The notes beneath the pieces were generated by a model. The model saw only the letters and a program-made list of their open reading frames with translations. It was not told the origin of the DNA and made no database searches. Positions 1 to 64,000 of a stretch of DNA of 64,000 nucleotides are shown one piece after another. How positions within the stretch are numbered: the first letter of the stretch is position 1; each line of letters opens with the position of its first letter. Location of the stretch: positions 124,001 to 188,000 of the forward strand of contig NZ_FNWU01000002.1 of NCBI RefSeq assembly GCF_900108505.1, in the 5' to 3' direction. The position numbers were made by a program, and so were the translations under genes. This DNA comes from Halopenitus malekzadehii (GTDB lineage Archaea > Halobacteriota > Halobacteria > Halobacteriales > Haloferacaceae).

Positions 1-207
1 TTGACGACTACGGCGGCGCCGTCGTGGACGAGGAGCGGAAACGGTTCGAGACGTGAGACTCCTCGGTGCGTTCGGATCGGCCTTCCGATCATCCTCCCGA
101 TCGGTCCATCGATCGCTCCACCGATCGCTCCACCGATGGACCTCCTCCGGTCCGGAGTCGCTGCCGCGAGCCGGACACTTATCCGATCGGTCGCGGAACG
201 AAGGCGT

Positions 208-1155
208 ATGTCCGAACCAGACGTCGTCGTGCTTCGGCAGAAGCTCCACGGACAGGACGGGTCCGACTATGCCGAGGTCCTTCGGGACCGCCTCCCCGAT
301 CGGGAGATCGGCCATCCGGACACGCCCGCCGAGCAACGCGAACAGCTGCGAACGGCTCGCGTTGCGACCGGGTTCGAGCTCGACCGCGAAGCGATCGCGG
401 CCGCCGAGAACCTGGAGCTGTTCGCCGGGGTCTACGCCGGGACGGGCCACCTCGACCTCGAGGCGTTCGAGGACCACGGCGTCGCAGTCACGAACGCCTC
501 GGGCGTCCACGGGCCGAACATCGCCGAGTACGTGATCGGCAGTCTGATCGCACACGCGAGGCAGTTCCCGACGGCGTGGGACAACGCCGACCGCGGCGTC
601 TGGCAGGCGCAGCCGGTCCTCGAACTGCACGGATCGACGGTGGCGATCGTCGGTCTCGGCGCGATCGGTACGGCGATCGCCGAGCGGCTCGATGCCTTCG
701 GCGTTGACACCGTCGGCGTCCGGTATACGCCCGAAAAGGGCGGGCCAACCGACGAGGTGTACGGGTTCGAGGACGTCCACACCGCCGTCGCGGCGGCCGA
801 CCACCTGGTGCTTGCGTGTCCGCTCACCGAGACGACCGCGGAGCTCGTCGACGACGAGCTGTTGACGACGATGCCGACACACGGGATCCTCGTCAACATC
901 GCGCGTGGGAAGGTCGTCGAGACGGACGCCTTGCTCGAGTCGCTCCAGCACGGCGAGATCCGCGCCGCGGCGCTCGACGTGACCGACCCGGAGCCGCTCC
1001 CGAGCGACCATCCCCTCTGGGATCTCGACAACGTGACGATCACGCCCCACAACGCGGGCAACACGCCGAACTACTTCGACCGCTGTGCGGACCTCCTGAT
1101 CGAGAACCTCGATCGACTCGACGCGGGCGCGGATCTCACGAACCAGGTCGTCTAG
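208..1155 (+). CDS. D-isomer-specific 2-hydroxyacid dehydrogenase
   Basis: NAD(P)-dependent oxidoreductase of the D-2-hydroxyacid dehydrogenase family (2-oxoacid to D-2-hydroxyacid), cytoplasmic, 315 aa, the usual family size. The open frame runs back to base 1, but the ATG at 208 (MSEPDVVVLRQ) is chosen because the upstream part is Ser/Arg/Pro-rich and overlaps a 12-bp repeat (about 106-139, ccaccgatcgct). Rossmann motif GLGAIG is at residues 149-154, the substrate/NAD arginine is in NIARGK (about R233), and the catalytic histidine is in TPHNAG (H281), giving the family's Arg-Glu-His arrangement. Substrate cannot be told from sequence; phosphoglycerate dehydrogenase is less likely because no regulatory ACT domain follows. 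Confidence 0.9.
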   Translation: MSEPDVVVLRQKLHGQDGSDYAEVLRDRLPDREIGHPDTPAEQREQLRTARVATGFELDREAIAAAENLELFAGVYAGTGHLDLEAFEDHGVAVTNASGVHGPNIAEYVIGSLIAHARQFPTAWDNADRGVWQAQPVLELHGSTVAIVGLGAIGTAIAERLDAFGVDTVGVRYTPEKGGPTDEVYGFEDVHTAVAAADHLVLACPLTETTAELVDDELLTTMPTHGILVNIARGKVVETDALLESLQHGEIRAAALDVTDPEPLPSDHPLWDLDNVTITPHNAGNTPNYFDRCADLLIENLDRLDAGADLTNQVV

Positions 1156-1215
1156 GGCCACTCGCCAGACTGCTCCGGATCACCCACCAGACCGTCTCCG
1201 GATCAGTCCCACCAG

Positions 1216-1944
1216 CTAGGGGAACTCGCCGTCGACGACGGTGTTCTCAAGCGTGCCGACGCCCTCGTAGGTGATCGAGACCGTGTCGCCGGACTCGATC
1301 AGGCCGGGGTTCGCCGGACTGCCGAACGCGACGCAGTCGCCCGGTCGCAGCGTGAACCGCTCGGAGAGGTGGGCGACGATCTCGAAGGGATCGAACAGCA
1401 TCTGCGCCGTCGTCGCCGACTGGCGCCGTTCGCCGGAGACGATCGTCTCCATCTCGACGTCGGTCGGGTCGTCGAGGTCGGTCTCGATCCACGGACCCAG
1501 CGGCGCGGACCCGTCGAAGGCCTTTCGCGCCGTCCGTCCGACCTGGTCGAGCGCGTCGACGTCGTTGAGGATCGTGTAGCCACGGACGACGTCGGGGACG
1601 TCGGCAGGATCGAGGCCACGACACCGCCGGCCGATGACCGCGACGAGCTCGCCGGCATAGGTGAGTTCGTCCGTCCACGCGGGCTCGGGGATCGCCTCAC
1701 CGTGGGCGATCAGGCTCGTCGGCGGCTTGATGAAGAAATCCGGCGCCGCCGGCCGCTCGTAGTCCATCTGGTCGATCGTCTCCGCGTAGTTTCGGCCCAC
1801 ACAATAGAGGGCCGTTGGATCACACGGCGGGAGCAGTCGTCCGTCGACGCCGACCTCGTAGGTCCCGTCGGCGGCGTGTATCGTCCCGTTCTCGTACCGT
1901 CCCGAAACCGGTCCCTCCGGCGTGAGAATGCGTGCCTGGCGCAT
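1216..1944 (-). CDS. Fumarylacetoacetate hydrolase (FAH) family protein
   Basis: 242-aa member of the FAH/2-hydroxyhepta-2,4-diene-1,7-dioate isomerase superfamily, metal-dependent enzymes that hydrolyse, decarboxylate or isomerise beta-dicarbonyl compounds. Family motifs seen are YCVGRNYAETID near the N-terminus, FFIKPPTSL, the metal-binding acidic stretch DELTYAGELVAVIG, and FDGSAPLGPW followed by RPGDCVAFGSPANPG at the C-terminus. It converges on the preceding dehydrogenase with about 60 bp between the stops, so the two are separate units. The exact substrate is unknown; in such single-domain archaeal proteins oxaloacetate or acylpyruvate chemistry is possible (inference). Confidence 0.88.
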   Translation of the reverse strand: MRQARILTPEGPVSGRYENGTIHAADGTYEVGVDGRLLPPCDPTALYCVGRNYAETIDQMDYERPAAPDFFIKPPTSLIAHGEAIPEPAWTDELTYAGELVAVIGRRCRGLDPADVPDVVRGYTILNDVDALDQVGRTARKAFDGSAPLGPWIETDLDDPTDVEMETIVSGERRQSATTAQMLFDPFEIVAHLSERFTLRPGDCVAFGSPANPGLIESGDTVSITYEGVGTLENTVVDGEFP

Positions 1945-2093
1945 ACCGAACCTCGTGCAGATCGGTATTTAAACGCGACGAGCGAGGACACTCCCCGTCG
2001 ATCGAGGCCATCGTGTTCCTCCCGCGACGTTCTTCGGGACGATCGACGGCCTGCGGGAGGTTCGCTTCCCCTCCGGTTACGGCACGGAGGACG

Positions 2094-3425
2094 TCATTTA
2101 TCCGCGAGTCGGCCGGGCGTCCACTCGCCGTCGAAGGCCTCGTGAGTGAACGGCGTGGCGTCTTCACCCGCGTAGGTGGCCACGAGCTGGCCGTCGCCCT
2201 CGAGGTAGTACTTGTAGGTCGTCAATCCCGCCAGCCCGACCGGGCCACGAGCGTGGATCTTCCCCGTCGAGATGCCGACCTCCGCGCCGAGACCGTAGCG
2301 ATAGCCGTCGGCAAAGCGCGTCGAGGCGTTGTGGAAGACGCTCGCGGCGTCGATGCCGGTCATAAACAGCTCGGCGGTCTCGGCGTCTTCGGCGACGATC
2401 GACTCGGTGTGCTTCGAGCCGTGGGCGTTGACGTGTTCGACGGCCTCGTACACGTCCGAGACGATCTTGATCGACAGTTCGAGGTCCCCGTACTCGCTGT
2501 CCCAATCGTCGTCGGTCGCTTCGCCCACGTCGACGATTTCGCGAGTCACCTCGTCCCCGCGGAGCTCGACGCCGGCAGCCTCGTAGCGCTCGACCATAGG
2601 CGGTAGGAACGTCTCGGCGATGCGTTCGTTGACCAGCAGCGTCTCGACGGCGTTGCAGACTGCCGGATACTGGACCTTGGCGTCGAAGGCGATCTCCTCG
2701 GCCTGTTCGAGATCGGCGCTCTCGTCGACGTAGACGTGGCAAACCCCTTCCGTATGACCCAGTACGGGAATTTGGGTGTTGTTCTGGATGTAGGAGACGA
2801 ACTCCGAGGAGCCACGGGGCATCAGCAGATCCACTTCGTCGTCCATCTCCAGCAGGCGGTCGACCTCCTCGTGCGCTTCGATGAGCTGGACCCAGCCGTC
2901 GGGCAGCTCGGCGGTCGCCTCGCGGATGATCTCATAGAGGACGCGGTTGGACTCGCTCGCTTCACTGCCGCCTTTGAGGATGACGGCGTTGCCGGATTTG
3001 AGTGCGAGGGCAGCGATCTGGACCAGTGCGTCCGGCCGCGACTCAAAGATGGTGCCGACGACGCCGATCGGGACGGCGACCTTGTACAGTTCGAGATCCT
3101 CGTCCAGTTCCCGGGCCTCCAGCGTCTCGCCGAGCGGATCGTCCTGTTCCGCGACGCTCTCGACCATCTCGGCGATGCTCTCCAGTTTCGCGTCGTCGAG
3201 TTTCAGCCGGTCGACGAGCGCCTGGGTGTACTCGCCCCGTTTGAGCATGGCCTCCGCCTCCTCCACGTCGATCGCGTTGGCCTCGCGGATCTCCGTCTCG
3301 TGGCCGCGGATGGCGTCAGCGATCGATTCGAGCGCCGCGTTGCGCGTCGCTTCGTCAACGTTTGCCAACTGCAGCGCGGCGTGCTGTGCGTCGGTCACCT
3401 GGGATTCCGTGTCGTACTCAGTCAT
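2094..3425 (-). CDS. proA: Glutamate-5-semialdehyde dehydrogenase (ProA)
   Basis: Reduces gamma-glutamyl phosphate to glutamate-5-semialdehyde with NADPH, the second step of proline synthesis. 443 aa, aldehyde dehydrogenase fold. Seen: the cofactor region [43 protein letters not shown], and the catalytic cysteine in the context [14 protein letters not shown] around residue 257. It is the third gene of a proC-proB-proA operon on the minus strand; its start (3425) lies 8 bases inside the end of proB, which implies translational coupling. ProA and ProB act as a complex that protects the labile acyl phosphate. Confidence 0.96.
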
Positions 3426-4266
3426 CTGTGGCTCCGGTTATCGGGATGAATAGCGTTCCCACCGGTTTGGCAGTAGCGATCCGTTCCAGCACGTCCCGGT
3501 CCGCCGAGTTCGCGATGATCGCGGGCGTGCCGTGCTCGCTCACGTCGCGTGCGCCCTCGACTTTGGTCAGGATGCCGCCGAATTCGTCGGTCGTGCTGTC
3601 GTCGACGAACGACTGGACGGCGTCGTAGTTCGTGCCGACTGCCTCGATCAGTTCCGCATCGTCGTCGTCCTTCGGATTGCCGGTGTAGACGCCACCGACG
3701 TCGGTCAGGGTCACCAGCAGATCGACGTCGACGCCGATAGCGACCGATGCCGAGAGCATATCGTTGTCGCCGATCTGGATCTCCTCGGTCGCGATCGCGT
3801 CATTCTCGTTGATGATCGGTACGATTCCCCAGTCGAACAGCGTCTCGATGGTGTTACGAACGTTCGTGAACCGCTCGGGGTTGGCCAGATCGTGCTCGGT
3901 CAGTAGAATCTGTGCGACCGTCTGGTCGTAGCGGTCGAAACTCTGTGTGTAGTGGCGCATCAGGTGGCTCTGTCCGACGGTCGACAGCGCCTGGCTCTCC
4001 TCGACCGTCTCGGTCACCTCGTCGATCAGCCCTTTGCCGGCACCGACTGCGCCGGACGAAACCAACAGGACGTCCTTCCCACGCTCCCGGAGGGCCATGA
4101 TGTCGCTGACGAGTTTGTCGAGTTTCACGCGATCGAGTCGGGAGTCCGCGTCAGTCAGGGAGTTCGTCCCCGCCTTAACGATCACACGCTGGGCGGCGGC
4201 GGCCTGATCGCGTGCCTGCTCGACGGTCTCTTCGTCGATGGGCTCGATCACCGACTGATCACTCAT
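3418..4266 (-). CDS. proB: Glutamate 5-kinase (ProB), without PUA domain
   Basis: Phosphorylates glutamate to gamma-glutamyl phosphate, the first and normally feedback-controlled step of proline synthesis. 282 aa from ATG 4266 ([11 protein letters not shown]). The longer open frame to 4497 is the antisense-rich shadow of proC and is rejected. Amino-acid kinase fold motifs: [12 protein letters not shown] at the N-terminus, [37 protein letters not shown] and [15 protein letters not shown]. It lacks the C-terminal PUA domain of E. coli ProB, as expected for a short form. Overlaps proC by 8 bases upstream and proA by 8 bases downstream. Confidence 0.95.
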
Positions 4267-5035
4267 CGCCGAACTCCTCGGCGAGTTCGCGGGACCGCTT
4301 CTCGGCCGCTTCGACGGCGTCGACGACCGCCGCATCGGCATCGCTGTCCCAGAGCACCTCCATCCCCTCGATGGTCGTCCCGTTGGGCGAGCAGACGGCG
4401 TCGATGAGCTCCGAGACGCTGCGATCGTCCCGGAGGACCGTCTCGGCCGCGCCTTTGAACGTCTGGGCGGCCAGCGTCTCGGCCTGCTCGGGATCAAGGC
4501 CGCCGTTGACGCCGGCCTCCTTCATGGCGTCGATGAGGTAGAAGACGAAGGCCGGGCCGCTGCCGTTGACTGCCGTCGCCACGTCCATCAGCTCCTCGTC
4601 TATCTCGACGAACTCGCCGACTGCATCGAGCAGGTCCCGGACGTCGTCGTCGATCCCCTCGTGGGTGGCTGCGGCGGCCATATCGCCGGTCTCCGCCGCC
4701 AGGTTCGGCATAATCCGGACGACCGTCGCGTCCGTCTCGCCGGCGACGAACGACCGCGGGACGCCCGCCGCGATGGTGACGAGCGACTGGTCCGGCCGGA
4801 GATCGAGATCCGAGAGCACTGCGGAGACTGCCTTCGGTTTGACCGCCAGAACGACGATCTCGGCCTCCCGGGCCGCGTCGATGTCGTCGGTCGTCCTGTC
4901 CGCGTCGTCGGCGACTGACGCCAGCGCCTCGGGATCGAGGTCGATAGCTGTCACTTCGTAGGCTCCGGTCCGGGTGAGTCCCTTCACGAACGCTCCACCC
5001 ATATTCCCGCAGCCGATAACGCTCACGTGTATCAT
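4259..5035 (-). CDS. proC: Pyrroline-5-carboxylate reductase (ProC)
   Basis: Last step of proline synthesis: NAD(P)H-dependent reduction of pyrroline-5-carboxylate. 258 aa from ATG 5035 ([14 protein letters not shown]). An in-frame start at 5071 would add 12 residues that do not match the family. N-terminal Rossmann motif GCGNMGGAF, then VKPK (about residue 70), ITIAAGVP-like [25 protein letters not shown], and the C-terminal signature region [25 protein letters not shown] with [10 protein letters not shown] and [11 protein letters not shown], which are typical of the dimerisation domain. First gene of the proC-proB-proA operon. Confidence 0.96.
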
Positions 5036-5129
5036 CCTATTTAGACAGAGGGGGATTGAGGTACATACCAACTACGGCTTCGTTCGAGCGACGGCCTGTC
5101 GGGGGCGCCCTTCGTTCCACTACGGAGAA

Positions 5130-5159
5130 ACTCCCATCGTATCTTCGGCTACGATGAGT
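5130..5159. terminator. Hairpin between the helicase and proC genes
   Basis: The arms actcccatcgta (5130-5141) and tacgatgagt (5150-5159) pair with a two-base bulge around a tcttcggc loop. It lies 65-95 bp past the stop of the helicase gene and about 95 bp before proC, all on the minus strand. It could end the helicase operon or sit in a proC leader. There is no clear oligo-T run, so confidence is low. Confidence 0.3.
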
Positions 5160-5223
5160 TACTATCGCCGTATCTGGTTTATGGCGGTCCTCGATCCTCG
5201 CCGCCAATCGATCGTGTGGCCGA

Positions 5224-8200
5224 CTACCGATCGAGTCTGGAGAGTCGGTGCTCGACGACCGACGGGGGCCAGGGTGAGGTGATCGTCTCGCGCTCGCGGC
5301 CGAACGTTTCGACCGATCGATGGACCCCTCGCCCGCTCGACTGCCGTTCGAAGAGGAAGGCGTACGTCGCGACCTGCAGCTCGTACCGTTTGCGCGTGTC
5401 GGAAGTCAGCGCCGCCAGCGAGATCTTCAGATCGGCCACGTGTCGTTCCCCGGCCGGCGTCTCGACGACGACGTCCGCGGTCCCGTGGATCTCGACCTCA
5501 ACGTCGCCGATCGTGGCGAGTCCGTCGACCGGCTGCTCGACCCTGACCGTCTCGGCGTCCCCGATCAGGGCCCAGAGATCGGACGCCACGAAATCGTCGA
5601 GCACCGCCCGATCGAGGAACCCGAACAGGGCATCGCGCTCGTCCGCGCCGACGTGCGGTGCCGTCTCGGTGAGCGTCTCGTCGAATATCTCCCGCACGAT
5701 CGCGTCCCGTTCCCGGATCGTCGTGCCGGAGACGCTTCGATCGATGAGCGTCGTCAACACGTCGTGCAGACACCTGCCGACGTCGCCCGGGCCGAGTCGA
5801 TCGAACGGGAGCGGATGGTCAGCCGGAACGTCGTTCGCCGCCGTGTGCAGGGCGTTGCCGAGCAGATGGGGAATCACGTACTCGTCGGGGCGTTCGGTCA
5901 GCGGATGGAGGGTGCTCGGGCGGAGGAACCGCGGCAGCCACGGCTCCAACGTCGCGGTTCGGGGCGGCGTCACGGCGACATCGGCGTCGGCTCGCGTCGG
6001 CGTTCCGTCCGGCGTCCACCGAGCGCCCAGCGCGACGTCGTTGACGCCGATGTCGATCGGAGCCGTTCCACTCGCGGAGTCAAGCGTATACGTCCCGGTC
6101 CGTTCCGTGGAGAACCCGAGCTGCTGCCGGATCGTGTCGAGCCACCGGTCGCGTGGTCGAGGGTCGTACGGCACCGTTCCTGGAAGCGGTACGACGAGGT
6201 GATCTCTGGTGCGCGTGAGGGCGACGTACAGCAATCGCCACTCCTCGGCGCGGTCGTTCGCGGCGACCCGCCGAAGTCGATCGGGCCCGACGAGCAGGTC
6301 GGCGCCGGCTTCGTTGATTGAGACGTCAACGACGTCATCCCGCCAGCGTGCCGTCATCCACCGCAGACCGACGTCCGGGTCCCGGGTGTCGGACGGGTCG
6401 TAGATGCCGTTTCGGTACCCCGGCAGCGACACGTCGATCGAGACGTCGACGTTCGTCGGCGGGGCAAGGGCTGCACGCGTTCCCTGCGTCACGGATCGGT
6501 TCGATCGGACGCCGTTCCGACTGATCTCGAACCCGGGATTGGCGAGCACGACGACGTCGGCTTCGTCGCCTTTCGCGTCGTGGATCGTGCGGAATTCGAC
6601 GTCGTGATCGGCGCCGGTAACGCTCGGCTGGGACGGGCCGAGACGCGGGCTGTCGCGGAAGGGATCGACGAGATCCGTGAGCTCCCGGGGCGGGAGGTGG
6701 TCGTCCGCCTCCCACTGCGCGATCGTCGCCGTGAGGGCGTCGAGGTTCGCAACCCGTTGTGCGGCGTCACGATCGGGGGCCAGATCGGCCGGGTCCGCCC
6801 GGAGTCCCAGCGCCTCGATGACGTCCTCCACGTACGTCGATGCCGGCCGGGAGAGGACGGCGTCACGACGACGTCGAAGCGTCGCAAGCCCCTCGAGAAG
6901 GTGTCCCTGTGCCGTCGAGAGATCGCACGCATCGAGCACGTGGCCGAGGGCGCCGTCGTGGGCGTCGACGGCATCAGCAAGCGTCCGGTCATCGATCGGG
7001 TCCTCGGTGAGGAGACGGCGCGTCCGTGCCGGATCTGCAGGCGCGATCAGCCACTCACAGACGGCGAGCACCGCGTCGACGGCGTCACACGCGAACAGGT
7101 TCCGGCTCGCGTTCCGCACGCGGAGCCCCGCCTCGGCGAACGCCTCCTCGTACGCCTCCATCCTCGACGACCACCTGAACAGCACGTCGATGTCGAGCGG
7201 CTCGCCGTCGCCGTCCGTGAACGTGCCGTCGCCGAGCCCCTTCGAGACCAGCGTCGCGACCGCCTCGGCCTCGCCGCGCCCCTCGACCGGGCGACACCAC
7301 GTGTACGAGTCCGGATCCGAATGCATCGGATCGAACGCCGCGATGTGAACGTTGGTCCCGGCGGTCGGCTCCCGGAACGCGTCGAGTCCGGGATACGTCA
7401 CGTCCAGATCGCCGATATCTCCGCGATCCGGATCCGTGAGCACCGGGTCGGCGATCGCGGAGATCGCGGCGGCGACGTCGGGACGACATCGGTACGTCGT
7501 CGTCGCCGTCCAGTGTTCGTGCGTGTCCCACTCGACCCCGAGATATCGGCCGTCCCGGATCGCGGACTCGAACAGCTCGGGGTCGGCGTTTCGCCACCGG
7601 TAGATGCTCTGCAGCAGGTCGCCCGAACAGAACACCCGCGTCTCCGTCGTCACGAGATGTGCAAGCGCCGCGTGCTGGATCGCGGACACGTCCTGTGCCT
7701 CGTCGATGATTAGGCTCCGCATCCGCGTTCGGTACCGCTCGCGAACCCGGACCCGATTCTCGTCGTTCTCATCCCCGATCCGTCCCTCGAAGTACGCGTC
7801 GATCAGGGCGGCCACGTCCGTATGCGACACCACACCTCGATCGCGGATGGCGTCCCGGTATGCCTCACGGTACCCCGACAGCACGGCACAGAAGTCGTCG
7901 ACACGGTCGACCCACTCCTCGTGAAGCCGTGCGTCGGCGGCGACGACGTGCCGGCGATCCGCGTCCGTTGGTGCCGCATCGCCAGCACCCTCATCGACGC
8001 CATCCATGTCCGCATCTGGATCTACATCTGGATCTACATCTGAACCTACATCGACATCGCCGCCGACGAATCGGCGGATCGCGTCGAGAACGTCGTCACC
8101 CGACGCCGGCTGCCCTCCGGGATACACGCTCTCGATCGTCCGTTCCAACTCCCGTCGTACGTCGGCGGTGGAGAGCCGCCTGTCCCGACAGTACGCGACG

Positions 8201-8781
8201 GCGGTTTCCAGCAGGTCGGCAACGCCGTCTCGGTATTCCTCGTCCGGATACGCCGCCTCCAGCCTGGAGAGGCGGTCCGTAAGCGCCGGATCGCGCCGGA
8301 CCGTCTCATAACACGCGGTGTGCACCCGTCGCAATCGGGCCTCGGATCCGACTGCCGGCATCCCCTCGAAGCCGACGTCGTGGGCGATCTCCTCGAAAAC
8401 GGTCCGCAGGACGCCGTCGATCGTTCCGGCGAAGGAGGCTCGTTGCACCCGTTGCGCCAGGTACTCGAGTTCGCGATCCGAGATCCGGTCGGCGGCCGGG
8501 ACGAGCTCGTGGTCGACGATCGTCCGGAGGCGATCGCGGATCGCCGGGACGATGTCGGCCGCCTCCCCACGGGTGAAGGACACGACCGCGACGTGCTGTT
8601 CGGGCGTGCGATCCCCGTTCACGTACCGGGTGAGAAGCTCCTCAGCGGCGAGGTGATACGCGACGACGGATTTGCCCGACCCGGGAACGCAATCGAGCGT
8701 GAAGAGACCTGCATCGTGGGCGACGTACGCGTCCCGGATCGCGCGCTGTGCGCCCCGCAGTCGGATCGGCTCGTCGGTCAT
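5224..8781 (-). CDS. UvrD/AddA-like helicase with C-terminal PD-(D/E)XK nuclease
   Basis: 1185-aa superfamily 1A helicase fused to a RecB-type nuclease. Motif I CVPGSGKSVVAYH is near residues 30-40, motif II LIIDEAQDVSAIQHA, motif III GDLLQSIYRWRNA, motif V region EFRTIHDAKGDEADVVVLANPG, and motif VI LLYVALTRTRDHLVVP. The last 250 residues hold a nuclease: GTADVVVETPAGERHVADLKIS (the Asp and Asp-x-Lys pair) followed by YELQVATYAFLFE, the QxxxY motif. An acidic Asp-Pro/Asp-Val repeat linker sits near residue 250. The start at 8781 (MTDEPIRLRG) leaves 25 bp after the previous gene; an in-frame start at 8829 would overlap it. It is the last gene of an operon with two AddB-like genes, suggesting double-strand-break end processing. 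Confidence 0.88.
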   Translation of the reverse strand: MTDEPIRLRGAQRAIRDAYVAHDAGLFTLDCVPGSGKSVVAYHLAAEELLTRYVNGDRTPEQHVAVVSFTRGEAADIVPAIRDRLRTIVDHELVPAADRISDRELEYLAQRVQRASFAGTIDGVLRTVFEEIAHDVGFEGMPAVGSEARLRRVHTACYETVRRDPALTDRLSRLEAAYPDEEYRDGVADLLETAVAYCRDRRLSTADVRRELERTIESVYPGGQPASGDDVLDAIRRFVGGDVDVGSDVDPDVDPDADMDGVDEGAGDAAPTDADRRHVVAADARLHEEWVDRVDDFCAVLSGYREAYRDAIRDRGVVSHTDVAALIDAYFEGRIGDENDENRVRVRERYRTRMRSLIIDEAQDVSAIQHAALAHLVTTETRVFCSGDLLQSIYRWRNADPELFESAIRDGRYLGVEWDTHEHWTATTTYRCRPDVAAAISAIADPVLTDPDRGDIGDLDVTYPGLDAFREPTAGTNVHIAAFDPMHSDPDSYTWCRPVEGRGEAEAVATLVSKGLGDGTFTDGDGEPLDIDVLFRWSSRMEAYEEAFAEAGLRVRNASRNLFACDAVDAVLAVCEWLIAPADPARTRRLLTEDPIDDRTLADAVDAHDGALGHVLDACDLSTAQGHLLEGLATLRRRRDAVLSRPASTYVEDVIEALGLRADPADLAPDRDAAQRVANLDALTATIAQWEADDHLPPRELTDLVDPFRDSPRLGPSQPSVTGADHDVEFRTIHDAKGDEADVVVLANPGFEISRNGVRSNRSVTQGTRAALAPPTNVDVSIDVSLPGYRNGIYDPSDTRDPDVGLRWMTARWRDDVVDVSINEAGADLLVGPDRLRRVAANDRAEEWRLLYVALTRTRDHLVVPLPGTVPYDPRPRDRWLDTIRQQLGFSTERTGTYTLDSASGTAPIDIGVNDVALGARWTPDGTPTRADADVAVTPPRTATLEPWLPRFLRPSTLHPLTERPDEYVIPHLLGNALHTAANDVPADHPLPFDRLGPGDVGRCLHDVLTTLIDRSVSGTTIRERDAIVREIFDETLTETAPHVGADERDALFGFLDRAVLDDFVASDLWALIGDAETVRVEQPVDGLATIGDVEVEIHGTADVVVETPAGERHVADLKISLAALTSDTRKRYELQVATYAFLFERQSSGRGVHRSVETFGRERETITSPWPPSVVEHRLSRLDR
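8010..8056. repeat. 12-bp in-frame tandem repeat inside the helicase gene
   Basis: The unit tggatctacatc (and the variant tgaacctacatc) is repeated about three times. Because 12 is a multiple of three, it encodes an Asp-Val-Asp-Pro linker without shifting the frame; the repeat sits between helicase motifs and probably varies in length among strains. Confidence 0.7.
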
Positions 8782-8806
8782 CGATCGCCTCCACTTCGGG
8801 TCACGG

Positions 8807-10117
8807 TCATCGATCGCCTCCGTCCTCACGACGACCCTCGGCCGTCGCTCCTCGATCCTCGACGATCTCTCGGAGCGGCTCCGGAAGCCTTCGATCCGGA
8901 CTCACCAGTCGATGCAGTGCGTCGTCGTCGACCGCGGTCGGGTCGAGCTGGTCGAGGAGCGGCGACCGGCGGCGCGGGTCGCCGTCCATCGTCTCGGTGT
9001 GTCGCGTCAGGACCAGCCCGCGGCCGGCTGCCCGGCAGGCGTCGTCGAACTGGTCGCGGTCGCGCCCGTCCGTCCACGCGGTTCGCGGGGCGAGCGTGCT
9101 CGTGCCCTCGGCGCCCGCGAGAACCGCCTCCTGTAGCTCCGGCGGGATCGGGCTCTCGCTCGTCCGCGGCCACTCGCCGTCGACGAGGCCGACCACGACC
9201 ACGTACGGGACGTCGAGCAGCCAGACGTCGTTCGCCTCGAGCACGTCGACGGCACGTGCGTTCGAGTGTTCGCGGCGTCCGGGACGCTGCGTGGCGATCA
9301 GCCGGGCGAGGTCCGCGACGTCATCCCACGACTGCGTGAGCGTTCCCTCCGCGATCCGGTCCGCGTATTTATACGGGAGCTGCCGAACGAGTGCTTCGAG
9401 GCGGACCACGGCACGGGCATCACGCTCCGTCTCGATGAGTGCCGGTGAATCACGCGCCTTCGTGGCGGGAAGCCCCGCCCGCTCGTAGGCGTCGACGACG
9501 TCGCCGAACACGGCCCCGACGGCGTCCGGCGACGGGGCCGGACGCGACCGCATCCACTCGACGTACGTCCGGATCCGGTCGTCGACGGAGGGCGTCTCCG
9601 AGAGCGTCTCGGCCCACTCGTCGATCGTCCGCCGGTCCGCCGGAAGCGCCACGAGCCCGTTCCGGATCGTCCGCGGGTCGAGCGGCCACGCCGTGCTCGA
9701 GTCGGCCCGGATCTCGTCCGAGTCCGCGGCCGAAGCCGGGTGGGAGATGTCCGGCGGACACCATCCGTGTTCGAGCGGGCGGCAGAGCGCCTCCGCGTCG
9801 AGGTCGGTTGCGGCGAGGACCTTACACACGGCTTCGAGGAGTGCGAACGGCGTGGTTCGAGTCACACGCAGCTGCGTCCAGAAGACCGGTGTGGCGCCGT
9901 ACTGTACCGCGGCGCGGTACAGCGGTTCCTCGTACTCGTCGAGATCGCGTGCGACGACGGCGACGTCACGCACGCCGACACCCGCACCCCGGAGGGCGGC
10001 CACGGTGGCCATCGCGCTTCGGGCTTCCGCCCTTCGCGTCGTTGTCACCAACTCCACGGCGGGGACGTCGGCGCCGGGAAGCGGGTCCGCGAGCGCGAGG
10101 CGATCGGCCGACGTCAC
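8807..10117 (-). CDS. AddB/RecC-like protein, C-terminal part (second of two genes)
   Basis: 436 aa starting at GTG 10117, which overlaps the stop of the upstream gene by 4 bases (GTGA). The sequence resembles the second half of AddB/RecC-type inactivated helicases: VELVTTTRRAEARSAM, then VRDVAVVARDLDEYE, a mid-region TPFALLEAV, and the late motif VWLLDVPYVVVVGLVDGEWPR followed by GLVLTRHTETMDGD. I see no Walker A and no PD-(D/E)XK nuclease or iron-sulphur cysteine set at its end, unlike bacterial AddB. It lies between the AddB N-terminal-like gene and the helicase-nuclease gene, so all three probably form one complex. The family call rests on motif resemblance. Confidence 0.6.
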   Translation of the reverse strand: MTSADRLALADPLPGADVPAVELVTTTRRAEARSAMATVAALRGAGVGVRDVAVVARDLDEYEEPLYRAAVQYGATPVFWTQLRVTRTTPFALLEAVCKVLAATDLDAEALCRPLEHGWCPPDISHPASAADSDEIRADSSTAWPLDPRTIRNGLVALPADRRTIDEWAETLSETPSVDDRIRTYVEWMRSRPAPSPDAVGAVFGDVVDAYERAGLPATKARDSPALIETERDARAVVRLEALVRQLPYKYADRIAEGTLTQSWDDVADLARLIATQRPGRREHSNARAVDVLEANDVWLLDVPYVVVVGLVDGEWPRTSESPIPPELQEAVLAGAEGTSTLAPRTAWTDGRDRDQFDDACRAAGRGLVLTRHTETMDGDPRRRSPLLDQLDPTAVDDDALHRLVSPDRRLPEPLREIVEDRGATAEGRREDGGDR

Positions 10118-10917
10118 GGCTCGAACACCACCGCTCCGGGCGCGTCGACGTCGAACAGATCCGGCAATCGCCGGGCGAGGTACGGCCCGGTGCCACGACG
10201 GAGATGGAGGTGTGTCTCCACCGACGCCCGATCCAGCAGTACGTGGAGGAGGTCGACGTACACCGCCGACACGCTACTCACGCCGACGAACGAGACGCAC
10301 GTCACGTCGGGGAACGCGCTCCGCCAGGCCGTCCCGTCCGTGTCCCGAAGCGTTCTGATCGCCCGTCGAACGAGCGCGACGTCGGAGACGTGTGAATCGG
10401 TCCGTTCCCGAAGGCTCCGCTCGATGTCGACGGCGGCGTCGATGCGTTCGCGCGCGTCGGCGTCGATGGGGGCGTCGATCGTCCCCGCGGCGTCACGGAG
10501 GCGCCGAAGACGTGCGGGGTGAAAGCCGGTCACGTTCTCGATCTCCGTTCGGAGCTGCTCGATGGCCCGTGGCTCCTCGGGGGCTCCCGGACCGATCGAC
10601 GATCCGGATCCGTCGGTGTGAATGGACCGAACCATCGAGAGCCGGTCGATGCGGTCGATGCAGTCAGTGGACGGTCCCAAGCCGTCGGCGTGGCCGAGGA
10701 GCCGCACGCCGACGTCGGCCGGATCCGCGAACTCGATCCCGTCCTTCGGCGCGTGTGCCTCCCGCAGCCGTCGCTGCACGTTTCGTCGATGGAGTTCGAC
10801 CGGCGTGAGGACCAGCTCGGTCCCCGGCGACCCGTCACGGAGCCGCTCCAGGAGCGACTCCTCGTCTCCCACGTGGAGGGTGAGATCGGCCGGGAGTCGT
10901 GCGTGTGGGATGGACAT
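10114..10917 (-). CDS. AddB/RecC-like protein, N-terminal part (first of two genes)
   Basis: 267 aa, ATG at 10917. The opening region LHVGDEESLLERLRDG, then LVLTPVELHRRNVQRRL, and FADPADVGVRLL follow the pattern of AddB N-terminal domains, where a Walker A loop would normally sit; here none is visible. The last part, DVTCVSFVGVSSVSAVYVDLLHVLL, matches the strand-helix pattern that ends domain 1 of these proteins. It overlaps the next gene by 4 bases. It could be a natural split of one AddB-like protein into two chains. No promoter box is obvious just upstream. Confidence 0.55.
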   Translation of the reverse strand: MSIPHARLPADLTLHVGDEESLLERLRDGSPGTELVLTPVELHRRNVQRRLREAHAPKDGIEFADPADVGVRLLGHADGLGPSTDCIDRIDRLSMVRSIHTDGSGSSIGPGAPEEPRAIEQLRTEIENVTGFHPARLRRLRDAAGTIDAPIDADARERIDAAVDIERSLRERTDSHVSDVALVRRAIRTLRDTDGTAWRSAFPDVTCVSFVGVSSVSAVYVDLLHVLLDRASVETHLHLRRGTGPYLARRLPDLFDVDAPGAVVFEP

Positions 10918-11269
10918 CGTCAGGTACCGCGTATCGTCGTCAGTTACCGCGTCGTATCGTCAGTGATCCGGGCGTCGTCGTGGCCTGCAGGTCACCGACC
11001 CGCGTTACGTGCAGGTCCCGCCTCCTCGTACATCAACCATTGGTGTGCTGGCCGATGACTCCCCGGATCGGGACACGTCACCGATCGGAGACGGAACACG
11101 TCGACGACGGAACCTGGATGCACGTATGAACGAGGTACTGCTATATCTTTTCGAGTATCGTTGCCGTCCTTTTTCGAACGTCCGTCATCCGTTCGTTATC
11201 ACTCGCCGTCTCCGACGTGCTCGGCGGTGGAGGGATCGAGAACGGTCGCCGTCGCCTATCGGTCCCGAC
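10918..11269. other. 352-bp intergenic region with a 20-bp direct repeat
   Basis: Lies between the AddB-like gene start and the end of the CetZ-like gene. It holds an imperfect 20-bp direct repeat (10925-10944 and 10945-10964, taccgcgt...cagt) next to the operon start. An AT-rich stretch at 11139-11150 (tgctatatcttt) could be a promoter box for either direction. I see no convincing gene or RNA in it. Confidence 0.5.
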
Positions 11270-12406
11270 TCACTCCGACGGGGGCGTCGCCGCCGCCGCC
11301 TCGCCGTCGTCCCGCTGTGTCGCGACCGCCGCGCGCTGCAGGTCGTCGATCCGGGGGACGTCGGTGACGTTCGAGAGGACGACGAGCGCTTCGAGCGTGG
11401 ACGACCGATCGCGGGGGTCGTCGCCGGCCAGGATCTCGACGGTGTCGGCCTCCTCCTCGAGCCACTGGCGAGCGCTCTCGAACCCGCGCCGGGAGAACGC
11501 CGACGGCGGCCCGGACAACACGACCAGCGCCCGTTCCGCGCTGGCGACGTCGCAGGGAACCGTCAACCGCGACGTGGTCGCCTGCTGGACGAGCGAGTTG
11601 ACCTTCGCGGCGTCGGTCGTCCGGTCGGCCGGCTCGTCGGGATCGTACCCGAACCACGACAGCAGGCGGGCGAACAGCCCCGCCCCCCCCGACACCACGT
11701 CGGTCGTGGCGTGGCCGATCGAGACGATCCCGCCCGGCTCGAGGGTCCGAACCACGTCGCTCGAGTCGACCGCGTTCTCGGCGATCGTGTTCGAGTCGCG
11801 TTCGCCGGCGGCGAACAGGGTACAGATACGCCGTGCGAGCGCCCGCGTCGCGTCCTCGCCGTTCTCGGCCTCCGGTTTGAGCCAGGCGTCGTGATCGAAG
11901 GTGATCGTGCTTGCCGCCGCCGGAACGATGGTCCGGATCGCGCGGGCGGCGTTGAGCGCCGCCGCGTCACCGTCCTCGTCGGCCGGCAGAACGCCGAGCG
12001 CGTATACCGGTTCGTCGTAGGTCGCCTGCAGTTCCTCGACGAGCACCGACCCGGCCCCGCTGCCGGTCGCGCTTCCGAGTCCCGCGGCGACGAGGACGCC
12101 GTCGGCGTCGTAGACGTCGATCGCATCCAGCGCACGGCGTATCTCCGGCAGATCGCCCCGCGTCACCTCGGCGGCGATGTCGGGACCGCCATCGACGCCG
12201 TCGACCGTGACCTGCGGATGGGTGTCGCCGATCAGGACGCGCCGGTCCTCGGGAACCGTCTCGACGTCGTCGGTCGGCGACCGGGAGATGTCACAGACGA
12301 TCGCGTTCCCGCCGGTGAACGTGCGGCCGGTTTCGGCCTCGATCTCCCGGATGCAGTCGACGACCCGACTCCCGGTGGCGCCGACGCCGACGAGTGCGAG
12401 CTCCAT
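11270..12406 (-). CDS. CetZ-type tubulin/FtsZ-family GTPase, divergent paralogue
   Basis: 378-aa CetZ-like protein of the tubulin/FtsZ superfamily, cytoskeletal GTPases that control cell shape in haloarchaea. It opens with ALVGVGATGSRVVD. The glycine-rich tubulin signature is altered to GLGSATGSGAGSV, while the T7-loop region NAVDSSDVVRTL keeps the N-x-x-D-S-S-D pattern of its neighbour. Late motifs ALVVLSGPPSAFSRRGFE and EILAGDDPRDRSS match those of the upstream paralogue. Second gene of a two-gene operon, 3 bp after the stop of the first. The altered glycine loop suggests weaker or specialised GTP binding (inference). Confidence 0.87.
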   Translation of the reverse strand: MELALVGVGATGSRVVDCIREIEAETGRTFTGGNAIVCDISRSPTDDVETVPEDRRVLIGDTHPQVTVDGVDGGPDIAAEVTRGDLPEIRRALDAIDVYDADGVLVAAGLGSATGSGAGSVLVEELQATYDEPVYALGVLPADEDGDAAALNAARAIRTIVPAAASTITFDHDAWLKPEAENGEDATRALARRICTLFAAGERDSNTIAENAVDSSDVVRTLEPGGIVSIGHATTDVVSGGAGLFARLLSWFGYDPDEPADRTTDAAKVNSLVQQATTSRLTVPCDVASAERALVVLSGPPSAFSRRGFESARQWLEEEADTVEILAGDDPRDRSSTLEALVVLSNVTDVPRIDDLQRAAVATQRDDGEAAAATPPSE

Positions 12407-12409
12407 CGG

Positions 12410-13591
12410 TTAGACGACGGGGTCGAGGTCGTTGTTCTCGTCGGTGATCAGGTCGTTGATCTCCTCCTCGCGGACGGCCTCCTGCTCGGCGATCTTCTCC
12501 TGGGCGTCGACCGCCTGGTTCTGGATCTCGTTGATCCGCGGGGTCTCCGTGACGTTCGAGAGGAGCACCGCCGCCGCGAGCTGGGGGGATTTCCCTCGCG
12601 GATCGTCGCCGACGAGCACCTCGACGGTGTCCGCTTCCTGTTCGAGCCACTGGCGCGCGCTCTCGATACCCTTCCGGGAGAACTCGCTTGGCGGCCCCGA
12701 GAGGACGACGAGCGCGCGGTCGGCGCTCGAGATCTCGGCGGGCACCGTGAGCCGGGAGTTGACCGCCCGGCGGACGAGCCCCTGGATCTTCGTCGCCTTG
12801 CTGCCCTCGTCCGCCGACTCCGCCCGGTCGGTGCTCCAGCGGTCGAGCAGGCCGCCGGTGGCGGCGTCGTTGTCCACCTCGGTGGCGGCGTAGCCGATCG
12901 TCGAGACGCCGCCGGTGTCGAGCGTCCGGATGATGTCGCTTGAGTCCATCGCGTTCTCGGCGACCTCGGAGTCGTCCGTCTCGCCGGCCGCAAGCAGGGT
13001 CACGAGCCGGGCCGCGAGCTCGCGGTTCATCTGCTCGTATCCCTCCTCGATCGTCTGTTCGCGGGCGCGCCAAGCGTCGTTGTCGAAGCCGATGAAGTTG
13101 TCGACCTTGGTGACGAACGACTGCAGCGACCGGGCCGCGTTCAGCGCCGGGCGGCCGCCCTCGTACTTGCCGGGCAGCACGCCGAGCCCGTAGACCGGCT
13201 CGTCGTACATCTCCTGGAGGGTGTCGATCACGACCGGACCGCCGCCGCTGCCCGATCCGCCGCCGAGTCCCGCGACGACGAGGAGGGCGTCGACCTCGTG
13301 GATCTCGACGTCGTCGAACGCGCGGCGGATCTCCTCGATGTCGGCCTTCGCGACCTCGGCGCCGACCTCGACGTCGCCGCCGACGCCGTGACCCTTGGCT
13401 TTCTGGTTCGTGTCGCCGATGAGGACGCGCCGGTCCTCGGGGATGTAATCCGGCTTCGCGAGGTCCGTCCGCGCGGTGTTGATCGCGTGGACGTGCTGAC
13501 AGAGGTTCCGATCGGTTTGGGATTCGAACTCGAGCATCCGGTCGACGATCTTGCTCCCGGCGTTCCCGACGCCGATCGTGGCGAGCTTCAT
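12410..13591 (-). CDS. CetZ-type tubulin/FtsZ-family GTPase
   Basis: 393-aa CetZ family protein. N-terminal nucleotide loop ATIGVGNAGSKIVDRM, tubulin signature GLGGGSGSGGGPVV (about residues 105-118), LGVLPGKYEGG, and the T7 loop NAMDSSDIIRTLD, which supplies the catalytic acidic residues to the neighbouring subunit in polymers. C-terminal segment VVLSGPPSEFSRKGIE and VLVGDDPRGKSP. First gene of the tandem pair. CetZ proteins are known in Haloferax to control cell shape and motility; which CetZ subgroup this is cannot be assigned here. Confidence 0.9.
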   Translation of the reverse strand: MKLATIGVGNAGSKIVDRMLEFESQTDRNLCQHVHAINTARTDLAKPDYIPEDRRVLIGDTNQKAKGHGVGGDVEVGAEVAKADIEEIRRAFDDVEIHEVDALLVVAGLGGGSGSGGGPVVIDTLQEMYDEPVYGLGVLPGKYEGGRPALNAARSLQSFVTKVDNFIGFDNDAWRAREQTIEEGYEQMNRELAARLVTLLAAGETDDSEVAENAMDSSDIIRTLDTGGVSTIGYAATEVDNDAATGGLLDRWSTDRAESADEGSKATKIQGLVRRAVNSRLTVPAEISSADRALVVLSGPPSEFSRKGIESARQWLEQEADTVEVLVGDDPRGKSPQLAAAVLLSNVTETPRINEIQNQAVDAQEKIAEQEAVREEEINDLITDENNDLDPVV

Positions 13592-13891
13592 ACCCCCCGT
13601 TCACGCTCCAGGGGTTTTAAAGCCGATGTAATTTACATTTGATATGTTTGGTGACGAAACGATCGATCGATCCGGCGTCAAGTCGCCGCCCCGGCTGGTG
13701 AGGTTCCGGTAGACCCTCGGGAGCGTCCCCAACTCGGGAGCGACGGTACAGCTCGTTCCGGGGGTTGCGGTTCACACGCCGGGACCGGTACAACTACTGA
13801 CTGCATATTGATACATTTGGGCGACACGAGCGAATGATCAGCCGCGCTCCCGTCGGAACCCCTTTGGGGGCGGCTGTCCGACTCTCGCGGT
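13592..13891. other. Divergent intergenic region, cetZ / eIF-2B-like gene
   Basis: A 300-bp spacer between divergently transcribed genes. Besides the TATA-like box for the cetZ pair, an AT-rich segment gcatattgatacattt is at about 13802-13817, some 75 bases before the + strand start. No coding sequence is supported. Confidence 0.4.
13610..13622 (-). promoter_or_regulatory. TATA-like box for the cetZ pair
   Basis: Read on the minus strand the sequence is ggctttaaaaccc, about 23-30 bases before the cetZ ATG at 13591, the spacing expected for a leaderless archaeal transcript. A second AT-rich stretch (atgtaatttacatttgatatg) lies at 13626-13646. Confidence 0.5.
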
Positions 13892-14755
13892 ATGATCGAC
13901 GAGACCGTCGCGGAGATCCGGGCGATGCAGACCCACAGCTCCTCGGTCGCCGCGGTGAAGGCCACCGAGGCGCTCGCGGACCTCATCGACCGGGAATATT
14001 CGTCCCTCGAGGAGTTCGAGCGGGACCTCGAACACAACGCCGGCGTCCTCCGCCGGTCCGACACCTCCCACGCCGCCCTCCACAACGCGGTCCGGGACGT
14101 GGAACGCGCCGTCGTCGGCGAGGCGGACTCGATCCCCGAGGCGAAACACCGCCTGGAGGCCGCAATCGACGACGCCGTCGAGGCGGTCAGGACCGGCAAG
14201 CGCCGAGCCGCGGAACACGCCGCCGCGACCATCGCGGACGGCGAGACGCTTCTCACCCACGACTACTCCTCGACGGTGCTCGAGGCGATCGAGAACGCGA
14301 CGGCGGAGGGCGCACATCTCTCCGCGTACGTGACCGAAGCGCGCCCGCGGTACCTCGGTCGGAAGTCGGCGCGCGAGCTGTCGGCGAATCCACGCGTCGA
14401 CACGACGATGGTGGTCGACAGCGCGATGGGCCACGCGCTCCGGCAGTGCGACCGCGTCCTGCTGGGAATGACCTGCATCACGGACGGCACCTACTACAAC
14501 CGGATCGGCACCTTCCCGCTCGTGACCACCGCCGCCGAACTCGGCGTCCCGGTGACCGTCGTCGGGTCGAGCGCGAAGCTGATCGAGTCGTTCCACTTCG
14601 AGAACGACTTCCGTGATTCCGTCGAGGTGTCGCGTGAGCCGATGGCGGACGTGACGATCGAGAACCCGGCATATGACGCCACGCCGGTCGAGGCCGTCGA
14701 TCGGGTCATCACCGACGAGGGTGACGTTCCGGTCGACTCACTGACCACGTCGTAG
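13892..14755 (+). CDS. eIF-2B alpha/beta/delta-family protein (ribose-1,5-bisphosphate isomerase-like)
   Basis: 287-aa protein of the eIF-2B alpha/beta/delta superfamily, which in archaea includes ribose-1,5-bisphosphate isomerases of nucleotide salvage and methylthioribose-1-phosphate isomerase relatives. Seen: the N-terminal helical domain (MIDETVAEIRAMQTHSSS), ETLLTHDYSSTVLEAI, TEARPRYLGRKSARELS, and the superfamily C-terminal motif LGMTCITDGTYYNRIGTFPL with VVGSSAKLIESF. Here the aspartate of the usual GAD motif is replaced (LLGMTCI), so the substrate class is uncertain. Monocistronic on the + strand. Confidence 0.82.
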   Translation: MIDETVAEIRAMQTHSSSVAAVKATEALADLIDREYSSLEEFERDLEHNAGVLRRSDTSHAALHNAVRDVERAVVGEADSIPEAKHRLEAAIDDAVEAVRTGKRRAAEHAAATIADGETLLTHDYSSTVLEAIENATAEGAHLSAYVTEARPRYLGRKSARELSANPRVDTTMVVDSAMGHALRQCDRVLLGMTCITDGTYYNRIGTFPLVTTAAELGVPVTVVGSSAKLIESFHFENDFRDSVEVSREPMADVTIENPAYDATPVEAVDRVITDEGDVPVDSLTTS

Positions 14756-14819
14756 GAGAAACGGAACCGCCACGACACGACGGGGAAACACCCACGAGGA
14801 TCGCCCTCGTGGGTGGGAT

Positions 14820-15521
14820 ATGGCTAGCCCCGACGACGGCTTCACCGCCCAGATCCTGTTGTACGACGGCTTCGACGAACTCGACGCGATCGGTCCCTAC
14901 GAAGCACTCGCGATCGCCGGCGAGATCCTGGCGGACGCCGATCCGGCGGACTCACCCGACGCCCACGCGCCGTCGGCACTCACCGTCGAGTACGTCACGC
15001 TCGAACCGCGCGAGCGCGTAGTCGCGAGCCACGGCACACGCATCGAGCCGGACGGCGTGCTTGCGGTCCCCTCGGAGGGCGAATCGGCGGCGTCGAATCC
15101 GGATCTCCTCGTCATTCCGGGCGGCGGCTGGACCGCACGCGATCCGGACGCGAGTGCGTGGGCGGAGGCCCAACGCGGCGCGATCCCCGACGCGCTCGCC
15201 GCGATCGCCGGAACGAGCGTACGGCTCGCGTCGGTGTGTACCGGCACGATGCTGCTCGCGACGGCGGGGATCACGGACGGCCGGCGGGCCGTCACGCACG
15301 CGAGCGCGCTTGAGGATCTTCGTGAATCGGGCGCGACGGTGGTCGACGCCCGGGTCGTCGACGACGGCGACGTCGTGAGCGCCGGCGGGATCACCTCCGG
15401 AATCGACCTGGGGATCTACCTCGTCCGGGACGTTCTCGGAGGGACGATCGCCGACCGGGTGGCGACGCGGCTCGAGTACACGCCCCAGGGAACCGTGGCC
15501 GGTCGGGACGAATCCGACTGA
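14820..15521 (+). CDS. DJ-1/PfpI family protein
   Basis: 233-aa class I glutamine-amidotransferase-like protein of the DJ-1/ThiJ/PfpI family. Motifs: ILLYDGFDELDAIGPYEAL at the N-terminus, LLVIPGGGW, the nucleophile elbow ASVCTGTMLLATAG with Cys140, then GRRAVTHASA and GGITSGIDLGIYLVRD. This arrangement matches the AraC-associated/isonitrile hydratase-like subgroup, but there is no DNA-binding domain. Its exact activity is unknown. The stop codon is also the first three bases of a 26-bp tandem repeat array. Confidence 0.88.
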   Translation: MASPDDGFTAQILLYDGFDELDAIGPYEALAIAGEILADADPADSPDAHAPSALTVEYVTLEPRERVVASHGTRIEPDGVLAVPSEGESAASNPDLLVIPGGGWTARDPDASAWAEAQRGAIPDALAAIAGTSVRLASVCTGTMLLATAGITDGRRAVTHASALEDLRESGATVVDARVVDDGDVVSAGGITSGIDLGIYLVRDVLGGTIADRVATRLEYTPQGTVAGRDESD

Positions 15522-15742
15522 CGACGGTCGGCGGGGAAACGGCTTGACGACGGTCGGCGGGGAAACGGCTTGACGACGGTCGGCGGGGAAACGGCTTGAC
15601 GACGGTCGGCGGGGAAACGGCTTGACGACGGTCGGCGGGGAAACGGCTTGACGACGGTCGGCGGGGAAACGGCTTGACGACGGTCGGCGGGGAAACGGCT
15701 TGACGACGGTCGGCGGGGAAACGGCTTGACGACGGTCGGCGG
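15519..15742. repeat. 26-bp perfect tandem repeat, eight units plus a partial
   Basis: The unit is tgacgacggtcggcgggg followed by aaacggct (26 bp). Units begin at 15519, 15545, 15571, 15597, 15623, 15649, 15675 and 15701, with a 16-base partial copy from 15727. Copies appear identical. The first unit starts with the TGA stop of the DJ-1 gene. There are no spacers, so it is not a CRISPR array; 26 is not a multiple of three, so it is not an in-frame coding repeat. Confidence 0.97.
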
Positions 15743-15845
15743 AGGTAGTACGATCGCGGCCGCAGGGTGTGACACACGACGGGAATTCGCTTCGCGGGAA
15801 ACGATCGATCCCGTCACGGGCGGCCGATTCCGTATGAATGGCAGT

Positions 15846-15856
15846 ACATTTAGTAT
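15846..15856 (+). promoter_or_regulatory. Candidate promoter of the five-gene AAA+ operon
   Basis: The AT-rich sequence acatttagtatg lies about 25-35 bases before the ATG at 15880, the place for an archaeal TATA box and a leaderless or short-leader transcript covering 15880-23332. Confidence 0.45.
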
Positions 15857-15879
15857 GCTACAGATACGTTCACGGACTG

Positions 15880-16995
15880 ATGCCGCTTCGCCCAGCCGAC
15901 ACCGACCTGCTCGGGGAGATCGCCATCTCCATCGCGCGGGAGAACTACGGCTTTCTCTACGTCGACCGCGTGACCGAGGAGATCCGGGACCGATACGAGT
16001 CCGCGGACACCGGGCTGACGAAGGCGAGCAGCCTGAGTCGCTCGGAGATCAAGGAGTCGCTCCAGGAGATCGCCGGGCAGGAACACGAGGACTTCCGGCG
16101 GATCCGGTCGGGCGTCTACTACTATGACCTGTTCTCGACCGGTCACGACAATCGGGTCCCGAACCGACTCAAGGACCTGTTTCTGTCGACCCAACAGGTC
16201 GTCACCGCCGAACAGATACGCAACGAGTTCAACCTCGCCGTCGACGACGTGGAGTTCTTCGTCGACAAGCTGGTCTCGAACGACATGCTCTTCCGGATCG
16301 CGGCGGGCTCGCGGGAGTACTACTCGGTCGGGTCGTTGCTGAAGGAGCAGACGGGACAGAACCGGCTCGAGGACGAACTCAGGGAGCAGTCGCGCGGCAG
16401 CGAACCGCTGGGCATCCTGTCGCACGACGAGCTCGAGCAGATCATCTCGGTCAACGCGACCACCGACGTCATCCGATATCTGGAGGGTCAGCTCGGATTC
16501 CTTGCCGATCTCGACGGCGAATATCTGGTGTGGGGCGCCCTCGAGGACTACGGCCGGTGGATGGCCGAGGAGATCGCCGACGACGTGGTCGCGGAGTTCG
16601 ACGACGTCGGTCACGCGATGCCCACAAGCGAGTACCGCGAGGTCGTCACCGCCCGGATCGAGGGGCGGACGGACATCCTCGAGAACGTCAGCCGGGCTGA
16701 ACGCGACGACGTGATCGACGCGGTCGAGGAGGGCCTCCAGGCGGTCGTCGACGTCGACGTCGACGGCCGGATCGCGGTGCACCGCGAACCACTCGTCGAG
16801 GAGATCGACGCCCACGCTGAGAAGATCGTCTCGCCGCTGCTTGCCGACACCGCCGCCGCGACCCCCTCGGTGATGAAGGAGGAAGCCGAAGCCGAGATCG
16901 AGGGGCTCCGGCTCGCCGACAGCGAGGAGGCGAACCGCTACCTGAGAGAACAGGTCCGCGAGCGGGCCGACGCCAAGATCGAGGAGGCCTTTTAA
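15880..16995 (+). CDS. Tandem winged-helix-like protein, first gene of the AAA+ operon
   Basis: 371 aa from ATG 15880 (MPLRPADTDLLGEI); the earlier in-frame start adds 14 unlikely residues. I do not recognise a named family. By eye there are three successive winged-helix-like units: about residues 8-90 ending in FRRIRSGVYYYDLF, about 95-150 (STQQVVTAEQIRNEFNL to FRIAAGSREYYSVG), and about 175-225 (ILSHDELEQIISVNATTDV to DLDGEYLVWG), each ending in a beta-wing-like strand pair. The C-terminal third is helical and acidic. Tandem winged helices occur in ESCRT-II and in other scaffold proteins, so a structural or adaptor role is a guess. Gene 1 of a tight operon; the next ATG is 3 bp after the stop. 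Confidence 0.75.
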   Translation: MPLRPADTDLLGEIAISIARENYGFLYVDRVTEEIRDRYESADTGLTKASSLSRSEIKESLQEIAGQEHEDFRRIRSGVYYYDLFSTGHDNRVPNRLKDLFLSTQQVVTAEQIRNEFNLAVDDVEFFVDKLVSNDMLFRIAAGSREYYSVGSLLKEQTGQNRLEDELREQSRGSEPLGILSHDELEQIISVNATTDVIRYLEGQLGFLADLDGEYLVWGALEDYGRWMAEEIADDVVAEFDDVGHAMPTSEYREVVTARIEGRTDILENVSRAERDDVIDAVEEGLQAVVDVDVDGRIAVHREPLVEEIDAHAEKIVSPLLADTAAATPSVMKEEAEAEIEGLRLADSEEANRYLREQVRERADAKIEEAF

Positions 16996-16998
16996 CCA

Positions 16999-18015
16999 AT
17001 GCGAACCAGATTCAGCGACTTCACGACCAACGAACAGAACGGAACGACCTTCGTCACGGCGGTTCCCCAAAGCAGCGCGGACGAGCCCGTCCGTTTCGAC
17101 GCGAGCATCGCCGATCAGGGTTCCGACGACGACCCGCAGGCCAACTGGGAGGAGATAATCGCCACGCTCGCCCAGGGACACCTCGGTAACGAACTGCTGA
17201 TCGAGGGGGGACGCGGCGTGATGGACAAGGAGGTCGCCATCGAGGCGCTCGTCGAGTCGGACGCCGAACACGTCCGGAACGAGCACGCCGCCCACGCCGT
17301 CCTCGAGTACCTCGACGACCAGGACATCGTCTCCATCGACGGCGAGGAGGTCGTCGTGTTGCTCTCCTACGAGCAGATCCGTGAGGAGGGATCGAGCTCG
17401 ATGCTCAACAACTGGGCGGCGACCCTCGACGCCTGCGTCGAGCGGATCGACTCCGCGATCGAGCGGGTCAAACAGAACCAGGAGACGCTCCAACAGCACT
17501 TCGAGGACCTCTCGGACACCCAGAACCTCGAGCAGGAGTACGCCCAGAAGGCCGACGAGCTGAAACAGGAGATGAAGGGGCTGCTGGCCGGGCGGATGCC
17601 CTCCGAACTCGCCGACGACGAGAAACGGCGGTTCGAGATGCTCCGCAAGCGGTACCACCGCTACGAGATGTTCGAGGAGAAGGCCGCCTCGCCGGTCGCG
17701 GAGACGCAAGGACCGGAGATCCTCGGGGCCGTCGTCGAGGACATGGAGAACATCAAGCTGCTGTTGATGGACCAAAGCCAGGAGTTCCGCAAGCTGGCGC
17801 TCTCGGAGAACTTCACCGAAAGCGGCGCGCTCCAGGACCTCGAGAACCTCGAGAGCTTCGTCGCGGAGTTCGGCGACGTCACCGAGCCGAGCGAGCAGAT
17901 GGAGGAGAAATCCGACGACGAGTTCGTCGAGGATCTGTTCGATATGCGCGAATCGACGACCACCGAGGAGGTCCAACAGCTTGACGAAGACGCGACGCTC
18001 GAGACGACACGGTAA
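16999..18015 (+). CDS. Winged-helix plus coiled-coil protein (ESCRT-III-like organisation?)
   Basis: 338 aa, unknown family. A disordered start is followed by a winged-helix-like unit at about residues 49-125 (NWEEIIATLAQGHLG to DIVSIDGEEVVVLLS). Then come long charged helices with coiled-coil character at about 133-280, including NQETLQQHFEDLSDTQNLEQEY, and a Glu/Asp-rich C-terminal tail from about 290 (MEEKSDDEFVEDLFDMRES). A helical core followed by an acidic tail with a short hydrophobic motif is how ESCRT-III/CdvB proteins are built, and their tails bind the Vps4 AAA ATPase. A AAA ATPase is encoded two genes later. This is resemblance of layout, not a demonstrated homology. Confidence 0.72.
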   Translation: MRTRFSDFTTNEQNGTTFVTAVPQSSADEPVRFDASIADQGSDDDPQANWEEIIATLAQGHLGNELLIEGGRGVMDKEVAIEALVESDAEHVRNEHAAHAVLEYLDDQDIVSIDGEEVVVLLSYEQIREEGSSSMLNNWAATLDACVERIDSAIERVKQNQETLQQHFEDLSDTQNLEQEYAQKADELKQEMKGLLAGRMPSELADDEKRRFEMLRKRYHRYEMFEEKAASPVAETQGPEILGAVVEDMENIKLLLMDQSQEFRKLALSENFTESGALQDLENLESFVAEFGDVTEPSEQMEEKSDDEFVEDLFDMRESTTTEEVQQLDEDATLETTR

Positions 18016-18021
18016 GGCGGG

Positions 18022-18780
18022 ATGTTCGCTGCATCGTTCCTCGGGACCTTGCGGCACGCACGGAACCGGACCACGGCGGAGCTGCGGAAGCGGCGGTATG
18101 ACGACGCCGACGACGAGGCCTGGCGCGTCGTCGAGGACGCCCTGGATGCGGTCTGTGACCTCGTCGAGCTGAGCCTCCATGGCGTTCCGCTGCCGCCGGC
18201 CGCCGCAACCGGCGGGACTGCCTCACGGGACGCCGACGAGGCGATCGCGGCGCTCCTCGACCGGCGCTTCGAACGCGATCCCTGGAGCGACGGGGATCCC
18301 CCGCGGCCACCGACTGCCGCGGTCGAGACCGAGGACGAGAACGGTGACGAGGCTGAGGACGTTGATGAGGGCGAGGACGGTGACGGCACCGAGGACGGTG
18401 ACGAGGCCGGGAGCGACCGTGAGGACCTGGCTCCCGACCGGATCGAAACGGTGGCGGGGACGACGATCGTGCCGCTATCGAGGACCGGCCCGCGGGCGGC
18501 GAACTGGGACGTCCTCTTCGATCGGCTGGTCACCCACGCGATCGCGGTGACGACCGAGTGTCGAAAGCTGGCCGGCAGACAACGCATCGACGGCGCCACC
18601 GACCTGGCGGCCGCCTGGGAGGGCGTCGCGGACCTGCTCGGCGATCTCGCGTCGTTCATCGCGTTCGTCCGCCGGGCGGCCGCCTGGACGAACGACCCGG
18701 ACCCGGAGACGATCGACCGCTCGGAGGCCGCGTTCTCGGCCGCCCGGGCGTTGACCGACGAGACGACGACCACGACATGA
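18022..18780 (+). CDS. Uncharacterised protein with Asp/Glu-rich linker
   Basis: 252 aa, no recognised family. An N-terminal helical part (about residues 1-85) and a C-terminal helical part (about 145-250, including NWDVLFDRLVTHAIAV and WEGVADLLGDLASFIAFV) are joined by a low-complexity Glu/Asp/Gly linker. The GC-rich repeats in that linker are typical of slipping. Translation is tightly linked to the next gene: the AAA ATPase start overlaps this stop as ATGA. Probably a partner of the ATPase. Confidence 0.7.
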   Translation: MFAASFLGTLRHARNRTTAELRKRRYDDADDEAWRVVEDALDAVCDLVELSLHGVPLPPAAATGGTASRDADEAIAALLDRRFERDPWSDGDPPRPPTAAVETEDENGDEAEDVDEGEDGDGTEDGDEAGSDREDLAPDRIETVAGTTIVPLSRTGPRAANWDVLFDRLVTHAIAVTTECRKLAGRQRIDGATDLAAAWEGVADLLGDLASFIAFVRRAAAWTNDPDPETIDRSEAAFSAARALTDETTTTT

Positions 18781-20609
18781 CACGGAACAATCTCAACCCG
18801 ATCAAGACCGACGATCAACCGACGTCGCACATCCGCGTCGGGGCGAGCAAGGTCGGCGCCGACGCCGAGCTCGTCGAGGTCATCCACAACGACCGGAGCG
18901 CGTACTTCCGCGTCGAGACCGAGGACGACCAGATCGTGAGCAACATCGGCAACAAAGCCTACATCAACGCCAACGTCGAGCACCTCTTCGGCGGGATCGA
19001 CTTCTCGGGCGGGGACAAGTTCGTCGTGGACGGCAACGCGAGCCTCGCGTCGGTTCCCGCGGCGGACTCGGCGACCATCCACCCGAAGACGGTCGCGCCG
19101 GACGTCCTCGAGGAGTACCTCCGGTCGGCGGAGTACCTCCTCCACCGGATCGAGGAGGTCGCCGAGATCCGGGGATCGCTCGTCCGGTTCACCGTCTCCG
19201 AGGCCGACCCCGGCGCCTACTCGACGCTCCGGATCACGGAGGACACCGACCTGGAGTTCGTCGACGAACCCGCGGAGCCGCCCCAACAGCCGGCCGGCGC
19301 GCGCGGCGGCGCGGGGCAACGCGGCGGTCCGGGCGCCCCCGGTGGACCGGGTGGCGGTGCGGGCGCCCCCGGCGGTGGCGGCGAGCGACCGGACGAGGGG
19401 ACGACCGTTTCCATCGAGCCGACCGTCCCGACCGTGAACCTGGAGGAGGACGTCGCCGGCCTCGAGTCGGTTAAGGAAACGGCACGAATGCTGCTTGCCC
19501 TCTTCGACACCGAGGTGCGCGACCGGATCGTCGAGATGTACGGCGAGGAGTTCGCCGAGCGCGGCGGCAGCATGTTGTTGTACGGTCCGCCGGGCTGCGG
19601 CAAGACGCACGTCTCGGAGGCGATCGCCCACGAGGCCAAACACGAAACCGGGATCGAGGACCAGTACGGCGAGGTGGTCTTTCTAGAGATCCGCGGCAGC
19701 GACATCCAGTCGAAATACGCCGGCGAGGCCGAAAAGAACGTGAGCGCCGTCTTCTCACAGGCCCACCGGATAGCGAAGGAGGAGGGGTTCGCGGTCCTCT
19801 TTTTCGACGAGATCGAGACGCTCATCCCCGACCGCAGTGACGACAACCTCCAGCGACACGAACGCGCGTTGACGAACGCGTTCCTCCAGGAGATGAACGA
19901 CGTCGAGGACAACCTGCTCGTGATCGGCGCGACGAACATGCCCTTCACGATCGACCCGGCGGCGACCCGGCGGTTCCCGATCCAGCAGTTCATCGAACAG
20001 CCGGACGAGCGCGTGATGTCGGAGGTCTGGCGCACCCAGCTCGCCTCGCTGCGGAACACCGACGACATCGACTTCGAGCGGCTCGGCGAGGCGTCCGTCG
20101 GCTACACCCCGGCGGAGGTGGCCGACCGCATTCTCGGGAGCGACCTCCAGCGTGAGCTCATCCGCAGCGTGATCGAGGGCGATCCCCAGGAGGTGACCAC
20201 CGAGTACCTCCTCGACCGTCTCGAGGGGACCGAGCCGAAGACGGTCAGGCAGTACGTCTCGAGCGTCCGTGAGCAGCTCGACGACTTGGAGGGCTATCCG
20301 GAGATGCGCGATTACGTCCACGAACAGGCCGACGAGCTCGGGATCGACCTGCAGGGTGGTCCCGGCGCCGGCGGCGGCGCGCTCTCCTCGCTGCTTGCCG
20401 ACCAGGACGGGGGTACAGGCGAGGACGAGGGAGGGAGCGCGGCCGTGGGATCCGATGGTGGTGATGCCGAACCCGGTGACGGGTCAGCCGGGGATGGTGC
20501 GATCGGGGCCGAATCGGCCGAATCGGCCGGAGCGGGGTCACCCAGCCCGACCGGAGATGGTCCGGTCAGCAACGCGGGCACGGGCACGACCGATCGGGGT
20601 GACGAGTGA
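18777..20609 (+). CDS. Single-ring AAA+ ATPase with novel N-domain and Gly/Pro linker
   Basis: 610 aa. Residues 1-165 are a mostly beta N-domain of unknown family, followed by a Gly/Pro/Ala-rich linker (about 165-205). The AAA module has Walker A GPPGCGKT at residues 270-277, a pore-loop motif SKYAGEAEKN, Walker B VLFFDEIETL (about 338-347), sensor 1 IGATNMPFTIDP and the arginine-finger pair TRRF. This is the classic Cdc48/Vps4/katanin clade pattern with one AAA ring. A disordered Gly/Asp/Glu/Ser tail ends the protein. It would be expected to unfold or disassemble protein assemblies. No MIT domain is seen, which argues against a simple Vps4 orthologue. Overlaps both neighbours (ATGA before, TGATG after). 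Confidence 0.85.
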   Translation: MTRNNLNPIKTDDQPTSHIRVGASKVGADAELVEVIHNDRSAYFRVETEDDQIVSNIGNKAYINANVEHLFGGIDFSGGDKFVVDGNASLASVPAADSATIHPKTVAPDVLEEYLRSAEYLLHRIEEVAEIRGSLVRFTVSEADPGAYSTLRITEDTDLEFVDEPAEPPQQPAGARGGAGQRGGPGAPGGPGGGAGAPGGGGERPDEGTTVSIEPTVPTVNLEEDVAGLESVKETARMLLALFDTEVRDRIVEMYGEEFAERGGSMLLYGPPGCGKTHVSEAIAHEAKHETGIEDQYGEVVFLEIRGSDIQSKYAGEAEKNVSAVFSQAHRIAKEEGFAVLFFDEIETLIPDRSDDNLQRHERALTNAFLQEMNDVEDNLLVIGATNMPFTIDPAATRRFPIQQFIEQPDERVMSEVWRTQLASLRNTDDIDFERLGEASVGYTPAEVADRILGSDLQRELIRSVIEGDPQEVTTEYLLDRLEGTEPKTVRQYVSSVREQLDDLEGYPEMRDYVHEQADELGIDLQGGPGAGGGALSSLLADQDGGTGEDEGGSAAVGSDGGDAEPGDGSAGDGAIGAESAESAGAGSPSPTGDGPVSNAGTGTTDRGDE

Positions 20610-23332
20610 TGCCGGCCGGGACGGCCGAGTACGTCCGGACGTCCTCCTTCGAGGTCGGCGAACTCGACGCGTGGGCGGTCTCCGGCGATCGCGTCTGCAT
20701 CCTCGCCAACGGGACGGAGGTGTACGTCGTCGGCGAGGAGCGCGATCAGATAACTCTTCCCGAACCCGCCGAAAGCGTCGCGTTGAGCGACCACCTCTAC
20801 GCCGTCACCGACGACGGCGTCGACGCCTACAGCCTGTCGGGGACGCGACTGTGGCGGGTCTCGCTCCCGGAGGCGGTCCGCGTGGCTGCTCCCGGGGAAA
20901 GCGGGTTCGCGGTCGTCGTGACTGAGGACGACGAGCTGGTCGGCCTGGACGCGACGAGCGGCCAGGAGCGGTTCCGCGTCGACCGTCCCCACTCGGACGT
21001 CTCGGCGACGCCGGCGGTCGTCTGCACCGACGACGCGCTCGTGTTGGCCGCGTGGTCGTTTCTGTCGGTGTTGGGGCCGACCGGGGAGAGCCGGCTGCAG
21101 GAGCGCGTCGATGGCGCGATAAGCGACCTCGGGGTCGTCGGCGACACGATCGTCTGCGTGATGAAGGACGCCCGCTGTGTCGGGATCGACATCGAGACCG
21201 GCGAGCGGAAGTGGAGCCACGACTGGCAGGTCGATCGGATCGATCCCTTCGGTCGCGAGGAGATCATCCTCCGGACCGAGGGGGAAATCCGCGCGATCGA
21301 CGCCGAGGGCGAGTGGACGCCGCTCGGACTCGATGACGGCCTCCCGGTGACCGCCGCCGGCGGCGAGCCGGTCTGTGTGATCGTCGACACGGTCGCGAAC
21401 GTCTACCGCCGCCTCTCCGGGGAGTGGACGCTTGATGCGACCCTGCTGTCGGAGTCGCTGACCGCCGGTGCCGAGGCGATCCACGCGGAGCTGCACAACG
21501 TCGGCGACACTGCCGCCTCCGCCACGATCGCGATCGAACTGTCCGGCGCCCGGTGTTCGGATCCGACCCACCGGGTGACGCTCCTCGAGGACGACTCCGA
21601 GCGGGTCCGATTTCCGCTGTCGTCGATCGACGAGGAGACGGTTGATCTCACGATCACGGCGGACGAGGAGGTGATCCTCGAGGAGCGACTCCCGGTCACG
21701 GGCGGCAGCGAGTCGATCGACGTGACCGTCGAGCCGACGCGATTGACCCCGGAGGGACTCCGCGTGTCGGTGACGCTCGCGAACGAGACGAGCGTTCCCG
21801 TCGAGGACGTTCGGATCAACCCGATGGGCGAGCGCGTCGACCGGATCGACCCGAACGACGCCGTCACGCGCACCCTCGAGGCGCCGGCGGACGGAACGCT
21901 CACGATCGCCGATGCGACCGGCATCCGACGGACCGTCGACGTCCCCCGCCCGGAGGATCCGCTCTCAGCCAGCGGGTCCGTCGAGGAGGACGTCCTCGCG
22001 GTGCGGGTTCGCAACGACTCGCGGGCGACGGTCGTCGACGAGCTGACGATCGACGGCGACGCGCTTCCGACGTCGATCACGCGGACCTTCGAGGGCGCTC
22101 CCGAGAGCGTGCTGGAGCTGGTCGCCCCGCCCGTCGAGGACGGGACGAGCACGGTGTCGGTGGCCGGGCACTTCCTCGACGCCGACGTCGACCTCGAGAT
22201 CCCGGAGTCGGCGGTCCTGAACGCCGCCACCGGAACGCACGCGCCACCGGCAGCCGCTCCCGACGGGAGTGCTCCCGGCGGAACGCCCGGAGGCCACAGC
22301 GCCGGCGGCGCCGGCGGCGCTCACGGCGACGCCGGGCCCGGAACCGGCGACCTCGAACTGGAACGCCGGATCGATCCCCTGCCGCCGATCGTGGGCGATC
22401 TCTGCATCGAGCATATCGACGTCGAGAACGTCGGCCACGGTCCCGAATCGGTCACCGTGACTACGCCCGACGCCGCGCCGGTGACGGAGACGATCCGTCC
22501 CGGGGAGTTCCGCACGTTCACCCGACTCCACGCCTTTACCGGCGTGGGCGACGACGTCGTCCCGCCGGTGGCCGTCGAAAGCGGCGGCGTCGAACGGACG
22601 GCGGGGGAGCTCGATACCGAACTCGAGATCCCGGAGTTGTACTGCCGGGGACTGCTGCTCCCCGACCGTGACGGGTACACCCTCGAGGTGACGGCGGTCA
22701 ACACCGCCGAGAGCCGGCTCCGCGTGCGCGATCTCGAGCTCGAGCTCTACGAGTTCCGTGAACCGCCCGCGGAGATCCACGTCCCGCCCTACGAGGAGGT
22801 GACGGCGACCTACCGGGTCGATGGTCCCGACCCGAGCACCGTCGGCGGCTACGATACCGTGCGCTACGTCGCCGACGGGTCGGTCGCGCCCGCCCGCGAC
22901 CTGGAGGTGCTCGTCGAGGCTCCGGTGGACGGGCCGGACGGGCTCGCCACGCTCACGGTCGCCGTCGATCCGGAGACGGCGCTCGATGCCGACGGCGGGA
23001 CGGTCGCGATCGCCGTCGAAAACGACGGCGGGGCCACGGTGACCGACCTGTCGATCGCCGCCCGCGGCGATCAGGTCCGGACGATCCTCTATGAGGCCGA
23101 CGACGTTCCCGAGCTCGGTCCCGGCGAGACCCACGTCCACTACGTCGACATCGAGACCGCCGAGGACGGGCTCGACGTGGCGCTCGACGTCGCCGGAACC
23201 GTCGGCGGCGCCGACCACGAGGAGACGATGTCGGTGGTCGGATCGCCGGAATCGGTCTCGATCGACCGCGAGACGGGCCGGAGCGGACCGGACCACTCCC
23301 CGCGCGTCTCGACCGACTTCGCGGTCGAGTAG
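20609..23332 (+). CDS. Beta-propeller plus Ig-like repeat protein of the AAA+ operon
   Basis: 907 aa. The first ~265 residues form a PQQ/WD-like beta-propeller, shown by repeats such as LYAVTDDGVDAYSLSGTRLW, LVGLDATSGQERFRV and CVGIDIETGERKWSHDW. The remainder is a series of all-beta CARDB/Ig-like segments (for example VRVRNDSRATVVDELTIDG and IAVENDGGATVTDLSIAA), interrupted near residues 545-585 by an Ala/Gly/Pro/His-rich stretch. There is no signal peptide or membrane helix, so it appears cytoplasmic despite its extracellular-looking domains. It probably acts as a scaffold or substrate receptor for the AAA ATPase. ATG 20609 overlaps the ATPase stop by one base (TGATG); a GTG at 20606 is an alternative. 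Confidence 0.8.
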   Translation: MPAGTAEYVRTSSFEVGELDAWAVSGDRVCILANGTEVYVVGEERDQITLPEPAESVALSDHLYAVTDDGVDAYSLSGTRLWRVSLPEAVRVAAPGESGFAVVVTEDDELVGLDATSGQERFRVDRPHSDVSATPAVVCTDDALVLAAWSFLSVLGPTGESRLQERVDGAISDLGVVGDTIVCVMKDARCVGIDIETGERKWSHDWQVDRIDPFGREEIILRTEGEIRAIDAEGEWTPLGLDDGLPVTAAGGEPVCVIVDTVANVYRRLSGEWTLDATLLSESLTAGAEAIHAELHNVGDTAASATIAIELSGARCSDPTHRVTLLEDDSERVRFPLSSIDEETVDLTITADEEVILEERLPVTGGSESIDVTVEPTRLTPEGLRVSVTLANETSVPVEDVRINPMGERVDRIDPNDAVTRTLEAPADGTLTIADATGIRRTVDVPRPEDPLSASGSVEEDVLAVRVRNDSRATVVDELTIDGDALPTSITRTFEGAPESVLELVAPPVEDGTSTVSVAGHFLDADVDLEIPESAVLNAATGTHAPPAAAPDGSAPGGTPGGHSAGGAGGAHGDAGPGTGDLELERRIDPLPPIVGDLCIEHIDVENVGHGPESVTVTTPDAAPVTETIRPGEFRTFTRLHAFTGVGDDVVPPVAVESGGVERTAGELDTELEIPELYCRGLLLPDRDGYTLEVTAVNTAESRLRVRDLELELYEFREPPAEIHVPPYEEVTATYRVDGPDPSTVGGYDTVRYVADGSVAPARDLEVLVEAPVDGPDGLATLTVAVDPETALDADGGTVAIAVENDGGATVTDLSIAARGDQVRTILYEADDVPELGPGETHVHYVDIETAEDGLDVALDVAGTVGGADHEETMSVVGSPESVSIDRETGRSGPDHSPRVSTDFAVE

Positions 23333-23417
23333 GGATCCTGCACCGATCGCCGGCTTTCTTCCCCCGTTTCCGGTGCCGTGAGGAACCGGGATGTTCGGAA
23401 TCTCATATCGATGTCAA

Positions 23418-23446
23418 CCACCACAACACATATTATGATGTGGTGG
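23418..23446. promoter_or_regulatory. Palindromic operator over the TATA box of the TumE/TumA pair
   Basis: Perfect 8-bp arms ccaccaca (23418-23425) and tgtggtgg (23439-23446) flank 13 bases containing the AT-rich tattat core. The centre is about 30 bases before the toxin ATG at 23463, so binding there would block the promoter, as expected for toxin-antitoxin autoregulation. Confidence 0.65.
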
Positions 23447-23462
23447 ATAACAACAGACGTCG

Positions 23463-23816
23463 ATGGAACCCGATGGCGACGTGCGCGTGTTGGAAGACAC
23501 GGAACGGCGCTTTGCGGACGGCACCGTTCTCCGTGTCCGCGTGCTGGCTGTGCCGGAGTCGGGGAAGTTTCCGGACGGCGTCAAGTACCGTCTTCATTAC
23601 GGAACCGAAGACGGCGAGACTCTGATCCGGTACGACAACTCCCACGGAGTGCACGAACGACACACGCCCGATGGGCTCGACGACGACTACGGCTTCCCCG
23701 GCTACGACGCCGTCCAAGAGCGCTTCTGGGTCGCGGTCGAACGGTTGCACGCGGAGGGAAGCCACCACAGGACAACAGCAAACTATGACACCGAACACGC
23801 TCATCGTGACGGTTGA
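23463..23816 (+). CDS. TumE-like (DUF6516) toxin candidate
   Basis: 117 aa. The core LHYGTEDGETLIRYDNSHGVHERH has the strand pattern and the R-x-D-N-x-x-H motif of the TumE/DUF6516 family, small proteins reported as toxins whose cognate antitoxin TumA is a helix-turn-helix protein. It overlaps the following HTH gene by 32 bases in another frame, so the two are co-expressed. A palindrome covers its promoter. The family placement is from motif memory. Confidence 0.65.
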   Translation: MEPDGDVRVLEDTERRFADGTVLRVRVLAVPESGKFPDGVKYRLHYGTEDGETLIRYDNSHGVHERHTPDGLDDDYGFPGYDAVQERFWVAVERLHAEGSHHRTTANYDTEHAHRDG

Positions 23817-24189
23817 ATCGATCGGCACCGTCCAGCAGCGCACTACCGAGGCGTTCCGGCAGGCGCTTGCTGGCGACGGCCCCGAGGAAGACGCTCCACA
23901 CCGGCTGAGCTTCGAAACCACCGACCAGCTGGCGCAGGTCTTCACGCCGCGCGCGATCGACCTCCTTCAGGCGATCGCGCAAGCGGAGCCCGCGAGCATC
24001 CGCGAGGCCGCCCGGCTGGTCGGTCGGGACGTCAAGCAGGTCTCGGAGAACCTCGAACGGCTCGAAGCATACGACGTCGTGGAGTTCGTTGCGGAGGGGC
24101 GAGCGAAGCGCCCCGTCGTCCCCTACGACGAGATCGACATTCGGCTTCCGCTTCGGGGGACTGCGGAACGGGACGTTGCCCCGGCGTAG
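23785..24189 (+). CDS. HTH regulator, TumA-like antitoxin candidate
   Basis: 134 aa from ATG 23785, which lies inside the toxin gene. The C-terminal half is a winged/helix-turn-helix DNA-binding domain: IDLLQAIAQAEPASIREAARLVGRDVKQVSENLERLEAYDVVEFV, a MarR/HTH_24-like pattern. It would neutralise the partner and repress through the palindrome upstream. Stop at 24187-24189. Confidence 0.75.
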   Translation: MTPNTLIVTVESIGTVQQRTTEAFRQALAGDGPEEDAPHRLSFETTDQLAQVFTPRAIDLLQAIAQAEPASIREAARLVGRDVKQVSENLERLEAYDVVEFVAEGRAKRPVVPYDEIDIRLPLRGTAERDVAPA

Positions 24190-24502
24190 ATGCAGTCGCT
24201 GCACACTATCTGACCGTCGGTGCTGGCGAAGAGACCGGTCGAGCGATCCGGCGGGGTGGATCAGTCTCCATGCCGGATGTGCTCCGTACCGGCACTCGAT
24301 GGAGCGGTCGTCCGACCGATTTCGGCGATCGAGTGATCGGGGAGTTCGCGGTCGAACAACCGACGTCGATAGCCACCCCGTCCGTCCACGAGGACGGAGA
24401 ACTGCGAAGAAGCGGACGCCCGTCCGGTTGCGAGCGGTTCGAACACACTCCACCGGTGAATACCGACGGGCAACCATCCGCGGGGATGTTCGGCCGACAG
24501 TA
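24190..24502. other. 313-bp intergenic stretch with one hairpin
   Basis: Lies between convergent genes. It contains a perfect 7-bp hairpin tccgtcc-acga-ggacgga at 24381-24398. A reverse open frame covers much of it, but its Ser/Arg/Pro-rich translation looks non-coding. Confidence 0.5.
24381..24398. terminator. Hairpin downstream of the DUF368 gene
   Basis: A perfect 7-bp stem with a 4-base loop, about 105 bp past the end of the DUF368/aglB unit. Possible transcription end or RNA-processing structure; no T-run follows. Confidence 0.3.
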
Positions 24503-25447
24503 TCAGTACTCGATCGCGCCGGCGTACCGGTCCAACAGGATGACGATCGCGCCGCCGAGGACGGCCGCGAGGCCGAACCGCGGCGCGACGGCGCTCCAGG
24601 AGGACCCCGACTCCTCGAGGACGCGTCCCACCTCGACGATCGGCGCGCGCAGCGCGCCGACGATCAGGCTGACGAGGAACGCGACGGTGGCGGCCCGGTT
24701 GGCCGCGAGCGCGCGGCGGACCGCATGCGCGACCGTGAACAGGCCGAGGACCCCGCCGCCACAGAAGACGACGACCGGCGGGGCGGCCTCGACCAGCGCG
24801 TCCGTCCCCGCCCCGGAGACCGCGCCGATGACGGCGTCCGTGAACGTCGAGAGGGCGTCGGTCATCCGTTCGTACTGGCCGAGGATCACGAGCACGAGCG
24901 ACCCCGAGACGCCGGGCATCACCATCGCGCTCACGGCGAGCGCGCCCGCGAGGAAGACGACCGCGAGCCCGTCGCCGAGCGCGCCCGCGGCGTACCCCGA
25001 GACGAGGAAGGCCACGAGGAAGCCGGCGACTGCGGCGCCCTTCCGACCGGGCGTCGAGAGGTCGACCTCGTGGCGGAGGACGACGGCGGAGGCGGCGATC
25101 AGCCCGAAGAAGAACCCGAAGGTGGCGACCGGCGCGGCCTCGAGTAGGTGCTCGACGACGCGCAGGACGGTCACGATCGCGGTCCCGATGCCCGCCCCGA
25201 GCACGAGGAGGAACGGGCCGTCCATCTCCAGGAACGCCGCGCGGGCGTCCGGGAGGTTCGCCGGGCGCACGCCTGCGAGGACGCGCCGGGCGCGGTCGGG
25301 ATCGATCGCGGTCACCGCGGCGATGAGCCGCTCGTAGATGCCCGTGATCAGCGCGAGCGTGCCGCCCGAGACGCCGGGGACCGCGTCCGCACACCCCATC
25401 GCGACCCCGCGCAGGTAGACGCCGAGCCACTCGGGGGCGTCGACCAT
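24503..25447 (-). CDS. DUF368 membrane protein, putative polyprenyl-(dolichyl-)phosphate transporter
   Basis: 314 aa, about eight membrane segments. Two inverted family motifs are clear: MGCADAVPGVSGGTLALITGIYERLI near the N-terminus and VMPGVSGSLVLVILGQYE near residue 180. Bacterial DUF368 proteins (PopT) have been identified as transporters that recycle undecaprenyl phosphate across the membrane. In an archaeon the matching lipid would be dolichyl phosphate, released outside by AglB. The start codon directly abuts the stop codon of aglB (zero bases between), which supports a shared function. Role by analogy. Confidence 0.85.
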   Translation of the reverse strand: MVDAPEWLGVYLRGVAMGCADAVPGVSGGTLALITGIYERLIAAVTAIDPDRARRVLAGVRPANLPDARAAFLEMDGPFLLVLGAGIGTAIVTVLRVVEHLLEAAPVATFGFFFGLIAASAVVLRHEVDLSTPGRKGAAVAGFLVAFLVSGYAAGALGDGLAVVFLAGALAVSAMVMPGVSGSLVLVILGQYERMTDALSTFTDAVIGAVSGAGTDALVEAAPPVVVFCGGGVLGLFTVAHAVRRALAANRAATVAFLVSLIVGALRAPIVEVGRVLEESGSSWSAVAPRFGLAAVLGGAIVILLDRYAGAIEY

Positions 25448-28400
25448 CTAGGATGCGGCGGGCACGGGAGCGGCGGTCGACTCCCCGAGTGCGGCCGGGG
25501 CGACCCGGGAGGTCGTCGCGTTCCCGTCGTCGGTCGTGGCGCCGCCGTCGTCGGTGGTTCCGTCGGTCGTGGCGTCGCCGTCGTCGGTGGTCACGTTCTC
25601 GGTGGTGTTCCCGTCGGTCGTGTTTTCGTCGGTCGTGTTTTCGTCGGTAGCGTTCTCGTCGGTGGCGTTCTCGTCGTCCTCGAGCAGCGATTCCTCCTCG
25701 AGTTCGACCGTCGAGACTGCGTCGTTCTCGCCGACGACCTGGCCCTCGGTCACGGTGGCGTTGCCGGTAGCGTAGGTGAGGCTGCCGTTGCTCGCGGTCG
25801 GCGCGGTGCCGATCTGGTAGGGACCGGTCGCGCGGACGCTCACGTTGGTGTAGCCGTTCTCGGGGCCGTACTCGTCGTAGCCGGTCGTCGAGTAGGGGAC
25901 GTGGAACGAGAACTCGCCGTTCTCGTCGGCGGTGGCGAACTGCCGGTAGACGAACGTCTCGTTGGAGTTCGGATAGGTCATCTCGACGGCCGCCTCGACC
26001 TCCTGGCCGGGCTCGGCGCCGGAGCCCTCGATGGTCGCGCCGGGGACCTTCTCGAAGGTCTTCACCCAGTTGGCCTGGGTGTCACGCAGCTGTGCGTTGA
26101 AGTACTGGCCGGCGTCCGACTCGGTCGCGTGGACCAGCCGGTACTGTTCGAGGGCGTCGACGCGCTCAGTTGGGACCGACCCGATGCCGCCGATCTGCGC
26201 GGTACCGCTTTGGTTCTCGACGAACGACTCCGCCTGGGACATCGAGTTGAAGGCCTGCGCGAACCGCTCGCCCTCGGTCTGCGGGACCGTCCGGACCGTG
26301 GTCTGCGATCCGTCGGCGGTCTGGACCGGCGTCTGGTCCCAGTTGAGCACGACCGGCTCGGGGTCCTTGGCGCTGCCGTGGTACTCGTAGAGCCGGACCA
26401 TCAGGCTCTCGTAGTAGCGCTGCTCGCGCACCTGCGTGGCGACGCTGAGGCCGCCCTGCTGGTTCTGCTGGTAGATGGCCCCGAGGAAGTCGCTTTGCGT
26501 CTCGTTCCCGTCGTCGTAGAAGGTGACGGGCGCGGTGAACTTCGACTGCGGGTGGACCATCTGCCAGTCGACCATCACGTAGCGGGTGTGCTCGCCCTCC
26601 GTGCTCTGGCCCGCGAGGACGTCCTGCGCGCGCTCCTCGCTGGGCGCGAGCAGGAAGTTCGCGGCCCGGCCGGCGTTCTGCTGGAAGGGGTTCGCGTTGG
26701 GGATGCGCTCGGCCCGGGTGGTGATCCAGTGGCCGTAGTCCCACCACGACTGGACGCCGTAGGCGCCCTCGGGGTACTCGAAGTCGCCGTCTTCGGGGCG
26801 CTCGTAGGTGCCCTGGTACTCCATCGCGTTGTCGTGGCCCTCGAGCTCGCCGGGATGGGGCGTCTCCTCGTTCATCCACTGGAGGCTCTCGTCCCACTCG
26901 ACGACGCTGCCGGGGCCGGTGTTCGCGCCGGCGGCCCACACCGGGGTGGCGGTCGCGACGAGCGGCGCGAACAGCACGAGCACGACCGCGCCGAGGATCA
27001 TCACCTGCCACCCTTGGACGTCGTCGACGACCGCGGTCACGGACTTGCCGCGGACGTCGAGAGCGTCGATCGCGAGCTGGAACGTGTAGCCCGCGCCGAC
27101 CGCGACGACGACCGCGAGGTAGTAGTTGAACCGGCCCTGGGTGAACGCCATCGCGAGGATGAACAGGCCCCAGACGACGAAGTAGAGCTCGCGGGCGGCG
27201 TAGCGTTCGAGGTAGGTCGCGCCCACGAGGAACGCGGTGGCGATCGCCATCCCGACGACCTGCCAGGAGAGCCCGACGAGGCCGCCGATCGCGTCGTAGG
27301 CGCTCGGGGCCACGTAGACGCTGCCGATGAGGACCGCGGCGGCGACGACGTAGCCCGTCTCGCGTGTATCGTCGCTGCGGATCAGCGGGCGCGCCAGGAC
27401 GTAGAGGATCGCGGCCAGCGCGAAGAAGAACGCGAAGCCGTATTGGGAGATCACGAAGGGCGCGAACTCCGACTGCATCAACGGCGGCTGTGCCTCGCCG
27501 ATGGTCCGGGTCGCGGCGGCGGTCGAGAAGGCGATGGTTCGCAGGAGGTTGTTCGCGATCGTTCCCCAGGCGGAGGGGACCGCGACCGCGAGGACGCCCA
27601 CCGAGGCGACGATCAGGCCGCCGACCGCGGCGGGGTACGTCCGGACGTCCAGATCGCGGTCGTCCCACTGGCGCGCGAGGAACGCGAGGAACGCGCAGCC
27701 GACCGCGACACCGAGCGGAAGGACGACCTGTAACAGGGAGTACGCAGTCGTATTGAAGGTGAACTCGTTCAGCGGGATGATCATCAACAGGCCGGCAACA
27801 CCCATCGAGACCGCGCCGACGAAGGCGATCGGCTCGGGGCTATCCTCGTGAACCACGTCGCTCGTGATCTTGATCACGAGGAAGATCCCGGTGAACCCGA
27901 CCAGCATCACGCCGGGCTGCCAGGTGGCCATATATAAGGCGATCGCGAGGCCGGCCGCGGCCGCGTAGCCGATGGGTTTCTTGAGTGCGTTCCAGTCCTG
28001 GTCAACGACGAGTTCCCAGACGGGCTTCTCGCGTTCGGCGACGTCGAGCGCGAGGAAGACCGCGAGGACGGCCAGCGTGGAGAAGAGGACTTCGCCGGCG
28101 TGGTGGTCCGGGAAGCCGACCAGCGTCTGACTGAAGAAGGTGCCGGGGATGAGTCCGAGGATCGCCACCGCAATGACGGCGGAGAGGCGGTCGACGAACC
28201 GGCGCGCGATGAAGTAGGTCGGGATCGCGACCGCGGTGCCGACGATCGGCGCGATCACGAGCATCGCGCGCAGCAGGCCTTCCTCGCCGCCGCCGGTGAT
28301 CGGCGTGGCGACGACGGAAAAGACGGCGATGATGTGGTCCCAGAGGGTGCCGAAGTGGCCCGGATCCGTGCCGAACGGGAATCCCGACCACGCCTCAAAG

Positions 28401-28633
28401 GGCATCGTGTTCGGCCAGTGTTCGAGGAGGTAGGACGTCTCCCGGAAGTGATACCAGGCGTCATTCCCGCGGAAGTACACCTGTCCGTCGACGATGAAGT
28501 TGCCGTACGCGCGGAGGCGCGAGTACAGCATCACCGCGAGGACCGCGACGATCGCGGGGACGTGGTACCACCGTTCGAGGAGGTCGAGAACGGAGGCGCC
28601 CGCGCGATCGCCAGGGTCAGTCTGATCGCTCAT
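25448..28633 (-). CDS. aglB: Dolichyl-(phospho)oligosaccharide--protein glycosyltransferase AglB (STT3 family)
   Basis: 1061 aa, the normal haloarchaeal length. Transfers the dolichol-linked glycan to Asn in N-x-S/T sequons on the outer membrane face. An N-terminal membrane domain with about 13 helices carries the first acidic motif GNDAWYHFRET. The catalytic WWDYG motif (GVQSWWDYGHWI) is at about residues 625-635, followed by a globular outer domain. The last ~80 residues are a Thr/Asp/Asn-rich tail with seven N-x-T sequons. Transcribed towards the DUF368 gene with no gap, and divergent from a GT2 gene, so it anchors the glycan island. Confidence 0.97.
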   Translation of the reverse strand: MSDQTDPGDRAGASVLDLLERWYHVPAIVAVLAVMLYSRLRAYGNFIVDGQVYFRGNDAWYHFRETSYLLEHWPNTMPFEAWSGFPFGTDPGHFGTLWDHIIAVFSVVATPITGGGEEGLLRAMLVIAPIVGTAVAIPTYFIARRFVDRLSAVIAVAILGLIPGTFFSQTLVGFPDHHAGEVLFSTLAVLAVFLALDVAEREKPVWELVVDQDWNALKKPIGYAAAAGLAIALYMATWQPGVMLVGFTGIFLVIKITSDVVHEDSPEPIAFVGAVSMGVAGLLMIIPLNEFTFNTTAYSLLQVVLPLGVAVGCAFLAFLARQWDDRDLDVRTYPAAVGGLIVASVGVLAVAVPSAWGTIANNLLRTIAFSTAAATRTIGEAQPPLMQSEFAPFVISQYGFAFFFALAAILYVLARPLIRSDDTRETGYVVAAAVLIGSVYVAPSAYDAIGGLVGLSWQVVGMAIATAFLVGATYLERYAARELYFVVWGLFILAMAFTQGRFNYYLAVVVAVGAGYTFQLAIDALDVRGKSVTAVVDDVQGWQVMILGAVVLVLFAPLVATATPVWAAGANTGPGSVVEWDESLQWMNEETPHPGELEGHDNAMEYQGTYERPEDGDFEYPEGAYGVQSWWDYGHWITTRAERIPNANPFQQNAGRAANFLLAPSEERAQDVLAGQSTEGEHTRYVMVDWQMVHPQSKFTAPVTFYDDGNETQSDFLGAIYQQNQQGGLSVATQVREQRYYESLMVRLYEYHGSAKDPEPVVLNWDQTPVQTADGSQTTVRTVPQTEGERFAQAFNSMSQAESFVENQSGTAQIGGIGSVPTERVDALEQYRLVHATESDAGQYFNAQLRDTQANWVKTFEKVPGATIEGSGAEPGQEVEAAVEMTYPNSNETFVYRQFATADENGEFSFHVPYSTTGYDEYGPENGYTNVSVRATGPYQIGTAPTASNGSLTYATGNATVTEGQVVGENDAVSTVELEEESLLEDDENATDENATDENTTDENTTDGNTTENVTTDDGDATTDGTTDDGGATTDDGNATTSRVAPAALGESTAAPVPAAS
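25594..25680. repeat. 15-bp-type repeats encoding the sequon-rich AglB tail
   Basis: The sequence cgtcggt-g/c-gtgtt-c/t-t recurs about five to six times. Read on the minus strand it encodes repeats of Asp-Glu-Asn-Ala/Thr-Thr, so each unit adds one N-x-T site. Confidence 0.7.
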
Positions 28634-28719
28634 TGTCAGTGACGAGTCCCAAAATCCGCATAAGCCTTGTCATATCCCGATCGGAACGGGACGGAAGGTC
28701 TAAACGGGGACGTTTCCGT

Positions 28720-29664
28720 ATGTCCGGTGTGAAGGTCTCGGTCATCCTCTGTACATACACGCTGGATATGTACGACCACTTCGCGGAGGCCGCGGACAGC
28801 GTGCTCTCGCAGACGCACGACGACGTGGAACTGGTGGTAGTCGTGGATGGGACTCCGGCGGTGTACGACCGCGTCGTCGAGGAGTACGGCGACCGCGAGA
28901 ACGTCGTGATAGAGTGTAACGACGAGAACGTGGGACTGCTGGAGAGCCGGAACCGCGGCGCGGAGATCGCGTCGGGCGACGTGGTCACGTTCATCGACGA
29001 CGACGCAGTCGCCGACGAGGAATGGGTCGAGCGGCTGGTCCACGCCTACGAGGAGAAGGACGCCATCGCGGCGGGCGGGAAGATGGTTCCTGAATGGGTC
29101 GCCGGGAAGCCGTCGTTCCTCCCCGAGGAGTTCTACTGGCTGGTGGGTGTTACACATCGCGGGTTTGCGGATGGACCCGGGGAAGTACGAAACACGTTCG
29201 GATCGAACATCTCGTTCCGGCGTGACGTGTTTCTGGAACTCGACGGGTTCGACATCGATATCGGCGGTCGGAAAGGTGATAAGAATCTGCAGGGCGGGGA
29301 GACCGAGTTATGCGCGCGAATGCGGGAAGAATACGGGCAGGGGGTATGGTACGACCCGGAGGCGGAAGTTGCACATAAGGTGTTCGAGTACCGGACAAGA
29401 TTCTTCTGGTTGCTCGATCGAGCATTCTGGCAAGGATACTCGAAACGAGTAATGGAGTCATTCGTTGATAATGACGGGAGAGAAGAAAGTGATTATCTCA
29501 AGCGACTCGTAACAAACTTTGTGCCCGACCGTTTCCAATCTATATTCCGGAATTTGTCACTTTCCGATGTGAGTAAACTTCTCTCGATCTTCGTCTTTAC
29601 TGGCTCTGTCGTAGTTGGATATTTTTACGCACATATACGATTAATAAGTGATTCATCTTCGTAA
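28720..29664 (+). CDS. Family 2 glycosyltransferase, mosaic GC content
   Basis: 314-aa GT2 enzyme, likely adding a sugar to the dolichol-linked N-glycan. Start ATG 28720 (MSGVKVSVILCTYT); the earlier in-frame start overlaps the aglB promoter. GT-A motifs: VSVILCTYTLDMYDHF, VVVVDGTP, LESRNRGAEIASGDVVTFIDDDA (the metal-binding D-D-D), and NISFRRDVFLELDGFD with the later GGETELCARM. It resembles the AglG/AglE/AglI group by context and form. The C-terminus has a hydrophobic segment (IFVFTGSVVVGYFYAHI) that could anchor it in the membrane. The first ~430 bases are GC-rich like the host, the rest AT-rich: a recombination join inside the gene. Confidence 0.88.
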   Translation: MSGVKVSVILCTYTLDMYDHFAEAADSVLSQTHDDVELVVVVDGTPAVYDRVVEEYGDRENVVIECNDENVGLLESRNRGAEIASGDVVTFIDDDAVADEEWVERLVHAYEEKDAIAAGGKMVPEWVAGKPSFLPEEFYWLVGVTHRGFADGPGEVRNTFGSNISFRRDVFLELDGFDIDIGGRKGDKNLQGGETELCARMREEYGQGVWYDPEAEVAHKVFEYRTRFFWLLDRAFWQGYSKRVMESFVDNDGREESDYLKRLVTNFVPDRFQSIFRNLSLSDVSKLLSIFVFTGSVVVGYFYAHIRLISDSSS

Positions 29665-29764
29665 TGAACCAATCTATTATAAACGACACAGCCAGGGAAT
29701 TATCGTAATACAGAACATTCTGTACATAAGATTATATAATGAACAAATTCAATCGGAAAAATCA

Positions 29765-30892
29765 ATGTCCTCTGAACAAGATCTCTGTATAGTCAGTCAT
29801 CCTCTCGGCAACGGAGGTGGTACAGCACTCAAGTCGCTTCTTCGAGTTATTAAACCAAACGCGGATCCGTCGGTCGTTGTCCTCGGTGAGTATACTCCGG
29901 AGAACGACGGAATCGAACTAACCTCTGTCGGATCAGAGTATGGAAACCAGGGTATCATCTCAACAGTCTGTATCTTTCTTCTAAATCAAATCCGATTAGC
30001 GCGTCATCTTGCTTCCCGTCCCGAAGAAACGGTGTTGTTTTTCGGAGCAACGACATACCTGCTTCCGATTCTCGTTGCAAGGGCCGTAGGAAAGACTGTC
30101 GCAGTTGAACCTCGAGGTCATCTAGCCCGATCTCTGTATTTCGAGTTTCGAGATCGGCTACCAGATCCCATCGCAAGAGCGCTATCGGCAATGGTCTACA
30201 TCCTTGATCGAACCGGAATGGTGATCGCGAATTATGTTATCACGCTTTCACCAGGTATGGCCTCTGACCTTGGGCTTGATCCAACGTCTCCAACTGTCTT
30301 GCCAAATGGTGCGTGGGATGTCGACCACAAGAAGTTCTCAATCGTTAATCCGCCTGCGAAACGCGAGAGAACGATCGCCTTTATTGGGCGATTTGAGCCC
30401 GAAAAAGGGATCGACAGAATGGTTACGATCACAGATGCAATCTCCTCAGAGACGACGGTCCGGTTCATTGGTGATGGATCCGGTCGGGAGCTTATTGAGC
30501 GTGAGCTTCACGAACCGATCAACACAGGACAGGTAATAATTGATGGCTGGGTTGACCACGATGAACTTCCGAATTTGCTTAATCAGTGCCGCCTGCTGGT
30601 AGTACCGTCGCGAACCGAGGGGTTACCAACGACAATCTTAGAGGCATTCGCGTGTGGTGTATCCGCAGCCGCAACACCGGTTGCTGGTATCCCTGACATC
30701 GTCCACGATGAAGAAACTGGGATCCACATCAACTCTGATACGCCTGAAAGAACAGCAGAACGGATCGATCAACTACTAGAGAGTGAATATATCGAATTAG
30801 GCAAAAGCGGACGTGATCTAGTTGAGTCAGAATATACCTTTCAGCAAGCCGTGGATCGGTATGAGAAAATTATCGAAACAATCTGTACGTAG
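29765..30892 (+). CDS. Family 4 glycosyltransferase
   Basis: 375 aa, GT-B fold. The C-terminal half shows the retaining GT4 signature: TIAFIGRFEPEKGIDRM (Rossmann start), IDGWVDHDELPNLLNQC, and the nucleotide-sugar site RTEGLPTTILEAFACGVSAAATPVAGI. Start ATG 29765 (MSSEQDLCIVSH); upstream in-frame codons are AT-rich and unlike protein. The gene is markedly AT-richer than aglB, as expected for horizontally acquired glycan genes. It follows the GT2 gene in the same direction with about 100 bp between. Sugar donor and acceptor are unknown. Confidence 0.9.
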   Translation: MSSEQDLCIVSHPLGNGGGTALKSLLRVIKPNADPSVVVLGEYTPENDGIELTSVGSEYGNQGIISTVCIFLLNQIRLARHLASRPEETVLFFGATTYLLPILVARAVGKTVAVEPRGHLARSLYFEFRDRLPDPIARALSAMVYILDRTGMVIANYVITLSPGMASDLGLDPTSPTVLPNGAWDVDHKKFSIVNPPAKRERTIAFIGRFEPEKGIDRMVTITDAISSETTVRFIGDGSGRELIERELHEPINTGQVIIDGWVDHDELPNLLNQCRLLVVPSRTEGLPTTILEAFACGVSAAATPVAGIPDIVHDEETGIHINSDTPERTAERIDQLLESEYIELGKSGRDLVESEYTFQQAVDRYEKIIETICT

Positions 30893-30910
30893 GAGCAAAA
30901 TAAGTTGAAT

Positions 30911-31093
30911 ATGGAGATCAAAATAGACGACGAGACGGAGGCGATCTTTCAAGAGCGAGCAAAACACTCGGAATATGAGTCAGCTGCTGAGTACGCAGCA
31001 ATGGTATTGGAAGTCGTTGCTGAAGAATTAGCTGATGAGGAAACACCCAATGAAGAGATGCGAGATCGGCTTTCGGATCTTGGTTATCTTTAA
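30911..31093 (+). CDS. Small acidic protein ending in LGYL
   Basis: 60 aa (MEIKIDDETEAIF...), 18 bp after the glycosyltransferase and probably cotranscribed. The helix ESAAEYAAMVLEVVAEELA recalls ribbon-helix-helix (CopG/ParD) proteins, but no toxin is adjacent. It ends in RLSDLGYL, the same tail seen at the end of three phosphatase-superfamily proteins in this window, while the convergent phosphatase-superfamily gene just 3 bp away lacks that tail. Function unknown. Confidence 0.7.
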   Translation: MEIKIDDETEAIFQERAKHSEYESAAEYAAMVLEVVAEELADEETPNEEMRDRLSDLGYL

Positions 31094-31096
31094 TTA

Positions 31097-32641
31097 TTAC
31101 TCGAACTGGTTTTCCCGAATGATACGTCGGATCCGTTCCCGCTCCGAAATTCGAGCGTTCATTTCCCGATAACTCACCGGTTGTTCACTCGCAGCCACAT
31201 CTGAAGCAAATACCTCAGTAGCGACCTCTCCATCGAGATCACGGGGCAAGTCGTAACCCCGAAGATGGAGAATGGTAGGTGCGAGGTCAAGAATTGATAG
31301 TGGTTCTACCTCTCCTTCATCGAAGCTCGGTCCAGTGGCGGCGAATAATCCTTCCTGCTTGTTCTCAGCCGCCCAGCCATCATCCCGTGGTTCAGTGAAT
31401 ACTGTTTGCCGGCCAATGCTTCCTTTGATATGTATCCCTGGTGCTTGGTCCAGTACAAGGTCGGGACCGTCAGAAACGTATGACCCGGAATACACCTCCT
31501 CGGCTCTGTACACGTCACGAACAACTGACTCACCCGTTGGTGTTGTCAATTTACGGAGTTTAGTGATCAATTCCTTGCGAATACGTTCATACTTCTCGTT
31601 GTTCTCATCAACCGTCAGATATACTGGGCCTTGCCCACTTGCAAGTACGGTTGAGTGCTCCCAGTCAACGTTTGAGGTCTTGCTTTCGTGAATAAGTTCG
31701 CCGCTCTTGTCGGGAATAACGTTAAGGAGTTGCTGCGGAGCTAGACGCTTCGCGATATCTTGGAGACCGAAGGCTGAGATAATACGAAGTAGTCGATCTC
31801 GGTTGATTCCAATGCGGTGCATAAAACGAGCGGCCTTAGTATCAAGAGTTAAATAGTTCTCATTTTCAAGCCAGGTATTAACGTGAAAAACCCAGTTAAT
31901 CGCGTTCGACCCGTGATCACTCATAAGGATTACGTCATACCCCTCATCAAGGAAGGTTCCTAGGTGTTCATCGATCACCTTCCATCCTCTGAGCGTGTAC
32001 TCATCATCCCAAAAATAGTGCTGGAGGGAATTGATATAGAAAGTCGTCACTTGGAGGAACGTCAGGTCATATTCATAGAATAGATCACGGGCGACGGTAA
32101 AGCGTTGGTCAATGGCGTCAATGATTTCTTCGGCCGCGACATCAGGTGTCGCACGCAGTTCATTCTTGATCGTTACACGATAGTCGTATTTATCGCGGAG
32201 TTGTTGCTCAAGTTCCGGTGGATGGGCAAATCCTGCATTCGCGCCATCAGGTGCCCCCGCAATCAAGAACGGATCAACCTCTTTCGGTGGATACGTAGTT
32301 GGGACACCGATTACTCCCGGTCGATCGTCCTCCTGAAGAAGTTCCCAGAATTCCGGTTGTTGATTCTTTCGATCCTGTGGGTAAAAGACTCGTCGTTCAT
32401 CCACGTCAATATTTTCCCACCAAAAAATGCCAAACTTACCTGGATTCTTTCCCGTAGCGTACGCTTTCCAATTTGGAGATGTGACTGGTGGAAGTACTGA
32501 ATGAAGATCACCGTGTACCCCCGATTCAATCGCGTGTTTGATGTTTGGAAGCTTTCCCTCTTTGATCCAGGGGTTCAAGAGTTCAAAGTGGGCACCGTCT
32601 AATCCGAAGACAATGGTGGCCGGGCGAGAGTCAGTCATCAT
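31097..32641 (-). CDS. Alkaline-phosphatase-superfamily phosphodiesterase-like protein
   Basis: 514 aa from ATG 32641 (MMTDSRPATIVFGLDGA; an adjacent ATG at 32638 is equally possible). Superfamily pattern: metal site VFGLDGAHFELL, nucleophile Thr in PPVTSPNWKAYATGKNPGKFG (the T-x-P-N context of nucleotide pyrophosphatase/phosphodiesterases), and the metal-binding MSDHGSNA. It has no Cys/Ser-x-Pro-x-Arg sulfatase signature, so phosphodiester hydrolysis or phospho-group transfer on glycan or lipid-linked sugar is more likely than sulfatase activity. Close relative in this window: the gene at 51055. AT-rich; ends 3 bp from the convergent small gene. Confidence 0.87.
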   Translation of the reverse strand: MMTDSRPATIVFGLDGAHFELLNPWIKEGKLPNIKHAIESGVHGDLHSVLPPVTSPNWKAYATGKNPGKFGIFWWENIDVDERRVFYPQDRKNQQPEFWELLQEDDRPGVIGVPTTYPPKEVDPFLIAGAPDGANAGFAHPPELEQQLRDKYDYRVTIKNELRATPDVAAEEIIDAIDQRFTVARDLFYEYDLTFLQVTTFYINSLQHYFWDDEYTLRGWKVIDEHLGTFLDEGYDVILMSDHGSNAINWVFHVNTWLENENYLTLDTKAARFMHRIGINRDRLLRIISAFGLQDIAKRLAPQQLLNVIPDKSGELIHESKTSNVDWEHSTVLASGQGPVYLTVDENNEKYERIRKELITKLRKLTTPTGESVVRDVYRAEEVYSGSYVSDGPDLVLDQAPGIHIKGSIGRQTVFTEPRDDGWAAENKQEGLFAATGPSFDEGEVEPLSILDLAPTILHLRGYDLPRDLDGEVATEVFASDVAASEQPVSYREMNARISERERIRRIIRENQFE

Positions 32642-32701
32642 CTTCAATTTGTGTGAGCGACAAATATATTTTCTCACAGCGATTCGAAGTTATATCACCA
32701 G

Positions 32702-33622
32702 ATGGCAGCTACGATTACCATCAGTCTTGAAGTTGAACTCGGCTGGGGTTTCCACGACCTCTCCGATCCTGGTGCTGTTCGTGAATTGAGTTCTGACGGA
32801 ACAACTGAACGCGAGGCGATGACTTGGCTGCTCGATAAGTGTGAACAGTATGACATTCCGATCACCTTCGATATTGTCGGACATCTTCTACTTGATTCAT
32901 GTTCCGGAAACCATCCGGGACCACATCCTGAAAGCTGGTTTGATCGCGATCCTGGAACCGATCTGTCGGCGGATCCTCTATTCTATGCACCAAAACTTGC
33001 CAAATCGATCAGGAATTCGGAGGTTAACCATGAACTGGCAACTCATACATTTAGTCACGTACTCTGTGATGAGGTTCGCCCAGAAGTAGTAACATGGGAA
33101 CTCAACAAAGTGGACCAACTTCACGATGATCCTGTGAAATCATTTGTTCCTCCAAGACATCGATCCCCGCCACGGTCGGTCCTAACTGACCATAACATCA
33201 AGACATTACGGAAATCGTCCGAAAATGAACCACCCACTCATCCAGTTCGACGTTTTTTCTGGATGCTCACGCACGAATATGAACAGTCACAATTGTATAC
33301 TGCAGATGGGCTGAGGATTACGTCGACGGATAGATTAATGACGCTCTCCTCAAATACACTCTCTCGAGGAGTATCACCTCCGCATCCCGCTTTTCAAATA
33401 ATTCCGGAGCAGATCCGATCGCGCTGTCATCGTTCACGGTTACTCAGATCAGTCGAAACCGCCATAGCGGAGGACGGACATCTTCACCTTTGGAGTCACT
33501 TGTATAACCTCGCAAATGAAACGCAGCAAGGTCCGATCGAAGTGCTGTTCAAACGTCTTTCTGAGTATATATCAAAAGGATTAGTAGTCATCAAGACAAT
33601 GGAATCACTCGCAAAAACGTAG
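32702..33622 (+). CDS. Polysaccharide deacetylase (NodB-like) family protein
   Basis: 306 aa. The motif ISLEVELGWGFHD carries an altered form of the first NodB Asp motif (Glu-x-Glu instead of Asp-Asp), and NHELATHTFSHVLCDE is the His-x-x-x-His metal motif; FVPPRHRSPP matches motif 3. It would remove N-acetyl groups from sugars if active; the first motif is divergent, so activity is uncertain. AT-rich. Divergent from the phosphodiesterase-like gene with a ~60-bp shared promoter region. Confidence 0.82.
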   Translation: MAATITISLEVELGWGFHDLSDPGAVRELSSDGTTEREAMTWLLDKCEQYDIPITFDIVGHLLLDSCSGNHPGPHPESWFDRDPGTDLSADPLFYAPKLAKSIRNSEVNHELATHTFSHVLCDEVRPEVVTWELNKVDQLHDDPVKSFVPPRHRSPPRSVLTDHNIKTLRKSSENEPPTHPVRRFFWMLTHEYEQSQLYTADGLRITSTDRLMTLSSNTLSRGVSPPHPAFQIIPEQIRSRCHRSRLLRSVETAIAEDGHLHLWSHLYNLANETQQGPIEVLFKRLSEYISKGLVVIKTMESLAKT

Positions 33623-33669
33623 GTTTATAATTTATCAATACATAACTTCAAATACATTTATTTCATATT

Positions 33670-34842
33670 CTATTTACTCTTTAGCGAGCGCTCAACGATT
33701 GTATCAGCAAATCCTTTCCAGGTGTGATTCCTCAGTACATATTCTCGCCCACGTTGACCCATTGCCTCTAATTCAGAGTCATCGAGTTCAGCTAACATTT
33801 CAATAGCTGTCGCAATATTCTCGGATGATACGGAGTCGACCAACTGGCCAATGTCTCGATCAGCTACAAACGTCATATCATCCACATTCTGAACTATTAA
33901 TGGACGTTCACAGGCAAGATACTCAAAACACTTGATCGGTGTCGCTGACCCTTGGTGACTTACGCCGTACATCACATCACACGCAGATATGTATCGATAC
34001 ACCTCATCGTGCGGTACGTATCCAGTAAAATGTATACGGTCGATAATCCCGAGATCTTGGGCTGTCGAACGAAAGTCACCTAATCTAGGGCCGTCGCCTA
34101 CTACGAGAATCTCAACATCGCATCTTCCAAGATCATTGACTGCCTCAAACAGTTCGGGGAGCGCGTGGTATGATTTCATGGTTCCAACAAATCCCACGAC
34201 AAATGATGATTCACCAAGATCTGTATTGATCTCTTTCCTTGTACCCATCTTCGAAATAGGTCGGAATCGATCCGTATTCACGGCATTAAAAAGAACCACC
34301 GCTCCTTTCTGGTCGGAGCTTCTCAGTTGGTCTGTGTCCTGTTTAATCTCCTCACTCGCAGTGTAGACTTGGTCGGCAATTCGGACGTTATACTGATATA
34401 CTCTCGTGAGGAGTGAACTAAACCGCAGCGTCTTGTAGTGATATCCTCGAGACAAGAGAACGTACGGAACATTCCGTCGAGAAGCAAAAAATGCTGGAGC
34501 GATGAGAAGTGGTGCCATTCTGGCGATAATCAGATCCGGGTCAATATCGTCCAAGGTAGCTCTCAATGCTTGAGATAGTCGAAGAAACGACAGTACGTGA
34601 CGCACTCCATCGATGTTAATATCGGTCGAAGTGAAATGAATAAAATCATCGACAGCCTCCGCTAAGTCAGTAGCGTATTGTTTACTCGGCTCTGGACAAA
34701 GAACGGTTGTTTCGATGTCGGTATGATCACAGAGAGCAATAGCGATCTCCTTCGTTGCGACGTTGTGGCCCTCGGTTCCAGCCAGATCTGCTTTGGTAAT
34801 AAACAGAACCCTTGCCTCGTCATAATTTGCTCGGTCACTCAT
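33670..34842 (-). CDS. Family 4 glycosyltransferase
   Basis: 390 aa, GT-B fold. N-terminal domain LFITKADLAGTEGHNVATKEIA with DPDLIIARMAPL; C-terminal domain VVGFVGTMKSYHALPELFEAV, DRIHFTGYVPHDEVYRYISACDVMYG and the donor-site region SATPIKCFEYLACERPLIV. It starts 3 bp after the stop of the upstream sulfatase-like gene and so shares its transcript. AT-rich. Donor unknown. Confidence 0.9.
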   Translation of the reverse strand: MSDRANYDEARVLFITKADLAGTEGHNVATKEIAIALCDHTDIETTVLCPEPSKQYATDLAEAVDDFIHFTSTDINIDGVRHVLSFLRLSQALRATLDDIDPDLIIARMAPLLIAPAFFASRRNVPYVLLSRGYHYKTLRFSSLLTRVYQYNVRIADQVYTASEEIKQDTDQLRSSDQKGAVVLFNAVNTDRFRPISKMGTRKEINTDLGESSFVVGFVGTMKSYHALPELFEAVNDLGRCDVEILVVGDGPRLGDFRSTAQDLGIIDRIHFTGYVPHDEVYRYISACDVMYGVSHQGSATPIKCFEYLACERPLIVQNVDDMTFVADRDIGQLVDSVSSENIATAIEMLAELDDSELEAMGQRGREYVLRNHTWKGFADTIVERSLKSK

Positions 34843-34845
34843 TAA

Positions 34846-36351
34846 TTAGAGATACCCCATATTCGACAATTGCTCCTGTGTCTCGTCATCTACGTCAATT
34901 CGATTGAGTTTTCCGAGTTTTTCTAAGCGATCCTCCGAAAAGTCAGCGACAGATTGTGGAGCCTCTTCGAATGCTGTGACTTCTCCATCACGCTCTGCGA
35001 AGCGCGTTCCGTCCGACTCACAGATCATCCTCCATTCATCCTCGTACGCTGCTACGGAATCTCGAACGACGCGTTGTGCAGCTGTATCCCGGTCCACGTT
35101 TGGGTGTTGCTCGTAGAAAGATTCATCGCCGAGTGCCGGGTATTCACATACGACACGAGGCGAACCCAACGCGGACGCGTCAATATTGTTGACTCCATTA
35201 TTAGACTGGCTGACCTCAAGAACAACATCGTATATATCAGCTAGGGAGAACAATCCTTCAATAGAACTGGAGTCTAAGTTCGGATTGGAAATAACTAACG
35301 GAACACGACAGAGATCATCGCTCAGCGAAGCTTCGTGTCCGAATCGACGGTGTCCATAACGATCTTCATCACCGATATTCTCCCCGTGGTCCGATGTAAC
35401 GATAACGAGCGTATCATCTCTGATATTATTTTTTTCAAGAGCGTCTAATAGTCGGCCAAGGTGACGATCAACCGACTCAACTTCACCCGCATACAGTTGT
35501 TGAAGAATCTCAATGTCGTCGTCGTCAACATCCCCATCTTCAACGCGGCGGATAAACTCCCACGGGTCCGCGATCTCGTCATTCAGCCGCTTTAATTCTA
35601 AATCATCAAGTGATTCGTCCAAATATTTTCGCTGCAGATCCTCCGGTGGAGCGTATGGCCGATGAGTATCCATATAGTTCGCAAAAATAAAAAACGGTTC
35701 GTCGGCAGCGGTTCCACGTTCAATGTAGTTGGTGATGGCCGTCGTGTTCCTCTCGGGTGTGTACGTTTCCTCTATTTCGTTACGGAATACGCTGTGTGGG
35801 ACCTTCTGTAGCGGGGGAAATACCTCACGTGAAACGTGATTGAGAACGACAGAGACGAGGTTCGCGAGGCTCTTTACGGGATAACGGTGTGACAGTGAAC
35901 GACGGAGGTAGTCAGTAAGAAGCGTGGATTTCGGATCGCCGTCATTGAGTTGACTTCGCAGGTTACTATAAACATCAAGACCTTCGACATAGGGTTCTGG
36001 ACCCCGCGTTGATCGGAAATCATCGAAGGCCTCATCGAATCCCCACAGTGGGCTTGCAAATCCGTTTCCGGAGGCCCCGTAGCACAAGTAGCCCTCGTCT
36101 GATAATTCTTCGACAAGGTCGGTTGGAATGTTGGACTGACTCGGCTGCGTCACTCCGTGTTTATGCGGCGGTTCTCCAGTAAATAATGAAGCGTGAGATG
36201 GGAGTGACCACGTTGCTGGGGCGATAGCATTCTTGAACCAAACGTTGGATTGGCCCAACTCAACGAGATTTGGTGCGTACTCTTGCGCGTAATCAAGTCT
36301 ACACGCATCCCACACTATGAAGAGGATATTGGGCTTTGTCCCCGAGACCAT
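34846..36351 (-). CDS. Sulfatase-like hydrolase/transferase
   Basis: 501 aa from ATG 36351 (MVSGTKPNILFIVWDACRLDYA). The sulfatase fold is clear: ILFIVWDACR metal site, nucleophile region APATWSLPSHASLFTGEPPHKHG, FIFANYMDTHRPYAPP, LVIVTSDHGENIGDE. The expected C/S-x-P-S-R reads S-L-P-S-H, so the nucleophile position is Ser and the Arg is His. It may therefore not be converted to formylglycine, and phospho-group chemistry is possible. The C-terminus is QLSNMGYL. Pairs with the downstream GT4 gene, 3 bp away. Confidence 0.87.
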   Translation of the reverse strand: MVSGTKPNILFIVWDACRLDYAQEYAPNLVELGQSNVWFKNAIAPATWSLPSHASLFTGEPPHKHGVTQPSQSNIPTDLVEELSDEGYLCYGASGNGFASPLWGFDEAFDDFRSTRGPEPYVEGLDVYSNLRSQLNDGDPKSTLLTDYLRRSLSHRYPVKSLANLVSVVLNHVSREVFPPLQKVPHSVFRNEIEETYTPERNTTAITNYIERGTAADEPFFIFANYMDTHRPYAPPEDLQRKYLDESLDDLELKRLNDEIADPWEFIRRVEDGDVDDDDIEILQQLYAGEVESVDRHLGRLLDALEKNNIRDDTLVIVTSDHGENIGDEDRYGHRRFGHEASLSDDLCRVPLVISNPNLDSSSIEGLFSLADIYDVVLEVSQSNNGVNNIDASALGSPRVVCEYPALGDESFYEQHPNVDRDTAAQRVVRDSVAAYEDEWRMICESDGTRFAERDGEVTAFEEAPQSVADFSEDRLEKLGKLNRIDVDDETQEQLSNMGYL

Positions 36352-36432
36352 ACGCGATTTCCAGCACAAGGGCGAATAACTGTTGTGATGACCTCGTAAG
36401 CTATATTGGTCCGACGACACCACTTCATCTGG

Positions 36433-37539
36433 ATGAGCGAACAACTGGAACGAGTCCCGTTCACGGACATCCATATGGACGATTCGACGAAGGATGCCGT
36501 GACCGACGCCTTAGAGAGCGGGAGGTACGTCAAGGGACCTCAGGTCGAACGCTTCGAAGACGAGTTTGCCGAGGCGTGCGGTACGAAGCACGCGGTCGGC
36601 CTCAACAGCGGAACGTCCGCCAACCTCCTCGGTCTCAAATCGATCGGCGTGGGTGATGACGACGACGTGTTCGTCCCCGCCCACACCTACTTCGCCTCTG
36701 CGAGTCCGATCCTGTCGCTTGGGGCAAACCCCGTCTTCGTCGACGTGCGTTCCGACACCTACACGATCGATCCTGACGACCTCGCTGCAAAGGTCGCCAA
36801 GTCTGATGCTGCGAAGGCGGTGATCCCGGTCCACATCTATGGACAGATGGCCGAGATGGAACGTATCAGTAAGATCGCCGAGGAAAACGGTCTCCGCGTC
36901 GTCTCCGACGCCTGCCAAGCCCATCTCGCGGAACGTGACGGGAAGAAAGCCGGCAGCATCGCGGACGTTGGAACTTTCTCGTTTTACCCATCGAAGAATA
37001 TGACCGTCGCAGGCGATGGCGGGATGCTCGTCACTGACGACGATGAGATCGCTCAGCGCGCTCGTGCGTTCCGCAACCACGGTCGAGACGAAGACGGAGT
37101 ACACCGACACTTGGGGCTTAATCACCGGTTAAGTGAGACACTCGCTGCGGTCGGCAGAGAGCAATTAAAACACGTCGACGAGTGGAACGATGGGCGGCGG
37201 CGGGCAGCAGAAACGTACGCCGACCGGCTCGACGACATCGACGAGGTGATCGTTCCAGCCGAAGACGAGGCAAACGAGCACGTGTATCACCTCTACGTCG
37301 TCCAGGTCCCGGACCGAGATGGGCTGCGTGAGTTCCTCGATGACCACAGTATTGACACCGGGATTCACTACTCGACGCCGGCGCACGAGCACCCGGCAGT
37401 GACCGAGCGAGTGGGTGAAACCACCGTAGAGTTCGCAGAGGAGCTGTGCGATCGGATCGTATCACTACCGATGCATCCCCGTATCACCGACGAAGAGGTA
37501 GAGTACGTCTGCGATCGAATCGAGGCGTACTACGAATGA
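36433..37539 (+). CDS. DegT/DnrJ/EryC1/StrS sugar aminotransferase
   Basis: 368 aa from ATG 36433 (MSEQLERVPF). PLP-dependent aminotransferase acting on 3- or 4-keto nucleotide sugars. Motifs: KHAVGLNSGTSANLL, VFVPAHTYFASASPI, VIPVHIYGQMAEM, DACQAHLA, and the PLP lysine in GTFSFYPSKNMTVAGDGGM; the C-terminal YHLYVVQVPDRDGLREFL. Its stop overlaps the next gene by ATGA. With that oxidoreductase and the following acyltransferase it forms the WbpE-like part of a Wbp-type pathway to UDP-2,3-diamino-dideoxy sugars (inference). GC content returns to normal here. Confidence 0.92.
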   Translation: MSEQLERVPFTDIHMDDSTKDAVTDALESGRYVKGPQVERFEDEFAEACGTKHAVGLNSGTSANLLGLKSIGVGDDDDVFVPAHTYFASASPILSLGANPVFVDVRSDTYTIDPDDLAAKVAKSDAAKAVIPVHIYGQMAEMERISKIAEENGLRVVSDACQAHLAERDGKKAGSIADVGTFSFYPSKNMTVAGDGGMLVTDDDEIAQRARAFRNHGRDEDGVHRHLGLNHRLSETLAAVGREQLKHVDEWNDGRRRAAETYADRLDDIDEVIVPAEDEANEHVYHLYVVQVPDRDGLREFLDDHSIDTGIHYSTPAHEHPAVTERVGETTVEFAEELCDRIVSLPMHPRITDEEVEYVCDRIEAYYE

Positions 37540-38522
37540 AGTACGGCGTGATCGGGACGGGCTATTGGGGATCGAACCACGCCCGCGTAGCGAGCGAACT
37601 CGCTGAAGAGGGTGTGATCGATTCGGTCGTGCTCTGTGACATCGACGAGGATCGGGTGGCAGACCTCGCGTCGTCGTACGGTGTAGAGTACACGACCGAC
37701 TATGAAGAGTTGGGTTCGATCGGTGTCGATGCGGCGACGGTCGCGACTCCTTCACCGACCCATCACGAGATCGCTACGCGACTCCTGAGCGACGGGGTCG
37801 ACTGTCTCGTGGAGAAGCCACTCGCACTCGACGCTGAGGACGCGTGGTCGATGGTGGAGACAGCTAGGGAAGAGGACGCGGTGTTGGGTGTTGGACACAT
37901 TTTCCGATTTCATCCCGCGTTGAGTGAGCTGAAACGCCGGATCGATCGCGGCGAGCTCGGGCAGATCAAGTACCTCAACACGACTCGGTTCTCGTTCCGC
38001 GTTCCGCGGGCGACGGCTGGCGCCCTCTACTCACTCGGCGTCCACGACATCGATATTTCCAATTATCTCCTCGACGAGAAGCCGGAGTCCGTCTACTGTA
38101 ACCTCGACAGCTTCGTCCGGGAGGATGTCGACGAGACGGCAACAATCGTCCTCGAGTACGACGGCGCCACGAGCGTGATCAACGAGTCGTGGCAGGTTCC
38201 GGTCCACGGAAAGAGACGGGACTTGGCCGTCGTTGGGACCGAGAAGTCGGCGTACGTGGACTATCTACAGGACAACGTCGTCGAGCTGTACGATAGCCGT
38301 GTGACCAACGAAGGCGGCGACCTCCGCGCACGGAGCGAGGGGAAGCAGGTCTACGAGACAGACAACGCCGAGCCGCTGAAGGTCGAAGTCTCCGAGTTCG
38401 TTGAGGCGTCGCGCTCTGGTGGATCATTCAACGCGTCCGGAACGGTCGGTGCGGAGACGGTTGATCTCCTACAACTGTGTGAGGAGTCGGCAATGAAGGG
38501 AAATACGATTCGGCTAGATTGA
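37536..38522 (+). CDS. Gfo/Idh/MocA-family sugar oxidoreductase
   Basis: 328 aa, NAD-binding: MKYGVIGTGYWGSNHARVA gives the Rossmann motif, ATPSPTHHEIA and VEKPLALDAEDAW (the EKP lysine) are family landmarks, followed by GHIFRFHPALSELK and SLGVHDIDISNYLL in the substrate domain. WbpB-like: would oxidise a UDP-sugar at C3 so that the neighbouring aminotransferase can act. ATGA overlap with the aminotransferase gene means they are translationally coupled. Converges with the acyltransferase gene, one base between the stops. Confidence 0.92.
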   Translation: MKYGVIGTGYWGSNHARVASELAEEGVIDSVVLCDIDEDRVADLASSYGVEYTTDYEELGSIGVDAATVATPSPTHHEIATRLLSDGVDCLVEKPLALDAEDAWSMVETAREEDAVLGVGHIFRFHPALSELKRRIDRGELGQIKYLNTTRFSFRVPRATAGALYSLGVHDIDISNYLLDEKPESVYCNLDSFVREDVDETATIVLEYDGATSVINESWQVPVHGKRRDLAVVGTEKSAYVDYLQDNVVELYDSRVTNEGGDLRARSEGKQVYETDNAEPLKVEVSEFVEASRSGGSFNASGTVGAETVDLLQLCEESAMKGNTIRLD

Positions 38523-38523
38523 G

Positions 38524-39012
38524 TTATTCATCCGCGTACCCGATGATCTCTGCGGGATTTCCGACAACAATCGCATTTTCCGGCACGTCTTCGACAACAA
38601 CTGCACCTGCACCTACAATTGCATTTCTACCGATCTCAACTGGAAGTATCGTTGCATTAGTTCCGATTGAAGCCCCTTCTCGGACGATTGTCTCTTTCCA
38701 TTCATCACTAGGAGGGTATAGATCGTTCACAAATTTTGCTCCATGGCTTACGAAGACATCGTTTTCAATAGTTACCAGTGAGCAGATAAATGCGTGAGAT
38801 TGTATCCGGCACCGATCCCCAATTTTGGCTCCCTCTTGGATTTCTACGAGGGATCCAATCATACAATTATTACCGATAGTCGCACCGTATACATTCACAA
38901 ACCGCCATATATGAGTGTTTTTTCCAACTTCAGAGTTATGTATAACCGAAAATTCTTCTATTTCAACACCTGATTTGATATCACAATCCGTGATGATCGA
39001 TTTACTAGCCAT
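38524..39012 (-). CDS. Hexapeptide-repeat N-acetyltransferase (WbpD-like)
   Basis: 162 aa of left-handed beta-helix (hexapeptide) repeats: SIITDCDIKSGVEIEEFSVI, NTHIWRFVNVYGATIGNNC, and IGTNATILPVEIGRNAIVGAG. The start resembles WbpD-like UDP-sugar N-acetyltransferases (VIHNSEVGKNTHIWRFV), and HGAKFVNDLYPP holds an Asn-Asp pair of that family. Would acetylate the amino group added by the DegT enzyme. Unusually it runs opposite to its pathway partners, and it is much AT-richer, so it may have arrived separately. Confidence 0.88.
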   Translation of the reverse strand: MASKSIITDCDIKSGVEIEEFSVIHNSEVGKNTHIWRFVNVYGATIGNNCMIGSLVEIQEGAKIGDRCRIQSHAFICSLVTIENDVFVSHGAKFVNDLYPPSDEWKETIVREGASIGTNATILPVEIGRNAIVGAGAVVVEDVPENAIVVGNPAEIIGYADE

Positions 39013-39283
39013 TGACTATTCTAACTGAGATGGAGATATTTGGTGTTAACTATATTATTTCCAACAGTACATCAATCATTAAACGAAACATGCCTGTATC
39101 CCTGTAGGCTTCACAATAATTCTCATAATGACAAGAAGGCTTCAGCAGAGCCTCTCTTTCGAAATTCCAGGCGGTTTCTCATTTTCACGCTCAATCAGAG
39201 ATGGTCATCTGGACACTACCTCTCTCGACCTAACGATACAAATAAGGGCAACGGCGGCCTTCAAAATGAGAGACGACGTTGAT
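39013..39283. other. Divergent spacer between acyltransferase and GT4 genes
   Basis: 271 bp, AT-rich, with several possible TATA-like runs. An in-frame extension of the + strand gene back to 39128 exists, but its translation (Ser/Arg-rich) does not look like a glycosyltransferase start. Confidence 0.4.
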
Positions 39284-40288
39284 ATGAACGATATTCTATT
39301 TCTTACCACAGGGACGAGTGTCTTCACGACGAAGGACCGTGAGATGCTGGAGGAACGTTACAATGTGACTACCGTAGAGATGAACATTCGAAAAGAACCC
39401 ACCGATTTCATAACCCTCGTGCAGGAAATCCGGCGACACGATCTCTTGTTTGGCTGGTTTGCCTCTCCCACCGTCAGCATCGCTACCCTCATAGCATCTT
39501 TCCTAAACACCTCCAGCATAATCATCACCGGAGGGTTCGATGTAGCCCGAGTACCCGAAATTGAGTACGGCCTTACGCTCGATTCAAAATACTATCACCT
39601 TACGAGAGCGGCTCTCACGGCAGCCAACAAGGTCCTCGCTGTCTCTGAGAGTAATAAAACCGAGGCGCTCGAGATTGCACCCACTGCACATATCGAGACC
39701 GTCTATGTCGGCGCGGTCGACACTGAGACGTTCGTCCCCGGCACCGATTCAGATGAAAATCTTGTACTCACTGTCGGAGCTGTCAAAACCCAAAACCTAG
39801 TAAAGAAAGGACTGAAGCCGTTCGCAGAAGCTAGCAAGTTGTTACCGGACAAAGAGTTCGTTATTCTCGGGGATCACGCTGACGAGGAAGCGGTCTCAAA
39901 ACTTCGCGCCTCCGGCGGAGACAACCTTTCACTCCCCGGGTACGCTTCGTTCGACGACCTCGTCAAGTACTACCAGCGAGCCGGAATCTACGTCCAAGCG
40001 TCGCGCCACGAATCATTTGGGATATCACTCGCCGAGGCGATGGCCTGTGAATGTGTGCCTGTCGCGTCTCGACACGGGTCGTTGCCTGAAGTCGTCGGCG
40101 AGACAGGGGTCTACGTCGATCCGGTCACTCCTAAAGGACTCAAGACCGGAATTATAGACGCCACTGAGCTCCCCGGAACGCCGGCAAGGCAGCGGGTACT
40201 TGAGAAGTTTAGGAAGGCTCAGAGACGTGACGCACTATATAGTCACGTTGATGATGTCTTGGAGCGATCCAGAACATATCGTGGGTGA
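39284..40288 (+). CDS. Family 4 glycosyltransferase
   Basis: 334 aa, start ATG 39284 (MNDILFLTTGTS) chosen because it opens with a beta-strand as GT-B enzymes do; ATG 39266 is an alternative. C-terminal donor domain: VLTVGAVKTQNLVKKGLKPF, NLSLPGYASFDDLVKYYQRAGIYVQASRHESFGISLAEAMACECVPVASRHGSLPEVV, the hallmark E-x7-E region of GT4. The 5' part is AT-rich, the 3' part less so. Followed 6 bp later by the flippase gene, hence one transcript. Confidence 0.9.
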   Translation: MNDILFLTTGTSVFTTKDREMLEERYNVTTVEMNIRKEPTDFITLVQEIRRHDLLFGWFASPTVSIATLIASFLNTSSIIITGGFDVARVPEIEYGLTLDSKYYHLTRAALTAANKVLAVSESNKTEALEIAPTAHIETVYVGAVDTETFVPGTDSDENLVLTVGAVKTQNLVKKGLKPFAEASKLLPDKEFVILGDHADEEAVSKLRASGGDNLSLPGYASFDDLVKYYQRAGIYVQASRHESFGISLAEAMACECVPVASRHGSLPEVVGETGVYVDPVTPKGLKTGIIDATELPGTPARQRVLEKFRKAQRRDALYSHVDDVLERSRTYRG

Positions 40289-40294
40289 GTAGAT

Positions 40295-41728
40295 ATGCGA
40301 GTCGGACAGACCTCGTTCATCGTTTTCATCTCAAAGCTCCTCGGATCCGTCCTCGGGTTCCTCGCGACGCTGACGTTCGCTCGAATCCTCGGTGCCGATG
40401 TCATTGGATACTACTCCATCGCACTCGCAGTCATAGCATGGCTCAAGCTAGGCGGCGATCTCGGAGTCTCACAGGCTGTCTCGAAACGGATTAGTGAAGC
40501 CGATGACCCCGACGAGTACTACACTGCTGGCCTGATCACGATTGGTGCGTTTGTCGTCGCAATTTCGCTCGTCGTCCTTATCCTCCGGGACGCCATTGAC
40601 AGCTACATCGGTGTTCATGTCTGGCACTTCGTTATCCCACTTGCTGTGACCGGACTCCTCATCACACTTGCTACCTCAACGCTGAACGGAGAACGGAAAG
40701 TCCACATCTCCGGGCTTCTCACCCCGGTGAACCTTACTATTACGAGCATCACGCAGATCGCGCTCGTCCTTGCTGGCTTCAAGCTCACCGGGATGCTCTT
40801 CGGATACCTTGTCGGCGAGTTCCTCATCGGAATCACCGCAATAGCTATTGTTTCTTCGAGCATTCGGCTCCCTGAGAAGCAACACTTCAAGCGACTCTAC
40901 GACTTCGCAAAGTACTCTTGGCTCGGTAGTCTCAAACTCCGGTCGTTCAACGATATCGATGTCCTCGTGCTCGGCGCGCTCGTCTCTCCATCGCTCGTCG
41001 GCGTCTACACCGTCGCTTGGAGCCTCTCGAAGTTCCTCACGCTCTTCGGCGGCGCTGTCCGGAGCGCCATGTTTCCCGAAGTCAGCCATGCCGATGCCAG
41101 CGGCGACAGCGACCGCATCAAAAACCTCACTGAGGACTCTCTATCTTTCATCGGACTCATCGCCATCCCTGGGCTGTTCGGCGGGGTCATCCTCGGCGAC
41201 CGCCTGCTCCGAATCTACGGTGACGAATTCACCCAGGGCACCACCGTCCTCGGAATTTTGATACTCGCGACGCTCATTTACAGCTATCAGCAGCAGATGC
41301 TTGGCATCATTAAGGGAATCGACCGTCCGAAGATCGCATTCAAAATCAACGCTGTCTTCATCGTCTTGAATTTCACTCTCAACGTCTTGTTGGTCCTTTG
41401 GATAGGATGGGTCGGCGCCGCACTCGCCACCGCGGTCTCCGCGTTTTTCGCCGCCGTGCTTGCCTATCGCGCTCTCAAGCGCCTCGTTGAGTTTGACTCC
41501 CCGATCCGGGAGCCCGCGTATCAGGTGTTCGCCGCCTGCGTGATGGCCGTCGTCGTCTACGCCGCTCGCAGCACGATCGAAGCGTCCACGCTACCAAAAT
41601 ATAATGCGGTGCTCGTCGTGGTTCTGGTTGGTTTCGGCGCTACCGTCTACTTTACCGTGTTAATCGGAGTTTCGGGTCAGTTTCGTGACCTCCTGTCGAG
41701 TAACGCACCGATCACGCTTCCGTTCTAA
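40295..41728 (+). CDS. Wzx/AglR-type lipid-linked glycan flippase (MOP family)
   Basis: 477 aa with about 12-14 hydrophobic helices. Opens with the family pattern QTSFIVFISKLLGSVLGFLATLTFARILGADVIGYYSIA, and has GDLGVSQAVSKRISE and the middle motif LKLRSFNDIDVLVLGALVSPSLVGVYTVAWSL, typical of polysaccharide-biosynthesis flippases. Expected to move dolichol-linked glycan or Dol-P-sugar to the outside of the membrane, supplying AglB. A degenerate copy of its C-terminus lies at 43310-43557. Confidence 0.9.
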   Translation: MRVGQTSFIVFISKLLGSVLGFLATLTFARILGADVIGYYSIALAVIAWLKLGGDLGVSQAVSKRISEADDPDEYYTAGLITIGAFVVAISLVVLILRDAIDSYIGVHVWHFVIPLAVTGLLITLATSTLNGERKVHISGLLTPVNLTITSITQIALVLAGFKLTGMLFGYLVGEFLIGITAIAIVSSSIRLPEKQHFKRLYDFAKYSWLGSLKLRSFNDIDVLVLGALVSPSLVGVYTVAWSLSKFLTLFGGAVRSAMFPEVSHADASGDSDRIKNLTEDSLSFIGLIAIPGLFGGVILGDRLLRIYGDEFTQGTTVLGILILATLIYSYQQQMLGIIKGIDRPKIAFKINAVFIVLNFTLNVLLVLWIGWVGAALATAVSAFFAAVLAYRALKRLVEFDSPIREPAYQVFAACVMAVVVYAARSTIEASTLPKYNAVLVVVLVGFGATVYFTVLIGVSGQFRDLLSSNAPITLPF

Positions 41729-41746
41729 CCAGTCCGCAAGCAAGAA

Positions 41747-43144
41747 TCACCCGATGTACCCAAGGTCCTCAAGGTTTGACTCAATATCTTCCGATAACTC
41801 CGGTCCCGCCCCATCGTCGCCACCGATGGTGCTCGTTTCGAAGCCTGCAATGAGGCGCTCTATCTCCGCTCGGACATCGTCGATAGGTGCTGTTCCGTTC
41901 TCAACGAAGTTTTCGATGCTATCGTAGCCGTAGTACTCCGGGAACGCGATGCCGCGGCGCCACTTGAGGTACGCGTCGAGGACAGCCTGTGTCGATGCCC
42001 ACTCTTGGAGCGCCTCACGGTTCTTCGAGGGAAACGTGATTCCGTGTGATTCGGTAAGGATACCGGTATCTGGAGCACGGCCCGCGACATTGTCGTCGAG
42101 GAGGTTACGGCCGCGGGAGTCGCTAGCGTCGAGGCCAGCGAGCTCGAGGACGGTGCAGTGGACATCGAGGAGACTAACGAGACTATCGTTAGTCGTCGTA
42201 GTGATTTCACCGCCGTAGACTGTGAGCGGGACGTGTGTTAACTCGGGATAAACGCCGAAGCCGTGGCCAAGGTGGCCGTGCTCGCCGAGGAGTTCGCCAT
42301 GGTCGGAGAGCGTGATTATGTAGTCGTAATCTTTGCGGAGTTCATCGAAAATAGTGTGATAGATATCGGAGAGATATCGGGCGGCGTTCCCGTACCGCGT
42401 CCGGATTGCTTCAACGTCGATGTCTCTGTCTGTGTCGAGCGACCCCACGGGGTTTTCCGGGAACAGGATGGCGTCGTCAGGTACTTCTTTGTACTCTTCT
42501 GGGATCTGGTAGGGCGTGTGCGCCTCCATCAAGTTCAGGTAGAGAAACTCCTCTGAGGCGGCGTCTAGGCTCTGGAGGCTATCGAGGATGCTTTGCGCAC
42601 CCATGTCGCTGCCTCGGTCGCTGCCTGCATTGAACTTTAGATTGTAGCCGTATTTGAGCGACTCAAGCGTGTTACAGTCAGCGGTGAGGCACTTCCAGAC
42701 GCCGAGTGGGTATCGCCACGGTGCCTCATGCGGCTGGTGTTCCCGAATGAACGAGGACCAGTTGAAGAGATCTGGATCTTGGCTGTGCCGCATCTTCTCG
42801 TTCTGGTAGCCAAGGCGCTCAAGGTGGTCAAACCCGCGATCGAACCCGAACGCGTCTCCCACAACGGTGTTGCAGGTGTAGCCTCTCGTCGTGTAGCCGA
42901 CATCCTGAAGACGTTCGGCAAGTGCCGGAGTTTCACAGTCAAACTCGGGCTGTTCAGCATGTACGTCGACTTCGCTGGGATAGCGCCCGGTATAGAGCGA
43001 GGCATGGGCGGGAAGCGTCCAATGGCTTGGACTCCAAGTGTTCTCGAATCGAGTGCCGGGGAGCCACTCGAAGTGCTCCTCGAAAGCGTCGTACCGGAGC
43101 GTGTCAAGCACGACAACGGCGATATTTGGCGAATCACTCGGCAT
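41747..43144 (-). CDS. Sulfatase-like hydrolase/transferase (Thr nucleophile)
   Basis: 465 aa. Sulfatase-fold motifs: NIAVVVLDTLRYDAF, the nucleophile region WTLPAHASLYTGRYPSE, LYLNLMEAHTPYQIPEEY and ITLSDHGELLGEHGHLGHG. The residue at the sulfatase Cys position is Thr (T-L-P-A-H), as in LtaS-type phosphoglycerol transferases and phosphatases, so formylglycine sulfatase activity is unlikely. Ends in NLEDLGYIG. Converges with the flippase gene, so possibly acts on the same glycan from the outside or on a lipid-linked form. No signal peptide is visible. Confidence 0.87.
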   Translation of the reverse strand: MPSDSPNIAVVVLDTLRYDAFEEHFEWLPGTRFENTWSPSHWTLPAHASLYTGRYPSEVDVHAEQPEFDCETPALAERLQDVGYTTRGYTCNTVVGDAFGFDRGFDHLERLGYQNEKMRHSQDPDLFNWSSFIREHQPHEAPWRYPLGVWKCLTADCNTLESLKYGYNLKFNAGSDRGSDMGAQSILDSLQSLDAASEEFLYLNLMEAHTPYQIPEEYKEVPDDAILFPENPVGSLDTDRDIDVEAIRTRYGNAARYLSDIYHTIFDELRKDYDYIITLSDHGELLGEHGHLGHGFGVYPELTHVPLTVYGGEITTTTNDSLVSLLDVHCTVLELAGLDASDSRGRNLLDDNVAGRAPDTGILTESHGITFPSKNREALQEWASTQAVLDAYLKWRRGIAFPEYYGYDSIENFVENGTAPIDDVRAEIERLIAGFETSTIGGDDGAGPELSEDIESNLEDLGYIG

Positions 43145-43309
43145 TAACTCTTTTCCGCCACTCCATAGTTATAGCTTCATTGGTCACGTTACTAGGTGTT
43201 TCTGTAGATTGTTGACGAAGACACCGGCGGGTCTTGATCCCATAAATTGTGGTGGTGTTTGTTCTCGCTCGTTGCCAAGATGAAGCTGGTTACCATGGAG
43301 TGCAGCGAT

Positions 43310-43557
43310 CTCAGCGGGCCGTTGGTGTTTCCATCCGTGAGATCGGCCAGCAGTTCGGTTCAGAGATGTTCATAACCGTTGTTGTTGAGTCCTTTCGCCG
43401 GTTCCTCGAAGGCGCTGACCTCGGCTCGAGAATCTTTGCGACGGTACTCCGGGTGGTGGCCGTCGGTGCCAGTGTCTACTTCTCGACGCTGCTCGCGGTC
43501 TCTCCGAATTCCCGCAGGACGATCTTAGACAACCTGCCAGATGAGGTACCGCTGTAA
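43310..43557 (+). pseudogene. Remnant of a Wzx/AglR-like flippase (C-terminal fragment)
   Basis: Only the end of a flippase remains. SIREIGQQFGSEMFITVVV lines up with PIREPAYQVFAACVMAVVV of the intact flippase at 40295, and VVAVGASVYFSTLLAVS with VLVGFGATVYFTVLIGVS; both end in N-x-P-x-x-x-P followed by a stop. No N-terminal nine-tenths of the gene is present upstream, where a sulfatase-like gene lies instead. Confidence 0.72.
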
Positions 43558-43599
43558 CGTATCCGATAACTTTTCACCGATAATTACATTTATTCAGCC

Positions 43600-44350
43600 A
43601 TGCAATCGGTGATCCTCGCGGCCGGAAAGGGAACTCGTCTGGAACCCCTGACCGACGACAAGCCGAAACCGCTTGTCGAAGTGGACGGGCGACCGATCCT
43701 CGAAGACGTCTTCGACAACCTCATTGAAATCGGCGTCGACGAGTTCGTCGTCGTCGTCGGCTATCAGAAACAGCGAATCATCGAACGGTACGGTGATGAG
43801 TATCGCGACGTGCCGATCACTTACGCACACCAGCGCGAACAGAACGGCCTCGCACACGCGCTTCTCCAAGCGGAGCCGCACGTCGAGGGTGACTTCGTGC
43901 TCATGCTTGGGGACAACATTTTCCGAGCCAACCTCGGCGACGTGGTGAACCGACAAGGCGAAGAGCGGGCGGACGCTGCGTTTCTCGTCGAGGAGGTCCC
44001 CCACGAGGAGGCGTCACGCTATGGCGTGTGTGACACAAACGGATATGGCGAGATCCACGCGTCGTCGAGAAGCCTGACGACCCGCCTTGGAATCTGACGA
44101 TGACCGGCTTCTATACGTTCACACTGCCATCTTTCACGTGCCATCTTGTGCAGCCGAGCGATCGCGGCGAGTACGAGTTCACTGACGCTATCAACCTGCT
44201 CATATAGTCTGGTCGAACGATTGACGCCATTCCTATCGAAGGATGGAGGCTGACATCGGATATTCGGAAGATCGTAAGGATACCAAGCGTCGCCGGGGTG
44301 AGACTGCCGCAACCGACGCCGACGAGGAAGAAGCAGTCGCGGACTCTTGA
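43600..44350 (+). pseudogene. Broken sugar-1-phosphate nucleotidyltransferase (AglF/RmlA-like)
   Basis: The start is a good nucleotidyltransferase: [41 protein letters not shown], and LMLGDNIFRANLGDVV. At about 44055-44060 a one-base frameshift ends the reading frame early (stop 44095-44097). The correct continuation VVEKPDDPPWNLTMTGFYTF resumes in another frame from 44061, meets an in-frame TAG at 44205-44207 in the middle of AINLLI-SGRTIDAIPIEGW, and a second frameshift near 44250 is needed to read DIGYSEDRKDTKRR to the final TGA (44348-44350). So one gene carries two frameshifts and a stop. An intact relative begins at 63814. Confidence 0.9.
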
Positions 44351-44406
44351 TCCTCCTGGAGGACGATCGGACATAAAGTCAGGCCACAGGAGGATCAAGA
44401 GTCCGC
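44339..44406. repeat. Perfect 20-bp inverted repeat at the end of the pseudogene
   Basis: Arms 44339-44358 (gcggactcttgatcctcctg) and 44387-44406 (its exact reverse complement) enclose 28 bases. The left arm includes the pseudogene's last codons and stop, so the right arm looks like an inverted duplicate of the gene end. It could act as a hairpin terminator or be a rearrangement scar. Confidence 0.9.
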
Positions 44407-44486
44407 AGGGCTCGCACAGCGCTCGCCGGACGAGAGCACGTAGAGGCCGGGTCGATCCTCTCCACGAACCCCGAAGTCATTGAATC

Positions 44487-44753
44487 TCAGACGCCGTCAC
44501 TGTCCGCTTCGTTGGCCACACCTCCCGAATTGAACCAGCCGCAGCGCATCGCCTCCGTTTCAGCCTCCGACAAGGGAACCGACGACTCCCGAAACGAGTC
44601 GATCACCGTCTCGCGGGATTCGGATGCCTCATCGATGAGCCGCGTCAGAAGCTCCTGCTGGGTGACCGTCTTACCCGTTCGAAGCCGGATCGCCGCCTGC
44701 AGCTCCGCTAGCTGAGACTTCGCATCGTCGTGCACCGTTACTTCCGTCGTCAT
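44487..44753 (-). CDS. Orphan VapB-like antitoxin
   Basis: 88 aa from ATG 44753 (MTTEVTVHDD). The helix pattern AKSQLAELQAAIRLRTGKTVTQQELLTRLIDEASE resembles haloarchaeal VapB-type antitoxins that precede PIN toxins. No PIN gene follows on the minus strand; the pseudogene and inverted repeat lie there instead, so the toxin has probably been lost. Confidence 0.65.
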   Translation of the reverse strand: MTTEVTVHDDAKSQLAELQAAIRLRTGKTVTQQELLTRLIDEASESRETVIDSFRESSVPLSEAETEAMRCGWFNSGGVANEADSDGV

Positions 44754-44895
44754 ACGTTCACATAGTATCCACACTACGGTGAATGTTTCCACGGACGGGA
44801 ATCGTCACGCGTACCACGATCGAGGTTTCTTCCATCCCGTCCACGTTCCACTCCAACGGAACAGACCTTTTACCCGCCACGCTCACCCCACGGGT

Positions 44896-46737
44896 ATGAC
44901 GCGGTCTCGCCTTCGCGACCTCCCGGGGCAGGCACGCCGGCGGGTGCTGTCGGACCTCCGCGAGGATCCGTACCTCCCGTACGTGCTCCTGCTGGCGGTC
45001 GTCCTCTGCGGGTTCTGGATCTGGCATCGGGCGCCCAACTTCGCCACGCGCGACGAGAAGAGCCGGATCCTCGACGTCCTCGTCGCCTACGGGCGCGTGC
45101 TCGAGGATCCGAGCCTGGCGGCGCTGCGCGAGGGCGTGACCTGGAGCCGGGTGCCCTTCGGCGCGACGTTCTACCTCTTCGGGCTCGCGCTGCTGCCGGT
45201 GATCCTCGTGGCGGCGGTCCTCGGCGAGCTGGAGGCGATCGCCGCGCTCGGGGTCCCGAGCTACGAGTTCGGCTTCTACGCCGCCTGGCAGTCGGTGCCG
45301 GCGTGGATCTGGACGTGGTCGATCGTCCTCGTCAGGCTGGCGAACGTGGCGTTCGCGGTCGGCTGCGTCTACCTGACCTACCGGATCGGCGCCGCCGCGG
45401 TCGACCGCCGGACCGGCGACATCGCGGCGCTGTTGCTCACGCTCACGTTCGGCTTCCTCACGATCGCCCACGAGGGCGGGGAGGACATGCCGGCGACGTT
45501 CTTCGTCCTGCTCGCACTCTACCTGGCGCTGCGGTACGTCCAGATCGGCGACGAGACGCTGATCCTGGTCGCGGGCGCCGCCGGGGGGATCGCGATCGCG
45601 TTCAAGCTCACCGCCGTGCCGGTGGTGCCCCTCGTCGGGCTCGCGTTCCCGCTGCGCGCGCGCCGGGGCGACCGCTCCTGGCACGCCGCCCTTGCCGCCC
45701 TCGCGAAGCCCGGACCGCTACGGACGATCGTCGCCAGCGCCCTCGCCGGATTGCTGTGCATCGTCCTCGGCTTCCCGACAGCGCTCGTCGGGGCGCCCGA
45801 CCTCGTCCTCGAGCGCGTCTTCGTCGACCCGGTCGCCCGCGCCACCCACACCACCGGTCCGGACGCGCCGGTCTGGTGGTGGTTCCTCCGCGGCTACCTC
45901 AGCGCGCTCTCGATACCGCTCCTCGTGGCGGGGATCGGCGGCGTTCTCGCGAGCGCGTCCGCGATCGTACTCGGGATCGTGCCCGGACTCCGGGACCAGT
46001 CCGAGGGACGTGATGGGGCGGATGAGGGGACCGTCCTCGTGCTGGCGCTGCTGGGAACGTACCTCCTGCTGTTCTCGCAGTGGCACGACTTCCGGGTGCA
46101 TCACCTGCTGCCGACGTTCCCGCTCGTCGCGCTGCTGCTTGCCGACCGGCTGACCGCCCTCGAAGCGAGCCGACCGGCGATCGCCCGACCACTGATGGCG
46201 ATCCTGCTCGTGACCGCGGGCAGCTACGCGGTCGTCGGCGTCGGCGGCTACGCCGATATGCCCCGCGACCAAGCCGAGGACTGGCTCCTGGAGAACGCGG
46301 AGCCGGACGCGACCGTCGAAACCTACCGCGTGGACTTCCAGGACACCGCGATCCCCTACGAGCTGTCGGCCAGTCCGGTCGCCCAGCCCGAGGGGATCGG
46401 CACCGATCCGTGTCCGGACTACGTCCAGCTGGGCTACCGCGACCTGCTGTACCTCGTCGACGGCACCTACTACCGGAACGGCGCGCGCCAGCACCGGTAC
46501 ATCCGGTCGCTGCTCGAGGCGGAGCACAACTACGAGATCGCCGCGGAGTTCGGCCCGCGGCCGCCGAACTACGTCCCCGACCGCGCAGAGCCGGGTTCAG
46601 CCCGGGACCTGCTCCGCTACGGCGTTGTCCCACAGACGGACCAGTACGCCGACGAGCAGGAGCTTGCGGCCAACCAGTACACCATCGTCCTCGAGCGGAC
46701 CGGGTCGTGTCCGGCCGACCGGGACCCGCCGTTCTAG
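44896..46737 (+). CDS. Family 39-type membrane glycosyltransferase
   Basis: 613 aa from ATG 44896 (MTRSRLRDLPGQ). Many membrane helices; after the first helix the sequence FATRDEKSRILDVLVAYGRVL carries the D-E acidic pair of PMT/ArnT-type GT-C enzymes. Other pieces: FGFLTIAHEGGEDMPATFFVLLALYLALRY and SQWHDFRVHHLLPTFPLVALLLADRL. Uses dolichyl-phosphate sugars on the outer face to add sugars to lipid-linked glycans or proteins. A soluble C-terminal domain follows. GC-rich, host-like. Its target in this region is unknown. Confidence 0.82.
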   Translation: MTRSRLRDLPGQARRRVLSDLREDPYLPYVLLLAVVLCGFWIWHRAPNFATRDEKSRILDVLVAYGRVLEDPSLAALREGVTWSRVPFGATFYLFGLALLPVILVAAVLGELEAIAALGVPSYEFGFYAAWQSVPAWIWTWSIVLVRLANVAFAVGCVYLTYRIGAAAVDRRTGDIAALLLTLTFGFLTIAHEGGEDMPATFFVLLALYLALRYVQIGDETLILVAGAAGGIAIAFKLTAVPVVPLVGLAFPLRARRGDRSWHAALAALAKPGPLRTIVASALAGLLCIVLGFPTALVGAPDLVLERVFVDPVARATHTTGPDAPVWWWFLRGYLSALSIPLLVAGIGGVLASASAIVLGIVPGLRDQSEGRDGADEGTVLVLALLGTYLLLFSQWHDFRVHHLLPTFPLVALLLADRLTALEASRPAIARPLMAILLVTAGSYAVVGVGGYADMPRDQAEDWLLENAEPDATVETYRVDFQDTAIPYELSASPVAQPEGIGTDPCPDYVQLGYRDLLYLVDGTYYRNGARQHRYIRSLLEAEHNYEIAAEFGPRPPNYVPDRAEPGSARDLLRYGVVPQTDQYADEQELAANQYTIVLERTGSCPADRDPPF

Positions 46738-46823
46738 CCGCGGTGCGGTCGTGATCTCGTTTCAGTCGTGGTGCGTCCGTGATCGTTCTTTTATCGGCCA
46801 ACCGCGGCACGCCGGTTATTCTC

Positions 46824-46868
46824 CCGGAAGAGTGATGTCTCGGGGCTTGACCCCGAGGCAATTCACAC
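46824..46868. mobile_element. Possible solo IS200/IS605-type right end
   Basis: A hairpin ctcgggg-cttga-ccccgag (46839-46857) preceded by ggaagagtgatg and followed by gcaattcac looks like the palindromic right end of haloarchaeal IS1341/tnpB-type elements. No transposase is nearby, and the element end covers the stop codon of the adjacent vapC gene. Identification is from memory of such ends; it could equally serve as a terminator for the two converging genes. Confidence 0.4.
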
Positions 46869-47300
46869 ACCGTGGTCACGGAACCGTTGCAGGGCAACTT
46901 CGATAGGAAGCTCGTCAAAATCATCGTCAGCCCCGGCGACGAGCGTCGCGTCACGTTCGTGGGCGAGCGCAACAGCGTATGCATCGGCAAGTGAGATGCG
47001 CCCATCGGCTTTCACTTCTGCTGCCAGTCGCCAGTCAGCCGATTCAAGCGCCAATCCCTGCCGTTCAAGCGCACGAATGTCTCGGTCAGCTTCCCGCAGC
47101 GAGGCGTCCGTCGGACCGTCATCAACGCCTTCGAACCGAGCAACGAGATAGAATACTTCACTCGCATTGGTCTCGGTAAGGAATCCGCCAGCGTCGCCGG
47201 TGAAGACCTCGTCGAGACGTTCAGCGACGGCTTCGTGGCCGGGTTCGTTGTACAGGAAGGCGATGATTGCTTCAGTATCGAAGACGTATCCGCCGCTCAT
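46863..47300 (-). CDS. PIN-domain toxin (VapC family)
   Basis: 145-aa PIN ribonuclease candidate: MSGGYVFDTEAIIAFLYNEPG with the first catalytic Asp, TNASEVFY with the second acidic residue, and ISLADAYAVALAHERDATLVAGADDDFDEL with the later Asp residues. Toxin of the antitoxin gene just upstream; 4-base overlap (47297-47300) of the two genes. Confidence 0.9.
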   Translation of the reverse strand: MSGGYVFDTEAIIAFLYNEPGHEAVAERLDEVFTGDAGGFLTETNASEVFYLVARFEGVDDGPTDASLREADRDIRALERQGLALESADWRLAAEVKADGRISLADAYAVALAHERDATLVAGADDDFDELPIEVALQRFRDHGV

Positions 47301-47593
47301 ACGTCCTCGGACGGGCGTAGTCGTTCAACTCGCTCCTCTTCGTTGCGTTTTTCTTCGTCCTTCAGCTCACGAACCCGCTCCAGCACGTCACCGCGTTCGT
47401 GCTCGCCAGCGTGGATTCCATGGAGCTCATCCGGCGACGGAACCGGCTCGATGATGATACGGCCCTGCTCCTCGTAGACGAACACCTCGCCCGGCGTCTC
47501 AATCCCGAACTTCTCTCGCAGCACCTTCGGGATCGTGGCCTGTCCCTTCTGAGACACGCGTACTACTCTTGGTTCATTTGTACTACTTGCCAT
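47297..47593 (-). CDS. AbrB/SpoVT-type antitoxin (VapB)
   Basis: 98 aa. N-terminal swapped-hairpin AbrB domain RVSQKGQATIPKVLREKFGI followed by GEVFVYEEQGRIIIEPVP; the charged C-terminal half (EHERGDVLERVRELKDEEKR) would wrap the PIN toxin. The gene overlaps its toxin by 4 bases. Candidate operator copies lie around its start codon. Confidence 0.9.
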   Translation of the reverse strand: MASSTNEPRVVRVSQKGQATIPKVLREKFGIETPGEVFVYEEQGRIIIEPVPSPDELHGIHAGEHERGDVLERVRELKDEEKRNEEERVERLRPSEDV

Positions 47594-47613
47594 CGATAGT
47601 AGTACCTATAAAT
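47560..47613 (-). promoter_or_regulatory. vapBC promoter/operator with repeated gtactac boxes
   Basis: The heptamer gtactac occurs at 47560-47566 and 47580-47586 and inverted at 47599-47605 (gtagtac). The first two are 20 bp apart, two helical turns. A TATA-like tataaat is at 47607-47613, about 20 bp before the ATG. This suggests autorepression by the AbrB-type antitoxin. Confidence 0.5.
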
Positions 47614-47691
47614 CTCTGTATTACTAAAGCTACCGCAGTCAAACGATTTGCGGCTTTATATACTGCTCCACTGTATCAGTAGCGCGGGAGT

Positions 47692-47707
47692 GACTCTCAG
47701 AAGAGTC
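47692..47707. repeat. Small hairpin in the spacer before the flippase-like gene
   Basis: gactct-caga-agagtc, within gcgggagtgactct...gaggcgcc. The layout is similar to the possible IS end at 46824, so it may be another element remnant. The rest of the 47594-47803 spacer shows a TATA-like tttatata at about 47655 and no gene. Confidence 0.3.
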
Positions 47708-47803
47708 CCCGGTGCTGAGGCGCCAGACCGTATACGATGTGGTGTTTGGTTGGGCAGCCAGTCAAGAGTAAACATCGGCTCGCGGCGCGTCGCTCCATCC
47801 ACA

Positions 47804-48832
47804 TCACTCCTCGCCCGGCGCCGGCGTCGGTCCCAACCCGACCGCGGGGTACCACCCTGCCAGCGCGGGCAGGTAGACGCCGAGCGCGCGGTCGAGGAGC
47901 ACGACCGGGACGGCGACCGCCTCGGGCACGCCGAACGCGACGAGGACCACGGTCGTGGTTGCCTCAGTGACGCCGATCCCGCCGGGCGTCAGGGGGAGCA
48001 GCGTCACGCTGTAGGCGGCGACCAGATAGAGGGGTAACAGCGCCGCCGGCTCGAAGCCGGCTCCGAGCGCGGCCAGCGCGACGAGCACGCGCCCGCCGGG
48101 CGCCACGACGGTGAAGAGGGTCCAGCCCGCGGCGTAGCGCGCCCACACGCTCGGGTCGGCAGCCAGATCCCGGAAGGAGGCGCTCGACTCGGCCGCGAAA
48201 TCACGCACGCCGTCCACCCGCGCCGCGATCGCCGGTCCAACTCGGGGGATCCGGGTGGCGAGTCCCTCCAGCATCGACACGAGACGATCGAGCAGCGTCA
48301 GGTTCGTTCCGGCGAGCAGGACCGCTCCGCCGGCGGCGAGGTAGAGCCCGGTCGAGATCGCCAGCAGGAGGACGATCCCGGTCGGCAGCCGCGAATATCC
48401 AGCCAGCAGTCCGATGGCAGCGACGATCCCGTACAGCACCGCGTAGGCTCCGGTGTGGACCCCGGAGACCGACGTGGCGTCGGCGTAGTTCAACCCGGTT
48501 CGGCTCCGGATCACGAACGGCGCGGCCACCCGCCCCGAGAGCCGCGAGGGCAGCAGCTGGTTCAGGAAGTAGACCGTCAGGTCGACGCTGGCGGCGGCGC
48601 GGATCGACCGGATCCCCGCCCGCGCCAACAGCACGTGCCAGGAGTAGAACCGCCCGAGAAGCCCCGCGACCGACAGCGCCAGCAGCGCCGCGACCGTGCG
48701 TGCGTCCAACCGCCCGAGCGTCGCGAGCGTCTCGCCGACCGGCACCTGCGTCAGCACCCACGCGAGCGCCGCGAGGCCGAGTCCGTACTGCAGCGCCGCC
48801 ACCGCCACGTCCCGCGGCGTGCGGCGAGGCAC
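47804..48832 (-). CDS. UPF0104/LPG-synthase-like membrane protein (AglD-C-terminal-like)
   Basis: 342 aa, GTG start at 48832, about eight membrane helices. The motif LNQLLPSRLSGRVAAPFVIRSRTGL and the C-terminal LLPLTPGGIGVTEATTTVVLVAFGV are the two conserved blocks of the lysylphosphatidylglycerol-synthase/UPF0104 family. In Haloferax, AglD fuses a GT2 domain to such a membrane domain; here the GT2 is a separate gene three places upstream in the same operon. Probably handles lipid-linked sugars. Stop-to-start spacing from the deacetylase gene is one base. Confidence 0.85.
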   Translation of the reverse strand: MPRRTPRDVAVAALQYGLGLAALAWVLTQVPVGETLATLGRLDARTVAALLALSVAGLLGRFYSWHVLLARAGIRSIRAAASVDLTVYFLNQLLPSRLSGRVAAPFVIRSRTGLNYADATSVSGVHTGAYAVLYGIVAAIGLLAGYSRLPTGIVLLLAISTGLYLAAGGAVLLAGTNLTLLDRLVSMLEGLATRIPRVGPAIAARVDGVRDFAAESSASFRDLAADPSVWARYAAGWTLFTVVAPGGRVLVALAALGAGFEPAALLPLYLVAAYSVTLLPLTPGGIGVTEATTTVVLVAFGVPEAVAVPVVLLDRALGVYLPALAGWYPAVGLGPTPAPGEE

Positions 48833-48833
48833 G

Positions 48834-49691
48834 CTAGGCTCCCTCCGGGGTGTCCACGAGCCCCGCGTCCGCGAGCACCTGCCGGACGCTCGTGAAGGTG
48901 AACGACGTCGCGAGGATCCGCTCGACGGCGCGGCGCATCCAGTCGCCGGTCCGGACGTACACGCGCCGGGGGACGCCCTCGAGTTCGGGGAGGTCGACGA
49001 ACTCCCACGGGTGGACGTACAGCACGGGCGTGATCCCGCGGCGGGCGAGCAGCCGCATCCCGAGGATCGTGTATCGCGGACCGAACAGCCGGAGCCACGT
49101 CCCGGTCAGCGGGAGTCGGAGTCCGGGCATCACGGCGGTCGGGGCCACGGCAAGGTCCGACGGCGCTTCGGGATCGAACGCGGTCGCCGGGCCGGGGCGC
49201 TGGCGGTCGTGATCGCCGCCGTACCACCCCGGGATCCGGCGACACGGGACGACGCTGGCGTCGTAGGCGTAGCCAGCCTCGGCCACCATCGAGAAGTGGT
49301 CCGGTCCGACGTCGAACGCCGGCGCGCGGAAGCCGTCCACCGGCTCCTCCGTGACGTCGATCAGGAGCTCCCGGGACTCCCGCAGCTCACGCCGGCGCTC
49401 GTCGGGATCGAGATCGGTGAGGAGTCGATGGGTGTGGGTGTGGGACCCGATCTCGTGGCCCGCCGCGGCGAACGCTCGGACCGCGTCGGGGTGCTCCGCG
49501 GCGACCTCCGAGACGACGAAGGCGGTCGCGGTCGCGTCGTGTTCCGCCAACGTCTCGCGGAGAAAGCGTGCGCCGTCGAGCCCGACGCCCGACGCCTCCG
49601 CCTCGCTGGTCCCGTCGTCGTCGGCGCCCCGATACGCCGGCGTGTGCTCGAACAGCTCGAAATCGACCGAGAGGACTGCCCGATCACTCAT
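48834..49691 (-). CDS. Polysaccharide deacetylase family protein
   Basis: 285 aa from ATG 49691 (MSDRAVLSVDFELFE). NodB motifs: LSVDFELFEHTP (Asp), HEIGSHTHTHRLLTD (His-x3-His metal site), VDGFRAPAFDVGPD, and late VLYVHPWEFVDLP. Matches the DUF3473-associated PuuE/CE4-like group that modifies glycans. Overlaps the DUF2304 gene by 8 bases. Part of the GT2-DUF2304-deacetylase-UPF0104 operon. Confidence 0.9.
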   Translation of the reverse strand: MSDRAVLSVDFELFEHTPAYRGADDDGTSEAEASGVGLDGARFLRETLAEHDATATAFVVSEVAAEHPDAVRAFAAAGHEIGSHTHTHRLLTDLDPDERRRELRESRELLIDVTEEPVDGFRAPAFDVGPDHFSMVAEAGYAYDASVVPCRRIPGWYGGDHDRQRPGPATAFDPEAPSDLAVAPTAVMPGLRLPLTGTWLRLFGPRYTILGMRLLARRGITPVLYVHPWEFVDLPELEGVPRRVYVRTGDWMRRAVERILATSFTFTSVRQVLADAGLVDTPEGA

Positions 49692-50115
49692 CGGTTCGAT
49701 CCTCAAACTCGCGGTCCCCGGACTCGTGAGTCTCACTCCTCCGCTCCGCGAGCTCGCGGTCCTCGAACGTGCGGTCTTCGAGTTCGCGGTCGAGCAGGCT
49801 GAGCCGCTCGTTCAGCCTGGAGACGCGGTCGGACAGCCGCCCGATGCGGTTCAGCAGGTACGTCACCAGCACGAACAGGGTGAGGTTCGAGATGACGAGG
49901 ATCGCCCGTGCACGCAGCTCGAGCCCGAGCACCCGGGCGACCAGGTCGAACGCGCCGGGAAAGAGGGCGACGAAGACGAGGCCGAACCCGACCGCCGTGG
50001 TGAGCAGGAACGCCGCGACCGACTCGCGGCCGGTCCGAACCAGGTGCACGCCGGTCCCGACGAAGAGGAGTCCGACGAGCAGCGCGACGACGTTGACGAT
50101 CGTATAGTCAGCCAT
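49684..50115 (-). CDS. DUF2304 membrane protein
   Basis: 143 aa. Three membrane helices (TIVNVVALLVGLLFVGTGVHLV, LLTTAVGFGLVFVALFP, AILVISNLTLFVLVTYL) then a conserved interface NRIGRLSDRVSRLNERLSLLDRELE and a charged repeat tail (EDRTFEDRELAER). DUF2304 proteins usually accompany GT2 dolichyl/undecaprenyl-phosphate sugar transferases and are sometimes fused to them, likely anchoring them to the membrane; that gene is directly upstream here. Confidence 0.88.
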   Translation of the reverse strand: MADYTIVNVVALLVGLLFVGTGVHLVRTGRESVAAFLLTTAVGFGLVFVALFPGAFDLVARVLGLELRARAILVISNLTLFVLVTYLLNRIGRLSDRVSRLNERLSLLDRELEDRTFEDRELAERRSETHESGDREFEDRTDE

Positions 50116-50205
50116 AGTTGGTCTGGGTGTGGGTTGCGGTGGTGGATGTCGGTAGTTGGTCCGGGTGTGGGTTGCGGTAGTGGATGTCGGTAGTTGGTCT
50201 GGGTG
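50116..50205. repeat. 38-bp tandem repeat, 2.4 copies
   Basis: Copies at 50116-50153 and 50154-50191 (agttggtctgggtg...tggatgtcggt, differing at two places) and a partial copy 50192-50205. It fills the whole gap between the GT2 stop and the DUF2304 start, so it separates two cotranscribed genes. Confidence 0.9.
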
Positions 50206-50215
50206 GTGAGTCTCG

Positions 50216-50890
50216 CTATCTGAACAGGAGCACGCGCAGCACGACGTCGGTCATCCGGAGCGGATACAGGAGGAACGTCTCGAACGTGAACTGTGAATCG
50301 CCCGTCTCGCGAGTGGGCATCGCCACGGAGACCTCCGTGATCCGCTGGCCGCTTCGGGCCGCCTCCAGCGTCTGTTCGACCGCCCAATGCCTGTCCGAGC
50401 GGTGGAGGATATCGGCCAGCGCGTCGACCCGGTACACCCGGAAGCCGCTCGTCACGTCGGTGATGTCGACGCCGCCGAGCGCGTTGACGACCGTGGTGAA
50501 GAAGCTGATCCCCAGCTTGCGCACGAACCCGTACTCCTCGAAGCTCTCGTTGAGGTATCGGCTGGCGATGACCATATCGGCGTCCGCGGCCGCCTCGAGC
50601 AGCCGCGGGATCTGCGCGGGATCGTGTTGGCCGTCCGCGTCGATCTGCACGACGAGATCGTAGTCGTTCCGGATCGCGTATCGGTAGCCGGTCCTGACCG
50701 CGCCGCCGACGCCCGTGTTGAACACGTGCTCGATGACGGTGGCGCCGTGGTCGGTCGCGACGTCGGGAGTGCCGTCGCTGGAGCCGTCGTCGACGACGAC
50801 GACCTCGTCGACGTGTTCGCGTGTCCCCTCGATGACCGGGCCGATGGTCTCGGCCTCGTTGTACGCGGGCAGGACGGCTACCGTTCGCAC
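50216..50890 (-). CDS. Family 2 glycosyltransferase, dolichyl-phosphate sugar synthase type
   Basis: 224 aa from GTG 50890 (VRTVAVLPAYNEAETIG); the longer open frame upstream is Arg/Pro-rich and not homologous. DPM1-like pattern: VLPAYNEAETIG, VVVDDGSSDGT, VVQIDADGQHDP (metal D-x-D), ITDVTSGFRVYR. No C-terminal membrane helices, consistent with the neighbouring DUF2304 anchor. Likely makes a dolichyl-phosphate-linked sugar used by the GT39 or AglB systems. First gene of a four-gene operon ending at 47804. Confidence 0.85.
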   Translation of the reverse strand: MRTVAVLPAYNEAETIGPVIEGTREHVDEVVVVDDGSSDGTPDVATDHGATVIEHVFNTGVGGAVRTGYRYAIRNDYDLVVQIDADGQHDPAQIPRLLEAAADADMVIASRYLNESFEEYGFVRKLGISFFTTVVNALGGVDITDVTSGFRVYRVDALADILHRSDRHWAVEQTLEAARSGQRITEVSVAMPTRETGDSQFTFETFLLYPLRMTDVVLRVLLFR

Positions 50891-51054
50891 TGGTGGAGGG
50901 AATCGCCGGGCCGCACTTAGGGATATCGCTCCCCGGTCGGTCCGGTCGGTCCGGTCGATTCGGTCGGTTCGCGGACTCCACGTGATACCACCGGACGTCA
51001 TCCCCCCGCAACGACGACGAAAGCGACTTGGGGGTCGATCGAGTGAGCGGATCC

Positions 51055-52605
51055 ATGAGCAGGACGGTCGTGGTCGGGCTCGACGGCGCCAGCTGGGATC
51101 TCCTCGACCCATGGATCGAAAACGGGGAGCTGCCCAACCTCGCTGCGCTCCGCGCGGCAAGCGCCTACGCCGAGACGGAGAGCTGTCTCCCGCCGGTTAC
51201 CTTCCCGAACTGGAAGTGTTACTCCTCGGGGAAGAACCCCGGCAAGTTCGGCGTCTTCTGGTTCGAGCGGGTGAACCTCGAGGCGGGCACGATCGACGTC
51301 ACGAACGGCGGCGACTTCGAGACGCCGGAGCTGTGGGACTACCTCAACGACGCGGGCAAGCGCGCCGGCGTTGTCAACATGCCGACGATGTACCCGCCCC
51401 GCGACATCGACGGCCCCATCGTCGCCGGCGGTCCCGACGCCGTCGAGGGGGAGTACCGGTCGATCGACGGCGGCTACGCCACGCCCGCGGGGCTCGCGGA
51501 GGAGCTCGAGGAGCGGTTCGACTACCGCGTTCACCCCGATCCACTCCTCTCCTCGAACGAGGAGCGGGGCGCCGAGGTCGAGGCGATCCTCGAGCTGCTC
51601 GAGCTGCGGTTCGAGGTCGCGCTGACGCTGCTCGAGGAGGAGGATCTGGAGTTCGTCCACGTCACGCTGTTTTACCTCAACGTGCTGCAGCACTTCTTCT
51701 GGAACGACGAGCCGACCCGGCGCGCGTACGGCATCATCGACGAGTGGGTCGGCCGGATCGCCGGGATGGACGACACGAACCTCGTGTTGATGTCCGACCA
51801 CGGCTGCGGGCCGACCACCACCGAGTTCTACATCAACGAGTGGCTCGCCGAGAACGGCTACCAGGCTCGCGAGCGCACCGTCGACGGCGCGTTCCAGCGT
51901 ATCGGGCTCGACCGCGAGCACGTCCTCGCGGTCGCCAAGCGGCTGGGCGCGGTTGACCTGCTCGCGTCCGTCGTTCCCGAACGGATCCAGAAGCTCGTGC
52001 CGCAAAGCGCCGGACTCAAGCGCGACCGGAAGCTCGACGCGGTCGACCTCGCGGAGACGCGTGCGCTCGCCAGCGGGCAGGGACCGATCTATCTGAACCC
52101 GGCGTTCGACCGCGAATCGGTTCGCGAGGACTTGATCGCCGATCTCCGAACTGTCACCGACGAATACGGCCCCATCTTCGACGGCGTGCACCGCGCCGAG
52201 GACGTCTACGACGGCCCCTTCCTGGGGGCCCCGAGTGCCCCGGACGTCGTCGTCGACCAGCGTGACGGCGTCCACGTCAACGACGGCATTGGCGGCGGCA
52301 CCGTCCGCTCCGGGCCGGACCGCTGGCGAGCCGAGAACACGCGCAACGGGATCTTCCTCGCGTCCGGCCCCGACTTCGAGGCGGCCGGGGAGCTCGACCG
52401 CATCAGCATCCTCGATATGGCGCCGACGCTTTTGACCGCCGCCGGCTGTGCGGTGCCCTCGGATATGGACGGCGATCCCCTGCCGATCGTGGCCGGCGAC
52501 CCCGAGCCGGCGACCCGCGAGCCGATCGCGTGGGACCGGGGCGACGAGGATGACGTCACCGACGGCGTCGAGGAACGGCTCACGCAGCTCGGTTATATGG
52601 AGTGA
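51055..52605 (+). CDS. Alkaline-phosphatase-superfamily phosphodiesterase-like protein
   Basis: 516 aa from ATG 51055 (MSRTVVVGLDGASWDLLDPW). Nucleotide-pyrophosphatase/phosphodiesterase pattern: VVVGLDGASWDLL, nucleophile Thr in PPVTFPNWKCYSSGKNPGKFG, and the metal motif LMSDHGCGPTTTEFYINEWL. The whole protein parallels the AT-rich gene at 31097 (both have P-N-W-K, GKNPGKFG and ALASGQGPIYL-type blocks), but it is GC-rich, so the two are old paralogues or separate arrivals. Ends in RLTQLGYME. Possibly removes or transfers a phospho group on the glycan. Confidence 0.88.
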   Translation: MSRTVVVGLDGASWDLLDPWIENGELPNLAALRAASAYAETESCLPPVTFPNWKCYSSGKNPGKFGVFWFERVNLEAGTIDVTNGGDFETPELWDYLNDAGKRAGVVNMPTMYPPRDIDGPIVAGGPDAVEGEYRSIDGGYATPAGLAEELEERFDYRVHPDPLLSSNEERGAEVEAILELLELRFEVALTLLEEEDLEFVHVTLFYLNVLQHFFWNDEPTRRAYGIIDEWVGRIAGMDDTNLVLMSDHGCGPTTTEFYINEWLAENGYQARERTVDGAFQRIGLDREHVLAVAKRLGAVDLLASVVPERIQKLVPQSAGLKRDRKLDAVDLAETRALASGQGPIYLNPAFDRESVREDLIADLRTVTDEYGPIFDGVHRAEDVYDGPFLGAPSAPDVVVDQRDGVHVNDGIGGGTVRSGPDRWRAENTRNGIFLASGPDFEAAGELDRISILDMAPTLLTAAGCAVPSDMDGDPLPIVAGDPEPATREPIAWDRGDEDDVTDGVEERLTQLGYME

Positions 52606-52811
52606 CCGTCAGGCGGAACCGGGAGATTCACGCGTTCGTTTCGGTTATCAAACCGGACAGCCAAAGTTGGTTTATAAGGAACCCGACGCTACCTATCGGT
52701 ATTGATCGTTCGAAATCGGATGGGAGCTGCAGACTCCAGGTCGACTATCGACCGATTCGATCTTTGAGGCGTGAGGCGGCCAAAACCACTGAGTATGAGA
52801 GACACCGAAAG

Positions 52812-52827
52812 ACACAGTATCCTGTGT
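52812..52827. promoter_or_regulatory. Palindromic operator before vapB
   Basis: acacag-tatc-ctgtgt, 17-32 bases before the vapB ATG at 52844. The centre is AT-rich and sits where a TATA box would be. Likely autoregulation by the toxin-antitoxin complex. Confidence 0.55.
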
Positions 52828-52843
52828 TCACATAGTTTTCTGT

Positions 52844-53074
52844 ATGCCGACTATCACGGTCAACGTGGATGACGACCTGAAAGAGCGTATGGAAAAGCAC
52901 CCCGAAATCAACTGGAGTGAAGTCACGCGACAGGCCATCCAAGAGAAGATCGAGGCGCTCGAAGTGATGGACGAACTCACCAGTGAGAGTAACCTCACCG
53001 AAAGTGACGTACAGGAGATCGCCAACAAAATCAACGAGAGTGGACGGACGCGCGTTGATGAGGAATCAGCGTGA
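52844..53074 (+). CDS. VapB-type antitoxin
   Basis: 76 aa. MPTITVNVDDDLKERMEKHPEINWSEVTRQAIQEKI is a ribbon-helix-helix (CopG-like) DNA-binding start; the C-terminal tail binds the toxin. Nine bases separate its stop from the PIN gene. A palindrome covers its promoter. Confidence 0.9.
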   Translation: MPTITVNVDDDLKERMEKHPEINWSEVTRQAIQEKIEALEVMDELTSESNLTESDVQEIANKINESGRTRVDEESA

Positions 53075-53083
53075 ATCCGACGG

Positions 53084-53500
53084 ATGAAGTTGGTTCTCGA
53101 CGCTAACATCGTCATCTCTGCACTCATCGCTGATTCAAAAACTCGAGAGCTCATCGTCACGCTCGAACCCACCCTTTTGACACCGGCGTTTGTCCACGAC
53201 GAAATCGGGAACTACGAGGGCCTGATCGTCGAGAAGTCAGGGATGGAACCGGCCAGAGTGGCACAGTTCATCGATCTTCTGTTCCAATACATTGAGGTTA
53301 CCTCCGCCAGCGAGTTCTATCCAGCTATCGAGAGTGCGGACGAAGCAGTCGGTGACACTGATCCGGATGATGTGCTCTATCTGGCGTGTGCGATTGCCTG
53401 TGATGCGGCCATCTGGAGTGATGACTCGGACTTCGACGAACAGGATCTGGTTGAGACGTACTCGACGAGCGACGTGATCGACTCGTTCGACACACTCTGA
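53084..53500 (+). CDS. PIN-domain toxin (VapC family)
   Basis: 138 aa. MKLVLDANIVISALI has the first catalytic Asp, PAFVHDEIGNYEGLI the conserved Glu, and TDPDDVLYLACAIACDAAIWSDDSDF the later Asp residues of the PIN nuclease fold (COG2405/PIN_3-like). Directly follows its antitoxin gene. Confidence 0.92.
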   Translation: MKLVLDANIVISALIADSKTRELIVTLEPTLLTPAFVHDEIGNYEGLIVEKSGMEPARVAQFIDLLFQYIEVTSASEFYPAIESADEAVGDTDPDDVLYLACAIACDAAIWSDDSDFDEQDLVETYSTSDVIDSFDTL

Positions 53501-53600
53501 TTCAATGTGTGACTAATTTTCTTGGTAGTCGGCGTGGTCTTCGTAGCCGCGTTTCAGTCACTCGAACTCCTCACCGGCGCTTATTCGTTTCGAGAAGCAG

Positions 53601-55523
53601 CTACTCCACGGTCACGCTCTTCGCGAGGTTTCGCGGCTTGTCGATCGCCCGACTCTTCTCGTTGGCCACGTGGTAGGCGAACAGCTGGAAGTAGACGTTC
53701 GCCACGAGCGGCTCCAACAGGCCCACGTCCGGCACCTCGAAGGCGACGTCGAGCGTTCCGAACTCCCGGTCGGCCGAGACGCAGCCGATGGCGTCCGCGC
53801 CGCGCGTCTGTGCCTCGGTCACGTTGGTCATCGTCTCGGCGGGCGAACCGCCCTCGGTCAGGACCGCGAGGACCGGCGTCCGGTCGGTGACGAGCGCCAG
53901 CGGGCCGTGTTTCAGCTCGCCGGCCGGGAACCCCTCGGCGTGGTCGTAGGCGATCTCCTTGAGCTTCAATGCGCCCTCGAGCGCGACGGGCACGCCCAGA
54001 TCGCGGCCGAGGAAGAAGAAGGCGTCCTCGTCGCGGTACTGCTCGGCCGCCGCGACCACGTCGGCTTCGGCGTCGAGCGCCTGCTGGACGGCCCCCGGCA
54101 GGCCGCGGAGGTTCTCCAGCACCGAGCGTGCACGCGAGGCCGACAGCGTCCCGCGCTCGCGGCCGAGTGCGACCGCAAGCAGTGCCAGCGTCGTCACCTG
54201 CGAGGCGAACGTCTTCGTCGCGGCGACGCCGATCTCCGGGCCGGCCCTGATGAAGACCGCGTCGTCGACCGCGCGCGTGACGCTGCTGCCGAGCGTGTTG
54301 GTGACCGCGAGCGTCCGCGCGCCCGCGGAGTCCGCCCGGCGGATCGCTCCCAGCGTGTCGGCCGTCTCCCCGCTCTGGGTAACCGCGATCGTCAGCGTCC
54401 GGTCGGGATCCCGTCCGGCCCCGAACGCGTACTCGCTGGCGATCTCGACGGTGGTCCGCACGTCCGCGAAGGATTCGATCAGCCGCGCCGCATACCGGCC
54501 CGCATAGTAGGAGGTTCCGCAGGCGACGATCTGCACCTCCTCGATCCGTTCAAGCAACGCCTCGGGGAACGAGACGTCCAGATCGACGCGGGCTCGATCG
54601 ACGTCCACGCGCCCTGACAGCGTCTGCCGAAGCGCCGTCGGCTGCTCGTGGATCTCCTTGCGCATATAGTGCTCGTAGCCGGCCTTCTCCGCGGCGTCGG
54701 CCTCCCACTCGACCGTCTCGACCGATCGGTCGACCGGCCGGCGGGAGAGGAACGCATTAGCGTCGGACGACGCGGAGGAGTCCGGTACCGATGCGTCCGA
54801 CGCCGCGTCGTCCGACGGCGCGAACACCTCGACGTCGCCGTCGGCCGAGAGGTCGACCACGTCGCCGTCCTCGAGGTAGGTCACCTCGCGGGTGTGCTCG
54901 AGGAACGCGGTCACGTCGCTGGCGAGAAAGGCGGCGTCCTCGCCGTGGCCGACCACCAGCGGGCTCCCGTCACGGGCGGCGACGATCCGGTTCTCGCCGG
55001 CGTGGATGGCACAGACCGCGTAGCTTCCCTCGAGACGGTCGACGACGCGCTCGACCGCGGTTCGAAGGTCGACCGCGTCCCCGCCGGCCGTCTCCGACAA
55101 CTCGGATTCGAGGAGGTGCGGAACGACCTCGGTGTCGGTCTCGCTCGTGAACTCGTGGTCACCGAGCTCCGCCTTCAGCGCCTCGTGGTTCTCGATGATC
55201 CCGTTGTGGACGACCGCGATCGACTCCGCGCAGTCGACGTGCGGGTGCGCGTTCGCGTCGGTGGGCGGACCGTGCGTGCTCCAGCGCGTGTGACCGATCC
55301 CGCAGGTCGCGTCCGGCGCGTCGGGGACGGTTAGGTTCGAGACCTCGCCGGAGCGCTTGGCGACGGTGAGGCCGCCGTCAGCGGCGACGTCACCGGTCGC
55401 ACGTGCACCGTTCACGAGCGCGATCCCCGCGGAGTCGTAGCCGCGGTACTCCAGGTTCTCGAGCCCCTGGTACACGATCGGGGCCGCCGCCTCGTCGCCC
55501 ACGTAGCCGATGATCCCACACAT
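53601..55523 (-). CDS. glmS: Glutamine--fructose-6-phosphate aminotransferase (GlmS)
   Basis: 640 aa. Makes glucosamine-6-phosphate, the entry to UDP-GlcNAc. Cys2 nucleophile in MCGIIGYVGDEAA; glutaminase motifs GIGHTRWSTHG and HNGIIENHEAL; two SIS sugar-isomerase domains with VACGTSYYAGRYAARL and VTQSGETADTLGAIR; and the C-terminal KPRNLAKSVTVE. Between the halves is an acidic Ser/Asp/Ala linker. Third gene of the glmU-glmU-glmS operon, 2 bp from the preceding gene. Confidence 0.97.
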   Translation of the reverse strand: MCGIIGYVGDEAAAPIVYQGLENLEYRGYDSAGIALVNGARATGDVAADGGLTVAKRSGEVSNLTVPDAPDATCGIGHTRWSTHGPPTDANAHPHVDCAESIAVVHNGIIENHEALKAELGDHEFTSETDTEVVPHLLESELSETAGGDAVDLRTAVERVVDRLEGSYAVCAIHAGENRIVAARDGSPLVVGHGEDAAFLASDVTAFLEHTREVTYLEDGDVVDLSADGDVEVFAPSDDAASDASVPDSSASSDANAFLSRRPVDRSVETVEWEADAAEKAGYEHYMRKEIHEQPTALRQTLSGRVDVDRARVDLDVSFPEALLERIEEVQIVACGTSYYAGRYAARLIESFADVRTTVEIASEYAFGAGRDPDRTLTIAVTQSGETADTLGAIRRADSAGARTLAVTNTLGSSVTRAVDDAVFIRAGPEIGVAATKTFASQVTTLALLAVALGRERGTLSASRARSVLENLRGLPGAVQQALDAEADVVAAAEQYRDEDAFFFLGRDLGVPVALEGALKLKEIAYDHAEGFPAGELKHGPLALVTDRTPVLAVLTEGGSPAETMTNVTEAQTRGADAIGCVSADREFGTLDVAFEVPDVGLLEPLVANVYFQLFAYHVANEKSRAIDKPRNLAKSVTVE

Positions 55524-55525
55524 CG

Positions 55526-56701
55526 TTATCCCCTCCGAACGACCGCGTCGGGCTCGATCGTGCCGCTCACCACGGCGCCGGGGTCGACGCGCGAGACGTC
55601 GCCGAGGACCGTCCCTGGAACGAGCGTCGCGCCGCCGCCGACGGTCGCGTTGTCGCCGACGACGCCGCCGAGACGGACGTCCGGGTGGACCTCATCGTCG
55701 ACGACCACGGTCGACCGCCCGCCGGCGATCGTGGCGTTGGCGCCCACACGAGCGTTTCCGGCGACGACCGCGTCACGCACCACCGCGCCGGCCTCGATGA
55801 CCGCATCGGGGAAGACGACCGAGCCCTCCACGACCGCGTTCGGGCCGACCGTTGCGTTCTCGCCCAGCGCGCTCCCGCCGCCGACCACCGCGTTCGCGCC
55901 GAGACGGACGTCGTCGCCAACGACCACGTCGTCGGCGATCTCGGGGGCGGAATCGGCGTCGCTTCCGGCGTCCGCTTCCTCATCGGCTCCCACGAGGGAG
56001 GCGTTGACCCGAAGCAGGTCCCAGAGGTACGAGACGTCGAGCCACTGCCCGCGGTAGCCGATCGCCGTGATCGGGTTCTCGTCGGCGATCCGGTCGAGTG
56101 TGTCGGTGAGCGCGAGCTCGCCCGTGGGCGAGGTCTCCCGGATCGCGTCGAAGACGGCCGCCGTGAAGCCGTAAACGCCCGCGTTGATCCGGCTCGTGCT
56201 CACGGGGGCCTCGGGCTTCTCGGCGATGCCGGTGACGCGGTCCTCGCCGTCGAGGGTGACGACCCCGTACTCGCGGGGATGGTCGACGTCGGTGACGGCC
56301 ATCACGGGCGCGTCCCCGGCCAGCGTCGCCTCACGAACGCGACGAACGAGGTCGGCATCGACGATCCGGTCGCCGTTCAACACGACGAACCGGTCCCCGA
56401 CGGCGGGCTCGGCCTGCAGGAGGGCGTGGCCGGTTCCGAGCTGGTTGGCCTGTTCGACGTACTCGACGTCCACGTCCCAGTCGTCGCCGTCGCCGAAGTG
56501 GTTCCGGATGCGTTCCTGGCGGTACCCCACCACCAGCACGATCCGGTCGATGCCGGCCTCGCGGATCGCCTCGATAACGTACTCGAGGATCGGCCGGGTG
56601 GCCACGGGCAGCATCGGCTTCGGCCGCCGGTTCGTGAGCGGCTCCAGGCGCCGCCCCTCGCCGGCCGCCAACACCACGGCGGTCACGGGGTCGTCGGTCA
56701 T
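55526..56701 (-). CDS. Bifunctional sugar-1-phosphate nucleotidyltransferase/acyltransferase (GlmU-like)
   Basis: 391 aa from ATG 56701 (MTDDPVTAVVLAAGEGRRLEPLT). N-terminal nucleotidyltransferase domain with AAGEGRRLEPLTNRRPKPMLPV, EQANQLGTGHALLQAEP, VLNGDRIVDADLV, and TGIAEKPEAP. The C-terminal part from about residue 260 is a left-handed beta-helix (IADDVVVGDDVRLGANAVVGGG and repeats), as in archaeal GlmU-type UDP-GlcNAc enzymes. Sits between another GlmU-like gene and glmS. It may make UDP-GlcNAc or another UDP/dTDP sugar. Confidence 0.9.
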   Translation of the reverse strand: MTDDPVTAVVLAAGEGRRLEPLTNRRPKPMLPVATRPILEYVIEAIREAGIDRIVLVVGYRQERIRNHFGDGDDWDVDVEYVEQANQLGTGHALLQAEPAVGDRFVVLNGDRIVDADLVRRVREATLAGDAPVMAVTDVDHPREYGVVTLDGEDRVTGIAEKPEAPVSTSRINAGVYGFTAAVFDAIRETSPTGELALTDTLDRIADENPITAIGYRGQWLDVSYLWDLLRVNASLVGADEEADAGSDADSAPEIADDVVVGDDVRLGANAVVGGGSALGENATVGPNAVVEGSVVFPDAVIEAGAVVRDAVVAGNARVGANATIAGGRSTVVVDDEVHPDVRLGGVVGDNATVGGGATLVPGTVLGDVSRVDPGAVVSGTIEPDAVVRRG

Positions 56702-56805
56702 ACCGGAGGGAGACGACCGTCCGGCATAAATCCTCACCACTCGGACGCCCTCGCCGCTTGCGCCACGCATCCCCTCACTTCTCGCCGGTCACCGTCCGCC
56801 GGGAG

Positions 56806-58095
56806 CTACCGCCGATCCCGAGTGACCGTCTCGCCGGGATCGGTCGTCTCCTCGACGCCGAGCACGACGCCGGCGTTCAGGTTCGTGTCGATCCCGGTCT
56901 TGACGCCCTCGCCGAGGACGACGCCGAGTTTCCGTCGGCCGGTGTCGACGCGTTCGCCCTTGACGGTCATCCGAACCGTCGCGTCGTCGTGACGCAGATT
57001 CGCGACGACCGTCCCGGCCCCGAAGTTCACCTCACGGTCGATCACAGAGTCGCCGACGTACGAGAGGTGGCCGATGGCGGCGTCGTCCATCACGACGGAG
57101 TTCTTCACCTCGACCGCGTGGCCGATCCTGACGTCGGGGCCGATCACGGTCGATCCGCGGACGTAGGCGTTCGGCCCGACCTCGGCGTCGGACCGGACGA
57201 TCGCCGGTCCCTCGATCGTCACGCCGGAGCGGACGCGGGCGCCCTTCTCGACCAGTACCGCTCCGTCGAGGGTCGCGTCGTCGGCAACGTCTCCGGCTCG
57301 CGGATCGACGCCATCCGTGGCGTCGATTCGGTCCGACAGGTCCTCGAGAACCGCCTCGGTGGCCTCGAGCAGCTCCCAGGGGCGCCCGACGTCGAGCCAC
57401 CGCCCGTCGTACTCGACGACCGAGATCTCGGTCCCGCGGTCGAGCAGGATCTCCAGCGTCTCGGTCAGCTCGAACTCGCCGCGCTCGCTCTCGCCGGTCG
57501 CCTCGAGCGCGTCGAAGGCGTCCGCCTCGAAGGCGTAACAGCCCACGTTCGCCAGGTTCGTCGGGGGGTCGGCCGGCTTCTCGACGATCGTCTCGAGGGT
57601 CGGGTGCTCGGCTCCGGTGCTCTCGTGGGTCGCCGCGTCGTCGGGTGCCGCGTCGTCGGTCGCTCCACCGTCGTCCGCCAACGAGACCACGCCGTACGAC
57701 CGTGGGTCCTCGACCTCGGTGACCGCGATCGCGGTCCCGTCCGCCTCGGCCAGCGATCGGGGAAGCGACTCCTCGATCACCACGTCGCCGTTGACGACGA
57801 GGAAGTCGTCATCGACGATCTCCTTCGCCTGCAGGACCGCGTGTGCGGTGCCCGCCGGGTCGGCCTGCTCGACGTAGTTGACGGGCGCGCCCGCGTAGCT
57901 GTCGCCGATCGCATCCTCGATGGCCGCTCCGCGGTAGCCGGTCACGATCACGAACTCGTCGACGACCGGCAGACAGGCGTCCAACACGCCCGCAAGCAGC
58001 GACCGATCGCCGACCGGGAGCAAGGGCTTCGGACGCCGATCAGTCAGTGGTCGCATTCGAGTCCCGCGGCCGGCCGCAAGCACGACGCCGTACAT
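56806..58095 (-). CDS. Bifunctional sugar-1-phosphate nucleotidyltransferase/acyltransferase (GlmU-like)
   Basis: 429 aa from ATG 58095 (MYGVVLAAGRGTRMRPLT). Nucleotidyltransferase motifs as in its neighbour: GRGTRMRPLTDRRPKPLLPV, EQADPAGTAHAVLQ, VVNGDVVIEE, TIVEKPADPP; C-terminal beta-helix with VIGPDVRIGHAVEVKNSVV and GVVLGEGVKTGIDTNLN, which is close to the GlmU acetyltransferase end. An acidic insert (about residues 140-160, Asp/Ala/Thr-rich) precedes TIVEKP. First gene of the operon with glmS. The more GlmU-typical of the two. Confidence 0.92.
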   Translation of the reverse strand: MYGVVLAAGRGTRMRPLTDRRPKPLLPVGDRSLLAGVLDACLPVVDEFVIVTGYRGAAIEDAIGDSYAGAPVNYVEQADPAGTAHAVLQAKEIVDDDFLVVNGDVVIEESLPRSLAEADGTAIAVTEVEDPRSYGVVSLADDGGATDDAAPDDAATHESTGAEHPTLETIVEKPADPPTNLANVGCYAFEADAFDALEATGESERGEFELTETLEILLDRGTEISVVEYDGRWLDVGRPWELLEATEAVLEDLSDRIDATDGVDPRAGDVADDATLDGAVLVEKGARVRSGVTIEGPAIVRSDAEVGPNAYVRGSTVIGPDVRIGHAVEVKNSVVMDDAAIGHLSYVGDSVIDREVNFGAGTVVANLRHDDATVRMTVKGERVDTGRRKLGVVLGEGVKTGIDTNLNAGVVLGVEETTDPGETVTRDRR

Positions 58096-58157
58096 ACTCG
58101 ACTGCGAGAACGGGGCCAGGTTTAGTCGCTGCGATGGCGCGATCGGATCGGGGCCGA

Positions 58158-58185
58158 GCATATATATACGGTGACGCGCATATAT
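58158..58185 (+). promoter_or_regulatory. TATA box and direct repeat before the HTH gene
   Basis: gcatatat occurs at 58158-58165 and again at 58178-58185, 20 bp apart; the first is within a TATA-like run about 25-33 bases before the ATG at 58192. Possibly the binding site of the HTH protein itself. Confidence 0.5.
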
Positions 58186-58191
58186 TCTTGT

Positions 58192-58731
58192 ATGAACTCG
58201 GATCCCGATCGGTATGGACCGCCAACGGAGGATTTCTCCGACTCCGTGGCCGATCGGCTCTCGGAGGCGCCCACTGACGAACGCGTCCATCGCGTCGCGC
58301 TCGCGTTGACCGAGCCGACGGGCGTCAGCGAGGTCGCGGAGCGGGCCGACTGTTCGCCGAACGCAGCCCGGCGCCACCTCGCGCGGCTCGCGGACATCGG
58401 CGTCCTCGAACGCGTGACGAGCGATCCAGACACGTTCGAACGAAACGAATCGTACTTCGAGTGGCGTCGCCTCAACCGGTTGGCCTCGCTCCCCGAGGGA
58501 GAACGCGATCGTCGTCTCCGCGAGTTGCTCTCGGAGGACGCGGCGTACCGCGATCGGTATGCCGTCGAGCGGCCGTCGGCGGTCGATCCGCTATCGGTCG
58601 CGGGCGACGACGACCACGGTGACGCCGAGCAGGTCTGGCTCGACTGCCGAAACTGGGAGGCGATCCGAGAGGAGATCTCCGACCTCCGCCGCGTCCGACG
58701 GAGCGACTCGATCGTCGACGAGGCCGTCTGA
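58192..58731 (+). CDS. Haloarchaeal HTH regulator (DUF7342-like)
   Basis: 179 aa. A winged helix-turn-helix is clear at about residues 30-80: ERVHRVALALTEPTGVSEVAERADCSPNAARRHLARLADIGVLERV. The remainder (YFEWRRLNRLASLPEGERDRRLRELL ... LDCRNWEAIREEISDLRRV) matches the form of haloarchaeal two-domain regulators that are often followed by a small TumE-like gene. Probable antitoxin or repressor of the next gene, 2 bp downstream. An AT-rich repeat at its promoter may be its own operator. Confidence 0.8.
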   Translation: MNSDPDRYGPPTEDFSDSVADRLSEAPTDERVHRVALALTEPTGVSEVAERADCSPNAARRHLARLADIGVLERVTSDPDTFERNESYFEWRRLNRLASLPEGERDRRLRELLSEDAAYRDRYAVERPSAVDPLSVAGDDDHGDAEQVWLDCRNWEAIREEISDLRRVRRSDSIVDEAV

Positions 58732-58733
58732 CG

Positions 58734-59183
58734 GTGGTCGAGACGGACTCCAGCGGGACGCATACTCGAGACCCGAACCGGGCGGTACTCCGTGAATTGG
58801 CCTCACTACTGGCGTCCGAGGACTGGATCGACGAGATCTCGGTCTTTCCGGCGACGCATCCGGAGTCGATCGTGATCTCGCTCGAGGCGACCCACTATCC
58901 ACCCGATCGCGTCGCGGAGGCGTACGTCGAGATCCAGTCGTACACTAACGGTGATTTTCACGTGAGCTACGTCGAGGATCACCACGGAGTCGAGTGGTGT
59001 TGTCGGTGGGATCGGCACCGAAGCGAGGAATACACACGGGATCACTTCCACGCGCCACCATCGGCGACGCACGACGCCGGCACCAACCGGGAATATCCAG
59101 CGGACCTCCTCACGACGGTCGGGAACGTGGTTGTATCGTGGATATACGACCGGATCGGGGACGTGTGGGATGAAATCGACTAA
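58734..59183 (+). CDS. Small TumE-like protein, partner of the HTH gene
   Basis: 149 aa, GTG start at 58734. The core FHVSYVEDHHGVEWCCRWDRHRSEEYTRDHFHAPPS, with a W-x-D and several His residues, resembles the TumE/DUF6516 pattern (compare RYDNSHGVHERH in the gene at 23463). Located directly after an HTH gene, so the two may form a toxin-antitoxin pair of the same general type in reverse order. Evidence is pattern and context only. Confidence 0.55.
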   Translation: MVETDSSGTHTRDPNRAVLRELASLLASEDWIDEISVFPATHPESIVISLEATHYPPDRVAEAYVEIQSYTNGDFHVSYVEDHHGVEWCCRWDRHRSEEYTRDHFHAPPSATHDAGTNREYPADLLTTVGNVVVSWIYDRIGDVWDEID

Positions 59184-59244
59184 TCCGGTGAACGGTGCCG
59201 TTTCCCGGCGCCGAGAAGCCTACATATAGCGCCCCCGAGGCAGT

Positions 59245-60216
59245 TCACATATAGCCGAGGTCGCGCAGGCGCTCCATCAGGTCCTCCTTGTCCTGGGCGC
59301 GCCCCGCGCGCTCGGTCGTGTTCTCCAGGTCCTGCAGCCAGGCGGGCTCGCCGGTGGTCTTCTCGGTGGAGACCTCGCTGCCAAGCGACCGGAAGCCGGC
59401 GAAGTACTTCGGCGAGATCGGCACGTCGTCCTGCTCGATCCCGTCCGGAAGGTCCGCGGCGGACTCGGGCACGTAGCCGTCCTCGGGGTAGCCCTCGACG
59501 GAGTCCGGAACGACGTAGTACCAGAAGGCGTCCCAGACGTCGCGTTCGGCGAACTGCAGGATGGGTTGGATCCGGTCGTGGGGCGGGTAGATGTCCGGGT
59601 CGTGGCGCGGCGAGAAGAACGTCTCGTCGGCGCGGGCCTCCTGTTCGTCCCAGCGGACGCCGGAGATGACGCCGTCGATGCCGTGCTCCTCGAGGGCGTT
59701 GTTGAGCGCGACCGTCTTCAGCAGGTGGTTGCCGACGTAGGTGTCGAGCAGGAACGGGAACTCCTCGTCCTCGTACTCGAGGATGTCCCGGACGTGGTGC
59801 TGGTTCTGCTCGTCGAGCGCGTCGATCGGGATGTCGTCGCCGGGTTCGAGATCGTTTGCGTCGACGTACTCGCCGACGTCCTCGTTGCGTGCGTAGACGA
59901 CGTCGATGTCCCACTCGTCGGCCCAGTGTTCGACGAAGTCGGTGATCTCGTCGAAATGCTGGTAGTGGTCGATGAAGACCGCCGTCGGCTTGTCGTATCC
60001 GTACTCCTCGGCGACCTCGTTGATGAAGTAGAGCGTGAGCGTGGAGTCCTTCCCGCCGGTCCACATCACGGCCGGGTTCTCGTACTGCTCGAGCCCTCGT
60101 TTGGTCACCTCGATCGCCTTCTCGATCTTGTGTTGCAGGGACGGGTAGTCATCGGGCGACTCCCCCTCGCCGTCATCGTACTCGACGTCGACGTACTCCG
60201 GAAACTCCGACGACAT
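59245..60216 (-). CDS. CysD/PAPS-reductase-family PP-loop protein
   Basis: 323 aa from ATG 60216 (MSSEFPEYVDVEYDD). PP-loop AVMWTGGKDSTLTLYFINE binds ATP; VFIDHYQHFDEI and SGVRWDEQEARADETFFSPRHDP follow the CysD/CysH family pattern. The C-terminus TERAGRAQDKEDLMERLRDLGYM lines up with the tail of ATP-sulfurylase small subunits (ERxGR...D...ME...GYF), so CysD-like sulfate activation is more likely than PAPS reduction. No ECGLH motif is present. CysN is not in the window. Could supply activated sulfate for sulfated glycans (inference). Confidence 0.8.
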   Translation of the reverse strand: MSSEFPEYVDVEYDDGEGESPDDYPSLQHKIEKAIEVTKRGLEQYENPAVMWTGGKDSTLTLYFINEVAEEYGYDKPTAVFIDHYQHFDEITDFVEHWADEWDIDVVYARNEDVGEYVDANDLEPGDDIPIDALDEQNQHHVRDILEYEDEEFPFLLDTYVGNHLLKTVALNNALEEHGIDGVISGVRWDEQEARADETFFSPRHDPDIYPPHDRIQPILQFAERDVWDAFWYYVVPDSVEGYPEDGYVPESAADLPDGIEQDDVPISPKYFAGFRSLGSEVSTEKTTGEPAWLQDLENTTERAGRAQDKEDLMERLRDLGYM

Positions 60217-60496
60217 ACCGGAACGGTACCAGCGGGGACGTATCAGGCTTTCTACCTGGTTTCGCGGCTCCGATACCACAGATCCTATATGGGAAAACGC
60301 GTGACTGCCGGTTCCTCGGTCGCCGGGCTGGACGGGTTCCGTCGCCCCGATCGAACGCCGATCGGGAGGGAATCCGGCTGAAACGTGTCGTGGCTGCACG
60401 ACGCACCCGAAGCCGCGCGCTCGGGCGTGTCCGACCGTCCGGCAGAATTCGTCGCGTATCCGAAGGGCTAACCCCGATGCGGTCCCGTTGGCCGAT
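60217..60496. other. 280-bp divergent spacer
   Basis: Between the CysD-like gene and a phosphatase-superfamily gene. It contains tacatatag-like and tatatggg pieces that could be promoters, and no coding sequence that I support. Confidence 0.35.
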
Positions 60497-61855
60497 ATGG
60501 GCCTGTTCGACAAGCTGCGCGGCGGCTCCGACGATCGCGTCGTCTTCCTCGGGATCGACGGGGTCCCCTACGAACTGATCACGGACCACCCGGACGTCTT
60601 CGAGAACCTCCACGCGATCGCCGAGGAGGGCACCTCGGGGCGGATCGAGAGCATCGTCCCGCCCGAGTCGAGCGCCTGCTGGCCGAGCCTCACGACCGGC
60701 CAGAATCCCGGAAAAACCGGCGTCTACGGGTTCCAGGACCGCGAACGCGGCTCCTACGACACCTACGTCCCGATGGGGAGCCACGTCGAGGCGACCCGGC
60801 TGTGGGATCTGGTGACCGAGGACGGCCGGGACGCGACCGTCCTGAACGTGCCCGTGACGTTCCCGCCCTCGAGCCGGATCCAGCGGCAGGTCTCGGGCTT
60901 CCTCTCGCCGTCGATCGAGAAGGCCGCAAGCGATGACGAGGTCCGCCAAACGCTCGAGCGGTACGACTACGCGATCGACGCCGACGCGAAGCTCGGCCAC
61001 GACGAGGACAAGACCGCCTTCATCGAGAACGCCCACGAGACGCTCGAAGGCCGGCGGAAGGTCTTCGAACACTACATCGAGGCGGACGACTGGGACCTCT
61101 TCTTCGGGGTCTTTATGACGCCCGACCGAGTCAACCACTTCCTGTTCGGCGACTACGCGACCGACGGCGAGTACGCCGCGGAGTTCCTCGAGTTCTATCG
61201 CGAGCTCGACGCCGCGATCGGCGCGATCCGCGACCGACTCGACGACGACACGGAGCTCGTGGTCGCCTCCGACCACGGCTTCACCCGTGAGGAGTACGAG
61301 GTCGACATCAACCGATGGCTCGAGGAGGCGGGCTGGCTCTCGTATGCGGCCGATGCCGACGACCCGGACGGACTCGAGGACATCGCGGACGACGCACGAG
61401 CCTACTCGCTCATTCCCGGTCGCCTGTTCCTCAACCTCGAGGGACGCGAACCCCGCGGGAGCGTCGCCGAGGCCGACTACGAGGACGTCCGTGACGAGCT
61501 GATCGCCGACCTCGAGTCCCTGGCGGCCCCCGACGGCCGGGCCGTCTGCGACCGGATCGTGAAGGGCGAGGACGCCTTCTCGGGCGACCACACCGACATC
61601 GCGCCCGATCTCGTGGTCATCCCCACTGACGGATTCGATTTAAAAGCCGGCTTCGGGACCGACAAGGAGGTCTTCAGCGAGGGGCCTCGCAACGGGATGC
61701 ACAAGTTCGGCAACGCCAGCCTGTTCACGACCGACGCTGACGTGGCGGTCGGCGACGACGTGAACCTCTTCGACGTCGCCCCGACCATCCTCGACCAGCT
61801 CGACGTCGACGCGGACCGGTCGGCCTTCGACGGCGAGTCGCTGCGCGCGGACTGA
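60497..61855 (+). CDS. Alkaline-phosphatase-superfamily protein (NPP/sulfatase-like)
   Basis: 452 aa from ATG 60497 (MGLFDKLRGGSDDRVVFLGIDGVPY). Superfamily motifs: VVFLGIDGVPYELI, nucleophile region PPESSACWPSLTTGQNPGKTGVYGFQ (Ser at the nucleophile position, no Cys-x-Pro-x-Arg), FFGVFMTPDRVNHFLFGDY, and VVASDHGFTREEYEVDINRWLEE. Lacks the LGY tail of the others. Divergent from the CysD-like gene. Probably a phosphodiesterase or phosphatase acting on sugar or lipid-linked substrates. Confidence 0.86.
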   Translation: MGLFDKLRGGSDDRVVFLGIDGVPYELITDHPDVFENLHAIAEEGTSGRIESIVPPESSACWPSLTTGQNPGKTGVYGFQDRERGSYDTYVPMGSHVEATRLWDLVTEDGRDATVLNVPVTFPPSSRIQRQVSGFLSPSIEKAASDDEVRQTLERYDYAIDADAKLGHDEDKTAFIENAHETLEGRRKVFEHYIEADDWDLFFGVFMTPDRVNHFLFGDYATDGEYAAEFLEFYRELDAAIGAIRDRLDDDTELVVASDHGFTREEYEVDINRWLEEAGWLSYAADADDPDGLEDIADDARAYSLIPGRLFLNLEGREPRGSVAEADYEDVRDELIADLESLAAPDGRAVCDRIVKGEDAFSGDHTDIAPDLVVIPTDGFDLKAGFGTDKEVFSEGPRNGMHKFGNASLFTTDADVAVGDDVNLFDVAPTILDQLDVDADRSAFDGESLRAD

Positions 61856-61978
61856 TCGGCGACCGGGCCGTCGTTCCGGGAGATCGTTTCAGGCGGCCGT
61901 TTCAGTCGGCGATTTCGGGCGGCACGACGCCACGTTCCGTGACAACAATTAACGCCCAGGAGCACCGACCGTCGATCG

Positions 61979-62152
61979 ATGGTTGATCCTGATTCGGAGG
62001 AGGACCCCCACGAGGAGGCGGACCACCTCCGTGACGTGCCCGTCGACGCCGGCTGTACCGAGATCTGGGATCACCTGTCCGGAACTCGCGAGAAGGCGTC
62101 CGGCTCAAACGCCGACTCGGATCCGGATCGCGAACCGGTCGACGTCGACTAG
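61979..62152 (+). CDS. Small acidic haloarchaeal protein
   Basis: 57 aa: MVDPDSEEDPHEEADHLRD then DVPVDAGCTEIWDHLSGTR, and a disordered Asp/Ser/Pro tail. The GCTEIWDHLS segment looks conserved as found in small haloarchaeal proteins of unknown function. ATG at 61979, stop TAG at 62150-62152, too short to be called by length. The single Cys in the conserved block could bind metal in a dimer (speculation). Confidence 0.6.
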   Translation: MVDPDSEEDPHEEADHLRDVPVDAGCTEIWDHLSGTREKASGSNADSDPDREPVDVD

Positions 62153-62233
62153 GTGGCGCGTGATCGAACCGCACGGTGATTCGCACGGCGATTCACGACC
62201 GTCTTCATCATCGTCGACCCTTCCGTTGGCCGG

Positions 62234-63613
62234 TCACCACGTCAGGCCTTCATAAGTGAGGCCCTCGCGGCGCTCGACGATTCGGCGGCCGTCGATGACG
62301 ACCGGATCGGCCATCGCGTCGAACTCCTCGTCGAGTGCCGCGAACTCGTCCCAGTCGGTGACGACGACTGCGGCCGCGGCACCCTCGAGGGCCGTGGCGG
62401 CGTCGGGGGCGTATTCGAGGTCGGGGAACCGCTCGCGCATAGTCTCGGTCGCGACCGGGTCGTAGCCGACGACGTCGGCGCCGCGCTCGTGGAGTCCGTC
62501 GATCACCGGGATCGCCCGCGAGTTGCGGACGTCGTCCGTCCCAGGTTTAAAAGCGAGGCCGAGAACCGCCACGCGCTCGCCCGCGACGTCGGCGTGGCGA
62601 TCGAGCAACTCGAGCAGTCGCTGGGGCTGGCCGTCGTTCACTTCGACGGCAGCATTTAAGAGGGCGGGATCGTAGCCTGCCTCCCGGGATGCCGCCCGGA
62701 GCGCGTCCACGTCCTTGGGGAAGCAGCTCCCGCCCCAACCGACTCCGGAGCGGAGGAACTGCTCGGAGATGCGGTCGTCGAGCCCGATCGCGTCCATCAC
62801 CTCGTAGGCGTCGAGTCCGAACTCCTTACACGCGTTCCCCAGATCGTTGACTAGCGAGATCTTCGCCGACAGAAACGCGTTGTTCGCATACTTGATCATC
62901 ATCGCCGTCTCCGGATCCGTCCGCACGACTGGCACGTCCGTTTCCTTTAAAAGCGTCTCATACAGCTCTTCGAGACGGTCGAGCGCCCACGACGACTCGG
63001 TCCCGAAAACGAGCTTATCCGGATCACGGAAATCCGAGACCGCGGTGCCTTCCCGGAGGAACTCCGGGTTCGTCGCGAGCTCCGCGCGAGGCACCGCCCC
63101 GTCGGCTCCGGTCGCGGTTCCGGCACCTGAAGCCAACGCCGCTCGAAGCTCGGCCAATGCCGGGGGCGTAACCGTACTCTTCACGACGACGAGGTGTGGA
63201 GCGGCATCGTCCGCGGCCGCGATATCTGCGCCCGCCCCGTCTCCGATCGCGCCACCGTCTCCGCTCGCGCCATCATCGCCGCCTGCTGCGATCGCTTCAC
63301 CGGTCATCTCGGTCGCGGCCGCCAGGGCAGTCAGATCGAGCGAGCCGTCGGAATTCGAGGGGGTCTGGACCGCGAGGAAGGTCAGATCGGAGTCCGGGAT
63401 CGCGCCGTAGTCGGTCGTCGCCGTGAGTCGGTCGCCGGCGTGTTCGGCGATCAGATCCTCGAGTCCGGGCTCGTGGATCGGCGCCTCGCCGGCGTTCAGC
63501 GTGGCGACGACGTCCTCGTCGATGTCGATCGCGGTGACCGTGTGGCCGAGGTCGGCCAGCGAGGCGGCGAGCGTCGTGCCCACGTAGCCGCTGCCGACGA
63601 CGGTGACGTGCAT
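62234..63613 (-). CDS. UDP-glucose/UDP-GlcNAc 6-dehydrogenase (AglM/WbpA type)
   Basis: 459 aa from ATG 63613 ([24 protein letters not shown]). Oxidises a UDP-sugar at C6 to the uronic acid. NAD site [37 protein letters not shown], the catalytic Cys in [16 protein letters not shown], and [15 protein letters not shown] Gly/Asp/Ala-rich insert of about 30 residues lies just before VVVKSTV, unusual in the family. The neighbouring nucleotidyltransferase start is typical of the AglM/AglF pair of haloarchaeal N-glycan loci. Confidence 0.93.
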
Positions 63614-63676
63614 ACCCGCTGAAGAGCGGTCGCGAGTCAAGAGTCTTCCGTCGCCGGGGGATCCGTGGTCGACGCT

Positions 63677-63718
63677 GGGTGCGTTCGCGGCCGGCGTCGG
63701 GTGCGTTCGCGGTCGGCG
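63677..63718. repeat. 20-bp direct repeat, period 22
   Basis: gggtgcgttcgcggccggcg at 63677-63696 and gggtgcgttcgcggtcggcg at 63699-63718 (one difference), in the spacer between the dehydrogenase and the nucleotidyltransferase. Confidence 0.7.
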
Positions 63719-63782
63719 CCAAGTACTTCGTGGTCGACGTCGAGCGGTCACTCGGTTTGCTCCGGCGCCCGACCCACGAAGA

Positions 63783-63790
63783 TATTTAAG
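63783..63790 (+). promoter_or_regulatory. TATA box of the nucleotidyltransferase gene
   Basis: The box tatttaag lies 24-31 bases before the ATG at 63814, the expected distance for a leaderless archaeal mRNA. Confidence 0.6.
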
Positions 63791-63813
63791 CGGATGGGCC
63801 GGATCCTCGGCGT

Positions 63814-64000
63814 ATGAAGGCAGTCGTACTCGCGGCCGGCCAGGGGACGCGATTGCGTCCGCTGACCGACGACAAACCGAAGGGGATGGTCGAGGTGGCC
63901 GGGGTTCCCATCCTGACGCATTGTTTCGACCGACTCATCGAGCTGGGTGCCGACGAGCTCGTGGTCGTGGTCGGGTATAAAAAGGAGGTCATCATCGACC
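63814..64000 (+). CDS. Sugar-1-phosphate nucleotidyltransferase (AglF/RmlA type), partial at window end
   Basis: First 62 residues only: [25 protein letters not shown] gives the nucleotide-binding signature and [15 protein letters not shown] follows as in AglF/RmlA. It continues beyond base 64000. Intact counterpart of the pseudogene at 43600. Makes an NDP-sugar for glycan assembly; next to the UDP-sugar dehydrogenase, as in the AglF-AglM pair. Confidence 0.92.

Follow-up and report, generated by a model that had tools for sequence, protein, structure and literature searches.

The window, by which we mean the whole stretch of 64,000 nucleotides that was analysed, carries a compact three-gene cassette on its minus strand. 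The first gene, P1 (10114..10917, 267 aa, ATG start), encodes the N-terminal part of an AddB-like partner protein, that is, its first helicase-like half, and the second, P2 (8807..10117, 436 aa, GTG start), encodes the C-terminal half. The two genes share the four bases GTGA (10114..10117), in which the stop codon TGA of P1 and the start codon GTG of P2 overlap, so that translational coupling of P1 and P2 is probable. The third gene, P3 (5224..8781, 1185 aa, ATG start), encodes an AddA-like SF1A helicase with a C-terminal PD-(D/E)XK nuclease; an alternative GTG start at position 8829 would lengthen it to 1201 aa. These are exactly the open reading frames chosen by a codon-usage gene caller trained on the window DNA together with related haloarchaeal DNA, and the positions and the GTGA overlap given in the original prediction were borne out. 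In 41 of the 44 loci measured, P2 (or the fused gene found in its place) overlaps P3 by 4-50 nt, the three exceptions being the window itself, with a gap of 25 nt, L060, with 13 nt, and L043, with 140 nt, where the start was probably called late.

Directly upstream of the cassette lie two CetZ tubulin-like genes in tandem (11270-13591, minus strand). The three genes downstream, which we take to be proC, proB and proA, are kept in relatives. Further along, the plus strand holds a run of five genes (15880-23332), of which the first three gave no Pfam family match; the run includes an AAA ATPase (PF00004) and a PQQ-repeat protein, and its start is kept in genus-mates.

P3 is AddA-like, with both its helicase motifs and its nuclease intact. 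It matches the Pfam families UvrD-helicase (E 2.5e-18), UvrD_C (1e-8) and PDDEXK_1 (3.1e-8), and the first PDB match of a 28-member P3 profile is the AddA chain 3u44_A (E 2.4e-31). The Walker A motif CVPGSGKS (aa 31-38, 8668..8691) has its G, G and K invariant in all 28 relatives, and motif II, DEAQD (aa 360-364, 7690..7704), is likewise invariant (28/28), as are GDxxQ of motif III, the arginine of motif IV, KG of motif V and the arginine of motif VI. The nuclease core, located by the PDDEXK_1 match and by conservation, comprises D1103, D1117-x-K1119 and Q1136-x3-Y1140 (5362..5475); D1103, K1119, Q1136 and Y1140 are invariant in the same 28 relatives and position 1117 is always D or E. P3 of the window itself was modelled with AlphaFold2, at moderate quality (pLDDT 80.9, pTM 0.69). 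The best four Foldseek matches of this model are AddA chains, with E values down to 4e-33, followed by RecB, while UvrD and AddA reach equal Z-scores of near 30. Across its entire length the model deviates from AddA by an rmsd of about 30 Å, probably as a result of a different placement of the nuclease. Against the curated AddA model of NCBIfam, TIGR02785, P3 scores 68.4 bits, far under the cut-off of 707.65. A C-terminal cysteine cluster (CxxC..C in the last 200 aa) was absent from P3 at every locus scanned. Pfam, profile, motifs and model therefore agree with the original description of this protein as a UvrD/AddA-like helicase of 1185 aa ending in a PD-(D/E)XK nuclease.

The partner proteins are much less readily recognised. 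Neither P1 nor P2 has a match above the Pfam cut-off, no curated family recognises either of them, and in PADLOC the only family found was a weak match of P1 to PDC-S19 (E 0.029). Searching the PDB by sequence with the partner profile returned no AddB chain and nothing credible, and structure comparison was therefore needed. The partner profile does align with the longer AddB of other haloarchaea (hhalign probability 100, E 1.1e-43, 622 columns), the match spanning positions 2-709 of 1142. The fold was examined on a naturally fused homologue, L063, onto which the window's own proteins were placed by alignment, P1 corresponding to residues 17-260 and P2 to residues 288-709, at about 33-40% identity. 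The L063 model is confident (pLDDT 90.6, pTM 0.86), and its five best Foldseek matches are all AddB chains of AddAB. It superimposes on 4cei_B with Z 22.4 and rmsd 5.4 over 600 residues, covering AddB residues 2-718, and the match to RecC (Z 16.1) is clearly below this. Because the profile match ends at 709 of 1142 and the fusion model fits AddB residues 2-718, P1 and P2 together are the helicase-like two thirds of AddB, with the nuclease/iron-sulphur third missing. In our reading of the alignments, the cut between P1 and P2 would separate the first helicase-like half from the second. A Walker A motif is absent from the partner protein or proteins in 45 of 45 loci. Clustered C-terminal cysteines (CxxC..C, last 200 aa) were found in the partner at none of the loci scanned, the alignment retaining one single conserved cysteine column. 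The idea that the two small genes are the halves of an inactive AddB-type helicase lacking Walker A, nuclease and iron-sulphur motifs thus held up: the fusion model is helicase-like and has AddB as its best match, and homology to the long AddB stops at position 709 of 1142, leaving out the nuclease/iron-sulphur third.

We examined 46 compact loci, 45 of which entered the tree; L057, a fused locus cut by a contig end, was left out. The partner is split into two genes in 29 of these loci and is a single gene in 16, so that the fused AddB-like gene that had been proposed as something to look for in relatives does exist. The fused protein is about 670-713 aa long, and for three of the 16 the gene call adds an N-terminal extension (895-1001 aa). 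At all 29 split loci the junction between P1 and P2 is RTGA (ATGA in 11 and GTGA in 18), and 25 of these junctions were laid out base by base. The loci bearing this overlap come from six family codes and from separate assemblies. The Nei-Gojobori method gives dN/dS values of 0.13-0.44 over 8 pairs of P1 and of 0.14-0.35 over 9 pairs of P2, which place both genes under purifying selection. In two trees the fused loci (16 rows) group together as a single clade with support 100; at the resolution that the trees have at the base of the compact family, an early split followed by one re-fusion and repeated splitting would both fit.

Among known enzymes, the closest is AddAB (RexAB) of the Bacillus type, in which, as in the cassette, an AddA-like motor with a C-terminal nuclease stands beside an AddB-like, motor-dead partner, and whose subunits are the best Foldseek matches of the P3 model and of the fused partner model. 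However, AddB is a single polypeptide in AddAB, while the cassette has two genes in the window and in 29 of 45 loci and one gene in the other 16. AddB also has a C-terminal nuclease and iron-sulphur cysteines, both of which the cassette partner lacks. On the evidence so far the cassette would act in the manner of AddAB or RecBCD, but since the single-chain AddB and its nuclease/iron-sulphur domain are both missing, we call the cassette a variant of AddAB rather than a member. RecBCD resembles it in having a single nuclease for the whole enzyme and in having, in RecC, a dead helicase like P1 and P2 together. RecC is described as having an inactivated nuclease-like domain, and the loss of activity is argued to have occurred as RecC evolved from an AddAB-like state (PMC1185551). 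RecC keeps this domain as part of the machine, whereas P1 and P2 are without the region altogether, and here it takes two of the three proteins to make the equivalent of RecC or AddB. No RecD-like gene and no third motor gene belong to the shared cassette. AdnAB is an SF1 heterodimer in which both subunits carry a motor and a C-terminal nuclease. AdnA and AdnB are among the structural matches of the P3 and fused partner models, but the cassette partner has neither activity (no Walker A in 45/45 loci, no nuclease domain).

Double-strand break processing in archaea has been described around Mre11-Rad50 and HerA-NurA, a picture that the original prediction adopted and that needs amending, as haloarchaea also carry longer AddAB-like pairs. 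These longer pairs, which we term c-type and d-type, have the same AddB-AddA gene order and the same helicase-like region as the cassette; they differ from it in that the d-type AddB has both a nuclease and the cysteines and the c-type AddB has the cysteines and no detectable nuclease. The full-length d-type pair occurs in 56 of 292 genomes, about a fifth, and its AddB (1062-1071 aa) matches PDDEXK_1 (E 4e-36) and shows both a DYK motif and the CxxC..C cysteine pattern. An example with two nuclease domains lies at L098:7741-10929 and 4107-7748 (minus strand), with others at L096, L099 and L100. In L097 (G017:C1:1183866-1188464), from a genus-mate, the full-length AddB is interrupted and appears as frames of 862 and 262 aa about 1.4 kb apart. 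The c-type pair was found in 9/292 genomes (for example at L073:8429-11914, plus strand, and also at L071, L072, L074-L076, L093 and L094). Its AddB, of about 1150 aa, keeps cysteines of the iron-sulphur type and gave no Pfam nuclease match in either of the two proteins scanned; conserved C-terminal cysteines are present in both the AddA and the AddB of this type. None of the three pair types was found in 198 of the 292 genomes. Of the compact-cassette carriers, 12/44 also have a full-length pair, with no association between the two (Fisher p 0.15).

Our literature search, largely confined to journals readable without subscription, turned up no publication dealing with AddB in archaea or with AddB in split form. 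In the accessible portion of a review on Haloferax volcanii, end resection is assigned to Mre11-Rad50, HerA-NurA is described as absent from this organism, and the term AddAB does not occur (PMC7776575).

The cassette itself is patchily distributed. Matches to P2 were found in 53 of the 292 genomes drawn from the haloarchaeal class, and removal of eight genomes with a c-type pair only and of one with a remnant left 44 carriers. A phylum-wide search with query A1 gave 19 of 392 genomes, all matches falling within the family or order to which the window belongs, and a genome contig scan with query P0002 gave weak matches at two alphaproteobacterial loci (L035 and L036). The cassette lies on megaplasmids, a P2 relative being present in fifteen plasmid records that represent ten haloarchaeal genera; in two of these public records the partners are annotated 'hypothetical protein' and P3 'UvrD-helicase domain-containing protein'. 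A census of Rad50 through its zinc-hook family found 39 of 292 genomes and missed the control Haloferax volcanii, which has Rad50 (PMC7776575). As this family was uninformative, it was replaced by a full-length Rad50-like protein, which is present in 44/44 cassette carriers. Because the cassette occurs in only 44 of 292 genomes, is found on megaplasmids, is shared across families as a block bounded by its three genes and is always accompanied by a Rad50-like protein, it is accessory and horizontally moved rather than core resection machinery.

Comparisons between loci agree with this. The cassettes of L038 and L039, from different families, are 98.0% identical over 7.4 kb, against 75.9% for the radA regions of the same genomes, and those of L060 and L065 are 86.3% identical, against 78.9% for radA. 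Nineteen cross-family pairs with at least 70% identity across the cassette were counted, after the pair L054/L069, which aligns outside the cassette, had been dropped; they involve few loci and are not independent. In 14 of these 19 pairs at most 100 bases align outside the cassette, so the P1-P2-P3 block itself is the shared unit. A genus-mate whose DNA beside the locus is 95% identical has no cassette there and no P2 match, and the cassette is thus dispensable. Similarity to this genus-mate ends at window position 5127, just past the P3 stop codon, and the other flank of the cassette, from window position 11323, is found about 2.5 Mb away in its genome.

Taken together, we give a probability of roughly three in four to the reading that the cassette encodes a compact AddAB-type helicase-nuclease, with one motor and one nuclease, that resects or degrades DNA ends beside the Rad50 machinery. 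P1 and P2 would be produced together by coupled translation, would assemble into a motor-dead and nuclease-less AddB-like scaffold and would join P3 in a three-protein complex. P3 would bind the duplex DNA end, translocate 3'-5' as the only motor, by analogy with AddAB, and cut with the only nuclease, while the P1-P2 scaffold would hold and steer the strands, one of them passing through it. As the AddB nuclease is absent, the one nuclease may serve both strands, as in RecBCD, or one strand only may be resected. The resection or degradation of double-stranded ends would thus proceed alongside the resident Rad50 machinery, and its product may feed recombination or DNA may simply be degraded. Candidate roles would be repair and recombination, plasmid upkeep and the degradation of foreign DNA.

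A further step, on which we see the odds as even, is that the cassette represents a distinct haloarchaeal class of end-resection enzyme, an obligate heterotrimer of a motor-nuclease and a two-piece AddB standing at the end of a series of steps by which the second nuclease was lost, and carried as a mobile cassette. The loss would have led from a two-nuclease pair to a nuclease-dead AddB, then to a truncated AddB and finally to a split AddB, in parallel with the way in which the bacterial RecC nuclease decayed but going further, and the heterotrimer would spread as a three-gene mobile unit. Mobile AddAB-like enzymes would give archaea a second, transferable route of resection or degradation, bearing on gene transfer, plasmid stability and possibly the supply of CRISPR spacers. 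Forms with and without the AddB nuclease, split and fused, would also provide a natural series in which the contributions of the iron-sulphur domain and of a second nuclease could be compared.

The alternative that survives best, although we consider it doubtful, is that the cassette is primarily a defence system, Gabija-like or RecBCD-like, kept to degrade foreign DNA rather than for recombination. The patchy, plasmid-borne and horizontally shared distribution (44/292) is as expected of such a system, as is coexistence with another AddAB pair in 12 of 44 carriers. P3 shares a UvrD-type motor with GajB and matches the GajB models of PADLOC (E 1.9e-16), but the best stretch is confined to some 70 residues surrounding UvrD motif II. 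P1 and P2 have no PADLOC family beyond the weak PDC-S19 match. GajA, the OLD-type nuclease of Gabija, is not beside P3 in the window, where the neighbours are the CetZ genes and the three conserved downstream genes; the cassette has conserved AddB-like partners in its place. A UvrD-Cas4 fusion that also carries a RecB-like nuclease has been described (PMC5704561). For the surroundings of the 46 loci, 391 neighbours were clustered, giving 228 representatives of at least 70 aa; both PADLOC and Pfam were run on 80 of these, and Pfam alone on another 89. PADLOC matches in the 80 long families were sparse, with one to two members per family and mostly to PD-T4-6 and similar models, and the Pfam matches are to diverse metabolic and regulatory genes. 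Moreover, the cassette lies within a conserved gene context in two genera. On the 80 long families scanned with PADLOC, the neighbour genes do not favour defence. None of the phages and viral contigs searched had the cassette, which says nothing for or against this reading.

Three further alternatives concern the partner. Programmed -1 frameshifting at the overlap could fuse P1 and P2 into what is really one protein; P2 is indeed read in the -1 frame with respect to P1 at the RTGA junction of all split loci, and the natural fusions indicate that a fused form is workable. We nevertheless consider this very improbable, since no slippery heptamer was seen at the junctions inspected, the overlap codon is in every case ATG or GTG, which re-initiation requires, and at L051, L053 and L054 the open part of the P2 frame extends no more than 12-27 nt upstream, which leaves little room for a shift site. 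Still less probable is that the UvrD-nuclease fusion is a solo enzyme and that P1 and P2, found in no curated family, are accessory factors of it with no relation to AddB, given the profile match to the long AddB (E 1.1e-43) and the preference of the fusion model for AddB over RecC (Z 22.4 versus 16.1). Least probable of all is that a frameshift or a sequencing error has cut a single AddB gene in two, or that the gene is a pseudogene in decay. A single-gene form does occur in 16/45 loci and genome G078 holds a real remnant with 2 stops, but this reading is ruled out by the RTGA overlap, identical in 29 of 29 split loci that span six family codes and separate assemblies, together with the dN/dS values of both genes.

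Several incomplete or rearranged copies of the compact AddAB-type cassette were also seen. In G078, the P2 remnant (L136:7489-7797) contains two stop codons, and the cassette thus decays in some lineages. At L134:6110-6694 (minus strand) there is a 5' stub of P1 of about 133 aa, which looks like the outcome of an internal deletion of the cassette. The stub lies directly before a pair of genes of 224 and 231 aa, presumably a regulator and a nucleotidyltransferase-like protein, that resembles the pair following P3 in L055 and L056. Finally, at L068 (1-2403 and 9433-11540), P3 and P1-P2 are separated by about 7 kb in which other genes lie, an arrangement seen at no other locus.

Follow-up and report, generated by a model that had tools for sequence, protein, structure and literature searches.

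The five genes at 15880-23332 of the window (the whole 64-kb stretch of DNA analysed here) are, by architecture as published, half of the Halo_adaptin system of Makarova et al. (2024, mBio, PMC10936438). We tentatively propose, at a probability of roughly 0.4, that they encode the cytosolic half of a two-operon, ~16-gene machine in which a membrane-anchored tubulin-family assembly would be remodelled by an AAA ring. An earlier note on this DNA was only half right in calling the locus uncharacterised, since the passages of PMC10936438 considered here already contain the locus type and the same ESCRT proposal, and predict vesicle formation or protein sorting. To these passages we add three tubulins, near-strict co-occurrence, and a split locus.

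All five open reading frames are co-oriented and nearly abutting, with spacings (in order) of 3 nt and 6 nt, followed by 4-nt overlaps:

15880..16995, plus strand: gene 1, four predicted tandem winged-helix units, arCOG11740-like adaptor (alignment, AF2, fold matches)
16999..18015, plus strand: gene 2, predicted winged helix, long helical bundle, and acidic tail, arCOG11741-like (alignment, AF2)
18022..18780, plus strand: gene 3, helical protein with a predicted small wing and a 33+32-residue helical hairpin (AF2)
18777..20609, plus strand: gene 4, single-ring AAA ATPase, probable Vps4-side cassette with Cdc48/VAT-type N-domain, no MIT (Pfam, tree)
20606..23332, plus strand: gene 5, putatively cytosolic PQQ/WD40-like beta-propeller with Ig (CARDB-like) repeats, "adaptin-like" (domain matches)

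The overlapping or nearly abutting genes described in the earlier note are thus all present as frames, and its overall parts list is supported. Relatives keep the genes in the same order, which rules out a chance arrangement, and in-frame two-gene read-through rows in the MAFFT alignment aligned at the expected identities. The operon begins with the MPLRP methionine at 15880, which is conserved, and not with the start of the longer ORF at 15838. Rfam and tRNA scans of the 64-kb window gave no matches.

The assignment to Halo_adaptin compares gene order and gene types with the published text, as far as the passages considered go, WP_014555335.1 being left out of the comparison. Shared features are the series of an arCOG11740 winged-helix protein, an arCOG11741 winged-helix and coiled-coil protein, a small helical gene, the ATPase (VAT_N-type, Vps4-like, and without MIT), and a PQQ and Ig protein, as well as the occurrence in Halobacteriales and the further Ig, membrane, and CetZ-like genes, which are here on the same contig but not adjacent. 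On the other hand, the locus of the window is split by ~63 kb, it comes with three tubulin-family proteins where those passages name one, the model of its first protein has four winged helices, and the published ESCRT-III call for gene 3 is not reproduced here.

The other half of the system is a convergent operon of ~11 genes that adjoins the five-gene set in most relatives. In the Halopenitus-like genus it lies on the contig of the five genes (G000:C26, ~210.0-228.2 kb), ~63 kb further downstream and beyond the window, which is why the tubulin and membrane genes were missed by the earlier reader. It encodes three divergent tubulin/FtsZ-family GTPases (g9, g13, and g15) together with Ig-repeat and membrane proteins; transmembrane segments and signal-peptide-like N-termini are found in g6-g8, g10-g12, and g16. 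All three GTPases match PF00091 and form separate clades outside CetZ, with which they share the tubulin superfamily and the haloarchaeal host, on branches of ~1.7-2.2 changes per column. Since the usual GGGTG[ST]G loop motif is absent from g15, the three need not all polymerise, judging from their sequences. The FtsZl1 system (Makarova & Koonin 2010, PMC2875224) resembles this one in that membrane remodelling is predicted for it, based on a divergent tubulin and accessory membrane proteins, but its companions are vWA proteins, kinases, and a distinct GTPase, and no AAA remodeller is mentioned in its description. We rejected membership in it: the tubulins match PF00091, none reaches the Tubulin_2 (PF13809) cut-off (g13 weakly, at 21.7 versus 27 bits), and no vWA match was found among the ten partner proteins scanned from strain R1. 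The CetZ pair at 11270-13591 was likewise rejected as a part of the system, as G034 has a homologous pair without genes 1, 2, and g9.

Of the 194 Halobacteria genomes sampled, 20 (the present one included), representing 12 of 65 genera, carry the five-gene set, which is additionally found in plasmid records; the linkage that the earlier note wanted checked thus extends well beyond this genome. The partner operon was found in 17 of the 17 genomes checked and then in three more. Its tubulin g9 is present in all 20 genomes with gene 1 and in only 2 of the 174 without it (hypergeometric 2.7e-25, a value not corrected for relatedness), and no gene 1 was detected beyond Halobacteriales, the order to which the window belongs.

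From this we derive the following tentative mechanism. The GTPases g9, g13, and g15 would build an assembly at the inner face of the membrane, held there by the membrane proteins g6-g8, g10-g12, and g16, whose Ig parts may point towards the surface layer. Genes 1-3 (winged-helix) and gene 5 (propeller/Ig) would supply the proteins that link the assembly or load cargo. The ATPase ring may then grip a component via its N-domain and pull it through the pore (SKYAG loop), which would disassemble or reset the assembly. The output is likely local membrane budding or surface-protein sorting rather than cell division, because most haloarchaea lack the system and the genomes carrying it also have other CetZ/FtsZ-family genes.

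The ATPase itself is a classical AAA protein (PF00004, 9.6e-30) with one AAA cassette, and the single ring announced in the earlier note is confirmed along with its motifs, namely Walker A GPPGCGKT at residues 270-277 and SKYAGE from 312, followed by FFDEIE from 342. Its best NCBIfam score is to CdvC (113 bits). In a tree that held four Vps4 rows only and left out katanin and spastin, the gene 4 family grouped with Vps4 against Cdc48 D1/D2 and PAN (branch support 99/97), which bears out the comparison with Vps4, although the family's branch is long (2.2 changes per column) and its placement could be pulled. The AU test rejects a grouping with Cdc48 D2 (p 0.006). The caution that there is no MIT domain was justified as well: CDC48_2 matched 13 of the 30 family members (best 7.3e-5), and the N-domain found no match against the N-termini of MIT-bearing Vps4 (P 0.79). 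Sequence comparison thus supports placing the ATPase on the Vps4 side, with an N-domain of the Cdc48/VAT type in place of MIT. Cdc48, VAT, and p97 share this N-domain piece and the pore-loop AAA ring but have two AAA rings instead of one. With canonical ESCRT/Cdv systems (CdvA-CdvB-CdvC; Vps4 and ESCRT-III), the locus shares the single-ring Vps4-side cassette and winged-helix adaptors, whereas tubulin-family GTPases and Ig/transmembrane surface proteins take the place of MIT and any detectable ESCRT-III.

It is unlikely, in our view, that the locus is a true ESCRT machine, in which gene 3 would be a diverged ESCRT-III and genes 1-2 ESCRT-II-like adaptors, and in which filaments would constrict membrane necks and be stripped by Vps4 (gene 4), the tubulins being accessories. 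The position of the ATPase in the tree speaks for it, as do the ESCRT-II and Snf7/CHMP1B chains among the fold matches of genes 1 and 3, respectively, and two observations reported in the passages considered of PMC10936438, where the counterpart of gene 3 is published as a derived ESCRT-III: a Vps36-like winged-helix pair, and weak PspA similarity of the gene just before that of the ATPase. The missing MIT domain speaks against it.

The gene 1 alignment (14 rows) has 42 invariant columns, and the AF2 model (related rows given; pLDDT mostly 70-96) has four successive winged-helix units at ~8-82, 92-150, 162-217, and 218-301, so that the tandem winged helices of the earlier note recur in the model, but as four instead of two. 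ESCRT-II (Vps36/Vps22) is among the fold matches (2zme_B at Z 9.1 and rmsd 6.8 over 140 residues; 2zme_A in Foldseek at E 0.005), yet SelB, UFL1, and proteins of the MarR type score at least as highly. The modelled tandem is therefore not specific to ESCRT-II and alone does not make an ESCRT-II protein. A PDB profile search with gene 1 gave no significant match, and profile comparison found no homology to genes 2 or 3.

For genes 2 and 3, the winged-helix, helical, and acidic-tail parts described earlier for the former are found, and AF2 adds an N-terminal beta part before one winged helix and a bundle of 4-5 helices; across 32 aligned rows, an invariant NW motif (138-139) heads the first long helix. 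Gene 3 is helical as described (AF2 pLDDT 79.7, hairpin C-terminal), but its acidic linker is a lineage insertion mostly missing from relatives. In the ESCRT-III fold, the long alpha1-alpha2 hairpin is N-terminal. Acidic tails are ordinary in haloarchaeal proteins. The ESCRT-III-type helical filament proteins expected among these genes fared worse. No Snf7 or PspA is among the matches listed for the gene 2 family, and in the hhalign comparison it gives 36 columns at P 0.008. None of the 18 gene 3 members has a Pfam Snf7 or PspA_IM30 match, and against 30 haloarchaeal PspA the family scores at background, like unrelated helical controls (hhalign P 0.21). For gene 3, VIA does list Snf7/CHMP1B chains (Z 5.0-5.5), but Sso2, MukF, ribosome recycling factor, and de novo bundles all come before them, and the rmsd is >15 for two of the three chains. 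The top matches, MukF (Z 11.0) and Sso2 (Z 10.1), were themselves rejected as typical for helical bundles. Foldseek found nothing better than E 1.4, and a PDB profile search returned only designed helical proteins and binders (E 0.02 or worse). On these profiles, an ESCRT-III filament protein among genes 2-3 is not supported, although a homologue that has diverged to the extreme may escape them. Given a weak in-register match (hhalign P 0.007-0.017, probability 3-6%), gene 3 is possibly a short paralogue of gene 2.

Gene 5 matches the PQQ/BamB propeller (PQQ_2, 1.6e-11) and CARDB-like Ig repeats (6e-4). In a hydropathy scan it showed no signal peptide, and a single borderline hydrophobic stretch fell within the propeller; this agrees with the cytoplasmic beta-propeller/Ig protein anticipated earlier. 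Its homologue also persists in G042 and G048, which keep g9, g13, and the membrane genes without genes 1-4 and g14-g16; the ATPase is therefore not strictly required. In G048, a Tubulin_2 gene adjoins the reduced locus. These two genomes, in which the scaffold side stands without the ATPase, fit a surface or cell-shape module, where a tubulin-like and Ig membrane scaffold would be tied to the S-layer and a dedicated Cdc48-type unfoldase would remove or recycle misassembled subunits rather than cut membranes. The VAT/Cdc48-type N-domain, the secreted Ig/transmembrane proteins, and the control of shape by CetZ in Haloferax (cited in the passages considered of PMC10936438) point the same way. We nevertheless hold this to be improbable, as the ATPase and tubulins are closely coupled in all other genomes and the cassette groups with Vps4 rather than Cdc48 D2.

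Within the proposed remodelling of a tubulin-family assembly, the ATPase could be an archaeal counterpart of katanin/spastin that disassembles or severs filaments of the three GTPases at the membrane. We regard this as distinctly unlikely; if true, it would connect the AAA biology of the ESCRT type with that of the microtubule type and, to our knowledge, be the first case in prokaryotes of a dedicated AAA remodeller paired with a tubulin-family cytoskeleton. With a Vps4-side AAA, three tubulin-superfamily GTPases, and surface Ig proteins, the ESCRT-type and tubulin-type worlds would join in one prokaryotic system, and the question of how Vps4, katanin, and Cdc48 gained their substrates could be put to the test at this locus.

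We consider it very improbable that mobile DNA carries here a system for defence or inter-cell conflict in which the AAA ring would act as sensor or effector: the distribution is patchy and the AAA domain matches PADLOC IetA (7.6e-27), but the PADLOC matches are limited to the shared AAA cassette, for which CdvC scores best in NCBIfam, neither operon showed a recognisable effector or toxin domain, and a virus or phage origin was rejected, gene 1 having no match in viral contigs or phage records. Plasmid carriage, which would suit such mobility, is seen in Halobacterium, Halobaculum, and Natrinema. In Halobacterium salinarum R1 the locus lies on plasmid PHS2 and can thus be deleted and tagged.

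Five genes (window 15880-23332) had been read by the earlier note as one operon, and the ORFs bear this out: they lie on the same strand and nearly abut. Domain searches and residue positions likewise confirm that gene 4 encodes a one-cassette AAA ATPase (Walker A at residues 270-277, pore loop SKYAGEAEKN from 312), and that gene 5 combines a PQQ propeller with Ig-like repeats; hydropathy scanning revealed no signal peptide in the latter protein. Genes 1-3 gave no usable match in a Pfam search. Two features flank the operon:

15519-15742: 26-bp unit TGACGACGGTCGGCGGGGAAACGGCT repeated in tandem 8.6 times without a mismatch (100% identity), ~140 bp ahead of where the operon starts
23463-24189 (+): genes matching the TumE toxin (PF20126) and the HVO_A0114 family, directly downstream; possibly a toxin-antitoxin-like pair

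At the site corresponding to the 26-bp repeat, a related genome carries a different, 33-bp repeat (L032 8568-8663).

The five genes also stay together beyond this genome, as the note's proposed check asked. Among 194 Halobacteria genomes, a gene-2 search was positive in 20, counting that of the window, and the gene 1 profile found the identical 20 (12 of 65 genera). Inspection of the neighbourhoods in the other 19 shows genes 1 and 2 always adjacent, with genes 4 and 5 next in 18; in the 19th (G161) a contig end interrupts the locus, which continues, gene 3 included, on another contig. Gene 3 is recognisable by sequence in 17/19 neighbourhoods; in G014 it is not, and genes 2 and 4 there are far enough apart to leave room for it.

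There is also a second operon, convergent with the five genes in most relatives, which in Halobacterium salinarum R1 comprises 11 genes (g6-g16).

Partner operon of H. salinarum R1 (membrane features from hydropathy)
g6: 900 aa, Ig repeats, C-terminal TM
g7: 329 aa, signal and TM
g8: 917 aa, TM 420-438, further part behind the TM
g10: 690 aa, N-terminal TM
g11, g12: membrane proteins
g9, g13, g15: tubulin/FtsZ GTPase domain (PF00091), each above cut-off
g14: between g13 and g15
g16: TM-rich N-terminus

The three GTPases form separate clades, all outside CetZ (quick tree, SH-aLRT only). The partner operon was present in 17/17 genomes of one survey and also in the remaining three with the five-gene set (G161, G145 and G038). 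Tubulin g9 occurs in 22/194 genomes and gene 1 in 20/194, all 20 having both. In the window's genome the five genes lie at 139.9-147.3 kb of the contig and the partner operon at ~210.0-228.2 kb, thus beyond the window; the same split is seen in both other genomes of the genus.

Taken together, gene content, linkage, fold classes and tubulin clades lead us to a tentative mechanism (probability roughly 0.4). The tubulin-like GTPases would assemble under the membrane, where the TM/Ig proteins would anchor them. The products of genes 1-3 and gene 5 would serve as adaptors, and the AAA ring may use its N-domain and pore to remodel this assembly.

A true ESCRT machine, with gene 3 as the filament, is unlikely. 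Gene 1 does have the proposed winged helices, four in series in its AlphaFold2 model, and matches ESCRT-II (2zme_B, Z 9.1, rmsd 6.8, 140 residues), but the match is not exclusive, as SelB, UFL1 and MarR-type proteins are matched too. The filament part of the claim found no support in these comparisons: none of 18 gene 3 family members matched Snf7 or PspA, the profile comparison with PspA stayed at background level, and the fold similarity to Snf7/CHMP1B (Z 5.0-5.5) sits amid many unrelated bundles. The gene 3 model (pLDDT 79.7) begins with three helices, followed by a small beta wing and a 33+32-residue hairpin. Its best internal relation is to gene 2, a weak one (hhalign P 0.007-0.017, probability 3-6%) that stays in register across the wing and the helix headed by NW; it suggests that gene 3 may be a short gene 2 paralogue.

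A Vps4-type reading of gene 4 is supported for the cassette, not for the N-domain. In an IQ-TREE analysis with only four Vps4 rows, the gene 4 family, itself on a long branch (2.2), shares one side of a 99/97 branch with MIT-bearing Vps4, against Cdc48 D1, D2 and PAN; grouping with Cdc48 D2 was rejected (p-AU 0.006). The N-domain matched CDC48_2 in 13/30 family members and, by hhalign, shares a 33-column stretch with Cdc48 N-domains (P 2.7e-4) and nothing with Vps4 N-termini. A surface or shape scaffold with Cdc48-like recycling would fit the N-domain better than the cassette, and we consider it improbable. Katanin and spastin, close to Vps4 among AAA families, were absent from the tree; a katanin-like reading, with the ring acting on the tubulin-family polymer itself, seems rather doubtful. 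A defence system is very improbable. The set is patchy in its distribution, suggesting transfer or repeated loss, and is found on plasmids (H. salinarum R1 PHS2, three Halobaculum species, one Natrinema plasmid); gene 1 had no relatives in the viral contigs or phage records searched.

By architecture, we identify the operon with Halo_adaptin, an ESCRT-like system for which Makarova et al. 2024 (PMC10936438) predict vesicle formation and protein sorting. The note's ESCRT idea thus agrees with that prediction and, the core proposal being in print, its novelty is limited. Three tubulins in the partner operon, a nearly strict co-occurrence and a locus split in two are the additions made here; they sharpen the hypothesis and make it testable.

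Relatives occur in Halopenitus persicus (gene 1, 96%, which places the window in or close to this genus), Halorussus, Halobaculum, Haloarchaeobius, Natronomonas, Natrinema, Halorubrum and Halobiforma; across a phylum-wide sample of 345 genomes, gene 1 gave seven matches, all within the window's own order. Partial gene-2-like proteins (~140-210 aligned residues) in G123, G146 and G138 (L051, L052, L053) lie apart from the five-gene locus, the other four genes being undetected nearby.

The two genomes with g9 and without gene 1, G042 (L126-L127) and G048 (L130 9111-20000, L131 1-13461), retain a gene-5-like propeller, g6-g10 and g13, with g11 detected in G048 only; genes 1-4 and g14-g16 are missing at the locus. 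Beyond the G042 locus come ORFs of 743 and 1000 aa, encoded on the opposite strand. The G048 locus adjoins a 1157-aa Tubulin_2 (PF13809) gene and multi-TM genes, a neighbourhood resembling an FtsZl1-type system, so that two tubulin systems stand side by side. The window itself holds a further tubulin pair:

11270-13591 (-): two adjacent CetZ genes (PF21011, 1.7e-53 and 3.9e-65), the first without the usual GGGTGSG loop

A genome free of the system has a homologous pair too, so the CetZ pair is probably unrelated to it.

Follow-up and report, generated by a model that had tools for sequence, protein, structure and literature searches.

In the stretch of Halopenitus malekzadehii DNA analysed here (64,000 nucleotides; the window), the oligosaccharyltransferase gene aglB is followed by a gene for a DUF368 membrane protein. 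This protein is probably a haloarchaeal polyprenyl-phosphate translocase of the PopT type, which would return spent dolichyl phosphate after the AglB reaction. The family is a known one; its placement in this pathway is new. The gene is a strong and testable candidate for the carrier-return step of archaeal N-glycosylation, with the genetics of Haloferax volcanii already in place. The features concerned are as follows.

24503..25447, minus strand: gene for a DUF368 (PF04018) membrane protein of 314 aa, candidate dolichyl-phosphate (polyprenyl-phosphate) translocase (Pfam 2.2e-60).
24902..24916, minus strand: second PGVSG motif, residues 178-182, at the short helix 182-188; a repeat of the first motif (from conserved columns, model helices and the alignment of the two halves).
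25358..25378, minus strand: first conserved PGVSGGT motif, residues 24-30, at the short helix 28-35 (from conserved columns and model helices).
25445..25450, minus strand: junction, the aglB stop TAG abutting the DUF368 ATG (from the sequence).
25448..28633, minus strand: aglB, archaeal oligosaccharyltransferase of 1061 aa (STT3, AglB_core-like and AglB_L1 domains; TIGR04154).
25451..25729, minus strand: sequon-rich AglB C-terminal tail, residues 969-1061, with seven N-X-S/T.
28633..29664, plus strand: aglG-like glycosyltransferase gene (glucosyl-dolichyl phosphate glucuronosyltransferase), divergent from aglB (NF041394).

The aglB product belongs to AglB, scoring 865.5 bits with the archaeal STT3 model TIGR04154 against a cut-off of 450. 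Its translation contains a WWDYG motif, a further mark of this enzyme. The sequence-only reading had drawn attention to a TAG followed at once by an ATG, and this is confirmed: both open reading frames lie on the minus strand at the coordinates above, and 0 bases separate stop and start (...GCC GCA TCC TAG, then ATG GTC GAC...). The divergent gene qualifies as an AglG equivalog (NF041394, 528.8 bits; cut-off 440). The match begins at residue 34, and the in-frame ATG at 28720 is the likelier start. Beyond aglG, positions 29648-40288 of the window hold further genes for GT4 glycosyltransferases, a type I phosphodiesterase, a sulfatase-family protein, a DegT aminotransferase, a GFO/IDH oxidoreductase and a hexapeptide acyltransferase; this gene set suggests an amino sugar in the glycan.

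The assignment to DUF368, also made in the sequence-only reading, is well supported. PF04018, which Pfam currently describes as 'Undecaprenyl phosphate translocase-like', matches with 204.8 bits (gathering cut-off 26) over profile positions 1-229 of 246. The models for characterised polyprenyl-phosphate transporter equivalogs, NF052564 and NF052563, give 174.5 and 84.6 bits against a cut-off of 400; the protein is therefore filed under PF04018 and not as a VCA0040 or PopT equivalog, a point that counts against the proposed role. Like PopT/VCA0040 from bacteria, it has the PF04018 domain with PGxSG motifs in both halves. It differs from them in belonging to an archaeal branch, in being paired with an oligosaccharyltransferase and in sequence: identity is 31-34% to four bacterial members and one from Thermoplasmata (alignment A4). 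The expected substrate differs as well, dolichyl phosphate here as opposed to undecaprenyl phosphate for PopT/VCA0040.

Across 46 DUF368 sequences, G14, M17, G18, P24, G25, S27, G28 and T30 are invariant, as are P178, G179, S181 and G182. The two halves of the protein are homologous (hhalign probability 98.0, E 1.5e-13); conserved motifs thus lie in two homologous halves and are shared with bacterial PF04018 members. An AlphaFold model built with the 46 sequences has a mean pLDDT of 93.3 and a pTM of 0.87. In this model, a PGxSG motif and a short helix in each half would suit an alternating-access carrier with two re-entrant elements. No solved structure matching by sequence was found, and a Foldseek search of the model against the PDB returned nothing at E <= 0.001, with BacA appearing only at E 1.4. 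The best VIA-align match was a ZIP transporter (Z 9.6, rmsd 4.1, 167 residues), in a range that is common for helical models. The fold search was dropped as a route to mechanism, since the PDB gave no useful match.

Recycling of undecaprenyl phosphate is the published role of DUF368 proteins in bacteria (Sit et al. 2022, PMC9876793). According to the same paper, the H. volcanii DUF368 protein HVO_RS12060 at least partially rescued alkaline growth of a V. cholerae vca0040 mutant; DUF368 is described as enriched in Halobacteria, and dolichol phosphate is mentioned. As evidence for the role proposed here, the rescue is limited by being partial and by reporting activity in a bacterium, not dolichyl phosphate transport. 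A concurrent paper by Roney and Rudner reportedly deals with bacterial DUF368 polyprenyl-phosphate transporters. The sequence-only reading had called the archaeal carrier transporter unestablished. This stands in that the literature searched contains no assignment, but the idea of archaeal DUF368 proteins handling polyprenyl phosphates is partly in print (PMC9876793).

A salt or pH homeostasis protein, lying beside aglB because surface glycosylation is also salt-responsive, would fit the enrichment of DUF368 in halophiles and the importance of VCA0040 at high pH and sodium (PMC9876793). However, that paper ascribes the bacterial phenotypes to lipid-phosphate recycling, and the gene's place beside aglB and aglG suggests a part in the chemistry of lipid carriers; a role of this kind, without lipid transport, is extremely improbable.

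The chemistry of the pathway accords with carrier return. The H. volcanii glycan is assembled on dolichol phosphate (PMC3871713), and AglB is catalogued as a dolichyl-monophosphooligosaccharide-protein glycotransferase (PMC8241124). With a monophosphate carrier, AglB transfer frees dolichyl phosphate directly, without a pyrophosphatase step, which bears out the view of the sequence-only reading that the reaction leaves a spent dolichol carrier. Dolichyl phosphate is a lipid of the type handled by DUF368 proteins in bacteria. In the proposed cycle, AglB would work at the outer face, attaching to Asn the glycan carried by dolichyl monophosphate and leaving spent dolichyl phosphate there; the two-fold pseudo-symmetric DUF368 protein would then bring this lipid back to the cytoplasmic leaflet, where enzymes of the AglJ/AglG type could use it again. 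For this gene and its product, we infer that transcription is most likely shared with aglB, that the substrate is dolichyl phosphate, that transport runs inwards and that it serves AglB specifically.

The opposite direction deserves mention, since the gene adjoins that of an oligosaccharyltransferase and lipid-linked glycans are said to be translocated 'by an unknown mechanism' in which AglR seems to take part (PMC4335974). A DUF368 protein carrying glycan-charged dolichyl phosphate outwards to AglB is nevertheless very unlikely: the function of the bacterial family is the return of bare lipid phosphate, the H. volcanii gene can partly replace VCA0040 (PMC9876793), and proteins of the AglR/Agl15 type are already candidates for the outward step (PMC3871713).

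Conservation of the gene pair was the means by which the sequence-only reading proposed to check its interpretation, and the pair is indeed conserved. Among genomes of the class Halobacteria, DUF368 is found in 386 of 391 and the AglB core in 384 of 391. Four draft genomes of 90-180 contigs that lack DUF368 (G186, G205, G306, G381) also have no AglB match, which may be an assembly effect. G021 has AglB, BacA and DedA, with DUF368 not found, and speaks against the proposed role. For gene order, one genome per genus (the first listed) was taken from 86 genera, 80 of them searched individually and six drawn from the class-wide results, and a pair was counted as linked if DUF368 lay on the same strand at most 6 kb downstream of the AglB core. 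By this measure, aglB and DUF368 are linked, with aglB first, in 60 of the 86 genera and in nine of the 11 families. Linkage is found in 22 of 23 genera of family f1, in all six of f2, in 11 of 16 of f3, in 10 of 26 of f4, in all ten of f6-f9, in one of two of f10 and in none of the three of f5 and f11. The g2 representative shares 83% identity with a named Halorubrum protein, which makes Haloferacaceae the probable identity of family f1; f4 probably corresponds to Natrialbaceae.

The recurrence of aglB is also evident from the side of DUF368. When open reading frames of at least 170 codons were collected around 91 DUF368 copies, over 4.5 kb on the upstream and 3 kb on the downstream side, aglB recurred beside 60, from nine families, and the next distinct neighbour beside 15 (with a mirror-frame cluster set aside). 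That cluster, found at 72 of the 91 loci, consists of minus-strand frames mostly overlying aglB and DUF368, and was interpreted as a mixture of such mirror frames and the divergent glycosyltransferase. An earlier neighbour count was conditioned on linkage, and its gene caller missed low-GC genes; the 91-copy count is relied on instead. In a scan of named genomes, aglB lies directly upstream in 11 of 19 haloarchaeal loci among the matches listed, including those of Halorubrum, Haladaptatus salinisoli, Halolamina, Haloglomus, Halorhabdus and Halostagnicola. The adjacency is far above chance. An AglG-like divergent neighbour accompanies the pair in 26 of the 60 linked loci (25 of 59, and the window).

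The zero spacing itself, although exact in the window, carries no weight of its own, being exact in only four of the 60 linked loci. Because spacing was measured to the possible DUF368 start nearest the aglB stop, the 34 loci that fall within -4 to +10 nt are an upper bound; one locus has no usable start. Four linked loci carry an insertion of 1.4-2.5 kb between the two genes, which in three genera (g3, g16, g19) is a UDP-glucose dehydrogenase gene of the aglM kind. Overall, this is ordinary operon spacing. As a sign of translational coupling or read-through, the zero spacing was rejected: stop and start share a frame in 18 of the 60 loci, while 13 and 29 loci have one or the other of the two remaining frame relations.

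The inserted aglM-type gene brings the published functional hint into register with the pair. In H. volcanii, aglB is HVO_RS12050 (PMC5131992, PMC7749143), also given as HVO_1530 (PMC8241124); aglF, aglI and aglG are HVO_RS12035, 12040 and 12045 in one of PMC5131992 and PMC7749143, with tags stepping by five; and the agl cluster, from aglJ to aglM, is bounded at aglM, HVO_1531 (PMC3871713). From the tag steps and the end of the cluster at aglM, HVO_RS12060 should be the gene after aglM, with order and strand as the tags suggest. It stands two tags from aglB, which would give the order aglB, aglM, DUF368 of the three genera above; in the window, by contrast, the two genes have no other gene between them. 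The H. volcanii cluster resembles the window in having aglG adjoin aglB and in its use of dolichyl monophosphate carriers; as published, it leaves out the next gene, which by its tag is DUF368. The available text of PMC9876793 makes no mention of aglB, N-glycosyl, S-layer or oligosaccharyltransferase, and no tie between DUF368 and aglB appears in titles or abstract openings of the literature searched, a body that excludes most subscription papers. Within it, the link between the rescuing protein HVO_RS12060 and aglB was previously unnoticed.

The 26 genera without linkage count against the proposed role, as they make the linkage dispensable: in 14 the two genes lie far apart on the same contig, in 11 they are on different contigs, and one lacks DUF368. 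Linkage also breaks within a genus; in g3 it is present in G014, while in G125, G288 and G333 the genes share a contig but are separated by 0.4-0.9 Mb. In a tree of 109 DUF368 proteins (quick IQ-TREE run with SH-aLRT support only; two long-branched methanogen rows of 111 left out), a single clade (support 99) takes in 28 of the 31 haloarchaeal copies that are unlinked, and this clade joins all f1 sequences in a group of 51 (support 100). The remaining three (G029, G054, G128) cluster with linked copies. The unlinked type, B, occurs in f3, f4, f8 and f11, and its grouping with f1 indicates that it arose once, near the family of the window.

Of the f4 genera, nine carry the linked type A alone (relocated in one case), two carry both types, 15 carry B alone and none is without either; these tallies are of genera, not of independent events. 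In nine of the 15 B-only genomes (loci L147, L149, L155, L158, L163, L164, L166, L168 and L169), the aglB locus keeps, on its downstream side, genes that come after DUF368 in the linked relatives from f4, namely those for a 703-residue protein, an AAA ATPase, a CCG protein and FAD oxidoreductases; DUF368 itself is gone. A weak DUF368-like match at the aglB locus of L149 (E 2e-4) was taken as noise. We read the pattern as a gain of B, after which A was cleanly lost, so that a relative in clade B seems to have displaced the linked gene; together with the retained downstream genes, the pattern implies that the function was kept when the gene was swapped. This would make it a clear case of a membrane transporter exchanged for a relative while its presence was maintained. 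Spread of clade B by plasmids was considered and set aside, as the single haloarchaeal plasmid copy among the matches listed, in Haladaptatus pallidirubidus, is too little for such a claim. On that 616-kb plasmid (L178, around 7000-8009), DUF368 lies in three pieces and frames and is probably a broken gene.

Replacement of the linked gene by the unlinked clade B, together with the 26 unlinked genera, would also be expected of a general recycler of dolichyl phosphate, serving all surface glycans (N-glycans, the Dol-P-mannose of AglS, exopolysaccharide) and lying next to aglB merely as a convenient operon. DUF368 genes in three genomes where AglB was undetected (G117, G225, G282) point the same way. 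Against this, aglB is by far the most constant neighbour of DUF368, across nine families. The transport mechanism would be the same and only the scope would differ; we regard the wider scope as possible, if rather unlikely.

Service to AglB could also be closer than the preferred reading of a PopT-type translocase proposes. The DUF368 protein might be the obligate second half of the AglB reaction, taking up dolichyl phosphate on its release in a complex or in close concert, with aglB and DUF368 forming one unit of S-layer N-glycosylation. In species where the two genes are directly paired, some of the aglB-deletion phenotypes in print would then include polar loss of the recycler, and where the linked gene was lost, its place would have been taken by a relative spreading from near the family of the window. 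In this strong form the proposal is decidedly doubtful; in general, aglB deletions may be polar on the recycler.

Outside the class Halobacteria, AglB is common without DUF368, which again tells against the proposed role. A phylum sample of 148 genomes, less 24 of the class, left 124, among which AglB is present in 114 and DUF368 in 21. The flanks of 20 of the 21 DUF368 loci, covered for up to 8 kb, contain no AglB (G473 was left out, as its match is split over two places), and linkage across archaea more widely was therefore rejected. In family f30, DUF368 and AglB are about 15 kb apart in three genera; this was not counted, since the intervening genes of L250, the one cluster annotated, are mostly housekeeping genes on both strands. 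In the Thermoplasmata archaeon AUK133 (L195, 1207-7864), an AglB-like gene lies upstream of DUF368, with AMMECR1 and an amidohydrolase gene in between and all four on one strand. The AglB-like product has repeated CarboxypepD_reg-like domains at its C-terminus; as a single case, the locus was not counted as linkage. Carrier return by DUF368, if it takes place, is a solution of the haloarchaea, and other archaea must rely on something else, perhaps DedA.

UptA/DedA proteins (PF09335) are also polyprenyl-phosphate flippases but belong to another Pfam family than DUF368. The window genome has one DUF368 gene and two DedA-family matches, the latter on contigs other than that of the window. It has no match to BacA, as expected if AglB releases dolichyl monophosphate. 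In a sample of 59 haloarchaea (G000-G058), BacA is patchy and present in only 30, while DUF368 is present in 58, among them each of the 29 that lack BacA. Even members of the window's genus differ in this respect, BacA being absent from G000 and present in G017. DedA-family proteins occur in all 59, a further point against the proposed role; redundancy is therefore likely, and deletion of DUF368 alone may have mild effects. DedA proteins could overlap with DUF368 in function, and the cycle need not depend on DUF368 alone.

The interpretation in the sequence-only reading is partly supported. It holds as regards the family, the conserved pair, the monophosphate chemistry and the partial rescue in V. 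cholerae; it is weakened by the uninformative zero spacing, the dispensable linkage, the occurrence of AglB without DUF368 elsewhere and the DedA-family proteins in all 59 haloarchaea sampled. Return of dolichyl phosphate by a PopT-type DUF368 translocase is strengthened by conservation, gene displacement and the published rescue, and stays a plausible reading.

The C-terminal tail of AglB is itself rich in sequons. Over the 60 linked loci, the last 90 residues contain 230 N-X-S/T sequons, compared with 73.3 +/- 7.3 after shuffling (maximum 96 in 500 shuffles) and 72 in the reversed tails. The region from residue 301 to the tail is also enriched (416 versus 200), and H. volcanii AglB has been reported to be N-glycosylated (PMC8241124).
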